This document shows positions 1 through 28,991 of a DNA stretch of 28,991 nucleotides, in pieces; position 1 is the first letter of the stretch; the number at the start of each line of letters is the position of its first letter. Location of the stretch: IMG/VR virus record IMGVR_UViG_3300047094_000669, positions 1 through 28,991 of that record; one strand, 5' to 3'. The notes under the pieces were generated by a model. It ran no database searches, had not been told where the DNA came from, and saw nothing but the letters and a program-made list of their open reading frames with translations. The position numbers and the translations under genes are program-made. This DNA comes from a virus.

Positions 1-1275
1 TAAGTGATTTGGCATAACATTATTTTTTGTAAAATTTTTCCAAAAATCTGAATTAGTTTTATCTGTCATATAGTGCAAATAGATAAATCCAGCAGTTTTA
101 TCCATTGATCCTGCTACAAAGATATTGTATTTCTCAATGTAGTCTTCATTACAAGACAACATTCTTTCAAAATCTTTTATTACAAACTTTAATGCTACAG
201 AACCTTGGAATATTGTAAGAGCTTCTAGTGGTTCCTGAAATCCTGCTGACATTCCTAAAGAAATACAATTCTTGATCCAAGTTTTAGAATAATAGCCAGC
301 ATTAAAATCTAAAACTCTTTGTATTTTAATTTCATACCCTAGCTTTTTTTCTACTTCTTTTTTGGCTTCGTCTTCATTTATATACTTGGGATCAAATACG
401 TATCCACATCCAACCCTATGTTGAAGCGGCGTATGCCACATCCATCCATAATCCATAGCAGAAGCGGTAACATAAGGGTTAATTGTATTGCTTTCATTTT
501 CTAAAAAAAATGCAATTGCTTTTTTACATGGTAAACTTTTAGATAAATCTATCCAGGTAGATTTAAAGTGTTCTCCAATTATTTTTCTTGAAAGACCTGT
601 GCAGTCAAAAACAAAATCAGATGGAATATCTTTACCATTATCAAGAATAATATTGGTAATGTATCCATCAGTGTCTTGCTTTATGGTATTTATAAGTCCT
701 TCATGGATAACAATTTTTCTTTTTATACCTTCTTTTTCTAAAAATTCTGCAAGCTTTTTAGCATCTACATTAAAAGCATACTTTGTTAAAGATTTAACCT
801 CTTTAAACTTAGTGCTATCCATAATTTCAGACTCAAAAGGAACAAGATTTTTGTTTAAAATTTCTGTACCAATACTGTAATTATCAAGATTTTGATTATC
901 TATAATTGAAGGAAATATTCTTAAAGGTATCTCATTTTCAATTTTATTATCAATTTCTTTATTTATATCAAAATAGTCTTGAGTAATAAAAACATTATGG
1001 TAATCTTTTTCATCATTGCGCCAACCACTATATTTAATTCCTACTTTTACAGAAGCACTTGTGCTTTTTATAAAATCAACTACATCTATATCCAGATCAA
1101 TAAGATTTTGTGTAAATTCTGAAGTTAGTGATTCCCCTACTCCAATAATCCCAACCTGATCACTTTTAATAATAGAAATATTGTGTTCTGGAAAATTATT
1201 TTTTAATATTAACGCAGATAGCCAACCAGTTGCTCCACCGCCAGCGATAACAATATTTTTAGATATATCACTCAT
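1..1275 (-). CDS. Flavin-dependent tryptophan halogenase-like protein (3' end outside window)
   Basis: The first 425 codons are open to the window edge; the C-terminus is missing. An FAD-binding GGGATGW motif is at residues 12-18, GVGES follows near 45-50, and SVKVGIKYSGW (75-85) puts K77 where PrnA-type halogenases have their catalytic lysine. A GWMWHTP motif matches the family's W-x-W-x-I-P signature, and FQEPLE contains the conserved glutamate that pairs with the lysine. The family uses FADH2, O2 and halide to halogenate indoles or other aromatics; it needs a flavin reductase, and none is seen here. The ATG overlaps the stop of the upstream oxygenase (ATGA), so the two are probably co-translated. 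The substrate is unknown. Related halogenases are known from cyanophages. Family assignment is confident; activity is inferred. Confidence 0.88.
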   Translation of the reverse strand, partial: MSDISKNIVIAGGGATGWLSALILKNNFPEHNISIIKSDQVGIIGVGESLTSEFTQNLIDLDIDVVDFIKSTSASVKVGIKYSGWRNDEKDYHNVFITQDYFDINKEIDNKIENEIPLRIFPSIIDNQNLDNYSIGTEILNKNLVPFESEIMDSTKFKEVKSLTKYAFNVDAKKLAEFLEKEGIKRKIVIHEGLINTIKQDTDGYITNIILDNGKDIPSDFVFDCTGLSRKIIGEHFKSTWIDLSKSLPCKKAIAFFLENESNTINPYVTASAMDYGWMWHTPLQHRVGCGYVFDPKYINEDEAKKEVEKKLGYEIKIQRVLDFNAGYYSKTWIKNCISLGMSAGFQEPLEALTIFQGSVALKFVIKDFERMLSCNEDYIEKYNIFVAGSMDKTAGFIYLHYMTDKTNSDFWKNFTKNNVMPNHL

Positions 1276-1904
1276 AACAATGGTATCCAATGCTGTTCGT
1301 GTTGCATTGCTTCTTGCTTAAGATTTTCCAACGGCCTAACATCGTATGCAACTGTAATTCTTGGTCCCGCCCATTCCCAATCTCCCATTTGATGGAGTTG
1401 TCCCGATTCAGAAAGTATAGCTCTATTGTTTATGTTATTAATCGATACTGGGCTATTGTTTATCATATAATCTGTATGGGATGGCTCAGCATTTACAGAA
1501 TAGTAGCCATGGAAAAGGGGTGCCTTCTGATCTTTATGAAGATGCCATCCTAGCTTTCCGCTATTTGCATAGTTAACATTAAACCATCCCTGAATCATAT
1601 ACTTATTTTTTTTAAAGTCTAGGTTATACCAATCACAAGCTTCTTTTGTCATTTCTGATATTGCCTCGTAAAGATTATAGATTTCTTCAATATGAAATTG
1701 AAAAACGTTATACTCTCTCCACTTCATAGTTGAAACACTATTTGATTCTTTCCATATTTCCTGATCCGATAGTGGCATAATACCAAACATTTCTGCTTTT
1801 TTTATTTTATCATACCTAAGCAGAAGTTCTTTAGATAAAATATCTAAATCACTGTCTAGATCTTTTATAAAAAATTTATGGGGGATATCTATTTGTTTAT
1901 TCAT
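1272..1904 (-). CDS. Putative 2OG-Fe(II) oxygenase-like protein, 210 aa
   Basis: I place the start at the ATG at 1904, which overlaps the upstream stop (TAATG) and has GGA upstream; a TTG four codons earlier is possible but less likely. GWHLHKD supplies an H-x-D iron-binding candidate. The region QLHQMGDWEWAGPRITVAYDV has the distal His and the Arg expected for 2OG binding. These fit the putative 2OG-Fe(II) oxygenase families common in aquatic phages. It lies between a clearer oxygenase and the halogenase, overlapping both, so the three form one translationally coupled unit. The substrate is unknown and the fold is inferred from motifs only. Confidence 0.72.
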   Translation of the reverse strand: MNKQIDIPHKFFIKDLDSDLDILSKELLLRYDKIKKAEMFGIMPLSDQEIWKESNSVSTMKWREYNVFQFHIEEIYNLYEAISEMTKEACDWYNLDFKKNKYMIQGWFNVNYANSGKLGWHLHKDQKAPLFHGYYSVNAEPSHTDYMINNSPVSINNINNRAILSESGQLHQMGDWEWAGPRITVAYDVRPLENLKQEAMQHEQHWIPLL

Positions 1905-2509
1905 TATTTTTTCCAATTTACTATGCAGTATCTTGTGCCTTTTGTTATTTCAGAAATATAGTGACTATACATAAAGTTTGATGGGAAAACTAGAAAATCT
2001 TTTGCTTTTGGCCTGTAAGACAAATTAAAGCGTGGAAAGTTTATTTCCCCTCCCTCGTAGTCATCATTTAAATAATATATAGTAGAGATTCTTCTATATA
2101 ATATCCCATCATCTATATGTATTCCAAATTTTTGTCCTACTGTATATTTAATAATGCGATAATCTTCATGCTCATTATCTAGTATAGCACCAAAATGTTT
2201 TTGATAATCTTCTAAATATGGGCTAGTTGCTTTAAATATTTTTTTAGAAAAACTATACCCTAAAGAATTAGCATCTAAATCTTTTTCATTATCTTTAATA
2301 AATTTTAATATAAAAGAGTTAGAATCTCTTATTTCTTTATTTACTATTTTTTCTCCATTAATAATTGCATAAGACTCTTGCCATTTTGTTTTTTCTAAAA
2401 GTCCCAGACTTTCTATTGTATTTATTTCATTATCCATGAACAAATCAATGTTTTTGTATAGAAAAATACCAGGCGCTAGTTCCTTTTTTTCTACACTTAA
2501 AGTATTCAC
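1904..2509 (-). CDS. 2OG-Fe(II) oxygenase, prolyl-4-hydroxylase-like
   Basis: This 201-aa protein has a complete facial triad: H131 and D133 in GIHIDD, and distal H183 in FMYSHY. R193 in KGTRY would hold the 2-oxoglutarate carboxylate. YYLNDDYEGGEINFP (145-159) is the typical strand between them. It would hydroxylate a protein or small molecule using O2, 2OG and Fe(II). The start is GTG, six nt after a TATACT -10 on the minus strand, with no ribosome-binding site, which suggests a leaderless mRNA. It heads the three-gene oxygenase-oxygenase-halogenase unit. Neighbouring fibre and collagen-like proteins are possible but unproven substrates. Confidence 0.88.
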   Translation of the reverse strand: MNTLSVEKKELAPGIFLYKNIDLFMDNEINTIESLGLLEKTKWQESYAIINGEKIVNKEIRDSNSFILKFIKDNEKDLDANSLGYSFSKKIFKATSPYLEDYQKHFGAILDNEHEDYRIIKYTVGQKFGIHIDDGILYRRISTIYYLNDDYEGGEINFPRFNLSYRPKAKDFLVFPSNFMYSHYISEITKGTRYCIVNWKK

Positions 2510-2525
2510 ACTATAAGTATATCAC
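2510..2525 (-). promoter_or_regulatory. Leaderless promoter of the oxygenase/halogenase cluster
   Basis: On the minus strand TGATATACT (extended -10; TATACT at 2516-2521) is followed by exactly six nt and the GTG start at 2509. It gives the modification genes their own promoter separate from the fibre genes. The same arrangement precedes several other genes here. Confidence 0.6.
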
Positions 2526-2531
2526 TAATCC

Positions 2532-3323
2532 TTAGAAAGTACTAAAGTATGGTGGATAGTAGAAATATGGACCAAATGTTGGAGGAAAGAACGGAGGAAA
2601 GAACGGTGGGAAGAACGGAGGAAAGAACGGTGGGAAGAACGGAGGAAAGAACGGTGGGAAGAACGGTGGGAAGAACGGAGGAAGAGTTGTAACAGATCCT
2701 GAAGCAGCAGAGATTATACCAATACCATTACCATTTGTTGCTCTAACAGTATAGGTCTGAGCAGTTCCTGCTGTATCGTTAATAACAATTGGAGATGTTG
2801 CTCCAGTACCGCTTGTGCCATCGCTACCATTAACGGTATAGAGAGTAATTGTTTTACCACCAGTTGCTGGTGCAGTAAAAGCAATTGAGTTTGAGTTTAC
2901 ACCTGCGGTAGCTGTTGGAGCTGACATTGTTGCTGGTACAGTAGTGACTGTTACTGAAGAAGATGTAGTTCCTGTTGAAGATCCTGCGGCATTTGATGAT
3001 TGAACCTTAAATGTATATGCAGTATTTGATGCAAGACCCTGAAAGGTATAAGATGTACCTGAAGTACCTGTTGTAACAGTGTATGTAGATGGAGTTGTTG
3101 TAATTGTATAAGATGTAGCGGCTGGAGATAATTCTGGCAATGTCCAAGATAGCGATACTGCTGCTCCAGTATTTGCTGCAGAGGCTGCAGATGTGGTATT
3201 AGCTGTTGCTAAATAAGGACGAGATGTACCAACATCGGTAGCTGACAAGCCTGTAACATTTGAAGGTTCCAAAAAGTCATTTGACGCTTGGGACTTTCTA
3301 CCTGATTTCTTGCCTGCTGCCAT
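2532..3323 (-). CDS. Fibronectin type III protein with FFPP-repeat C-terminus
   Basis: This 263-aa virion or fibre-type protein has a basic N-terminus (1-12). A first FN3-like domain spans about 20-130 (SLSW, YTFQGLASNTAYTFKVQSSNAAG), and a shorter second about 131-215 (YTVRATNGNGIG). Eight consecutive PPFF units (215-248) follow, then an aromatic tail rich in Y, F and P. FN3 domains on phage particles usually aid weak surface binding. The PPFF run comes from a 12-bp DNA repeat and should vary in length. An AGGAG site precedes the ATG. It lies at the end of the fibre gene series. Confidence 0.75.
   Translation of the reverse strand: MAAGKKSGRKSQASNDFLEPSNVTGLSATDVGTSRPYLATANTTSAASAANTGAAVSLSWTLPELSPAATSYTITTTPSTYTVTTGTSGTSYTFQGLASNTAYTFKVQSSNAAGSSTGTTSSSVTVTTVPATMSAPTATAGVNSNSIAFTAPATGGKTITLYTVNGSDGTSGTGATSPIVINDTAGTAQTYTVRATNGNGIGIISAASGSVTTLPPFFPPFFPPFFPPFFPPFFPPFFPPFFPPFFPPTFGPYFYYPPYFSTF
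2575..2690 (-). repeat. 12-bp coding minisatellite (FFPP units)
   Basis: About eight tandem in-frame 12-bp units encode PPFF. Two synonymous versions alternate: TTCTTTCCTCCG and TTCTTCCCACCG. The repeat is likely to slip in units of four residues without changing frame. Confidence 0.9.
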
Positions 3324-3354
3324 GTTGGTCTCCTAGTTTTCTGTTTAATTTATA

Positions 3355-5856
3355 CTATGCTGTCAAGTCGCCGTAGACAACCCATGTATTTTCTGCTCTC
3401 TTGAAAAGAGTTGCAGATGACCACTGAGTTCTTAACTTTAGTCCTGGTGTTGCATTTACTGTAACTCCTGCTGTTCCAGCTATTGTTACTTGTCCTGTAG
3501 ATGTTTGAAGAATATCAAGAGATGTTCCCACTGGGAAGGCAACTGTTGAGTTTAGTGGAATAGTAATTGTTGTTGCTGATGCCTTTGCAACTTCAATTAA
3601 AGAATCTCTTTCAGAAAGTGCTGAAAGTGTATAGGAATCTGTCTTTGCAATAATTGGAGTTCTTGATGGAACGCCTTCTTTTGTTTGAGTTCCATCAGTA
3701 AATATAAAACCACCAGCGGTTGAGCTAATAACTGCAGTTCCATTTACCTTTAAGTCTTTTCCTGAAGCAAGGTTAATATGCTCTGAAGAAGTCCAAGAGT
3801 CTGTTGCATCTACCCAGTTAAAGGTTTTATCTGTTGCGCCCTTTAATGTGATACCGCCACCATCAGCAGTTGTATCTGTAGGGGTTGTTGCATCTCCAAG
3901 AACAATGTTCTTATCTTCAATAACAAGGTTAGTTGAGTTAAGGTTTGTTGTTGTTCCGTTTACTGTTAAGTTTCCAGAAACAGTTAAGTCTGCTGCAGAT
4001 AATGTTCCAGTAAATGTAGGTCCTGCAAGATTAGCCTTAAGATCAAGTGCTGTTTGTGTAGCAGTAGAAACTGGCTTGTTAGCATCTGTTGTATTATCAA
4101 CATTTGCAAGACCAACATCTGTTTTTGTAATTCCAGTAGGTGTATTAATTACTGGTGAAGTTAAAGTTTTATTTGTAAGTGTTTCAGTTTTAGATGCAGT
4201 TGACTTATCATCTAATTGTGTTTGGATTGCTGAAGTAACTCCATCAAGATATCCAATCTCAACATCCGAAACATTAGCAACAGTTGCCTGCTTTCCATTT
4301 AGTTGAGTTTGAATGGATGAGGTAACACCATCTACATAGCCAAGCTCTGTTGATGACACTGTTCCAACTGATGTATCTGATGGAAGAACTACTGTCCCAG
4401 TAAATGTAGGTGATGCAATTGGTGCATAAGTTGTTGCAGCATTTGACGAAGCAAGTTTCGCATCAAGTGCTGTTTGAGTAGCAGTTGATACTGGCTTGTT
4501 TGCATCTGAAGTATTATCAACATTTGCAAGACCAACATCTGTTTTTGTAATTCCAGTTGGAGTATTAATTACTGGAGAGGTTAAAGTTTTGTTAGTTAGA
4601 GTTTCAGCTTTAGAATCAGTTGACTTAGCATCTAGCTGTGTTTGAATAGAAGAGGTAACACCATCAAGATATCCAATTTCAGTATCTGTAACATTTGCTA
4701 CACGAGTCTGTGTAATTGATGTATCAATTGAAATAACTCCTGGAGTTGCCTCTTGTAGACCATTTCCAGTAACAATTGTTTTAGCAGCATTAAACTCTGT
4801 GTAGGTAATATCACTTGTTCCAATTACTATTGGGTTTGCTGTTGAGCTATTAACATATCCAAAAGATGCATTTACTGTTCCGTTTTGAACAAATGTAAAG
4901 TCTCCAGACTTCATTTCTCCAGTTGGGTTATTATCTGAATCTGTTGCACGAGTTAATACCCATGGAATAGATCCTGATCCAACTGTTGTCAATGTATAAA
5001 TACCATTTTGTTTTGCGTCAGTCTGATTCTTAACAAGAACTCTTTGACCAATAGCAACTGATTCTCCATCAAGTGTTCCAAATGCACGGTTTGTATCTGC
5101 TGTAAGAGTTGCACCTACTCCAGATGTTCCGTTTGCATAAATTGTTGCTAAGTTTGCAGTTGATGCTGCGTGTACTGCCTCATGGAAGTTAATTCCAGCA
5201 GTTACGTTGTCAACATAGAGTTTAGTTGCTGCATCTGAATCTGCAGTTGGTGCACCAAGAGCTGTCAGTCTATTACTACCCATTGAAAAGCTGCTGCTCA
5301 TAGTTCCGCCAGCAGTTAGTGACAACTTTCCATCTAACTGTCCTTGAACTCCTGAAGTTACACCATTAAGGTAGGCAATCTCTGTATCTGAAACTTCTGC
5401 AATAACTTTTTGAACTACTGTAGGATCTATTGTTAGTTTATTATCTACAATTCTTAGTCCATCGCCTGACGTAATGTCTACATCTAGTGTAATTGTGTTT
5501 CCATTATCATCATATGTTTTTGTTATACCGCTTCCACCAACAAGTGCAGTATTGATTGCATCTTGTGAAAGCTCATCCATATTTGGAATCTGGTTTGCTG
5601 GAACTTTACCAGAGCCGTCCAGTGTAGCAACACCGTTGGCCGCAGCCCTTTGTGTTAATGGAATGTAGTCATCAATGCTTCCACCAAGAGCAATTGCGTC
5701 TAAGAAGTAGTTAAGGTCGTCCCAGTGATTGTCACCGTCACCTATTTTAAATTTATTTGTATCGCTTTCATATCCAATTTCACCAGCATTTAAAACTGGA
5801 TTGGCAGTGGTCCACTGTGCTGCAGTGCCTCTACGCTGTTGCATTCTTGTTGCCAT
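3355..5856 (-). CDS. Large modular tail fibre protein, 833 aa
   Basis: The N-terminus (RMQQRRGTAAQWTTANPVLNAGEIGYE) is the phage-fibre head found in Mtd-like and other receptor-binding proteins, probably the virion attachment part. Repeated modules follow: D-TEIGYLDGVTSSIQTQLD segments near 155, 387 and 530, and two near-identical LTNKTLTSP/VGLANVDN modules at about 386-466 and 523-606. An LVIEDKNIVLGD/TDSWTSSEH module lies at about 633-700. The C-terminus (LKLRTQWSSATLFKRAENTWVVYGDL) is a typical fibre end. It probably forms a trimeric shaft used in host adsorption. AAAGGAG precedes the ATG. The repeats favour recombination. Confidence 0.85.
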   Translation of the reverse strand: MATRMQQRRGTAAQWTTANPVLNAGEIGYESDTNKFKIGDGDNHWDDLNYFLDAIALGGSIDDYIPLTQRAAANGVATLDGSGKVPANQIPNMDELSQDAINTALVGGSGITKTYDDNGNTITLDVDITSGDGLRIVDNKLTIDPTVVQKVIAEVSDTEIAYLNGVTSGVQGQLDGKLSLTAGGTMSSSFSMGSNRLTALGAPTADSDAATKLYVDNVTAGINFHEAVHAASTANLATIYANGTSGVGATLTADTNRAFGTLDGESVAIGQRVLVKNQTDAKQNGIYTLTTVGSGSIPWVLTRATDSDNNPTGEMKSGDFTFVQNGTVNASFGYVNSSTANPIVIGTSDITYTEFNAAKTIVTGNGLQEATPGVISIDTSITQTRVANVTDTEIGYLDGVTSSIQTQLDAKSTDSKAETLTNKTLTSPVINTPTGITKTDVGLANVDNTSDANKPVSTATQTALDAKLASSNAATTYAPIASPTFTGTVVLPSDTSVGTVSSTELGYVDGVTSSIQTQLNGKQATVANVSDVEIGYLDGVTSAIQTQLDDKSTASKTETLTNKTLTSPVINTPTGITKTDVGLANVDNTTDANKPVSTATQTALDLKANLAGPTFTGTLSAADLTVSGNLTVNGTTTNLNSTNLVIEDKNIVLGDATTPTDTTADGGGITLKGATDKTFNWVDATDSWTSSEHINLASGKDLKVNGTAVISSTAGGFIFTDGTQTKEGVPSRTPIIAKTDSYTLSALSERDSLIEVAKASATTITIPLNSTVAFPVGTSLDILQTSTGQVTIAGTAGVTVNATPGLKLRTQWSSATLFKRAENTWVVYGDLTA

Positions 5857-5897
5857 TTATAGCTCCTTTAGTGGTGTATTCATATTATATCAGATAA

Positions 5898-6356
5898 TTA
5901 GTTAAAGTTATCTATTGCTTCCCCGCCTATCCAGGTTTCTTCCCAAGATACTGTATTATATAATCCAGCACTTACAAGAACACCTGGCTCATTGTATGCC
6001 CCACCACTGACAAAAGTACTTACTATTAATCCGCTGCCGTCAATTGAAGTATCATGAATATGGTCTTGAAGAACTTCTGCATCTTCAAGAGTTGCTATGG
6101 CAACCCATTGAGATCCATAATAAACATGAACTCGCTCTGTTAATGTGTCAAACCACATATTTCCATTTGATGGAGATTCTGGGGCTGTTGCACCAACAGT
6201 TATTCCACTTGAAGCGGTTGCAGTATCTACATAAAGTTTTGTTGCTGCATGTGTATTTTGAGTTGGGGTGCCAACTGTGACAGTTCCTCCAAAAGTACCG
6301 CCTTGGGCTACATCTAACCCATGCTTTACCTTAAAGTCTCTATTGGTTGTTGTCAC
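5898..6356 (-). CDS. Short tail fibre-like protein, 152 aa
   Basis: The GTG start has GGGAG six nt upstream. The N-terminus RDFKVKHGLDVAQGGTFGGTVTVG and the segment THAATKLYVDTA are fibre-head sequences shared with the neighbouring fibres. The middle (GNMWFDTLTERVHVYYGSQW) resembles a small receptor-binding or chaperone-linked segment. It lies between two large fibre genes and is probably an accessory fibre or an attachment partner. Confidence 0.7.
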   Translation of the reverse strand: MTTTNRDFKVKHGLDVAQGGTFGGTVTVGTPTQNTHAATKLYVDTATASSGITVGATAPESPSNGNMWFDTLTERVHVYYGSQWVAIATLEDAEVLQDHIHDTSIDGSGLIVSTFVSGGAYNEPGVLVSAGLYNTVSWEETWIGGEAIDNFN

Positions 6357-6375
6357 AGTTGACTCCCGTCTCTAA

Positions 6376-8124
6376 TTATGCTTCGATGTAAGTCTTGCTT
6401 ACCTTAACGGCAGTGTCTGCTGCTGCTGCGGTAACTTGTAGAAGAACGTTTGGTGCTGAGTAAACAGCATTTGTTGTTCCTAGCTCACCATTGCTTTGTA
6501 CATCTGCGTATTCTGTTAGGTAAACATTGTTTGCTCCGTCTACCGCTACAAGAACTTCAATTACTTCAATATCTCCCGCAGCATTTTTTAATTGAACAAC
6601 ATACTTAGCAGCAGAATATGTTGCTACTGCAAATGTGTCAATTGTTGTTGCTGAAGTTCCAGCAGTTGCAGTTGCAGAACCAACAAGAGAATCTGGAAGT
6701 GCAATAGATGTTGCAGTTGCTGCACCAAGTACTGGAGTAACAAGAGTTGGTGTATTAGCAAATACTAGAGCACCAGTTCCTGTTTCATCAGAGATAACGC
6801 CAGCAAGTTCAGATGATGATGTTGCAGCAAGTGCTGAAATCTTACTTGTTGTATAAACACCATTTGTTACTGTTGCAGCATTTCCTGTATATTCTGTTGC
6901 TGATAGAACCTGAGTTCCATTAATCTTTAATACCTTGCCTGAAACAAGATCAAGGTGTTCTGAAGAGGTCCATGAATCAGTTGCATCTATCCATGAGAAA
7001 GTCTTGTCTGTAGCACCCTTGAGTGTAAGACCACCACCGTCAGCGCCTGCATCTGTTGGAGATGTTACTGCACCAAGAACAAGGTTCTTGTCATCAATTG
7101 TGATTTCTGTTGAGTTAATTGTAGTTGTTGTACCATTAACTGTTAGGTCCCCTGAAAGAACCAAAGATGTACCAGTTGCAGCACCAATGTTTGGTGTTAC
7201 AAGTGTTGGGGTATTAGCAAAAACAAGTGCTCCAGTACCAGTCTCGTCTGAAATAATTCCAGCGAGTTCTGATGAAGATGTTGCTGCAAGTACATTTAAC
7301 TTATCTGTTGTTACAACAAGAGTCTTTGTGTCTGGAATTGTTGTTCCATTAATAGATGTAGCAGTCGCTACACCAAGTGCTGGTGTTGTGAGTGTTGGGC
7401 TTGTAAGTGTTTTGTTTGTAAGGGTCTGTGTGTTTGTTGTTCCAACTACCGCACCAGTTGCGCCGTGTGCTTCTGTTGCACCTGTGTGAGTTGTTAGGTC
7501 TCCAGCAGTAGCCTTATCATTTAACTGGGTCTGGATTGCAGATGTTACACCGTCTACATAGTTAAGTTCTGTTGTAGAAAGTGTTGCACCATCAAGGATA
7601 TTAAGTTCTGTTGAAGTTGCTGAAAGTGCAACATCTTCATTTACCTTTGGTGAAGTTAAAGTCTTGTTAGTAAGTGTCTGTGTATTTGTTGTTCCAACTA
7701 CCGCACCTGTTGCACCATGTGCTTCTGTAAGGTTTGCGTGTGTTGTAACATCTGAAGTAAGTGCTACTGTACCAGTTGCATCTGGAAATGTAATTGTGCG
7801 ATCTGCTGTTGGGTCAATTACTGTAAGAGTTGTCTCAAAATCATTCGCTGTTGAACCTTCAAATGAAATTTCTGTTTGAAATACGCCAACGGCTGCTGGG
7901 TCTGACCACTGAACGCCATATGTTGCACCTGACGCTGCTGTGAGGACCTGTCCATTGCTTCCAACGCCAAGACGTGCTACTGCATCATCTGCGCTACCAA
8001 CAATTAAATCACCTTTAGCGTCAACGACACCTGCTGTGATAATATTCTTTCCATTAACGGTCGCTGTTGATCCCTCAACAACCAGTCCCGCTTTTACTCT
8101 AAAATCTTTTGTTACTGTTGCCAT
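6376..8124 (-). CDS. Modular tail fibre protein, 582 aa
   Basis: The N-terminus TKDFRVKAGLVVEGSTATVNGKNI matches the head of the next fibre. The shaft has repeated TQTLTNKTLTSP, LDGATLSTTELNYVDGVTSAIQTQL and TSSSELAGIISDETGTGALVFANTPTLVTP motifs. Residues about 329-392 (VNGTTTTINSTEITIDDKNLVLG and TDSWTSSEH) are a paralogous copy of a module in the 833-aa fibre. AAGGAG precedes the ATG. Likely a host-recognition fibre; the receptor is unknown. Confidence 0.83.
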   Translation of the reverse strand: MATVTKDFRVKAGLVVEGSTATVNGKNIITAGVVDAKGDLIVGSADDAVARLGVGSNGQVLTAASGATYGVQWSDPAAVGVFQTEISFEGSTANDFETTLTVIDPTADRTITFPDATGTVALTSDVTTHANLTEAHGATGAVVGTTNTQTLTNKTLTSPKVNEDVALSATSTELNILDGATLSTTELNYVDGVTSAIQTQLNDKATAGDLTTHTGATEAHGATGAVVGTTNTQTLTNKTLTSPTLTTPALGVATATSINGTTIPDTKTLVVTTDKLNVLAATSSSELAGIISDETGTGALVFANTPTLVTPNIGAATGTSLVLSGDLTVNGTTTTINSTEITIDDKNLVLGAVTSPTDAGADGGGLTLKGATDKTFSWIDATDSWTSSEHLDLVSGKVLKINGTQVLSATEYTGNAATVTNGVYTTSKISALAATSSSELAGVISDETGTGALVFANTPTLVTPVLGAATATSIALPDSLVGSATATAGTSATTIDTFAVATYSAAKYVVQLKNAAGDIEVIEVLVAVDGANNVYLTEYADVQSNGELGTTNAVYSAPNVLLQVTAAAADTAVKVSKTYIEA

Positions 8125-8137
8125 TTTATCTCCTTAG

Positions 8138-8584
8138 TTAGGCCTTTAACCCAATACGCAAATAGCGCAGGGTTATTGGTGTTTGCCCACCTACTGGAAC
8201 TACAGTTAGTGAAACTGTATCTCCCGCTCTAGACACGGAGATGGTGCCAATATTCCCATCATTGTCTACTGTTCCATATTCACTAACGCTTACATTTGTA
8301 GCGTCAGGGACTATAGTTAATTCTGTGGCCCAATATTTATTTGCACCACCAGAAGTCTTTTTAATTGAGATCATATACTTTACAGATCTCCACTCACTTG
8401 CTAAAAAGTTATCAAAAATTGTTGAGTTTTCAATGCCGTTGATTGTAGACTCGTTGTTACCATCTGAACCAAGGTCTGTAGATCTAGCAGATGTGCTATC
8501 AATTAGATCTTCGTAGTTTCCTTGGGTAGGTCTGTCTCCAGTTTGAAATAAAGACTTGATGCTTGAGATTGATAGTTTGGCCAT
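8138..8584 (-). CDS. Tail/baseplate-associated structural protein, 148 aa
   Basis: The N-terminus MAKLSISSIKSLFQTGDRPTQGNYEDLIDS is a recurring start of small phage tail proteins. The rest is beta-rich with no enzyme motif. A TATAAT sits exactly six nt before the ATG, so this gene likely begins a leaderless transcript that continues through the fibre genes. Exact function unknown; location suggests fibre attachment or baseplate. Confidence 0.6.
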   Translation of the reverse strand: MAKLSISSIKSLFQTGDRPTQGNYEDLIDSTSARSTDLGSDGNNESTINGIENSTIFDNFLASEWRSVKYMISIKKTSGGANKYWATELTIVPDATNVSVSEYGTVDNDGNIGTISVSRAGDTVSLTVVPVGGQTPITLRYLRIGLKA

Positions 8585-8602
8585 GCTTGAATTATATCAC
8601 AT
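8585..8602 (-). promoter_or_regulatory. Leaderless promoter of fibre operon
   Basis: On the minus strand TGTGATATAAT (TATAAT at 8591-8596) lies six nt before the ATG at 8584. The same 11-mer precedes the BppU-like gene at 26912. No clear -35; the TGA before TATAAT makes it an extended -10. Confidence 0.65.
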
Positions 8603-8605
8603 ATT

Positions 8606-8827
8606 TCAAAGTATATAGTTAGAGAAGCCAATAATTTGTAAAGGAATTGCTGGTATGTTTCCAATAGAACTTGGGATCTGAATTGCTGTAAATCTTATTC
8701 TAAATGGTAGTACTGAGTTTACATTTACCCCTCGATTTGGCTTGGTAATTTCTACATTTGAAAAAGAAACTCTTTCAACAACTTTTGTAAAAACTGGGGT
8801 ATTGTTATTTATAACAACTGTTGCCAT
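8606..8827 (-). CDS. Small beta-rich structural protein paired with BppU-like gene
   Basis: A 73-aa protein whose ATG overlaps the stop of the BppU-like gene (TAATG). It has no recognised domain; alternating hydrophobic residues suggest beta strands. Small genes also directly follow the other two BppU-like genes in this window, so it is probably a partner subunit of the baseplate or fibre base. Confidence 0.5.
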   Translation of the reverse strand: MATVVINNNTPVFTKVVERVSFSNVEITKPNRGVNVNSVLPFRIRFTAIQIPSSIGNIPAIPLQIIGFSNYIL

Positions 8828-9240
8828 TAGTTTGTAACATCCTCAAGGAGAGTAATCTTCCCTTGAGCAACTGTCCAAACAAGTGTGTCCTGTGGAAGAC
8901 GTAATTCAATATCAAAAATATCATTTGTTCTTAGTAGTGCAGTTTGTGCTGCGGTTAGATTAACCTTAAACTCACCGTCACCATCATCTAGGTCTTGTTC
9001 TGGTGTAATTGTAAAAATTAATGTTGCAGTGTCTGTAATTATTTGAGGCTCAACTGGGGTAGTAGGTCTTTTAAACTCTACCTCTATTGTCCAGTCAGGG
9101 ATATCTAAAGGTTGCTTGGCATCATCTGTTACGTAAACCATAAAGGAAGCTGTATCGCCTTTTACAATTGTCCAATTAATAAATGGTGGTTTTTCACCAA
9201 TATCATATGTAGATGCGCCTTGACCTCTATAAGTTGCCAT
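8827..9240 (-). CDS. BppU-like baseplate/fibre-base protein, 137 aa (copy 1)
   Basis: INWTIVKGDTASFMVYVTDDAKQPLDIPDWTIEVEFKRP matches the N-terminal domain of BppU-type proteins: a ligand-free beta sandwich that anchors receptor-binding proteins to the baseplate. The C-terminus (IELRLPQDTLVWTVAQGKITLLEDV) has the usual closing strands. It is the first gene of the minus-strand fibre cluster, reading away from the lytic enzyme. A TATAAT is about 50 nt upstream near 9291. Two diverged paralogues are at 10867 and 26912. Confidence 0.72.
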   Translation of the reverse strand: MATYRGQGASTYDIGEKPPFINWTIVKGDTASFMVYVTDDAKQPLDIPDWTIEVEFKRPTTPVEPQIITDTATLIFTITPEQDLDDGDGEFKVNLTAAQTALLRTNDIFDIELRLPQDTLVWTVAQGKITLLEDVTN

Positions 9241-9343
9241 TATGCTAAACCTGCTTTCAGTAATTTCTAAGTGCTATGGTATTTCTATTATACCACTTTC
9301 AATTATAACAAATGTATAACAAAAATAAAAAAATGTTAAAAGT

Positions 9344-9373
9344 TTGACTCTACAGGTTAAATCATGTTATACT
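9344..9373 (+). promoter_or_regulatory. Promoter of the secreted lytic enzyme
   Basis: TTGACT (9344-9349), an 18-bp spacer and TATACT (9368-9373). It faces away from the minus-strand fibre cluster. Confidence 0.65.
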
Positions 9374-9380
9374 TGTACTA

Positions 9381-9398
9381 TGCTACCAACAGGTAGCA
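9381..9398 (+). promoter_or_regulatory. 5' leader hairpin before AGGAGG
   Basis: TGCTACC-AACA-GGTAGCA is a perfect 7-bp stem with a four-base loop, ten nt before the AGGAGG site (9409-9414). It begins at about the predicted transcript start, so it may protect the 5' end or tune translation. Confidence 0.55.
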
Positions 9399-9422
9399 AT
9401 TGTACTCTAGGAGGTATTTTTT

Positions 9423-9968
9423 ATGAGAAGAGACAAAATGGCTTGGATTGGAATCCTATCTTTAGTTGGGGTTATCTCACCTATGAGTAACGCTGCTAAT
9501 GCCGAAACTACTAAAAATAATTTATCGATAAAACAGGCTCAAAACCTTACTGCCACCCCCAAGGTGGCTTTTGTTGTTTCTAAAGCAAAAATGTTAGATA
9601 GATATGAAAATAAAACACATCTTACAGATCGTGAGCTAAAGCATCTTCTTTCTCTTGTTGGGTTTAAGGGAAATGATTTAGTTGTAGCCTGGGCTATTGC
9701 TAAGAAAGAATCTAATGGCAGACCTTTGGCTTTTAACGGAAACCATAAAACAGGAGACTCATCATATGGCGTGTTTCAAATTAATATGATTGACCAACTT
9801 GGTCCAGATCGTAGAGATAAGTTTGATCTTGAGTCTAATGCTGAGTTATTTAATCCCGTAAAAAATGCTGAGATTGCTCACTACATGTCCCAAGGCGGAG
9901 ATGATTGGTCTTCTTGGAAAGGGATTACTCCAAGAACTAAGTTCTGGATGAGTAAGTTTCCTAAATAA
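9423..9968 (+). CDS. Secreted lytic transglycosylase/lysozyme-like protein
   Basis: This 181-aa protein has a signal peptide: basic MRRDK, a hydrophobic stretch at about 7-20, and an ANA-E cleavage site near 27. The catalytic domain spans about 70-181. E96 in AIAKKESNG is the likely catalytic glutamate, GDSSYGVFQINM (111-122) is the SLT/goose-lysozyme-type signature, and DWSSWKG (161-167) is typical of the actinobacterial form. It would cleave peptidoglycan at lysis, or be virion-associated at entry. A perfect AGGAGG lies eight nt before the ATG. The gene stands alone between its own promoter and a strong terminator. The nearby membrane protein at 11594 may be its holin. Confidence 0.85.
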   Translation: MRRDKMAWIGILSLVGVISPMSNAANAETTKNNLSIKQAQNLTATPKVAFVVSKAKMLDRYENKTHLTDRELKHLLSLVGFKGNDLVVAWAIAKKESNGRPLAFNGNHKTGDSSYGVFQINMIDQLGPDRRDKFDLESNAELFNPVKNAEIAHYMSQGGDDWSSWKGITPRTKFWMSKFPK

Positions 9969-9980
9969 CCTTTAAGGTAA

Positions 9981-10020
9981 AAAAAAATACCCTTGCTTTA
10001 ATAAGTGGGGGTATTTTTTT
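9981..10020. terminator. Bidirectional intrinsic terminator
   Basis: A 12-bp inverted repeat has arms AAAAAAATACCC and GGGTATTTTTTT with a 16-nt loop. Both strands end in a T-run, so it can stop the plus-strand lytic gene and the minus-strand collagen-like gene. Confidence 0.85.
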
Positions 10021-10035
10021 ATTATACTTACACCA

Positions 10036-10779
10036 TCAAGAAACTGATATATACATACCCTTTAAAATGATGGTGCTTTCATTATCTGCTCTTGCTTGAA
10101 TAATACCACCTTCAGATTTGATTTTTGATAAGTCGACATATAGGGTTTGGCTAACAGACATTTCATATGGGTATTTATATTTTAACATTCCGATATATCC
10201 TGTTGGAGATTCTACTTTTGGAATATATGTTCTAATCCAGGCTTCTGTGCTATTTGTGTCGGTAGTCAATGCTATATCATATCTAATGTCTACTCTAGTC
10301 CCTACTTTTAATTGCTTAAAATTAATCCTTTGTGTAACTGAACTCCAGAGTGATACTGAGCCTGCTGGAAGGAATTGTAAAATATTATTGTTTTCATCAT
10401 CATCCATTAAGATATTTACCCAGCCATCATCTCCTCTATCAGGTCCTAGAAATAATGGTTTTCTATTTTTATTTTCATAGTATGCCCAACCTGGGTATTG
10501 ACCCGAAGGACTTTCATATCCTTGACCACCACCACGTCCAGGTTCACCTTTAGGCCCTTGCGGTCCTTGAGGACCCTCTTTACCATCTTTTCCTGGAATT
10601 CCCCTATCACCTTTTGGGCCTTCAGGTCCTTGTGGTCCTATCGGTCCTTGATCCCCTTTTTCACCCTGAATTCCTGGTACAGCGATATACTCAGTATTAC
10701 TGGCTTCTATGCTTTTGGTTGACTTTATTGCTTCCGAATATCTTGCTTTTGGGGCATCCATATTTTTTGATATGGCCAT
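10036..10779 (-). CDS. Collagen-like tail fibre protein, 247 aa
   Basis: A 35-residue N-terminal segment is followed by about 17 uninterrupted Gly-X-Y triplets (residues 36-86, many GPQ, GPK and GEP). A beta-rich C-terminal domain of about 160 residues follows ([28 protein letters not shown] onward). Phage collagen-like segments form rigid trimeric shafts, so this is a likely fibre or head/tail decoration. It is the third gene of a minus-strand unit beginning with a BppU-like protein and ends at the shared terminator. Whether its prolines are substrates of the local prolyl-hydroxylase-like enzymes is only a hypothesis. Confidence 0.8.
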
Positions 10780-10782
10780 GTG

Positions 10783-10866
10783 CTATTTCTTTACTTTAAA
10801 AATAGTACCGTTTATCCTTATAATTGGTGGAAGTTTTGTATTAGTATCTTTAATTTTAATTATCAT
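10783..10866 (-). CDS. 27-residue mini-protein between BppU-like and collagen-like genes
   Basis: ATG at 10866 directly follows the upstream TAA, and the frame (MIIKIKDTNTKLPPIIRING...) closes just before the collagen-like gene. It is short, basic and hydrophobic, and occupies the place that larger small genes hold after the other two BppU-like genes. It may be a reduced version of that partner. The 3' limit is approximate to within a few bases. Confidence 0.45.
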   Translation of the reverse strand: MIIKIKDTNTKLPPIIRINGTIFKVKK

Positions 10867-11283
10867 TTAAGATACTCCGCCCAAAGTATTTCTTGTAGTT
10901 GATGGAGAAACATCTCCAAGAACACAGATGGTTCCAATTACTGGAGTCCAGGTAATTGTTGAATCTCCGTCTGGAACTATGGCCTGAAGGTCAAAAGATA
11001 ATTCTGCAACTACAGACTTATATTTAGATCCCCAGTTTTCAGTAATTGAAGCGGGAGCGCTAACGGTAACAACAGAGCCATCTACCGTAATATCTAATTC
11101 ATCCAAAACGTCTGTAGTAGGATCATAAGCTGTGGCTGCAAAGCCCCATCCAACTGTATCAAATTCTTCAACTTCATCATTTTCAAGAAATGAAACTGTA
11201 AATGAAGCATAGTCTCCACGAACGACAGTCCATTGTATATTTGCTGGGGTTGCCCCAAATCGTTCTATTGTAGGTGAGCACAT
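10867..11283 (-). CDS. BppU-like baseplate/fibre-base protein, 138 aa (copy 2)
   Basis: IQWTVVRGDYASFTVSFLENDEVEEFDTVGWGFAATAYDP aligns with the INWTIVKGDTASF start of copy 1, and TWTPVIGTICVLGDVSP with its closing strands. It probably connects the collagen-like fibre encoded two genes downstream to the particle. A TATAAT (11292-11297) lies eight nt before the ATG, so the leader is absent or very short. Confidence 0.68.
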   Translation of the reverse strand: MCSPTIERFGATPANIQWTVVRGDYASFTVSFLENDEVEEFDTVGWGFAATAYDPTTDVLDELDITVDGSVVTVSAPASITENWGSKYKSVVAELSFDLQAIVPDGDSTITWTPVIGTICVLGDVSPSTTRNTLGGVS

Positions 11284-11593
11284 AATAATTGATTATACCA
11301 TAAAATAAGGCTAACACTCAAGAGCAGTGGGGTGGGGTAGGCAACTTGAGTGCTAGCACTAAGATTATATCTTATTATTTATTTAAAACCAGGTTATTAA
11401 GGATTGTTATAACAAAAATTTATAGTATTAAATTGTTATCAAATTGTTATAATAAGAATAGTTACAAATGTCCGTTTTATACTAATAGTCCAGGGTATTG
11501 ATAGTGTATACTTAAAATATATAAAGAAAAGAATATACTGTAAATAAGGTTTTTAGATATAAAGTATATTATATATAAGGAAAAGGGAAAACT
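11284..11593. other. Gene-free AT-rich interval
   Basis: No coding frame is convincing here. It holds a minus-strand TATAAT (11292-11297), a 12-bp-arm inverted repeat (11311-11356), and a very AT-rich stretch with several TATAAT/TATACT-like hexamers and one AAATGTCCGTTTT motif (11466-11478). It separates the holin-like gene from the BppU-collagen unit. Confidence 0.6.
11311..11356 (-). terminator. Long-arm inverted repeat with G-rich loop, possible terminator
   Basis: CTAACACTCAAG and CTTGAGTGCTAG form a 12-bp arm with one mismatch around a 22-nt loop containing GGGGTGGGG. Read on the minus strand it is followed by TTATTTTAT. It could end the holin-like transcript just before the next promoter. 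Confidence 0.5.
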
Positions 11594-11878
11594 CTACTTA
11601 GAGCGAGAAATATACTCAAGCAATATATCATACATATGATCTAGTTTATCACTAGTTGCTTTACGAAGTTGCTTGGCTTCTTCTTGTTCTGCTTTAATTG
11701 CCTTGATCTCATCACGCATACTGGTTCCGCCGTTAGTTTTGGTTTCGGCACGAATATCGCAAACCGCTTCGTGTATAGGCTTGATCTGGACTTTAATATA
11801 CCAACGAATAGCACCAACGATAATTGCTCCAATTGAAAGCAAAGTAAGTATAAATTGTGCCCAATCGGTTGTGGTCAT
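11594..11878 (-). CDS. Membrane-anchored coiled-coil protein, holin-like
   Basis: I place the start at the ATG at 11878 (94 aa), nine nt after a TATAAT on the minus strand; a longer frame upstream lacks any initiation signal. One transmembrane helix lies at about residues 8-27 (FILTLLSIGAIIVGAIRWY). A charged, coiled-coil-prone C-terminal half follows (TKTNGGTSMRDEIKAIKAEQEEAKQL). Such single-pass proteins are common beside phage lysis genes and often annotated as holins. Here the lytic enzyme is 2 kb away, so the role is tentative. Confidence 0.55.
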   Translation of the reverse strand: MTTTDWAQFILTLLSIGAIIVGAIRWYIKVQIKPIHEAVCDIRAETKTNGGTSMRDEIKAIKAEQEEAKQLRKATSDKLDHMYDILLEYISRSK

Positions 11879-11887
11879 AATAAACCT

Positions 11888-11893
11888 ATTATA
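11888..11893 (-). promoter_or_regulatory. -10 element of holin-like gene
   Basis: TATAAT on the minus strand, nine nt before the ATG at 11878. No convincing -35. Confidence 0.4.
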
Positions 11894-12025
11894 CATTATA
11901 TTTTGCTTTAAATTTCGGCGGGATACAACAAAGCCGAAAATAGAGGGTATACAAACCTCCCTTAGACAACATATGGGACACACTCCCAATAGTGTCTAAT
12001 ATTGGCTCCTATGCTCCATATGGGC

Positions 12026-12031
12026 TATAAT
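12026..12031 (+). promoter_or_regulatory. Leaderless promoter -10
   Basis: TATAAT is followed by seven nt and the ATG at 12039, with no ribosome-binding site between. Confidence 0.5.
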
Positions 12032-12038
12032 GGTTTAT

Positions 12039-12236
12039 ATGGAAGATGTTACTATTGGAGATTGGCTCAAACCTTCTACTCCCAGAGCCAGCAAAGATGT
12101 TATAGATGATCGTATGGCAATATGCACCAATTGTGAATTCTTTAAGAAGAATGGTGCCAGATGTAAGAAGTGTAATTGCTTTATGAAGTTAAAGACTGAT
12201 CTATTAGATGCTCGTTGTCCTATTGGGAAATGGTGA
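12039..12236 (+). CDS. Cys-rich small protein, 65 aa
   Basis: I start at MEDV (12039); an ATG three codons earlier overlaps the -10. The protein has CTNC, CKKCNC and a final CPIGKW. The cysteine pattern suggests one or two zinc sites. Similar short proteins ending in CPIGKW occur in aquatic phages. No function can be named. Confidence 0.65.
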   Translation: MEDVTIGDWLKPSTPRASKDVIDDRMAICTNCEFFKKNGARCKKCNCFMKLKTDLLDARCPIGKW

Positions 12237-12256
12237 TTTAGCCAGCGACCAGGAGA

Positions 12257-12301
12257 TAATGGTTTGTATACCGTCGCATATTTGACTATAACAAACCGTT
12301 A
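12257..12301. terminator. Inverted repeat between convergent mini-genes
   Basis: TAATGGTTTGT (12257-12267) and ACAAACCGTTA (12291-12301) can form an 11-bp stem with one mismatch. It lies where the plus gene ending at 12236 and the minus gene ending at 12315 converge, so a two-way terminator is plausible, though there is no strong T-run. Its arms carry the GGTTTG core also seen at 25.4-26.2 kb. Confidence 0.45.
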
Positions 12302-12314
12302 TAAATATAAAACC

Positions 12315-12479
12315 TTAGTTTTCTGGTTTGTGAGCATTTGAGGTTTTGCAACTACATCCATTACAACAGGTTTCTGAAAATATTTTTACAGCCAGGTTTG
12401 GATATTCTGGTTTGTAGAATGAGCTTTCAAATTCAAAGTTTTCATCCCATGCGTTCTCTAGGTTGTCTAGTATGCCCAT
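12315..12479 (-). CDS. Cys-rich acidic mini-protein, 54 aa
   Basis: The start is the ATG at 12479, exactly six nt after a minus-strand TATAAT (12486-12491), so it appears leaderless. The N-terminal half is acidic and aromatic; the C-terminal half has a compact ETCCNGCSCKT cluster that could bind metal. Unknown function. Confidence 0.55.
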   Translation of the reverse strand: MGILDNLENAWDENFEFESSFYKPEYPNLAVKIFSETCCNGCSCKTSNAHKPEN

Positions 12480-12485
12480 AGTTTT

Positions 12486-12491
12486 ATTATA
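12486..12491 (-). promoter_or_regulatory. Leaderless promoter -10
   Basis: Minus-strand TATAAT followed by AAAACT and the ATG at 12479. The -35 position has TTCAGA at 17-bp spacing. Confidence 0.55.
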
Positions 12492-12615
12492 CCCTATCCC
12501 CTGGAAAATCTGAAAAATTATAAAATTGGGTTTTGCCAAAATCTGAATATTTTTCTAAGATGTACGATACACATATAAATAAATAAAATTGTAAAAATAT
12601 AGTGCGCCCGTAGGC

Positions 12616-12640
12616 GGTGCTCCTATTTCTAGGAGACACC
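12616..12640 (-). terminator. Hairpin at 3' end of a minus-strand operon
   Basis: GGTGCTCCT and AGGAGACACC pair around ATTTCT, with one bulged base. It overlaps the stop codon of the last small gene (12629). No T-run follows, so it may be an mRNA-stabilising end rather than a terminator. Confidence 0.4.
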
Positions 12641-12802
12641 TTGCAAATAACCGTCAATTCCTAGCAGATCGCAAGTTACCTTAACTCTCTGGTTTTCTTT
12701 TAGTGTTGTTTTGTATAGGTCAATAAAATCATAAACCTCTTGCTTAGTCATAAGGTTAATATCTTTAGTGTTACCTAGCATAGATGTTAATGTAACTTTC
12801 AT
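12629..12802 (-). CDS. Small protein of unknown function, 57 aa
   Basis: MKVTLTSMLGNTKDINLMTKQEVYDFIDLY...; the ATG overlaps the upstream stop (ATGA). It is the last of three coupled minus-strand genes. The N-terminus looks beta-rich and the middle helical. Not recognised. Confidence 0.65.
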   Translation of the reverse strand: MKVTLTSMLGNTKDINLMTKQEVYDFIDLYKTTLKENQRVKVTCDLLGIDGYLQGVS

Positions 12803-12951
12803 TTAGTGTCTACCTCTCTAATCATATAGGTAAATCCCTTACCTAATTTATTTAATTCTGCGATAACCGCTAGGATTTCCTCTGGCTTGTTAGCCTTTTG
12901 GTTTACTGCTAGTAATTGGCTACCCTGCCAAAGTGTGTAAGTGATAGTCAT
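12799..12951 (-). CDS. Small protein of unknown function, 50 aa
   Basis: MTITYTLWQGSQLLAVNQKANKPEEILAVIAELNK...; starts directly after the upstream TAA and ends in an ATGA overlap. The YTLW-x-G start recalls the LWVGG/VWVGG mini-proteins at 16557 and 16678, so this may be a distant relative. Unknown function. Confidence 0.65.
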   Translation of the reverse strand: MTITYTLWQGSQLLAVNQKANKPEEILAVIAELNKLGKGFTYMIREVDTK

Positions 12952-13125
12952 TTATTTAACCTCCTCTAGGGTAGTTTCTAACACTACCCAACCCTCTAAA
13001 ACCTTTTGGCTTAGGTAATCCCAAGCCTTAGTCTCGCTTTCGCATAGGGCTTGGATAGTACCTGTCCAACCCATATTAGAACCAACCCAAGTTAGTAGGT
13101 ATTGTGTTTTTGTTAATGTAGTCAT
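12952..13125 (-). CDS. Small protein of unknown function, 57 aa
   Basis: MTTLTKTQYLLTWVGSNMGWTGTIQALCESETKAWDYL...; the first gene of the three-gene minus-strand operon, with an AAAGGTGG site upstream. The TWVGS motif followed by a helix resembles the other WVGG mini-proteins in this window. Unknown function. Confidence 0.68.
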   Translation of the reverse strand: MTTLTKTQYLLTWVGSNMGWTGTIQALCESETKAWDYLSQKVLEGWVVLETTLEEVK

Positions 13126-13172
13126 TTTAGACCACCTTTCTTTAGGTTATACTTTAACCTTCTATACATAGT

Positions 13173-13200
13173 ATTCTAGCACCTACCACTGACATTTTGA
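13173..13200 (-). promoter_or_regulatory. Early-type promoter, TGTCAG class, minus strand
   Basis: Read on the minus strand: TGTCAG (13189-13194) in the spacer, TGC, then TAGAAT (13173-13178). The -35 is poor, but TGTCAG and TGC keep the same spacing as in the other cassettes. Drives the 13125-12629 operon. Confidence 0.65.
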
Positions 13201-13232
13201 CCCCTTTTCTCGGGCGTGTCGTAATTTATTTT

Positions 13233-13248
13233 TGTGGCGTTGATCACA
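13233..13248. promoter_or_regulatory. CRP/GlxR-like operator 1
   Basis: TGTGGCGTTGATCACA. Its centre is 74.5 bp upstream of the predicted start for the minus-strand promoter at 13173. Confidence 0.65.
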
Positions 13249-13285
13249 TATACCCTGGGAGTTTCCTGAGAGCGGCCCGGCCCCT

Positions 13286-13305
13286 TGTGGATAACCTGTG
13301 TATAA
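13286..13305. promoter_or_regulatory. DnaA-box pair
   Basis: TGTGGATAA (13286-13294) and TGTGTATAA (13297-13305) are 11 bp apart, next to the GGCCCGGCC motif. An inverted near-copy is at 15664-15679. Confidence 0.55.
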
Positions 13306-13331
13306 GTACCTATTAAAGGCTTGATATATCC

Positions 13332-13493
13332 TTAATCACAAGCGCACCACAATGAACCACTTTCAATAGTGCTCCAATGTCCGTCTATATCACAATAAAA
13401 GGCATTTTCTATCATCTCATCTGTGATAGTTTCAATAGTTAGGAATGGGAATTCCGCTATTAGTTGATCAATTACATTTTTTACTTTTGACAT
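13332..13493 (-). CDS. Small acidic protein, 53 aa
   Basis: MSKVKNVIDQLIAEFPFLTIETITDEMIENAFYCDIDGHW...; a GAAAGGA site precedes the ATG. It is the only gene of its transcript, under the leftward promoter at 13543-13571. Helical N-terminus and a C-terminal CAC-D ending. Not recognised. Confidence 0.65.
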   Translation of the reverse strand: MSKVKNVIDQLIAEFPFLTIETITDEMIENAFYCDIDGHWSTIESGSLWCACD

Positions 13494-13542
13494 TTTATTG
13501 TCCTTTCGTTTAGTAGTTATACTTTAACTATCTAATACTGGA

Positions 13543-13571
13543 AGTATAGCAAACCATACTGACAAATACAA
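13543..13571 (-). promoter_or_regulatory. Early-type promoter, TGTCAG class, minus strand
   Basis: Minus strand: TTGTAT (13566-13571), 17-bp spacer with TGTCAG and TGC, TATACT (13543-13548). A full match to the plus-strand cassettes in inverted orientation. Confidence 0.8.
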
Positions 13572-13592
13572 GTCTAAACACGGCGTGTCGTG

Positions 13593-13608
13593 TGTGATCT
13601 CTACCACA
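13593..13608. promoter_or_regulatory. CRP/GlxR-like operator 2
   Basis: TGTGATCTCTACCACA, centred 64.5 bp upstream of the predicted start of the minus-strand promoter at 13543. Confidence 0.7.
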
Positions 13609-13622
13609 CAGCCCGGCAAAAA

Positions 13623-13638
13623 TGTGGTACACATCACA
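13623..13638. promoter_or_regulatory. CRP/GlxR-like operator 3
   Basis: TGTGGTACACATCACA, 30 bp from operator 2 centre to centre, so on a similar face of the helix. It lies in the gap between the two divergent promoters. Confidence 0.65.
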
Positions 13639-13694
13639 TTTGACCCCCCTTATAAAACCCCTGCTCAGAGCCTTAATTCCCCTATCTCTGGAGA

Positions 13695-13710
13695 TGTGGT
13701 GTACATCACA
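13695..13710. promoter_or_regulatory. CRP/GlxR-like operator 4
   Basis: TGTGGTGTACATCACA is nearly a perfect palindrome. Its centre is 76.5 bp upstream of the predicted start of the plus-strand promoter. Confidence 0.7.
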
Positions 13711-13743
13711 AAACGAAATGTCCGATTTATCATAGTTACTTGT

Positions 13744-13772
13744 CAGTAAATGTCAGACCCCCCTGTTATACT
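13744..13772 (+). promoter_or_regulatory. Early-type promoter, TGTCAG class
   Basis: TGTCAG (13751-13756) and TATACT (13767-13772) at the standard distance. The -35 at 17-bp spacing (CAGTAA) is poor; a TTGTCA lies just upstream at 13740. Starts the main rightward array. Confidence 0.65.
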
Positions 13773-13824
13773 TCTAGGTATAAAGAAAGTTAATCAAGGT
13801 GATTAACAAAGAAAGGAAAACAAA

Positions 13825-13983
13825 ATGTTTTCACTAAAATATAAAATGACTAGAATTGGTCGCTACGGAAATGTAGAAACCGTTACTACTAAACTCCCTA
13901 TGAAAAGTGAGTTAGCCATAAATAATTGGTTAGACTCAGATGTTGCTAAGGGTTGGACTATCCTAGAAGTAGAGGTGAACTAA
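13825..13983 (+). CDS. Small basic protein, 52 aa
   Basis: MFSLKYKMTRIGRYGNVETVTTKLPMKSELAINNWL...; a GAAAGGA site precedes the ATG. First gene of a rightward operon whose members overlap end to start. Looks like a small beta-alpha fold. Not recognised. Confidence 0.65.
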   Translation: MFSLKYKMTRIGRYGNVETVTTKLPMKSELAINNWLDSDVAKGWTILEVEVN

Positions 13984-14141
13984 TGACTAATATCCTTACT
14001 CATAACCTAGGTTATATTCAGCAATATAATCGTCATCTAATGCTAAATAACCGTAACGGTTTAACTAATTGCCAATGCAAATTGTATTGCGCCCCTGATG
14101 CTATGTATTCAGACAAGATCAAGAAAGTAGGTACTAAGTAA
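13983..14141 (+). CDS. Small protein with CQCKLYC motif, 52 aa
   Basis: The ATG overlaps the previous stop (TAATG). MTNILTHNLGYIQQYNRHLML... then CQCKLYC, which could bind a metal. Unknown function. Confidence 0.62.
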   Translation: MTNILTHNLGYIQQYNRHLMLNNRNGLTNCQCKLYCAPDAMYSDKIKKVGTK

Positions 14142-14317
14142 TGGTACAAGTAAAATTGACTTCGTTTAATGGTAATGTAAGGCGTGTGGAATTTGCTACC
14201 GCTTCTCTTGCTGATAACTATATCAAGGCGCTACCTAATGCGCTACCCAAATCAATTACCTTGCAAGTAGAGTGCGACGCTCTAACACTATCAGGACATA
14301 TCAGAGGAGTTAAATAA
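14141..14317 (+). CDS. Small protein of unknown function, 58 aa
   Basis: MVQVKLTSFNGNVRRVEFATASLADNYIKALPNALPK...; TAATG overlap with the gene before. It begins with a predicted beta hairpin followed by a helix. Unknown function. Confidence 0.62.
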   Translation: MVQVKLTSFNGNVRRVEFATASLADNYIKALPNALPKSITLQVECDALTLSGHIRGVK

Positions 14318-14490
14318 TGAATATTGAAACAAAAGAAGTTGTATCCCTATGCAATAAAATTCGTGGAAACGATAAAGATACTGGCGTTCACTATTTAGCA
14401 GGTTACCTATGGGCAAGCCTTGCGGATAGTGAAAGAGAAAGAATCTTTGAAATGTTTAAAAGTGATTTAGAATTGGAGAAAAATAATTGA
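14317..14490 (+). CDS. Small helical protein, 57 aa
   Basis: MNIETKEVVSLCNKIRGNDKDTGVHYLAGYLWASLADSERERIFEMF...; TAATG overlap with the upstream gene. Mostly helical and acidic toward the end. Unknown function. Confidence 0.62.
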   Translation: MNIETKEVVSLCNKIRGNDKDTGVHYLAGYLWASLADSERERIFEMFKSDLELEKNN

Positions 14491-14576
14491 GTAACTTTTT
14501 CGCAAGTGGTAATGCACTTTTATTTTTTTCACTAATTAGTTTTTTTGTTTCTATTTATTTATTTGCAAAAGAATAA
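14487..14576 (+). CDS. Putative 29-residue membrane peptide
   Basis: A TTG start overlaps the previous TGA. The product MSNFFASGNALLFFSLISFF... is almost wholly one hydrophobic helix ending in KE. GGAG lies upstream within the preceding gene. A similar-sized membrane peptide follows the GP88 gene. Tentative because of size and start codon. Confidence 0.4.
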   Translation: MSNFFASGNALLFFSLISFFVSIYLFAKE

Positions 14577-14609
14577 CGGAGGCGGCCCGGCGCAGTCGGG
14601 CGTGTCGCA

Positions 14610-14625
14610 TGTGATAAGAAACACA
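14610..14625. promoter_or_regulatory. CRP/GlxR-like operator 5
   Basis: TGTGATAAGAAACACA, centred 74.5 bp upstream of the predicted start of the promoter at 14657-14685. Confidence 0.65.
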
Positions 14626-14656
14626 TAAAAACTTTCCCGAATTACGGCGTGTCGAT

Positions 14657-14685
14657 TTGCATTTCTGGAAGTTGTCTGCTAGTAT
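14657..14685 (+). promoter_or_regulatory. Early-type extended -10 promoter (upstream of tandem pair)
   Basis: TTGCAT (14657-14662), 17-bp spacer ending in TGC, TAGTAT (14680-14685). The TGTCAG spacer motif is not kept here. Confidence 0.6.
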
Positions 14686-14719
14686 TGCTACTATAACAAT
14701 TAAATAACGCCATAAGTAA

Positions 14720-14735
14720 TGTGATTAACCTCACA
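14720..14735. promoter_or_regulatory. CRP/GlxR-like operator 6
   Basis: TGTGATTAACCTCACA, centred 74.5 bp upstream of the predicted start of the promoter at 14767-14795. Because the promoters are in tandem it also lies just downstream of the first start. Confidence 0.7.
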
Positions 14736-14766
14736 CAAAATATGTCTGATATGTCCGAATTTGAAT

Positions 14767-14795
14767 TTGTATTTGTCAGCCATAACTGCTAAAAT
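14767..14795 (+). promoter_or_regulatory. Early-type promoter, TGTCAG class
   Basis: TTGTAT (14767-14772), spacer with TGTCAG and TGC, TAAAAT (14790-14795); spacer exactly 17 bp. Confidence 0.8.
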
Positions 14796-14830
14796 AGTTA
14801 CATAAAGAAAAAGAAAAGGAAGTGCTAACA

Positions 14831-15055
14831 ATGGCAACTAGAAAATATAATATCGTAGAATTACTAGACGGAAAAGCCTATCGCTCACACTCTCGTAAAA
14901 TTGAGGGAGTTATCGTATGGGCAGAACCTCGCCCCTCAATTTGGTACGGTGAGAACTATGAGGCTTATCTTATCAAGGTGCGCCCTCAATATAAAATAGG
15001 CTCACTACTAAAGAAAGATTTTTATGCTACCGTAGCAGTAAAGGTTGGTGAGTAA
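14831..15055 (+). CDS. Small protein of unknown function, 74 aa
   Basis: The ATG at 14831 follows an AAGGAAG site; a GTG three codons earlier overlaps that site. MATRKYNIVELLDGKAYRSHSRKIEGVIVWAEPRPSIWYGENYEAYLIKVRP... is basic and beta-rich, possibly an SH3-like barrel. First gene of its operon. Confidence 0.65.
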   Translation: MATRKYNIVELLDGKAYRSHSRKIEGVIVWAEPRPSIWYGENYEAYLIKVRPQYKIGSLLKKDFYATVAVKVGE

Positions 15056-15057
15056 TA

Positions 15058-15201
15058 ATGGGAAATTTATTTGATGAACTATCTAATGTATTTATTTGCG
15101 ATAACTGCGATACTCTTGCTACGGTGTCAGTACAAGGCGATACAATAAATATAACACAATGCGCTTGCGTACAACTATTCACAACACAAGAAAACAACTA
15201 A
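15058..15201 (+). CDS. Cys-rich mini-protein, 47 aa
   Basis: MGNLFDELSNVFICDNCDTLATVSVQG...TQCACVQLF; CDNC (14-17) and CAC (35-37) make a likely zinc site. Starts two bases after the previous stop. Unknown function. Confidence 0.6.
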   Translation: MGNLFDELSNVFICDNCDTLATVSVQGDTINITQCACVQLFTTQENN

Positions 15202-15218
15202 AAGAAAAGGAACAGAAA

Positions 15219-15425
15219 ATGAAAAAAATATATCACTCCCTGCAATTCGTAACAGAAGTAGACGAAACTCACCCAGTAGTACAACGCCTGCTATCACTTT
15301 CAGAACTTGACCAAGTGCAACTGCTTGAGTCAATGCTTAAAGAAATGCTTGCACCACGCATTCAACCTGCACTAGATGAAATAAATGAGCGGGGCACTTA
15401 TGCAATTCTTAAGGTGGCAGAGTAA
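15219..15425 (+). CDS. Small helical protein, 68 aa
   Basis: ATG at 15219 is chosen because AAAGGAA lies just upstream; a longer frame would overlap the gene before. MKKIYHSLQFVTEVDETHPVVQRLLSLSELDQVQLLESMLKEML... is mostly helical and acidic. Unknown function. Confidence 0.62.
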   Translation: MKKIYHSLQFVTEVDETHPVVQRLLSLSELDQVQLLESMLKEMLAPRIQPALDEINERGTYAILKVAE

Positions 15426-15604
15426 TGATGACACGCAAGGACTATGTAGCCGTTGCAGAAATTCTTTCATCGTATAAAGATTTAATCGGTGATGAATTTA
15501 CTTTTGAGGATTTGGTAGAGGATTTTTCTGGAATGTTTGCAGAGGATAATCCAAATTTCAAACACGAAATATTTAGAGAAGCGTGTTTGAAAAACAATTT
15601 CTAA
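15425..15604 (+). CDS. Small phage protein of MTRKDY type, 59 aa
   Basis: Two ATGs in a row overlap the previous stop (TAATGATG). MMTRKDYVAVAEILSSYKDLIG...FEDLVEDFSGMFAEDNPNF resembles short proteins starting M-T-R-K-D-Y/F that occur widely in phage genomes, without known function. Last gene of its operon; a 24-nt hairpin element follows 13 nt after the stop. Confidence 0.65.
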   Translation: MMTRKDYVAVAEILSSYKDLIGDEFTFEDLVEDFSGMFAEDNPNFKHEIFREACLKNNF

Positions 15605-15617
15605 ATAAAATAAAAAT

Positions 15618-15641
15618 CCTGAGCAAGATCTAAAACTGCTC
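15618..15641 (+). ncRNA. 24-nt operon-end hairpin element, copy 1
   Basis: Begins CCTGAGCAAG and ends AAAACTGCTC; GAGCA pairs with TGCTC across an 11-nt loop. AAATTTT follows. Between a stop codon and the next regulatory cassette. Confidence 0.65.
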
Positions 15642-15663
15642 AAATTTTGGCCCGGCGTGTCGT

Positions 15664-15679
15664 CCACAGGTTATCCACA
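15664..15679. promoter_or_regulatory. DnaA-box pair
   Basis: TCCACAGG then TTATCCACA (15671-15679). It is an inverted near-copy of the pair at 13286. Confidence 0.5.
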
Positions 15680-15689
15680 ACCCTTTACG

Positions 15690-15705
15690 TGTGATATTAA
15701 ACACA
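15690..15705. promoter_or_regulatory. CRP/GlxR-like operator 7
   Basis: TGTGATATTAAACACA, centred 64.5 bp upstream of the predicted start of the promoter at 15727-15755. Confidence 0.7.
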
Positions 15706-15726
15706 CCCCGAAACACCTTTACGGAC

Positions 15727-15755
15727 TTGTATTTGTCAGTCCCAGATGATAGGAT
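15727..15755 (+). promoter_or_regulatory. Early-type promoter, TGTCAG class
   Basis: TTGTAT (15727-15732), 17-bp spacer with TGTCAG and TGA, TAGGAT (15750-15755). Confidence 0.8.
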
Positions 15756-15790
15756 TACAGAGTAATCAAATAAAGAAAGAAGGAATATCT

Positions 15791-15901
15791 ATGAACCTAG
15801 ATGAATTCAAGGCTCACGTCAAGACCCAACGAGAAGCAAGCAAGGTAGAAGCCTTGTCAGCCCTCTCTGCTACTATTATTGTAAAGAAAGAAGGAAACTA
15901 A
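15791..15901 (+). CDS. 36-residue helical mini-protein
   Basis: MNLDEFKAHVKTQREASKVEALSALSATIIV...; an AGAAGGA site precedes the ATG. One amphipathic helix. First gene of its operon, TAATG overlap with the next. Unknown function. Confidence 0.55.
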   Translation: MNLDEFKAHVKTQREASKVEALSALSATIIVKKEGN

Positions 15902-16110
15902 TGGAATATAATTACTCACTAACTACTTCGTATGACGGAGTACTTGTTTATACTATGCGTGTTAGCGATATGCTAGAAGCCGTAGACGCTTGGAATAAGT
16001 GCGTGGACTTTGGTGGCGCATATGAATACGCAACCTATAACTTGTCAGACCCAACAGGTAAGATGTACACTAAGACTTTTTATCGTAACGGAGAGGTAAA
16101 GGTAAAGTAA
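15901..16110 (+). CDS. Small acidic/aromatic protein, 69 aa
   Basis: MEYNYSLTTSYDGVLVYTMRVSDMLEAVDAWNKCVDFGGAYEYATYNL...; AAGGA upstream and TAATG coupling. A beta-alpha-beta-beta pattern (strand, helix around 22-35, two strands) is likely. Unknown function. Confidence 0.65.
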   Translation: MEYNYSLTTSYDGVLVYTMRVSDMLEAVDAWNKCVDFGGAYEYATYNLSDPTGKMYTKTFYRNGEVKVK

Positions 16111-16247
16111 TGAAAGACCCTATCACTTGGAAGTCTAATCACGACTCAACCCTTATAGATAAGATGAGTGCAGATGAATTAGAATTATTTGAAGCAGACA
16201 TAAACGATGCTATTGACGGCGTAATCGAAGATTGGGAAGGTAGATAA
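16110..16247 (+). CDS. 45-residue acidic protein
   Basis: MKDPITWKSNHDSTLIDKMSADELELFEADINDAIDGVIEDW...; TAATG overlap. Strongly acidic helix over the second half. Unknown function. Confidence 0.6.
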   Translation: MKDPITWKSNHDSTLIDKMSADELELFEADINDAIDGVIEDWEGR

Positions 16248-16248
16248 T

Positions 16249-16557
16249 ATGGGAAGTGTAACAGCAATAGGATTAGCAGACTCAGTACTAGACTTAGAAA
16301 CTCAGATACTTTATCACCTTAAAGGTAATCACTATCCTCCAGTACCCGCAGAAATGGTGCAACCTTGCATAGAGGCTATTGACGCATACTATGACGAGGA
16401 CTATGGGCGCTTGATAGATATGCCTATGGTTGGTAACTTTCAGATACTATACCGTGGAGAAAAGCAAGCCCCTGCACACGCTATTGTAGATCAACACCAC
16501 CTGGAATGGTTTATCCAGCCAGCAGAGGACATTCCTGATGAGTGGATCGAGGACTAA
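16249..16557 (+). CDS. Actinophage-type conserved small protein, 102 aa
   Basis: MGSVTAIGLADSVLDLETQILYHLKGNHYPPVP...CIEAIDAYYDEDY...APAHAIVDQHHLEWFI. The GNHYPPVP and AIVDQHHL segments recur, as I recall, in small proteins of many actinobacteriophages; no function is known to me. It supports an actinobacterial host. Starts one base after the previous stop. Confidence 0.65.
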   Translation: MGSVTAIGLADSVLDLETQILYHLKGNHYPPVPAEMVQPCIEAIDAYYDEDYGRLIDMPMVGNFQILYRGEKQAPAHAIVDQHHLEWFIQPAEDIPDEWIED

Positions 16558-16685
16558 TGTATACACTTTGGGTTGGCGGGAGTAAGTTAAATTCTTATTC
16601 AGATAAACACAATGCAGAATACTTTGCTCAGGAAATGATTGAGATGGGCTACGATGATGTAGTTATGGAGTTTATCAGTGAGTGA
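16557..16685 (+). CDS. WVGG mini-protein, 42 aa (tandem copy 1)
   Basis: MYTLWVGGSKLNSYSDKHNAEYFAQEMIEMGYDDVVMEFISE. TAATG overlap with the gene before. Aligns along its full length with the next gene. Fold would be strand-helix-strand. Unknown function. Confidence 0.62.
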   Translation: MYTLWVGGSKLNSYSDKHNAEYFAQEMIEMGYDDVVMEFISE

Positions 16686-16818
16686 TTGGACAGTTTGGGT
16701 AGGTGGCGGGGAGTATACCTCCCACTACCTATCAATTAATCAAGCAAGCGATCTTGTTGAACACCTAAAGTGGGATTTAGGATATGACGATGTATTTATG
16801 GAGTGTGTGAATGAGTGA
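16678..16818 (+). CDS. WVGG mini-protein, 46 aa (tandem copy 2)
   Basis: GTG start inside the end of copy 1. WTVWVGGGEYTSHYLS... and GYDDVFMECVNE match LWVGGSKLNSYS and GYDDVVMEFISE of copy 1. A diverged tandem duplicate. Also overlaps the next gene by 8 nt. Confidence 0.6.
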   Translation: MSDWTVWVGGGEYTSHYLSINQASDLVEHLKWDLGYDDVFMECVNE

Positions 16819-17050
16819 TACAATGGAAACTATGCAATTTGTATACGCTGACTTACTGACTCCCGCTCAACTTATGGTTGGCGATCTAATCAATGTTGAT
16901 GATGACATTGTTGAAGTTTTGTCCGTTATAGATGATGCAACAGGTGATAACTATATAGTTACACATCGCAATGATTTTGGTGAAACATACGAAACCGCTT
17001 GCACCTTTGAGGATATGTTTAAACTCTATGTCTTTATAGACGAGGAATAG
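16811..17050 (+). CDS. Small acidic protein, 79 aa
   Basis: MSDTMETMQFVYADLLTPAQLMVGDLINVDDDIVEVLSVIDDATGDNYIVTHRNDFGE... looks like a small beta barrel: LMVGDLI-V then I-EVLSV and NYIVTHR strands. Last gene of its operon. Unknown function. Confidence 0.65.
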   Translation: MSDTMETMQFVYADLLTPAQLMVGDLINVDDDIVEVLSVIDDATGDNYIVTHRNDFGETYETACTFEDMFKLYVFIDEE

Positions 17051-17065
17051 GCAGGCCGGGCCGCC

Positions 17066-17081
17066 TGTGGCCTAGATCACA
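17066..17081. promoter_or_regulatory. CRP/GlxR-like operator 8
   Basis: TGTGGCCTAGATCACA, centred 74.5 bp upstream of the predicted start of the promoter at 17113-17141. It directly follows a GGCCGGGCC motif. Confidence 0.7.
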
Positions 17082-17112
17082 GTTACGTACCGTGTTTAAA
17101 ACCCCCTAGAAC

Positions 17113-17141
17113 TTGTATTTGTCAGTTCAGCCTGCTAGGAT
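17113..17141 (+). promoter_or_regulatory. Early-type promoter, TGTCAG class
   Basis: TTGTAT (17113-17118), 17-bp spacer with TGTCAG and TGC, TAGGAT (17136-17141). Confidence 0.8.
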
Positions 17142-17171
17142 TAGAATAATCTAAACGAAAGGTCGTGCCAA

Positions 17172-17399
17172 GTGCGATACGAAAATGATGAGTTCTATGA
17201 TGAACTATATGCCACAACTTCACCAGATGAAACCTATGGCAACTGCAATGTTTGCCGTAATGAAACAGAACTAAATGCTTTTGATCTATGCTGGTCTTGT
17301 GAGTTAGAGGCTGCTATGTATCCGTCTTATTCAACTTTTGATTTAGTTTCACACCATATGGAAACTCGTATGGCTGATGCAGAAATGGGTGACCTATAA
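17172..17399 (+). CDS. Small zinc-ribbon-like protein, 75 aa
   Basis: GTG start after GAAAGG. Acidic N-terminus, then CNVC (25-28) and CWSC (40-43), a classic four-cysteine zinc ribbon, and an acidic helix at the end. First gene of its operon. Unknown partner. Confidence 0.65.
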   Translation: MRYENDEFYDELYATTSPDETYGNCNVCRNETELNAFDLCWSCELEAAMYPSYSTFDLVSHHMETRMADAEMGDL

Positions 17400-17503
17400 T
17401 GGATTCATATGATGACTACTATGAAAATACTGAACGTGTATCTATTGGTTGCTATTGTAAAATAAATTTTGTTTGCTCTGAATGCAAACCTAATTACTAT
17501 TGA
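17399..17503 (+). CDS. 34-residue Cys-rich mini-protein
   Basis: TAATG overlap. MDSYDDYYENTERVSIGCYCKINFVCSECKP...; CYC and CSEC form a compact possible zinc knuckle. Unknown function. Confidence 0.55.
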   Translation: MDSYDDYYENTERVSIGCYCKINFVCSECKPNYY

Positions 17504-17544
17504 GGGGCCGGGGCAAAATGTCCGTTTTGTCCAATTAAGATGAG

Positions 17545-17573
17545 TTGTATTTTTCCCCTAAGTCTGCTAAAAT
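17545..17573 (+). promoter_or_regulatory. Early-type promoter driving a leaderless gene
   Basis: TTGTAT (17545-17550), 17-bp spacer ending in TGC, TAAAAT (17568-17573), then six nt to the ATG at 17580. No TGTG-N8-CACA site here; instead TGTCCGTTTTGTCC (a 9-bp repeat of TGTCC) lies upstream. Confidence 0.75.
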
Positions 17574-17579
17574 TATTAT

Positions 17580-17720
17580 ATGAAAAAAACAGCAGAGGAA
17601 TTACGCAGGCTTATGGAATTGCGCCGAAGCAATGCTGCCTCTGCCGTACCCAATAAAAAGAAATACAACCGCAAGAAATGTCAGTCCCTAATGCTAGAAT
17701 TAAAGAAAGAAAGCGAGTAA
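17580..17720 (+). CDS. 46-residue basic protein overlapping GP88 start
   Basis: MKKTAEELRRLMELRRSNAASAVPNKKKYNRKKCQSLMLELKKESE; strongly basic and helical, perhaps nucleic-acid binding. Leaderless start. Its last 43 bases overlap the next gene in another frame, so the two may be coupled. Confidence 0.55.
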   Translation: MKKTAEELRRLMELRRSNAASAVPNKKKYNRKKCQSLMLELKKESE

Positions 17721-18448
17721 CCACCATTACTAAATTACTCAGAAGCAAAGATCGGAAAGTAGCCAATGCCGTTACCCCCAATGGAAAACAAGCAAGTATC
17801 GCCAACACTTTTGGATTGCCTGCTGGAAAGGCTTACTCGTGCCCTGGTGCAACCAGTGTGTGTGAGTCGGTTTGCTACGCAGGAAAATTGGAAAAGGTAT
17901 TCCCAACAGTAAAGAAAAACTTATTGCATAACTGGGAATTGCTACGCAATGCAGACGGCCTAACTATGGTTATGCTATTAGAAGAAATGATTAGTGATTT
18001 TGTTGCTGATTGTGAAAAGCGCAATGCACCTATGCTATTCCGTATTCACTGGGATGGAGACTTTTTCAATGACACTTATACCAATGCGTGGAAAGTTGTA
18101 ATCAATAACAATACTAACATTCAGTTTTGGGTATATACCAGAGTTAAGTCTGCGGCCATAACTCTAAAAGACATTCCTAATCTATCTTTATATTATTCTA
18201 CAGATAGCGAGAATAAGGAGATAGGTATTGGTCTCAAGAATGATCACAGTATTAGTCTTGCATACCTTGCTAAGAATTTTGAAATAGGCCAGGCAGATAT
18301 GAAAGCCCTTACCAATAGGCCTGGCGCTAAGTGCCCTGAGAATAAAAAGGCTATTCCCCTTATCTCTCAGAAAGGCTCAGCCTGCGCCTCTTGCAAGTTG
18401 TGTATTTATGAGAAAACTGATATAGTGTTTAGTGCAACCAAAAAGTAA
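17678..18448 (+). CDS. Phage GP88-domain protein, 256 aa
   Basis: TFGLPAGKAYSCPGATSVCESVCYAGK (44-70) is the signature of the GP88 family of actinophages and related elements. Cysteines C55, C62 and C66, and later C219, C236, C239 and C242 (CPENKK, CASCKLC), suggest a metal or iron-sulfur site. FRIHWDGDFF (121-130) is a second conserved core with acidic residues. The function is unknown; a nuclease-like or redox role would be speculation. The ATG lies inside the end of the preceding 46-codon gene and no better start exists. One of the few larger genes in the array. Confidence 0.78.
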   Translation: MSVPNARIKERKRVTTITKLLRSKDRKVANAVTPNGKQASIANTFGLPAGKAYSCPGATSVCESVCYAGKLEKVFPTVKKNLLHNWELLRNADGLTMVMLLEEMISDFVADCEKRNAPMLFRIHWDGDFFNDTYTNAWKVVINNNTNIQFWVYTRVKSAAITLKDIPNLSLYYSTDSENKEIGIGLKNDHSISLAYLAKNFEIGQADMKALTNRPGAKCPENKKAIPLISQKGSACASCKLCIYEKTDIVFSATKK

Positions 18449-18524
18449 GGGGAAGCCTATTCTAACAGTAACTATATTAACTTTCATCTTGCTAGTGTTC
18501 GTTCTTGCAGGGCTAGGGCATTAG
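18432..18524 (+). CDS. Putative 30-residue membrane peptide
   Basis: GTG start overlapping the end of the GP88 gene by 17 nt. MQPKSKGKPILTVTILTFIL... has a basic N-terminus and one hydrophobic helix. No ribosome-binding site is clear. Comparable with the 29-residue peptide at 14487. Confidence 0.38.
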   Translation: MQPKSKGKPILTVTILTFILLVFVLAGLGH

Positions 18525-18538
18525 TGATACAGATCACA
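18523..18538. promoter_or_regulatory. CRP/GlxR-like operator 9
   Basis: AGTGATACAGATCACA, with perfect GTGAT/ATCAC arms. Its centre is 83.5 bp upstream of the predicted start of the next promoter. Confidence 0.6.
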
Positions 18539-18578
18539 CAGAAAGGGTCTCAATATATGAGATTATCAAGGCTAGGAA

Positions 18579-18607
18579 TTGTATTTCTGAGATTTTTCGG
18601 TTATACT
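18579..18607 (+). promoter_or_regulatory. Early-type promoter
   Basis: TTGTAT (18579-18584), 17-bp spacer, TATACT (18602-18607). TGTCAG is absent. Confidence 0.7.
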
Positions 18608-18649
18608 AGATATATAAGCAAAACCAACCAACACAGAAAAGGAAACAAA

Positions 18650-18811
18650 ATGACAGTAGCAACAGCAACATACAAGGTCGGCGACACCTACACTTCACAG
18701 AAGTCAAAGGTTACAGGAACTATCTTGGAAATCGTACCAACAGACAAGAACACAGTTCGTGTGAAGTTAGATGTAAATGGCAACACACGCTGGACTACTT
18801 GGAAGGCGTAA
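18650..18811 (+). CDS. Small SH3/KOW-like protein, 53 aa
   Basis: ATG follows AAAAGGAAAC. MTVATATYKVGDTYTSQKSKVTGTILEIVPTDKNTVRVKLDVNGNTRWTTWKA reads as a five-strand small barrel (VGDTYTSQK, VTGTILEI, TVRVKLDV, TRWTTW), similar to short actinophage proteins. Possible nucleic-acid or protein binding; single-gene operon. Confidence 0.65.
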   Translation: MTVATATYKVGDTYTSQKSKVTGTILEIVPTDKNTVRVKLDVNGNTRWTTWKA

Positions 18812-18820
18812 GCCTTTCAT

Positions 18821-18841
18821 AGTCGCCAATGTACAGCGACT
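18821..18841 (+). other. Hairpin after the SH3-like gene
   Basis: AGTCGC-CAATGTACA-GCGACT, six bp, ten nt after the stop. A longer pairing, ATAGT (18819-18823) with ACTAT (18859-18863), would end exactly at the next 24-nt element. Confidence 0.4.
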
Positions 18842-18863
18842 CTAAATAAGTGGCAGGAACTAT

Positions 18864-18887
18864 CCTGAGCAAGATACTAAACTGCTC
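18864..18887 (+). ncRNA. 24-nt operon-end hairpin element, copy 2
   Basis: Begins CCTGAGCAAG and ends AAACTGCTC; the same GAGCA/TGCTC stem and 11-nt loop. Immediately followed by the next promoter region. Confidence 0.65.
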
Positions 18888-18916
18888 ACCACAATGTCAG
18901 ACCTACCCACTATAAT
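18888..18916 (+). promoter_or_regulatory. Promoter with TGTCAG but no -35
   Basis: TGTCAG (18895-18900) and TATAAT (18911-18916) at the standard distance; the -35 position holds ACCACA. No CRP-like site upstream. Confidence 0.6.
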
Positions 18917-18948
18917 AGAAATATAACCCACCAAAGAAAAGGAAACCT

Positions 18949-19374
18949 ATGTCAAGAGGCAAAGCAATATCAGTAAAAATCCCTACTCAGCGAGTAATCG
19001 CAGGGTTAGAGTCATCACTCGCTAAACTAGAAGCAAACTACGCAACACAAGAAGCCAACGAAGCAAAGTATGAAAAGGCTATGGAAAAATGGCGCAAGGA
19101 ACTTCAGGCGTTTGCTATTGCAAACATCAAGAAGGCTGAAAACTTCCGTACAAACTATCGCTCATACAATAACAGACTAAACATTGACTATGATATTATT
19201 GTAGCCAATGATAAGGAACTGCCAGTAGAACCTGAGCGTGAACACGAACTTCTGCGCCAACACGAATATCGTGAGCAGAAAGAGGAAATCACAAACGCAA
19301 TCCGTATTCTAAAAATGACAGATGAGGAAGTTGTAAATACTTCTACATACAACGCGGTTGCTCGTTATCTATAA
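18949..19374 (+). CDS. Coiled-coil protein, actinophage-type, 141 aa
   Basis: AAAAGGAAACC precedes the ATG. MSRGKAISVKIPTQRVIAGLESSLAKLEANYATQEANEAKYEKAMEKWRKELQ... is a basic N-terminus followed by a long coiled-coil-prone helix (about 20-62). A second helical region follows (about 90-125, EREHELLRQHEYREQKEEITNAI). MSRGKAI-type openings occur in actinophage hypothetical proteins. Unknown function. Confidence 0.68.
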   Translation: MSRGKAISVKIPTQRVIAGLESSLAKLEANYATQEANEAKYEKAMEKWRKELQAFAIANIKKAENFRTNYRSYNNRLNIDYDIIVANDKELPVEPEREHELLRQHEYREQKEEITNAIRILKMTDEEVVNTSTYNAVARYL

Positions 19375-19415
19375 ATAAAATTAGGGGGGCAACTTAAAGT
19401 CCTGAACCCTAACGA

Positions 19416-19439
19416 CCTGAGTAAGTCGCAAAACTGCTT
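19416..19439 (+). ncRNA. 24-nt hairpin element, copy 3
   Basis: Begins CCTGAGTAAG and ends AAAACTGCTT; the stem GAGTA/TGCTT is held by G-U pairs, so both sides changed compatibly. Confidence 0.6.
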
Positions 19440-19492
19440 ATACAATTTAATAATTGCAGGGGTTCCAGAATAGACTAGTCGCCTCTGCATCA

Positions 19493-19516
19493 CCTGAGTA
19501 AGTGTATAAACTGCTC
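19493..19516 (+). ncRNA. 24-nt hairpin element, copy 4
   Basis: Begins CCTGAGTAAG and ends TAAACTGCTC; the stem GAGTA/TGCTC contains one G-U pair. Confidence 0.62.
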
Positions 19517-19578
19517 ACTAAGTTTCACAAGAAGGATAAACGTGGATATTAGTTCCACACACGTCCTAGTGAAAAATT

Positions 19579-19602
19579 CCTGAGCAAGAATTAAAAAGGC
19601 TC
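19579..19602 (+). ncRNA. 24-nt hairpin element, copy 5
   Basis: Begins CCTGAGCAAG and ends AAAAAGGCTC; a 4-bp GAGC/GCTC stem remains. ATTTTT follows, so this copy looks most like a terminator. Confidence 0.6.
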
Positions 19603-19621
19603 ATTTTTGCGGCCGGGCCGC

Positions 19622-19637
19622 AGTGATCAACATCACA
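19622..19637. promoter_or_regulatory. CRP/GlxR-like operator 10
   Basis: AGTGATCAACATCACA, directly after the GCGGCCGGGCCGC dyad; 101.5 bp upstream of the predicted DUF932 transcript start. Confidence 0.55.
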
Positions 19638-19638
19638 G

Positions 19639-19654
19639 TGTGATTAAGACCACT
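19639..19654. promoter_or_regulatory. CRP/GlxR-like operator 11
   Basis: TGTGATTAAGACCACT, one mismatch in the right arm, centred 84.5 bp upstream of the predicted start; 17 bp from operator 10. Confidence 0.55.
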
Positions 19655-19695
19655 TTAAGAAATGTCCGATTTGCCCCATATCTAACTAGCCTAGT

Positions 19696-19724
19696 TTGCA
19701 TATGTCAGCCCATACTGCTACACT
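19696..19724 (+). promoter_or_regulatory. Early-type promoter of DUF932 gene, TGTCAG class
   Basis: TTGCAT (19696-19701), 17-bp spacer with TGTCAG and TGC, TACACT (19719-19724). Confidence 0.78.
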
Positions 19725-19755
19725 TAGAATATCAACAACAGAAAGAAGGAAAATC

Positions 19756-20772
19756 GTGGCTCACGATCTAGAAACACAAAATGGCAAAACCTCATTTGCG
19801 TCATTCAGAGAACCTGCTTGGCACGGATTGGGAACAGTATTTACCGAGGAAAAGACAACAGCAGAAATGCTAGAGGCTGCAAGCCTTAATGGTTGGAATG
19901 TTCGTCTTGAGGATATGGAAACACCTGCACACCTTACAAGCGACAAGGCTTACCAATATGTCTTGCGTACTAATCCTACTAACAATACCCAGACAGATAT
20001 TCTTGGTGTAGTTGGTGAGCGTTATCACGTATTGCAGAATGAGGATTTATTTTCATTCGGTGATAATATTCTTGACGGTGGTGGACGTTGGGAAACTGCT
20101 GGCTCAATCAAGGGTGGTCGTGTTGTATTTGGTGCGTTAGCACTAGAGCGTGAAACAATCCTAGACCCTAATGGTGTTGCCGATAAGGTTAAAACTTATT
20201 TGCTCATCAATACATCACACGACGGCTCAATCGCTATTCAAGCAAGCATAACACCCGTTCGTGTTGTGTGCGCTAACACTCTCAATCTTGCACTTAATAC
20301 TACACGCAAGAAAAATGGCATCAAGCAATCTTTCAAGATACGCCATACACAAACTGCTAATGGTAAAGTGCAAATCGCTCGTGAGACTCTTGGTCTTGCT
20401 AATTCTTATATGGACGCTTTTGATGTTATGGCTAAGGCTATGATTGAAAAGGAAGTTACCGCTATTGACTTTAACAAAATTATTCTTGCTGCATATGCTA
20501 AGCCAGAAAAAGATGCTAAGGGTTCAATCAAGAAGTGGGAAAACAAGGTAGATATGATTAACGATATTTACACTGGCGAATATAACGGAATGATTGCTGG
20601 TAATGCGTGGGGTGCATTTAATGCACTTACTGAGCGCCTTGATTGGTATCGTTCTGCTCGTGGTGGTTCTAACGAGTCAATCCTTGCAAGTGCAAGTGGA
20701 TTTGATCCTGCAATTAACGCAGAGAAAAATCGTTTGCTAAAAGTTGTACAAGGTGTTATGCAAATCGCATAG
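19756..20772 (+). CDS. DUF932 phage/plasmid-like protein, 338 aa
   Basis: The GTG at 19756 follows AGAAGGA and lies downstream of the predicted transcript start; a longer frame from 19696 would begin inside the promoter. MAHDLETQNGKTSFASFREPAWHGLG matches the start of the DUF932 / phage-plasmid primary protein family, and the domain continues through VVGERYHVLQNEDLFSF, GGRWETAGSIKGGRVVFGAL, and VRVVCANTLNLAL to about residue 300. The family is frequent in phages and plasmids, probably linked to DNA metabolism, but has no proven activity. A single-gene operon with the most elaborate upstream region of the window, followed by a 24-nt element and tRNA-Asp on the same strand. Confidence 0.88.
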   Translation: MAHDLETQNGKTSFASFREPAWHGLGTVFTEEKTTAEMLEAASLNGWNVRLEDMETPAHLTSDKAYQYVLRTNPTNNTQTDILGVVGERYHVLQNEDLFSFGDNILDGGGRWETAGSIKGGRVVFGALALERETILDPNGVADKVKTYLLINTSHDGSIAIQASITPVRVVCANTLNLALNTTRKKNGIKQSFKIRHTQTANGKVQIARETLGLANSYMDAFDVMAKAMIEKEVTAIDFNKIILAAYAKPEKDAKGSIKKWENKVDMINDIYTGEYNGMIAGNAWGAFNALTERLDWYRSARGGSNESILASASGFDPAINAEKNRLLKVVQGVMQIA

Positions 20773-20787
20773 CGTAACAAAATAAAT

Positions 20788-20811
20788 CCTGAGCAAGATT
20801 TAAAACTGCTC
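20788..20811 (+). ncRNA. 24-nt hairpin element, copy 6
   Basis: Begins CCTGAGCAAG and ends AAAACTGCTC. It lies 15 nt after the DUF932 stop and four nt before the tRNA 5' end. Confidence 0.65.
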
Positions 20812-20815
20812 GCAA

Positions 20816-20892
20816 GATTCCATAGATCAATTGGTTAGATCGCTACCCTGTCACGGTAGAGGCTGCGGGTTCAAGTCCCGTTGGAATCGCCA
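20816..20892 (+). tRNA. tRNA-Asp (GTC), CCA encoded
   Basis: Acceptor GATTCCA (20816-20822) pairs with TGGAATC (20882-20888). Anticodon stem CTACC/GGTAG encloses CTGTCAC with GTC at 20850-20852. The T-arm is GCGGG-TTCAAGT-CCCGT and the D-arm GATC/GATC. Discriminator G and an encoded CCA (20890-20892) complete it. It probably shares the DUF932 transcript. Many local proteins are Asp-rich, which a phage tRNA-Asp could serve. Confidence 0.95.
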
Positions 20893-20986
20893 AGAAATAC
20901 GGGCCGGGCCTAGTTTAGATAATACTATTAATCATAAAACCTTATTAAGAGGAGATGAGATTTTTCCCAGACCTTTATTACGGTAG

Positions 20987-21015
20987 TTGCTATTTTTTCC
21001 CAGTTCGGGTACAAT
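20987..21015 (+). promoter_or_regulatory. Promoter of the 21-24 kb operon
   Basis: TTGCTA (20987-20992), 17-bp spacer, TACAAT (21010-21015). A direct repeat TTTTTCCCAG (20961 and 20995) flanks the -35 and could be an operator. No CRP-like site or TGTCAG. Confidence 0.6.
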
Positions 21016-21046
21016 TAATATATACCTACTACCAAAGGATACACCA

Positions 21047-21472
21047 GTGAGAGAAAGATCAAAAGGATATATCGGTCAGATAGTTGACGGCAAGAAGTTA
21101 GCAGTAATCGCTAATGGAATCTATAATCTACAGTATAGTAGCGACTTTAGTGAATGTACAGTAGACGGTTTGTTATTTGTTACCCTTGAAGAAAAAAATG
21201 TATACGGCGACAATAAGTATGCATTGGTTTGCTCAGAGGGTGTTGGCTGGGAGCAGGATACATTTGGCTGTCTAGAAGTACCAACAAACATTGGGCCTAT
21301 GGGCCTATGGAATGGCAGAGTGTTTATATCAGTAGACACCGTTAAAGAATGTCTAACAGATCAAACAGCAGATATCGCAGACTACATCCGTGTCTTTGGT
21401 GACAGACTAGATAATAACTGTTCCCTATGGCAATCCAAAATGTCAGTGGCAGAGGATACAATAGTAATATGA
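21047..21472 (+). CDS. Protein of unknown function, 141 aa
   Basis: GTG at 21047 follows AAAGGA and lies downstream of the promoter; an upstream in-frame TTG is inside the promoter. MRERSKGYIGQIVDGKKLAVIANGIYNLQYSSDFSECTVDGLLFV... is beta-rich with five cysteines and no known motif. Heads a long coupled operon ending at the terminator at 24555. Confidence 0.65.
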   Translation: MRERSKGYIGQIVDGKKLAVIANGIYNLQYSSDFSECTVDGLLFVTLEEKNVYGDNKYALVCSEGVGWEQDTFGCLEVPTNIGPMGLWNGRVFISVDTVKECLTDQTADIADYIRVFGDRLDNNCSLWQSKMSVAEDTIVI

Positions 21473-21705
21473 CAACAGAAATCACAGAAAACCCTGAAAT
21501 GTACGCAGACTACTATTCTTGCGACCTTGCTATCTCTATTACAAATATCAAGGCTAAGAATAGACACCACGCAGAAGCCGTTATGCAAACCTTCATAGAT
21601 GAGATTGCTAAAGTAATGGATGATGAACTTAGTTGGGATGATGCCCAATGGGATATAGAGGAAAATGTATTCCTACCTGAACTAGGAGAGTGGCACACAA
21701 AATGA
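21469..21705 (+). CDS. Acidic protein of unknown function, 78 aa
   Basis: ATG at 21469 overlaps the previous stop (ATGA); a longer frame would overlap it by 46 nt. MTTEITENPEMYADYYSCDLAISITNIKAKNRHHAEAVMQTFIDEIAKVMDDE... suggests strand-helix order, with a very acidic tail. Unknown function. Confidence 0.65.
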   Translation: MTTEITENPEMYADYYSCDLAISITNIKAKNRHHAEAVMQTFIDEIAKVMDDELSWDDAQWDIEENVFLPELGEWHTK

Positions 21706-21863
21706 GTACAACATTCAAACCTTACACAATACACGAACTCGTAGAGGCTATCTATGAGGAAAATTACTCACACTTTGATTTCATAGAAAATATGAACGGT
21801 GGAGATTGTGACTGCCACCTATGTATGACTATGAATACTATTATTAGATATTGGGGAGAGTAA
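21702..21863 (+). CDS. Small protein with CDCHLC motif, 53 aa
   Basis: ATGA overlap. Helical N-terminus, then GGDCDCHLCMTMNTIIRYW; the GGxCxCxxC cluster suggests a zinc or redox site, and such short proteins are frequent in actinophages. Unknown function. Confidence 0.62.
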   Translation: MSTTFKPYTIHELVEAIYEENYSHFDFIENMNGGDCDCHLCMTMNTIIRYWGE

Positions 21864-21952
21864 TGACTAGAGAAGATCTTATTGTAATGTGTGAGGAATC
21901 AATCAATACCCTTGAAGAAGTCCGTGCTTATCTAGTTAATCAGGGGGACTAA
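21863..21952 (+). CDS. 29-residue acidic helical mini-protein
   Basis: MTREDLIVMCEESINTLEEV...; TAATG overlaps at both ends support translation. One amphipathic helix. Unknown function. Confidence 0.5.
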   Translation: MTREDLIVMCEESINTLEEVRAYLVNQGD

Positions 21953-22092
21953 TGCTAGGTTACACTAAAGAACAATTTCAAGATATCATTAGCGGTCTTT
22001 GTGGTATTGAGGCAAGTGGTGAAGATGTAGCCGCAATTAATAAAGCATTAGACTTTCTTGACGGTCTATGGGCAGAAGGGTACTTTGACTAA
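21952..22092 (+). CDS. 46-residue acidic protein
   Basis: MLGYTKEQFQDIISGLCGIEASGEDVAAINKALDFLDGLWAEGYFD; TAATG overlaps at both ends. Two predicted helices. Unknown function. Confidence 0.58.
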   Translation: MLGYTKEQFQDIISGLCGIEASGEDVAAINKALDFLDGLWAEGYFD

Positions 22093-22292
22093 TGCATATT
22101 GAATCCCGTGAAATTACATACCGCTCAGTTGTCGAGCAGATCTTCTTTGAAGATGAAACAGAATTAGTAGTCACAGTTGGTTGGCCTGAAGGTCAGGAAC
22201 ACGACTTGGATATTAGTTACGATTGGGTAACAGGAGAGCCTGAGTATCTACAAGAGTACTTGGTCAATGTCAGTGCTGGACGGTACAATTAA
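22092..22292 (+). CDS. Acidic beta-rich protein, 66 aa
   Basis: MHIESREITYRSVVEQIFFEDETELVVTVGWPEGQEHDLDISYDWVTGEPEYL...; TAATG overlap with the upstream gene. Likely a small beta sandwich. Unknown function. Confidence 0.62.
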   Translation: MHIESREITYRSVVEQIFFEDETELVVTVGWPEGQEHDLDISYDWVTGEPEYLQEYLVNVSAGRYN

Positions 22293-22295
22293 ATT

Positions 22296-22517
22296 ATGAC
22301 ACGATCATCACGCTTTATAGAATATATGAAGTTACATCTAATTAGTCTTAATCAAGATTATGAGAAATTCTATGAGGACTACTTAAATGATACTAACTAC
22401 TACCAAGAAGATATAGATAATATCAGGGGACAGATCAAGGCTACTAAGCACCTCTTGTCAGTGGCTCTCGATATAATGGAACAAAGCAACCAAGGAGAGT
22501 GGGCAATCAATGAGTGA
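22296..22517 (+). CDS. Helical protein, 73 aa
   Basis: MTRSSRFIEYMKLHLISLNQDYEKFYEDYLNDTNYYQEDIDNIRGQIKATKHLLSVAL...; nearly all helix, coiled-coil-prone. Three bases after the previous stop and overlapping the next gene by 8 nt. Unknown function. Confidence 0.62.
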   Translation: MTRSSRFIEYMKLHLISLNQDYEKFYEDYLNDTNYYQEDIDNIRGQIKATKHLLSVALDIMEQSNQGEWAINE

Positions 22518-22749
22518 GAAGTATCCCTTTATACCAGAACATTTAACTAAAGCATTAGAGGACACCTCTATCCCATTAATCGATATAATGCACGGAGAAC
22601 TTAAGAATCTTATTCTTGAATGGGAAAGCAAAGAGTTTGAGGATTGGCAATATGCCGAGGGATATATGGACTGCTTGACAGATCTATACGCTATGACCTA
22701 TAATTTATCTATAGACCGCAAGCGAATAGAGGAGACCCAAAATGCCTAA
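22510..22749 (+). CDS. Helical acidic protein, 79 aa
   Basis: AAGGAG precedes the ATG. MSEKYPFIPEHLTKALEDTSIPLIDIMHGELKNLILEWESKEFEDWQYAEGYMDCLTDLYAMTYN...; the W-x-YAEGYMDCL segment resembles small phage proteins of similar size. Unknown function. Confidence 0.62.
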   Translation: MSEKYPFIPEHLTKALEDTSIPLIDIMHGELKNLILEWESKEFEDWQYAEGYMDCLTDLYAMTYNLSIDRKRIEETQNA

Positions 22750-22921
22750 ATGCTTAGACTGTGGCCAGATAGAACGATTCTGGTATACCGAGACTGGACA
22801 CAAACTTGGTATCTATACGGCTGACGGAATGTTAGAGGATGTAGAGACTGACCAATGGGAGGAAGTTACAGAGGGTGAGTGTGAGCCGTGTGGCTCCAAG
22901 AACATTGAGGGCAAACTGTGA
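22742..22921 (+). CDS. Zinc-ribbon-like protein, 59 aa
   Basis: MPKCLDCGQIERFWYTE...GECEPCGSKNIEGKL; CLDC (4-7) and CEPC (47-50) flank a beta-rich core, typical of a zinc ribbon. Overlaps neighbours by 8 and 4 nt. Unknown function. Confidence 0.65.
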   Translation: MPKCLDCGQIERFWYTETGHKLGIYTADGMLEDVETDQWEEVTEGECEPCGSKNIEGKL

Positions 22922-23277
22922 GCACCCTTCTTGAACTAGACTTTGATGTATGGTTTGATACCTACAAGCCAATCCCTAATAATATAAACCCTGATTCATC
23001 CTTTGGTGGGTATATGTTTGAAACCTATGGGAATGAGTATGAGTTTATAAAGAAGGCTAAGGATAATTATATCTGGACCTATGGGGACGGAGACGACGGT
23101 GGGACTTATGTATGGAGTGGCTGGTCTTTTGTTAATAGGATTGGTTATTTTATTACTGAGGTCCCCTTTTCTGAAGGGGTAGATGTTCAAGTCTTAGTAT
23201 CTGAACCTGACTTGACTTGTGAAGCCTGTGATGAGACAATTGATATAGGACACCAACACCAATGCGAGGAGCAATAA
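22918..23277 (+). CDS. Protein with C-terminal metal-binding cluster, 119 aa
   Basis: GTG start overlapping the previous TGA. The body is aromatic and acidic (GDGDDGGTYVWSGWSFVNRIGYFITEVPF), and the tail CEACDETIDIGHQHQC has Cys and His suited to zinc. Unknown function. Confidence 0.62.
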   Translation: MSTLLELDFDVWFDTYKPIPNNINPDSSFGGYMFETYGNEYEFIKKAKDNYIWTYGDGDDGGTYVWSGWSFVNRIGYFITEVPFSEGVDVQVLVSEPDLTCEACDETIDIGHQHQCEEQ

Positions 23278-23607
23278 ATGCAAGCAACACTATCAGACCT
23301 AGTTTTAGCAGGACACTTCGGAGTTGACTCAGGACAAGCAATGGTAGGCGACCCCTGCTATCTTGACCAATGGAAAACAGATGAAGGCGTAGAGTGGAAT
23401 CTAGAAGGTAAAGAGGGCCAATATACATACCAAGGTGCTAGCGCCACTACAATCTCTAATCACTTTGGCGAACTAGGATTAGGATCTGCTGTAGTATTTA
23501 ATACAGGCTATGGTGACGGATACTACCCTGTGTATGTTCAGATGAATGATGACGGCCGTGTTTCTAAGGTTGTAATTGACTTCGAAGGAGATATCAATGA
23601 AGGCTGA
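23278..23607 (+). CDS. GDPCY-type conserved phage protein, 109 aa
   Basis: GAGGAG precedes the ATG, which directly follows the previous stop. GHFGVDSGQAMVGDPCYLDQW (12-32) and FNTGYGDGYYPVYVQMNDDGRVSKVVIDF (72-100) are conserved blocks of a small beta-rich family seen in phages and bacteria, possibly related to DUF4241. No activity known. Confidence 0.68.
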   Translation: MQATLSDLVLAGHFGVDSGQAMVGDPCYLDQWKTDEGVEWNLEGKEGQYTYQGASATTISNHFGELGLGSAVVFNTGYGDGYYPVYVQMNDDGRVSKVVIDFEGDINEG

Positions 23608-23938
23608 AATGGACTTACAAGAAAAGATCCGTATGCAAGACACATACACTGAGATTGAAGGTATCATTGAGAAGATTAGTAAACTTCCTGTAGGCCTGCC
23701 CTTAGTTTGGGTATATGCTTGGGATGTTGCTAGAGACCTATATATGAGCATACAAGAAGGCTCCGAACCAGATTACTGCACTACAGAGGACATAGAGGAT
23801 GTATGGCAGATGTTTTGGAAGGACGCAGACAAGAACCGCTTCTCTTTAGAGTATGGGGCAGAAGGCCTATATGATCACATCCGTGATTGGATGACTGACA
23901 AAGAAATTATCTATGAGGTGGACGAAGATGATAACTAA
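23597..23938 (+). CDS. Acidic protein of unknown function, 113 aa
   Basis: ATG at 23597 is preceded by AAGGAG inside the end of the previous gene; the longer in-frame start is less likely. MKAEMDLQEKIRMQDTYTEIEGIIEKISKLP... then DYCTTEDIEDVWQMFWKDADK and a very acidic tail. Helical. Unknown function. Confidence 0.63.
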   Translation: MKAEMDLQEKIRMQDTYTEIEGIIEKISKLPVGLPLVWVYAWDVARDLYMSIQEGSEPDYCTTEDIEDVWQMFWKDADKNRFSLEYGAEGLYDHIRDWMTDKEIIYEVDEDDN

Positions 23939-24101
23939 TAGATTAGAGAAACATCTAAGCGAGTACACACTTGCCGAACTATCCTTGGCCCTATGTGAAT
24001 GGTGCCTAGACCCTGATATGAATATGTCTGAATATATGTGTCCTAACTGCTACAAGGACGACGAGCAGATCTGTGTTGAATGCTGTGGCTGCGATGAGTA
24101 A
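23928..24101 (+). CDS. Cys-rich small protein, 57 aa
   Basis: ATG at 23928 follows GAGGTGG. A helical first half, then CEWC, CPNC and CVECCGC: a dense cysteine cluster likely to bind zinc. Overlaps the gene before by 11 nt. Confidence 0.62.
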   Translation: MITNRLEKHLSEYTLAELSLALCEWCLDPDMNMSEYMCPNCYKDDEQICVECCGCDE

Positions 24102-24168
24102 TTGGACACAGCCTTCGCTATTTGATATGATTGAAGAAAACACCTACGACCTAAAGGAGAACAAGTAA
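24094..24168 (+). CDS. 24-residue mini-protein
   Basis: MSNWTQPSLFDMIEENTYDL...; overlaps both neighbours (8 and 1 nt). The W-x-QPSLFD-x-I opening recurs, as I recall, in very short actinophage proteins, which supports it as real. Unknown function. Confidence 0.5.
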   Translation: MSNWTQPSLFDMIEENTYDLKENK

Positions 24169-24554
24169 TGGGAGCAAGAATCAACTTTGTATTCAAGGAC
24201 TCAGAGCCTGCAGTAGGGGAGCCTGCCGCTTGGGTAGTCCTTTACTCACACTGGGGAGCAGACACTTGGCGGTATGACATTGCTAATGCTATTAATCACG
24301 CTGCAATACGTATTGGTATTAATGATCACTCATACAGTACTCGAATGATGATTAGTTATCTTATGTCTGATAGTATCTTGGACGAATACGGCTATGGTAT
24401 ATACGCTATAACTAACAGTGGGTCAATGGATTTATATCACGAGACCGTGGTTATTGATCTAGTTAACAAAACTGTTGACGGTACACCATTCCCAGAATTT
24501 ATTGAGCAAGCATTTTTGGCTGAGCAAGATAGGGGTAGGGTCATCCCTGTCTAA
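24168..24554 (+). CDS. Conserved phage protein of unknown function, 128 aa
   Basis: AAAGGAG precedes the ATG. MGARINFVFKDSEPAVGEPAAWVVLYSHWGADTWRYDIANAINHA... alternates strands and helices, with a W-VLYSHWG core that recalls small phage proteins of this size. Last gene of the operon begun at 21047; a strong terminator follows. Confidence 0.65.
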   Translation: MGARINFVFKDSEPAVGEPAAWVVLYSHWGADTWRYDIANAINHAAIRIGINDHSYSTRMMISYLMSDSILDEYGYGIYAITNSGSMDLYHETVVIDLVNKTVDGTPFPEFIEQAFLAEQDRGRVIPV

Positions 24555-24602
24555 GGGTGAGGGGGCAATGCTGTGGTGGGCTTGCCCTCTCCCACTTTTT
24601 TT
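24555..24602 (+). terminator. Strong intrinsic terminator
   Basis: GAGGGGGCAA pairs with TTGCCCTCTC (10 bp, one G-T) around a 13-nt loop, followed by CCAC and seven T. Ends the 21-24.5 kb operon. Confidence 0.85.
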
Positions 24603-24610
24603 GATAGAAT
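24582..24610 (+). promoter_or_regulatory. Promoter embedded in the terminator
   Basis: TTGCCC (24582-24587, in the terminator's right arm), 17-bp spacer, TAGAAT (24605-24610) preceded by TGA; the ATG follows after five nt, so the next gene is nearly leaderless. Confidence 0.55.
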
Positions 24611-24615
24611 GGAGT

Positions 24616-24855
24616 ATGATGAGTAGAGTTACAAGACTTAGAGCAAGCAGGGAAGAAAAGGTTGCCCAATCCATTGGGCGATTGCTTTCTGACTTTAGCC
24701 TTGATCTAGAGGCTATTGGTAAATACTTAGCAACCGCAAATCCATATGTCGTTTATGCAAGGGCATTGGAAGTATTAGAAGCAACCCAGTATAATAAAGA
24801 TGTAGCAGAATATAGAGAGATAGGAAAATACTATGGCAACGACCTTTTTAAATAA
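24616..24855 (+). CDS. Basic helical protein, 79 aa
   Basis: MMSRVTRLRASREEKVAQSIGRLLSDFSLDLEAIGKYLATANPYVVYARALEVLEATQYN...; I start just after the -10 at 24605 because a longer frame would run back through the terminator. The N-terminus is basic and the rest helical. Unknown function. Confidence 0.6.
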   Translation: MMSRVTRLRASREEKVAQSIGRLLSDFSLDLEAIGKYLATANPYVVYARALEVLEATQYNKDVAEYREIGKYYGNDLFK

Positions 24856-25099
24856 AGTAGAGATACTAAGTCAGTTCTGGAACGCCTACGAAAATGATGA
24901 AGAGTACGAAGACTTTTGTGAGTATAACGATATTGGTTTGCCAATTGCCAACGCAGCCAGTAAAGGTTTGTGTTCTATAACAACTGACGGCGAAGTATTT
25001 ATTGAGGAGACTTGGGAATTATTTCTTGAGTTTTTAAATATTGAGGATAAAGGGTTTGAAACTCTTAGCGATATACTGGGAGATAGGAAAATATTATAG
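24833..25099 (+). CDS. Acidic 88-aa protein, tandem paralogue 1
   Basis: MATTFLNKVEILSQFWNAYENDEEYEDFCEYNDIGLPIANAASKGLCSITTDGEVFIEETWELFLEFLNIEDKGFE... aligns end to end with the next gene. Shared core: F/YNDIGLP, KGLC, TDGE, IEETWELF. Seen in phages as an all-helical unknown protein. Overlaps the gene before by 23 nt. Confidence 0.68.
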   Translation: MATTFLNKVEILSQFWNAYENDEEYEDFCEYNDIGLPIANAASKGLCSITTDGEVFIEETWELFLEFLNIEDKGFETLSDILGDRKIL

Positions 25100-25365
25100 T
25101 GACAGACTTTTCTAAGAAGTGTGAAATATTAGGTTCGCTATATGCAAACTATGGAGACGACCCAGAGTTTAAAGATTTCGTAGAGTTCAACGATTTAGGT
25201 TTGCCACTTGCCTACCTATCTAACGAAGGGCTTTGCGAGTCATCTACTGACGGAGAACGATACATTGAGGAAACTTGGACACTCTTTGTAAAATCACTTG
25301 GTCTTGATGACACAGGGTTTGAAGACATTGACGAAATGTTTCAAGCCGCACTTGACAATAAGTAA
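25099..25365 (+). CDS. Acidic 88-aa protein, tandem paralogue 2
   Basis: GTG start overlapping the last base of paralogue 1. MTDFSKKCEILGSLYANYGDDPEFKDFVEFNDLGLPLAYLSNEGLCESSTDGERYIEETW... has the same length and motifs as paralogue 1. Diverged tandem duplicate of unknown function; last gene of the long rightward array. Confidence 0.68.
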   Translation: MTDFSKKCEILGSLYANYGDDPEFKDFVEFNDLGLPLAYLSNEGLCESSTDGERYIEETWTLFVKSLGLDDTGFEDIDEMFQAALDNK

Positions 25366-25591
25366 TTAGTGATCCCCCTGCCGCTCTGCGGCGGGTGGGG
25401 CCGGGCTTCGGACAATTCGGACATTTAGTGCAAACCTCCCAAACCTTATTTTCCCCAAACCACATTACGAAGACATGTAAAAAATCCCTGAACTTTTTTT
25501 CATAAAAAACATTACGATGGTTTGCAAAAAATTGCTGGAAGTATATCACCAAACCTTATATCAGAAAAACCTTTTTATGTCAAACCAGGTG

Positions 25592-25597
25592 TATAAT
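25592..25597 (+). promoter_or_regulatory. Leaderless promoter -10
   Basis: TATAAT followed by six nt and the ATG at 25604. No clear -35. Confidence 0.5.
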
Positions 25598-25603
25598 GGT
25601 TTT

Positions 25604-25810
25604 ATGGGAAGAAACTATTTTTCTAAATACGGTGGTCCTTGTTTTATAAACAATGGTTTTTCTAATCATACAGAAGAACAAACTTGTATTGATCCTAACT
25701 GTTCTACTACTATGGCTAAGATTAAGAAGTTCTTTAGCTCCCGCCGCAAAAAGGAACAGGCTTTCTTTTATACTAAGCCTAGTTGTCTCCCTCCAAACAA
25801 AGAAGAATAG
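25604..25810 (+). CDS. Basic small protein, 68 aa
   Basis: Start at ATG 25604 is set by the TATAAT six nt upstream; a longer frame lacks a signal. MGRNYFSKYGGPCFINNGFSNHTEEQTCIDPNCSTTMAKIKKFFSSRRKKEQAFF... has C13, a C-x4-C pair and a basic second half, so it might bind nucleic acid. It sits inside the repeat-rich region. Unknown function. Confidence 0.5.
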   Translation: MGRNYFSKYGGPCFINNGFSNHTEEQTCIDPNCSTTMAKIKKFFSSRRKKEQAFFYTKPSCLPPNKEE

Positions 25811-25827
25811 TCTTATCAGACATTACG

Positions 25828-25852
25828 ATCCCCTGCGTTTTTTGCGGGGGAT
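25828..25852. terminator. Hairpin flanked by ATTACGA repeats
   Basis: ATCCCCTGC and GCGGGGGAT form a 9-bp stem around GTTTTTT. It follows the 25604 gene and so may end it, though no T-run comes after the stem. ATTACGA lies just before and just after it. Confidence 0.5.
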
Positions 25853-25857
25853 TACGA

Positions 25858-26245
25858 AAGATATACCAAATCCCCTAGTATAATACATAACAAATAGACA
25901 AACCTTTTTTCCTGGTTTTCTAGAAATTATCAAACCTTTTATATATTTTTTCCTGGTTTTCTGTAGATTTATTGGACATTTTGGAGCATTTTGTATAGGG
26001 TCTTTTAGGCTATAAAGGTTTGACAAATAGGAGGTTTGGGGGTATAATCCGCTATAAAGGTTTGGGGATATGAAGGTTTGGAGGTTTGGACATTACGAGG
26101 CCATCTGTCTAAATGCTCAATGCTCCATTTCACTCCACTTTCCTCCACTCTAAGAAAATCTAAAAAATATCAGTAAGATCTATCTGTGGATAAACCTGTG
26201 GATAACTCCAATATCAAACCAGAAAAACCTCTCAAAACCACCCGA
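25858..26245. other. Gene-free interval
   Basis: Contains the GGTTTG repeats, two TATAAT-like hexamers (25879, 26043), a pyrimidine-rich stretch (26120-26150) and the DnaA boxes. No coding frame is convincing on either strand. Confidence 0.55.
26185..26205. promoter_or_regulatory. Two tandem DnaA boxes
   Basis: TGTGGATAA at 26185-26193 and 26197-26205, both matching the TTATCCACA consensus on the minus strand, with a 12-bp period. Confidence 0.65.
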
Positions 26246-26274
26246 TTGACAGGTCGATCACTTCCTGGTATCCT
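26246..26274 (+). promoter_or_regulatory. Promoter of a leaderless gene
   Basis: TTGACA (26246-26251), 17-bp spacer, TATCCT (26269-26274), then six nt to ATG 26281. Best -35 in the window. Confidence 0.7.
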
Positions 26275-26280
26275 ATATAT

Positions 26281-26469
26281 ATGAGACCAAAACCAATGAC
26301 AAAAGTAGAAATCAATACACAAACCAGCAAATGGAGATTCCTAGATCTGGAACTAAATGTGTATTCATCAGAGGAATATAAGACCAGATTAGATGCTGTT
26401 AAGGCTGCATCAAAGTATCGTTCAAAGCACAATATCAACAAGAAAATAAAAAACGGTACACGCTCTTAG
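26281..26469 (+). CDS. Small basic protein, 62 aa
   Basis: MRPKPMTKVEINTQTSKWRFLDLELNVYSSEEYKTRLDAVKAASKYRSKHNINKKIK...; very basic, helical C-terminal half. Leaderless start. Close to the putative origin, so DNA or RNA binding is possible but unproven. Confidence 0.6.
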   Translation: MRPKPMTKVEINTQTSKWRFLDLELNVYSSEEYKTRLDAVKAASKYRSKHNINKKIKNGTRS

Positions 26470-26472
26470 TAT

Positions 26473-26568
26473 ATGCGTATAATCATATGTCCTAAGTGCA
26501 AAAGAGAAATCCAGGTCAAATCCTCATTCGCCTATATGACCTTATATAACCATAGTAAGGTTTGTTAG
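26473..26568 (+). CDS. 31-residue zinc-knuckle mini-protein
   Basis: MRIIICPKCKREIQVKSSFAYMTLYNHSKVC; CPKC plus H and C (HSKVC) gives a C2HC zinc finger. Starts shortly after the previous stop. No ribosome-binding site seen. Confidence 0.48.
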   Translation: MRIIICPKCKREIQVKSSFAYMTLYNHSKVC

Positions 26569-26618
26569 TTATACTAGGGAAGATGGCTTCCTTGACTTCC
26601 CCCGATTTTTAGATATGA

Positions 26619-26624
26619 TACAAT
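26619..26624 (+). promoter_or_regulatory. Leaderless promoter -10
   Basis: ATGATACAAT (TACAAT at 26619-26624) followed by six nt and ATG 26631. TTGACT at 26592 is 21 bp away, too far for a normal -35. Confidence 0.5.
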
Positions 26625-26630
26625 GAATGT

Positions 26631-26750
26631 ATGACAACATGTTTTTACTGTGATAAGGAAGGCACCCATCTCGATACCGTTAAGGATGAATCTGGATACA
26701 AGGTTTTGGCTGTCTGCTTTTCACACCTCAAAGTCGGACTATCCAGCTAA
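26631..26750 (+). CDS. 39-residue zinc-binding mini-protein
   Basis: MTTCFYCDKEGTHLDTVKDESGYKVLAVCFSHLKVGLSS; CFYC and C/H near the end (VCFSH) suggest one zinc site. Leaderless start. Unknown function. Confidence 0.52.
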   Translation: MTTCFYCDKEGTHLDTVKDESGYKVLAVCFSHLKVGLSS

Positions 26751-26879
26751 ATGGAAAAGGTCAAAGTCCTATGTTTTTTCTGTGGATCTACTACCATAGT
26801 TGATATAGATAAGGTAGATACTAGGGCTAAGTGTTATAATTGTTCTTCCAGTAATTCTCATATCCCCCGCCAAATTTAA
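26751..26879 (+). CDS. 42-residue zinc-ribbon mini-protein
   Basis: MEKVKVLCFFCGSTTIVDIDKVDTRAKCYNCSSSNSHIPRQI; CFFC and CYNC form a zinc ribbon. ATG directly follows the previous stop. Unknown function. Confidence 0.55.
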   Translation: MEKVKVLCFFCGSTTIVDIDKVDTRAKCYNCSSSNSHIPRQI

Positions 26880-26893
26880 AGAGCCTTGCGATA

Positions 26894-26911
26894 TTGTGAT
26901 ATAATCAACAT
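26894..26911 (+). promoter_or_regulatory. Leaderless promoter of third BppU-like unit
   Basis: TTGTGATATAAT (TATAAT at 26900-26905) then six nt to ATG 26912. Same TGTGATATAAT as the fibre-operon promoter at 8.59 kb, suggesting shared timing. Confidence 0.65.
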
Positions 26912-27274
26912 ATGGGATTTCCAAAAACATACAACCTTGACTATTATCGTGGCGACACGTTTGAGTTTAAGGTTTATACAAAAAATCAAGATGGAACTGA
27001 TTTTGATGTAAGCGGCTATGAAACCTTTACCTTTAAGCTTGCCAATCAAAGAGGAGCTTCTGGAACTCAAATTACCGCAGCAGCCGCTAAAGAATCAGAT
27101 CTTGAAGGGTCATACGTAAGATGTACAATCACACCTACTGTTGGAAGATCTCTGGCTGCTGGCACCTATGTCTATGATGTTCAGATAACAGATACCACAC
27201 CAACTCCAGCCGTTATCTATACAATAGTAACAGGAATAATCACAGTAACGGATGATATTTCTGGAGCAGTCTAA
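26912..27274 (+). CDS. BppU-like baseplate/fibre-base protein, 120 aa (copy 3)
   Basis: LDYYRGDTFEFKVYTKNQDGTDFDVSGYETFTFKLANQRGA matches the BppU N-terminal fold more plainly than the other two copies; VYDVQITDTTPTPAVIYTIVTGIITVTDDISGAV forms the closing strands. Located far from the main fibre cluster and on the other strand. Its stop overlaps the next gene. Confidence 0.72.
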   Translation: MGFPKTYNLDYYRGDTFEFKVYTKNQDGTDFDVSGYETFTFKLANQRGASGTQITAAAAKESDLEGSYVRCTITPTVGRSLAAGTYVYDVQITDTTPTPAVIYTIVTGIITVTDDISGAV

Positions 27275-27510
27275 TGCTAAAGTTAGTAGTTAAAAAGCAG
27301 GATATAAGTTTAGTGACCTATCTTGGTCCAGATACATTGATAGTAAAAAAACCTAATCGATCTATCATAGCGCAAAATGACACATACATTTATGTAGAGC
27401 CATTCGTATATGTTGATGGTGGCTTATACGATAGTGAAGGAACTCTTGTCGATGCTGGGTATTACGATACAGCAATGTGGGCAGTTACATTCAATGGGGG
27501 ATATGTATAA
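27274..27510 (+). CDS. Small structural-type protein paired with BppU copy 3, 78 aa
   Basis: MLKLVVKKQDISLVTYLGPDTLIVKKPNRSIIAQNDTYIYVEPFVYVDGGLYDSEGTLVDAGYYDTAMWAVTF...; TAATG overlap with the BppU-like gene. Beta-rich; YVDGGLYDSEGTLVDAGYYDT recalls the SGGAYNEPGVLVSAGLYNT segment of the 152-aa fibre-like protein at 5898. Likely virion part. Confidence 0.58.
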   Translation: MLKLVVKKQDISLVTYLGPDTLIVKKPNRSIIAQNDTYIYVEPFVYVDGGLYDSEGTLVDAGYYDTAMWAVTFNGGYV

Positions 27511-27533
27511 TGCCGACTATACTTAAAGATTAA

Positions 27534-28058
27534 ATGGAAAAGATATATTTAGATCCAGAGATATATTATATAGAAAATGTACTCTCAATAGCAGATCTTG
27601 AGAAGTGCCAAGCCTTCGCCAGAAATAAAGAAAGCTGGCAAATTGGGGTACACAAGCAAGATGAAATAAAAACAATGGATCAAGAGATCAAAGATATTTT
27701 TGATAAGATGTTAGTAGACTATATAAAAATAGCAGAACCTAATCTTCATATTGAGACAGTTCCTATTCTGCATAAGTATGATCCAGACTTTTTTAATCAC
27801 AAACCTGAAGAGTGGGCAATGTCTCTCCATGTTGACAATAGCCCTAACACACCTTTAGAAGATGTGCAAAAGGGCTTGGTATTTTATTTAAATGATGACT
27901 TTGATGGTGGTGAGTTATTCTATGTAAACAAAGGTATATCTTATAAGCCTGTCGCTAATACCCTAGTCATCCACTCTGCATTTGAGTCTTGTAAACACGG
28001 GGTCACAATGGTTACAAATGGCACTAGGTATATCTATACTAACTTTTATAGATCATAA
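27534..28058 (+). CDS. 2OG-Fe(II) oxygenase, prolyl-4-hydroxylase-like (third)
   Basis: 174 aa with H99 and D101 (LHVD), distal H155 (CKHGV) and R165 (GTRY): a complete triad and 2OG arginine. GLVFYLNDDFDGGELFYVNK (114-133) parallels YYLNDDYEGGEINFP in the oxygenase at 1904. It directly follows a BppU-like pair, just as the left oxygenases end the fibre cluster, so structural proteins may be substrates (inference). A TATACT lies ten nt before the ATG. Confidence 0.87.
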   Translation: MEKIYLDPEIYYIENVLSIADLEKCQAFARNKESWQIGVHKQDEIKTMDQEIKDIFDKMLVDYIKIAEPNLHIETVPILHKYDPDFFNHKPEEWAMSLHVDNSPNTPLEDVQKGLVFYLNDDFDGGELFYVNKGISYKPVANTLVIHSAFESCKHGVTMVTNGTRYIYTNFYRS

Positions 28059-28059
28059 A

Positions 28060-28176
28060 ATGTGTGAACTTATCAAACCCTCATCTTGGGATCAAGGTGG
28101 TATCTTAAGGGATATTGTTGTTCTTACTAGGACTGTAGATGATGCAGTTGATAGTGTTTTAGATTCCCCCGCATAA
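28060..28176 (+). CDS. 38-residue mini-protein
   Basis: MCELIKPSSWDQGGILRDIVVLTRTVDDAVDSVLDSPA; one base after the oxygenase stop, probably co-transcribed. Helical second half. Unknown function. Confidence 0.48.
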   Translation: MCELIKPSSWDQGGILRDIVVLTRTVDDAVDSVLDSPA

Positions 28177-28194
28177 TTGGGATGGTACCGCTAG

Positions 28195-28235
28195 TGCACC
28201 TTTGGTGCATGGGAAGGTTTAGCAACCTCTATTTT
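28195..28235 (+). terminator. Double hairpin, likely terminator
   Basis: TGCACC-TTT-GGTGCA (28195-28209), then AGGTT-TAGC-AACCT (28215-28228) followed by CTATTTT. Ends the unit with the oxygenase before the next promoter. Confidence 0.55.
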
Positions 28236-28236
28236 G

Positions 28237-28282
28237 CGCCGAACTTTAGTTGCACTTTTCGCCGAACTTTGGTACACTTGAG
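28237..28282 (+). repeat. Tandem 23-bp repeat over a promoter
   Basis: CGCCGAACTTT-(A/G)GT-N2-CACTT occurs at 28237 and 28260, exactly 23 bp apart. The two copies bracket the -35 and contain the -10, which suggests paired operator sites. Confidence 0.6.
28250..28278 (+). promoter_or_regulatory. Promoter of a leaderless gene
   Basis: TTGCAC (28250-28255), 17-bp spacer, TACACT (28273-28278), six nt, ATG 28285. Confidence 0.65.
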
Positions 28283-28284
28283 TT

Positions 28285-28425
28285 ATGAACAATCATAATT
28301 GTGATTTTAAATTAGACCTTGATGGGCAGGTTACCTGTGCCATTTGTGGTGCTATGGATGACGATATGAAACCAGACGCTCTTGAGCGCATTGACATTTT
28401 TGAAAGTCAGGTTGACTTTGAATAA
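28285..28425 (+). CDS. 46-residue Cys-containing mini-protein
   Basis: MNNHNCDFKLDLDGQVTCAICGAMDDDMKPDALERIDIFE...; an H/C at the start plus CAIC could bind zinc. Leaderless. Unknown function. Confidence 0.55.
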   Translation: MNNHNCDFKLDLDGQVTCAICGAMDDDMKPDALERIDIFESQVDFE

Positions 28426-28534
28426 GAACGAATGTCCAAAATGTGAGATGCATCATAAAGATCCTTTATTTTGGGAGACTCATCAGACTATGACTGATGG
28501 TAGAGTTTGGTGTGCTTATGGCAAAAGAGTGTAG
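28418..28534 (+). CDS. 38-residue zinc-finger-like mini-protein
   Basis: TTG start overlapping the previous gene by 8 nt. MNKNECPKCEMHHKDPLFWETHQTMTDGRVWCAYGKRV has CPKC, HH, H and C. Short and with a weak start, hence moderate confidence. Confidence 0.48.
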   Translation: MNKNECPKCEMHHKDPLFWETHQTMTDGRVWCAYGKRV

Positions 28535-28625
28535 TCATACTTGGTATATGCGTGAGCCAGGGATACAGTGTGCTAAATGTCTAGTTATATGGGATGATAA
28601 TACAGATACCTTGACTTTTTTTTAA
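28518..28625 (+). CDS. 35-residue Cys/His mini-protein
   Basis: MAKECSHTWYMREPGIQCAKCLVIWDDNTDTLTFF; CSH and CAKC form a possible zinc site. Overlaps the previous gene by 17 nt in another frame. Unknown function. Confidence 0.5.
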   Translation: MAKECSHTWYMREPGIQCAKCLVIWDDNTDTLTFF

Positions 28626-28639
28626 GAGTTTGATACAAT
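28611..28639 (+). promoter_or_regulatory. Promoter of a leaderless gene
   Basis: TTGACT (28611-28616), 17-bp spacer, TACAAT (28634-28639) preceded by TGA, six nt, ATG 28646. Confidence 0.7.
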
Positions 28640-28645
28640 TAAATC

Positions 28646-28825
28646 ATGATAACAAAAGAAAATTTGGATGTAATTATAAAACTAATAAATACTCGTCGTG
28701 ATCAGGTTCTTGAGGCTAATAATATTAAAGATGAGCAAGACTCTGTACAGCATGCTTGGATTACTGGAATATACGAAGATATTAATTTATTCTTAAATCT
28801 CAATCTTAATCAAAATGCTCAATAG
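28646..28825 (+). CDS. Small helical protein, 59 aa
   Basis: MITKENLDVIIKLINTRRDQVLEANNIKDEQDSVQHAWITGIYEDINLFLNL...; mostly helix. Leaderless start. Unknown function. Confidence 0.58.
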   Translation: MITKENLDVIIKLINTRRDQVLEANNIKDEQDSVQHAWITGIYEDINLFLNLNLNQNAQ

Positions 28826-28991
28826 TTTAGAGATTCCAGATCCATTTCAAACCTTTGTAACTAAAAAATATGCCAGTGTTAAAGGTTATAGGTATGACTT
28901 CTTTAGTGGAGAGTGGGAGTTTAACTGTTTGTGTTGCGATGAAATTTTAAATGCCCCGAACAAAAAAACAATGACAAAAATAAGGTTATAC
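28815..28991 (+). CDS. Cys-containing protein, 3' end outside window
   Basis: Starts inside the end of the previous gene (11-nt overlap) and is open for 59 codons to the window edge. MLNSLEIPDPFQTFVTKKYASVKGYRYDFFSGEWEFNCLCCDEILN... contains CLCC. Cannot be assigned from this fragment. Confidence 0.5.
   Translation, partial: MLNSLEIPDPFQTFVTKKYASVKGYRYDFFSGEWEFNCLCCDEILNAPNKKTMTKIRLY

Follow-up and report, generated by a model that had tools for sequence, protein, structure and literature searches.

The phage DNA considered here, the complete 28,991-base record IMGVR_UViG_3300047094_000669 (positions 1-28,991; hereafter the window), carries a family of promoters with the hexamer TGTCAG inside the spacer between the -35 and -10 elements. 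What reads this element, and what does it do for the genes behind it? A sequence-only reading had listed eight such promoters and proposed a bound phage factor, an altered sigma factor or a repressor as the reader.

A spacer element at a fixed distance from the -10

All eight listed promoters are real, each with TGTCAG at spacer positions 2-7; however, the total was too low. TGTCAG occurs 22 times in the window, and 16 of these copies are followed exactly 10 nt downstream by TAnnnT, whereas a first-order Markov model gives a mean of 0.56 (maximum 3 in 200). The other gaps from 4 to 17 nt yield 0 or 1 match each, except gap 16, which yields 4 because a second TAnnnT begins six bases downstream. 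TGTCAG counted without regard to a -10 exceeds expectation only slightly across the window (22 versus 14.9); the signal is the fixed geometry and not the number of TGTCAG copies alone.

The 17-bp spacer noted earlier holds wherever a -35 is present among the eight. TTGTAT is found in the promoters at 13543-13564 (minus strand; -10 TATACT preceded by TGC; before the ORF at 13332-13493, minus), 14774-14795 (plus; TAAAAT, TGC; before ORF 14822-15055), 15734-15755 (plus; TAGGAT) and 17120-17141 (plus; TAGGAT, TGC; before ORF 17172-17399), and TTGCAT in that at 19703-19724 (plus; TACACT, TGC), which precedes the DUF932/TIGR03299 gene (19723-20772, plus), located where the denser stretch of the block ends on its downstream side. 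As proposed, the -35 has decayed in the remaining three: to GTCAAA at 13173-13194 (minus; TAGAAT with extended -10 TGC; before ORF 12952-13125, minus), to CAGTAA at 13751-13772 (plus; TATACT preceded by TGT; before ORF 13825-13983) and to ACCACA at 18895-18916 (plus; TATAAT; before ORF 18949-19374). That TGC mostly precedes the -10 is loosely true, TGn being found in seven and TGC in five of the eight. A second TGTCAG, at 13741 near the 13751 promoter, has no -10 at gap 10.

The eight further sites lie mostly within ORFs. On the plus strand they are 15125-15146 (TACAAT; within the preceding reading frame, before a gene starting at 15219), 15855-15876 (TACTAT; before ORF 15901-16110), 16043-16064 (TAAGAT; before a gene starting at 16110), 17679-17700 (TAGAAT), 21441-21462 (TACAAT; within overlapping reading frames), 22268-22289 (TACAAT; before ORF 22296-22517) and 22456-22477 (TATAAT; before ORF 22510-22749). 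The site at 17679 is before or overlaps the listed start of a GP88-family gene of the promoter block (PF17338, phrog_1392; 17678-18448, plus), whose true start is probably downstream of the ATG at 17678. The last site, 5991-6012 on the minus strand (TACAAT), falls within a gene of the tail region, with ORF 3355-5856 (minus) downstream of it, and may be a chance match.

Enrichment of the motif was assessed on relatives of the phage. In about 160 related phage loci, TGTCAG-N10-TAnnnT was the strongest of 57,344 combinations (4096 hexamers by 14 gaps), with 610 matches versus 28 expected; TTGACA-N17-TAnnnT ranked below it in the same scan (294 versus 41). Only gap 10 was enriched, gaps 9 and 11 being under expectation. 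At gap 10, TGTCAG was enriched 21.6-fold, TGTCGG 8.4-fold, TGTCAC 2.8-fold and TGTCAT 2.3-fold; the remaining single mismatches were at about 1-fold, the lowest at 0.5-fold. In the 15 near-complete genomes (101-119 kb), the pattern had 149 matches versus 11 in the reversed control, clustered in one block. Each phage genome carries about 10 of these promoters, before nearly each gene or gene pair of a single small-gene block. A ribosome-binding site and an ORF follow 145 of 173 sites, compared to 39% at random positions, at a median distance of 27 nt. Of 80 relatives, 73 keep the site upstream of DUF932 and 70 keep it upstream of GP88 (13-15% for random windows). TTG at the 17-bp -35 position was found in 37 of the 173 promoters, the -35 being mostly lost. 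As suggested earlier, the spacer element outweighs the -35. Among 120 IMG/VR contig hits bearing the motif, 30 had no similarity to the phage family, with at most 2 copies each. LexA boxes numbered 9 in 2.7 Mb of phage sequence, with nothing to suggest an array.

A host PafBC promoter as the probable source of the element

The actinobacterial RecA-NDp (RecA-independent DNA-damage) promoter has the consensus tTGTCRgtg-8 nt-TAnnnT, i.e. TGTCRG-N10-TAnnnT (PMC5656591). It is read by PafBC: the PafB HTH touches the -26 motif and the PafC HTH touches SigA domain 4, activation being by ssDNA (PMC11804915). The phage promoters carry the tTGTCR element, the enriched TGTCGG corresponding to the R of the consensus, at the published distance from TAnnnT, and they match the published independence from the -35. 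They are like the RecA-NDp/PafBC promoters of Mycobacterium and other Actinobacteria in having TGTCRG in the -26 region 10 nt from TAnnnT, a weak or absent -35, and a PafBC pair in the candidate hosts. The two differ in that RecA-NDp promoters sit before DNA-repair genes whereas the phage ones sit in a lytic-looking block of small unknown genes, and partly in the bases after TGTCAG: the mycobacterial consensus has tg, whereas the phage logo at -22 to -20 has T/A, C/G and C/G, that is T/A then CC or GG, often ACC, TCC or CCC. On this identity of consensus, TGTCAG is very probably the -26 element of a host PafBC-dependent promoter, with the small-gene block of the phage driven by host PafBC. Our literature search found no report of a PafBC-type promoter array in phages.

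Members of the order examined, freshwater Actinobacteria, are the inferred hosts. The link to them is indirect: the MAG contig L177 could be a stray in its bin, because whole phage contigs also occur in cyanobacterial and Phycisphaerae MAGs. WYL proteins were found in all 14 genomes of the candidate host order, with tandem pafB-pafC in most listings. One host pair, compared to solved structures, matched the RNAP-PafBC complexes 9fnd/7p5x for PafB (E 4e-40) and 6sj9 for PafC (E 8e-27), and adjoins tatC, as in mycobacteria. The same promoter lies before recA in two host genomes (L350 and L352), and before dnaB-like and carD-like genes. TGG follows TGTCAG in 33 of 135 host matches (about 2 expected); the bare pattern is only mildly above the reversed control in the host order (402 versus 276), and the gap-9 control TGTCAG-N6-TGn gave 2 matches in 61 host genomes. 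In the phages, a WYL (PafBC) gene was found in none of 16 records and sigma region 4 (Sigma70_r4) in none of 15 genomes, which led us to reject both a phage WYL protein and a phage sigma factor as the reader. A MerR-like protein chosen by eye (L188:13975-14517) was also set aside, having no Pfam or NCBIfam family match. Since the element equals the host PafBC consensus, the phages have neither WYL nor sigma region 4, and the candidate hosts have pafB-pafC, the phage itself most likely does not make the factor: a bound factor had been rightly supposed, but its phage or altered-sigma origin is not supported.

In the proposed mechanism, ssDNA, presumably that made during infection, would switch on host PafBC, which would dock between SigA domain 4 and the phage promoter. 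Because PafB would read TGTCRG at -28 to -23 while PafC holds SigA domain 4 ("sigma adaptation"), the housekeeping polymerase could start at the extended -10 with no need for a -35. The loss of the -35 in the phage promoters is consistent with sigma adaptation; the roughly one fifth of promoters that keep a TTG-type -35 may have basal activity too.

The foremost alternative is that TGTCAG is recognised by a factor encoded by the phage, for which a WhiB-like protein that would bind and redirect host SigA region 4 is the best candidate. WhiB-like proteins act through SigA region 4, and a phage WhiB, present in 15 of 15 near-complete genomes, may make a contribution. In addition, a box near -30 with an extended -10 resembles T4 middle promoters, in which a MotA box at -30, just 3' of the -35 position, likewise replaces the -35 and sigma domain 4 is redirected by AsiA. 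However, the T4 box has a different sequence and the T4 proteins are phage-made, whereas the reader here is likely a host protein; no MotA or AsiA homologue was present among the 25 listed of the 41 Pfam families matched by 45 phage core proteins. Moreover, an identical element is already described from bacterial hosts together with the host protein that reads it, the candidate hosts use it before recA, and Rhodococcus phage Trina has a WhiB yet no array (4 matches versus 2 in the control). WhiB is present everywhere but is neither needed nor linked to the motif, and a phage-encoded reader is unlikely.

The other alternatives fare worse. With some 10 copies in each phage genome, a number that replication multiplies, the array could be a decoy drawing PafBC and RNA polymerase off host repair genes, transcription being incidental; this is improbable, as PafBC needs polymerase in order to bind promoter DNA (PMC11804915) and the sites lie a median of 27 nt before ribosome-binding sites and ORFs, like working promoters. 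Slightly more improbable still is that TGTCAG is the operator of a repressor acting on the promoter core. The many asymmetric copies recall the stoperators of cluster A mycobacteriophages, whose core also contains TGTCA; but stoperators are 13-bp asymmetric sites scattered genome-wide and bound by a phage repressor, whereas the phage sites are tied to promoters, with one spacing and in one block. The element and the -10 are separated by a distance exact to the nucleotide, nearly all copies are at promoters with genes after them, and a strong promoter under repression would have no need for the observed decay of the -35. Rigid spacing together with single-base specificity and -35 loss fit an RNA-polymerase-bound activator far better than the repressor site considered earlier. 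Least probable of all is that ClgR reads the element: PMC5656591 cites a 2011 study reporting its binding to RecA-NDp, but subsequent genetic, in vivo binding and structural work (including PMC11804915) attributes the motif to PafBC.

CRP/GlxR-like operators upstream of the promoters

PafBC-type promoters of the phages, unlike the RecA-NDp promoters described, are often paired with upstream CRP-type operators. Putative CRP/GlxR-type operators, GTGA-N6-TCAC, lie upstream of 53% of them, phased at -64.5, -74.5 and -84.5. GTGA-N6-TCAC occurs 421 times, versus at most 3 for any other spacing of the half-sites from 0 to 12, and the reversed control gave 0 of 333; the upstream sites conform to the operator dyad TGTGA-N6-TCACA. 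In the window, such sites are centred at -74.5 of the 13194 (minus) promoter (TGTGGCGTTGATCACA, 13233-13248), at -64.5 and -94.5 of the 13564 (minus) promoter (TGTGATCTCTACCACA, 13593-13608, and TGTGGTACACATCACA, 13623-13638), at -76.5 of the 13751 promoter (TGTGGTGTACATCACA, 13695-13710), at -74.5 of the 14774 promoter (TGTGATTAACCTCACA, 14720-14735, a perfect dyad), at -64.5 of the 15734 promoter (TGTGATATTAAACACA, 15690-15705) and at -74.5 of the 17120 promoter (TGTGGCCTAGATCACA, 17066-17081). The 19703 promoter has one at -101.5 (AGTGATCAACATCACA, 19622-19637) and a weaker one at -84.5 (19639-19654). HTH_Crp_2 was found in 5 of 5 candidate host genomes and in 0 of 16 phages, the search control being positive in all 14 reference genomes, including archaea, so that this result says little by itself. 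Judging from these sites, there appears to be a second, CRP/GlxR-type host input at the promoters. There is about an even chance that the block is a sensor array, each promoter combining two or three host signals: PafBC (ssDNA), a helically phased CRP/GlxR-type regulator and possibly DnaA boxes. Phage gene expression would then depend on whether host DNA is intact and on the metabolic or replicative state of the cell, the ssDNA of infection tripping the switch.

Related phage systems and implications

Pili- and flagellotropic phages of Alphaproteobacteria have CtrA-controlled promoters, likewise a dense local array of sites for a host regulator, through which the phage therefore reads the state of its host (PMC9437464). 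There, the regulator is that of the cell cycle; here, it would be a DNA-damage activator acting through sigma adaptation. The Stanwilliamsviridae phages of Streptomyces (LukeCage, Jay2Jay) have in their terminal-repeat block syntenic small genes from GP88 to DUF932, likewise with a promoter before most of them. However, these promoters are of the ordinary TTGnnn-17-TGn-TAGACT type and not TGTCRG, which is at control level in the complete genomes, with no array.

PafBC promoters have been described for bacterial DNA-repair genes. Here, a large and abundant freshwater phage family would place such a host promoter, as a conserved array, before almost every small gene of one block. If this is true, a host activator of the damage response can be given control of a block of phage genes while the phage sheds its own -35 elements; if the sensor-array reading is also true, this would be the first known phage lineage to run a gene block via host sigma adaptation. 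Infection is then predicted to activate PafBC, phage growth to be altered in pafBC mutants, and agents that raise ssDNA to shift the timing of the block. CRISPR records are lacking for Actinobacteria that carry PafBC, and the motif may also serve as a sequence signature for tying metagenomic phages to them.

Geometry and setting of the TGTCAG element

Without regard to geometry, TGTCAG is mildly enriched in the window (22 copies for 14.9 expected). The motif TGTCRG-N10-TAnnnT, in which TGTCAG or its variant TGTCGG lies exactly 10 nt before the -10, occurs 16 times for 0.56 expected, and the remaining gaps from 4 to 17 gave 0 or 1 match each, gap 16 excepted (4); the arrangement is therefore not due to chance. 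The eight promoters listed by the sequence-only reading are real sites, but the count was too low, the additional eight matches lying mostly within reading frames. The promoter block of small genes spans about 13-23 kb of the window; outside it, a good match within a tail-region gene (5991-6012, -) may be a chance occurrence. Relatives were sampled through the DUF932 and GP88 proteins of the window (80 loci each). The earlier proposal depended on enrichment of TGTCAG in spacers, and in the relatives (3.16 million distinct positions) TGTCAG-N10-TAnnnT was the most enriched combination when 4096 hexamers were each scored at 14 gaps (610 versus 28 expected, 21.6-fold). Gaps 9 and 11 were rarer than expected. 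Of the hexamers one mismatch away from TGTCAG, TGTCGG stayed enriched (8.4-fold), TGTCAC and TGTCAT were weakly so, and the rest were at background.

The logo of 173 similarity-thinned promoters reads A(A/T)(T/A)TGTCAG(T/A)(C/G)(C/G)...TGn TAtaaT with the -35 nearly gone: 37/173 have TTG at the 17-bp position, bearing out the earlier claim that TGTCAG outweighs the -35, and 55% have TG at -15/-14. A ribosome-binding site and ORF follow 84% of these promoters versus 39% of random positions, and the median leader is 27 nt. Ordinary promoters are also present in the relatives (TTGACA-N17-TAnnnT, 294 versus 41 expected), and TTGACW-17 promoters form a separate class, with TGTCAG in 7/225. The motif precedes DUF932 in 73/80 relatives and GP88 in 70/80. 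The listed ATG of the GP88 gene (17678-18448, +) falls within the promoter, so the true start must lie further downstream, perhaps at an unusual start codon.

Phage family and lineage

The window, an IMG/VR virus record of 28,991 bases, comes from a family of tailed, metagenome-derived phages with genomes near 105-119 kb; its nearest named relatives are actinophages. Fifteen near-complete genomes hold 149 motif matches, almost all of them in one 8-12 kb small-gene block; the reversed pattern gives 11. In the syntenic terminal-repeat block of Streptomyces Stanwilliamsviridae, most genes likewise have a promoter ahead of them, here of TTGnnn-17-TGn-TAGACT type. The TGTCRG-N10-TAnnnT array is absent from LukeCage, Jay2Jay, Comrade and Rhodococcus phage Trina, whose complete genomes hold the motif at control level; the array is therefore a feature of the freshwater lineage, in which TGTCRG seems to have replaced the -35.

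Other genes were noticed. Near the tail genes of the window are a tryptophan-halogenase-like protein (phrog_2928) and 2OG-Fe(II) oxygenase-type proteins (1-1290, -; 1272-2509, -; 27534-28058, +), and in the tail region an fn3-domain protein with terminal FFPPFFPP repeats (2532-3323, -) and a collagen-repeat protein (10036-10779, -). Conserved phage genes on the contig L193 encode an Hsp20-type chaperone (2422-2838, -) and, judged by eye, a proteasome-beta-like protein (5275-5793, -).

A probable PafBC-type promoter shared with candidate hosts

The phage motif equals in sequence and geometry the mycobacterial RecA-independent DNA-damage promoter, tTGTCRgtg-8 nt-TAnnnT (PMC5656591), which is said to reach other Actinobacteria too (PMC8223512). 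This promoter is read by PafBC, the PafB HTH touching the -26 motif and the PafC HTH SigA domain 4; PafBC binds it only jointly with polymerase, and is activated by single-stranded DNA on its WYL domains (PMC11804915). A PafBC-type promoter accounts for every odd property in the sequence-only reading: an element in the spacer, outweighing the -35, at a rigid distance.

WYL domains were found in none of 16 phage records and in 14/14 genomes of the order containing the MAG with the phage contig. There, an adjoining gene pair matches PafB (E 4e-40; polymerase complexes 9fnd/7p5x) and PafC (E 8e-27; 6sj9), and this pafB-/pafC-like pair stands before tatC. A phage-encoded contribution to reading the motif is possible: sigma region 4 was found in 0/15 phage genomes, yet all 15 encode a WhiB-like protein (L192:14909-15196 (-) and equivalents), remote from the promoter block.

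PafBC-type promoters also occur in candidate host loci, where gene names were assigned by inspecting translations: TGTCAG-N10-TAnnnT lies upstream of recA (L350, L352), a dnaB-like gene (L348) and a carD-like gene (L351), and adjoins SOS boxes (L343, L344, L352). Over 61 host-order genomes the bare pattern gave 402 matches versus 276 in the control; host matches prefer TGG directly after TGTCAG (33/135). Actinophage relatedness, WhiB and a single MAG contig point to this candidate host order, and the size, GC and habitat of its genomes suggest 'Ca. Nanopelagicales', whose two cultured phages belong to a different 39-kb family (PMC10202952). MAG binning of family contigs is unreliable, because whole contigs sit in a cyanobacterial MAG (CAINGU010000031.1, 109,918 bp, a phage genome close to complete, in which the motif occurs 14 times) and in a Phycisphaerae MAG (VGXN01000109.1).

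Upstream sites and proposed mechanism

Upstream of motif promoters, GTGA-N6-TCAC occurs 421 times, and any other spacing from 0 to 12 at most 3 times each. Putative CRP/GlxR-type sites (at most 1 mismatch) accompany 177/333 thinned promoters versus 0 in the reversed control. Their centres are most frequent at -64.5, -74.5 and -84.5, with a helical turn between successive peaks; face-of-helix positions of this kind serve in class I CRP activation. In the window the dyads, phased to TGTCRG promoters, lie at 13233, 13593, 13623, 13695, 14720, 15690, 17066 and 19622, and 7/8 of the originally listed promoters have one at about -64 to -102. CRP-family HTH proteins are present in candidate hosts and absent from the phages.

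Three further repeats lie upstream of family promoters: (i) the DnaA box TTATCCACA (199 versus 22 expected, mostly -90 to -140), with TTATCCACA/TTATACACA in promoter intergenic regions of the window at 13286-13294 (-), 13297-13305 (-) and 15671-15679 (+); (ii) TGTCCG (213 versus 24, peak -50 to -70), as TGTCCG(A)ATTT-like repeats at 13719, 14752, 17519 and 19663 (+); and (iii) GCGTGTCG (156 versus 14.5 expected), as the intergenic GGCGTGTCG repeat at 13213, 13582, 14599, 14646 and 15654 (+). CGGACA is common in Jay2Jay intergenic regions as well. The GGCGTGTCG repeat often stands beside GGCCCGG, resembling GCCGCCCCGG past LukeCage terminators.

We found no report of phage use of PafBC promoters in the open-access literature searched; comparable use of a host regulator is known for CtrA (PMC9437464). 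In M. smegmatis without mitomycin C, intact-P1 reporters in a pafBC mutant gave about half the wild-type signal (PMC5656591), and some basal promoter use is therefore expected. Motif, geometry, block and gene content are observed; from them we infer a mechanism. Infection would expose single-stranded DNA through end resection and replication, this DNA would activate PafBC, and PafBC would steer host polymerase to the phage block, whose expression a CRP-type regulator, and possibly DnaA, may tune.

Follow-up and report, generated by a model that had tools for sequence, protein, structure and literature searches.

Coremin (xrRNA_C; GUC[CGAA]GAC-GUUAAACUAC), which occurs in benyviruses and others, stops Xrn1 and also stalls scanning ribosomes, its requirements being a hairpin, a loop of the form YGAD or YGNNAD, the C and U of a spacer, and any second hairpin (Dilweg et al. 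2023, PMC10520033). Flaviviral xrRNAs are likewise pseudoknotted and often stand in tandem with stem-loops between them, and a flaviviral xrRNA stops the bacterial RNase J1 in vitro (PMC5760640), showing that a fold can stop the bacterial enzyme.

Here we analysed a window of 28,991 nt, given as one strand (positions 1-28,991 of IMG/VR record IMGVR_UViG_3300047094_000669), in which a constant element recurs within and outside an array of hairpins. This constant part is a pseudoknot, which had been overlooked in the initial annotation. On comparison of the sequences, it is best described as a compact H-type RNA pseudoknot of ~28 nt rather than a sequence repeat, with the consensus (S1)-CC-UGAGYA-NG-(S1')-n-AAAC-UGCUYA. 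Helix S1 has 2-5 variable bp and closes the loop CC-UGAGYA-NG, and helix S2 is formed as the UGAGYA of this loop pairs with UGCUYA, located after a nearly invariant AAAC.

The phage element and coremin have several traits in common. Both have a small hairpin with a conserved closing C-G and variable lower pairs, S1 covarying in the phages with CC...NG kept constant; in both the loop starts with C (Y) and ends with A-N; and both have a (GUU)AAACU spacer right after the hairpin, including the essential C and U (UUAAACUAC), with AAACU following S1' in most phage copies and the complete UUAAACU in several phages. Both are also sited in 3' UTRs and intergenic regions, and are sometimes repeated. 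However, the phage loop C-UGAGY-A-H has U instead of G at position 2 and thus departs from YGAD and YGNNAD, and whereas coremin has an independent hp2 hairpin, the downstream helix of the phage element is S2, built with the hp1 loop. We did not file the element as coremin because of this loop position and the lack of a separate hp2. Coremin, moreover, has a short loop and is found in plant, fungal and other RNA viruses, in contrast to the 8-nt loop and the dsDNA phages of the element studied here. The flaviviral xrRNAs differ further, having a much larger three-way-junction fold and no sequence in common with it.

The preQ1-I riboswitch (RF00522) is a minimal H-type pseudoknot with an A-rich third loop, but it is found in gene leaders, in single copy and with another loop consensus, and the phage element gave no covariance-model hit. 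That the element would be a ligand-sensing riboswitch related to preQ1-I, which it resembles in topology alone, is very improbable: Rfam searches of the window returned only tRNA at gathering score, with no family matching the pseudoknot, relaxing the cutoff to E<=10 added no more than a miRNA match attributable to chance, and the six window copies lie beside unrelated units, at gene ends and before tRNAs. Type III toxin-antitoxin ToxI RNAs are small pseudoknot units that are also present in phages. They form tandem repeats 5' of an endoribonuclease toxin gene, however, whereas the phage copies are dispersed beside unrelated genes; in the window they are spaced 77 nt to 3 kb from each other, the space being occupied by hairpins or genes, and no toxN-like gene was found among the tested neighbours (DUF932, GP88 and proteins without a Pfam match).

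Pseudoknot helices and copies in the window

Inspecting the flanks of IMG/VR matches, we found that the 2-3 nt 5' of CCTGAG complement the 2-3 nt 3' of CCTGAGYAAG. For 127 distinct viral copies, picked by internal sequence alone with S1 disregarded, Watson-Crick pairs were seen in 126, 125 and 87 copies at pairs 1, 2 and 3 of S1, respectively, compared with 60, 38 and 45 in shuffles. A scan for H-type geometry over both strands of 3.4 Mb gave 154 hits with the loops CC/AG and 33 with CC/TG, no other loop pair exceeding 16. S2 was formed in 354 of 383 sites that had been picked by S1, CC, closing G and AAAC, S2 pairing not being a selection criterion, and its most constant pair was the A-U adjoining AAAC (356/383). 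With the dominant UGAGYA excluded, S2 was still found in 47 of 76 sites (shuffles: mean 22, max 29). Control patterns having CC, the closing G or AAAC altered left 1-2 sites, and the pseudoknot was lost when AAAG or TTAC replaced AAAC.

The natural variants of S2 included UAGGYA/UGCCUR, UAAGCA/UGCUUR, UGGGUA/UGCCCA, UGGACA/UGUCCA, UGAUCA/UGAUCA and UGGCCA/UGGCCA. Across all of IMG/VR, 33 contigs had the compensated GGCC variant of S2 (CCTGGCCA...AAACTGGCCA), compared with 2 for a change confined to the 5' strand and 1 for a change confined to the 3' strand; no contig had the reversed pattern. S1 was present at 21 of 22 distinct compensated sites, and the two uncompensated sites that we inspected both lacked it. 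Covariation thus supports both helices of the pseudoknot. The invariant CC, NG and AAAC loops exceed the needs of pairing, which would suit a binding site for a host or phage protein recognising knot and loops, such as an RNase recruiter, an antiterminator or a translational repressor; with the element found in phages of many phyla and no common neighbouring gene family seen, we regard such a site as rather unlikely. A candidate further pseudoknot form (CCTGCCACATG...AAAACTGGGTA) abuts a canonical copy 5' of DUF932 in loci L235, L250 and L251.

In the window, the pattern CCTGAGYAAGNNNNNAAANNGCTYA (<=3 mismatches) had six matches, all on the + strand, versus 0.07 expected from dinucleotide shuffles. 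Three are the array elements CCTGAGYAAG...GCTYA starting at 19416, 19493 and 19579, and the other three (15618, 18864 and 20788) lie beyond the interval of the initial annotation. Copy 1 (15616..15642, +; S1 AT/AT, followed by CC, TGAGCA, AG, ATCTAAAAC and TGCTCA) is located ~11 nt 3' of the stop of an ORF at 15425-15604. Copy 2 (18861..18888, +; S1 TAT/ATA) is the sole element in the gap between an ORF ending at 18811 and the gene of a 141-aa protein (18949..19374, +), initially annotated as a coiled-coil gene and without a match in a Pfam search. This gene lies 5' of the array, which contains copy 3 (19413..19440, +; S1 CGA/TCG, CC, TGAGTA, AG, TCGCAAAAC, TGCTTA), copy 4 (19491..19517, +; S1 CA/TG, CC, TGAGTA, AG, TGTATAAAC, TGCTCA) and copy 5 (19575..19603, +; S1 AATT/AATT), the last being of a GGCTCA subtype in which AAAAAGGCTCA replaces AAAACTGCTCA and the A-U pair adjoining AAAC is lost. 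The same subtype recurs in loci L010, L030, L048, L064 and L109. Following the array is a DUF932 gene (PF06067; 19756..20772, +) with a GTG start, and 3' of its stop (20772) we found copy 6 (20783..20812, +; S1 TAAAT/ATTTA), 3 nt 5' of a tRNA-Asp (20816..20892, +).

Hairpins between the copies

The three hairpins and three elements of the array, as initially annotated, were all found where they had been placed. It also held that a constant element follows each hairpin, but the 3-4 nt read as a spacer between them (cga, tca, aatt) belong to the element and contain the 5' strand of its S1. Hairpin H1 (19382..19412, +) has the arms TTAGGG (19382-19387) and CCCTAA (19407-19412), with TTTCATAG-GGGG-CTATGAAA, TTTGATAG-GGGG-CTATCAAA or TAG-GGGG-CTA at this position in relatives. 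H2 (19455..19489, +) pairs TGCAGGGG (19455-19462) with CCTCTGCA (19482-19489), including one G-U, and its relative in locus L064 has AGAGGGG/CCTCTCT, the arms being altered together. H3 (19523..19574, +) consists of nested helices (TTTCAC/GTGAAA, AGGAT/GTCCT, GTGGA/TCCAC), with outer arms TTTCAC at 19523-19528 and GTGAAA at 19569-19574 and inner arms ACGTG/CACGT.

Both arms of H1 and of H2 change together in relatives, and among five homologous sequences H3 showed double-sided compensatory changes in 4 of 16 pairs, in agreement with the expectation that the arms would be conserved as pairs in homologous loci. The suggestion of a structured RNA was likewise borne out. The 251-nt array region folds better than its shuffles (z -3.5), this being a nested fold that cannot represent the pseudoknot. 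Across 80 loci that share this DUF932 gene, the preceding gap usually holds at least one pseudoknot, by an automatic count that missed S2 variants visible in the sequences, and the inserts between copies differ. Given these varying inserts, hairpin and element do not make up a fixed unit, and together with the both-arm changes of H1-H3 they identify the hairpins as conserved structured RNA modules distinct from the pseudoknot. The repeat unit proposed in the initial annotation had therefore to be abandoned: the element is found by itself at three other sites of the window and in many phage contigs, and homologous loci have different hairpins, or none, between the copies. H3 is a candidate small RNA; it is restricted to some phages, where it is located 5' of a pseudoknot (loci L218, L222, L232 and L267).

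Placement relative to genes and a possible barrier to decay

The positions of the element were analysed in gaps between ORFs of at least 110 aa, a cutoff raised because the convergent neighbours in a first count had mostly been short spurious ORFs. As the loci were selected for having the element, only the comparison between gap types counts: a same-strand element was found in 171 of 566 co-directional gaps (antisense in 1), compared with elements in 2 of 33 convergent and 6 of 52 divergent gaps. Its orientation was uniform, being that of the flanking genes. In 174 of 329 cases (53%), no more than 12 nt separated the upstream stop from the start of S1, and a distance of less than 5 nt was hardly ever seen, 5-12 nt often being left between stop codon and pseudoknot, whereas the distance to the downstream gene varied widely. 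This agrees with the initial placement of elements at gene ends. The further idea of an intrinsic terminator, or of relics of operon ends, would fit the T-rich tails after some copies, but a T-run followed only 10-23% of the co-directional copies and none of the six in the window was called terminator-like. Dropped on these T-run statistics, and at odds with both the scarcity in convergent gaps and the copies that lie between minor head and scaffold genes inside late operons, which have to be transcribed throughout, that idea is very improbable in our judgement.

In annotated phages, the scaffold-gene sites place the pseudoknot between the minor head gene, 10-50 nt upstream of it, and the scaffold gene, 36-65 nt downstream, as seen in Staphylococcus SA13 and B166 (with a shortened S2), Lactobacillus KC5a, phiEF-1.1 and phig1e, and at the corresponding position in Bacillus Page. 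PHROG matches of non-redundant neighbours gave several scaffold families downstream and minor-head and head-morphogenesis families upstream. No canonical copy preceded the scaffold gene in Staphylococcus phage phi11, Lactococcus TP901-1 or Listeria A118; in the last (L310 ~4515-4550), a hairpin CGACCTGTTCGGAAGTCGTAAAAAG before the scaffold gene resembles a half-element without S2. Elsewhere, the pseudoknot was found 5' of tRNA-Gly in Arthrobacter Amigo, 5' of DNA primase in crAss cr7_1 and 3' of ribonucleotide reductase in Roseobacter SIO1 and Lentibacter ICBM1. A tRNA followed within 150 nt 3' of 23 of 147 viral copies, mostly at 3-13 nt.

The latter copies lie where RNase P would create a 3' end, and together with the tight tie to the upstream stop codon and the loose one to the downstream start they would suit a 3'-end stabiliser or processing mark, shielding upstream mRNA from 3'-5' exonucleases after a downstream cut made by RNase P at tRNAs and by other endonucleases elsewhere. 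We hold this to be unlikely, since the element is depleted in convergent gaps, where 3' ends most need protection, T-runs are infrequent, and the coremin-like core and the absence from E. coli would go unexplained. The near lack of S1 starts closer than 5 nt to a stop, and the block of scanning ribosomes by coremin (PMC10520033), could instead point to a knot that keeps read-through or sliding ribosomes from the next cistron, or that tunes termination. Such a ribosome barrier is improbable in our view, with further copies preceding tRNAs or arranged in tandem within non-coding RNA, and with almost half of the copies more than 12 nt from a stop.

We instead propose, giving it about an even chance, that the H-type pseudoknots work as 5'-3' decay barriers between phage cistrons. 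The pseudoknot would act in polycistronic phage transcripts in the manner of the exoribonuclease-resistant coremin, so that a 5'-3' exonuclease (RNase J where present), starting from a cut in the upstream cistron, would halt at S1, and the RNA downstream, be it a capsid operon, a tRNA or a small structured RNA, would outlive the upstream cistron. With tandem pseudoknots separated by conserved hairpins, as in the window, decay would then end with small stable non-coding RNAs, comparable to those of flaviviral 3' UTRs. The structure, orientation, placement and spread of the element were established by comparing sequences; the nuclease stop, the enzyme responsible and the benefit to the phage we infer.

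For this exonuclease block we count the core common to coremin, i.e. the closing C-G, the loop Y...A-N and the spacer AAACU, together with the nearly invariant A-U pair adjoining AAAC. A role in insulating RNA from decay would also fit the location of the element between co-directional cistrons and ahead of capsid genes with strong expression and of structured RNAs. Counting against it, the loop G2 and hp2 of coremin are missing from the phage element, and a tRNA needs no 5' protection once RNase P has cut. Moreover, some window copies lie 5' of a likely promoter (18895-18916), and the main downstream transcript may therefore omit the pseudoknot. This promoter-like motif, TGTCAGNCC-N5-9-TAnnnT, had four matches in the window versus 0.01 expected, all on the + strand (13751-13772, 15734-15755, 17679-17700 and 18895-18916). 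Some of these motifs are found immediately 3' of a pseudoknot, and similar sequences precede the same genes in relatives.

Hosts, RNase J and CRISPR spacers

Matches to the pseudoknot were found in phages of Staphylococcus, Lactobacillus, Bacillus, Arthrobacter, Mycobacterium, Streptomyces, Rhizobium, Roseobacter, Lentibacter, Paracoccus, Synechococcus, Christensenellales and Bacteroidota (crAss-like). Matches in Erwinia and Pseudomonas phages were low-scoring, S1 and the pseudoknot not being formed, and were rejected. Plasmid matches came from Bacillota and one Rhizobium, and no match was found among 5,426 E. coli genomes. Class-wide genome scans gave matches too few for host groups to be compared, with 3 of 377 for Bacilli and, besides the centre genome, none for Gammaproteobacteria and Bacteroidia.

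Among 28 genomes carrying an element with paired S1, a clear RNase J was encoded in 17; it was not found in the other 11, including Flavobacterium, Polynucleobacter and Beggiatoa, some of which are incomplete or perhaps mis-binned. The 17 of 28, together with the lack of matches in E. coli, we counted in favour of a stop of RNase J, which could not be the sole target because some element-carrying hosts, among them Bacteroidota, lack it and crAss phages carry the element.

We put it at just short of an even chance that DNA phages of several phyla own a class of tiny exoribonuclease-resistant pseudoknots shielding their cistrons from 5'-3' decay, a prokaryotic counterpart of the plant and flaviviral xrRNAs that would have the coremin core by convergence or descent. 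The fold itself is strongly conserved, absent from Rfam and found alike in Staphylococcus, Lactobacillus, crAss and cyanobacterial phages. Should RNase J be stopped by it, this would explain how phages separate the levels of capsid mRNA from those of neighbours in one transcript, would provide a 28-nt portable RNA-stability part, and would mean that plant and bacterial viruses reached the same anti-decay core. Literature searches for a phage pseudoknot, for xrRNA with RNase J and for the sequence itself, with preprints and most subscription journals outside their scope, returned no description; a prior description elsewhere would undo the claim of novelty, leaving the structure intact.

An Ignavibacteria genome (CP054675.1; L202 5055-14750) has a CRISPR array of 140 spacers, five of which contain the pseudoknot element, all in the same orientation (two-sided p 0.06). 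The genes beside this array, cas1, cas10/csm1 with HD and GGDD motifs and Csm-type RAMPs, would by our reading make up a type III-A system. The repeat and the strand of the cas genes predict a crRNA complementary to the pseudoknot, the polarity that type III immunity requires for targeting RNA, and the uniform spacer orientation is suggestive of transcription of the pseudoknot strand. Acquisition of the spacers from RNA was also considered, and no reverse transcriptase match was found in the CP054675.1 genome.

As a separate observation in the window, a predicted protein encoded at 2532-3323 (- strand) has a C-terminal PPFF tandem repeat (FFPPFFPPFFPP) and adjoins a protein (3355-5856) that has an Mtd domain at its N terminus.
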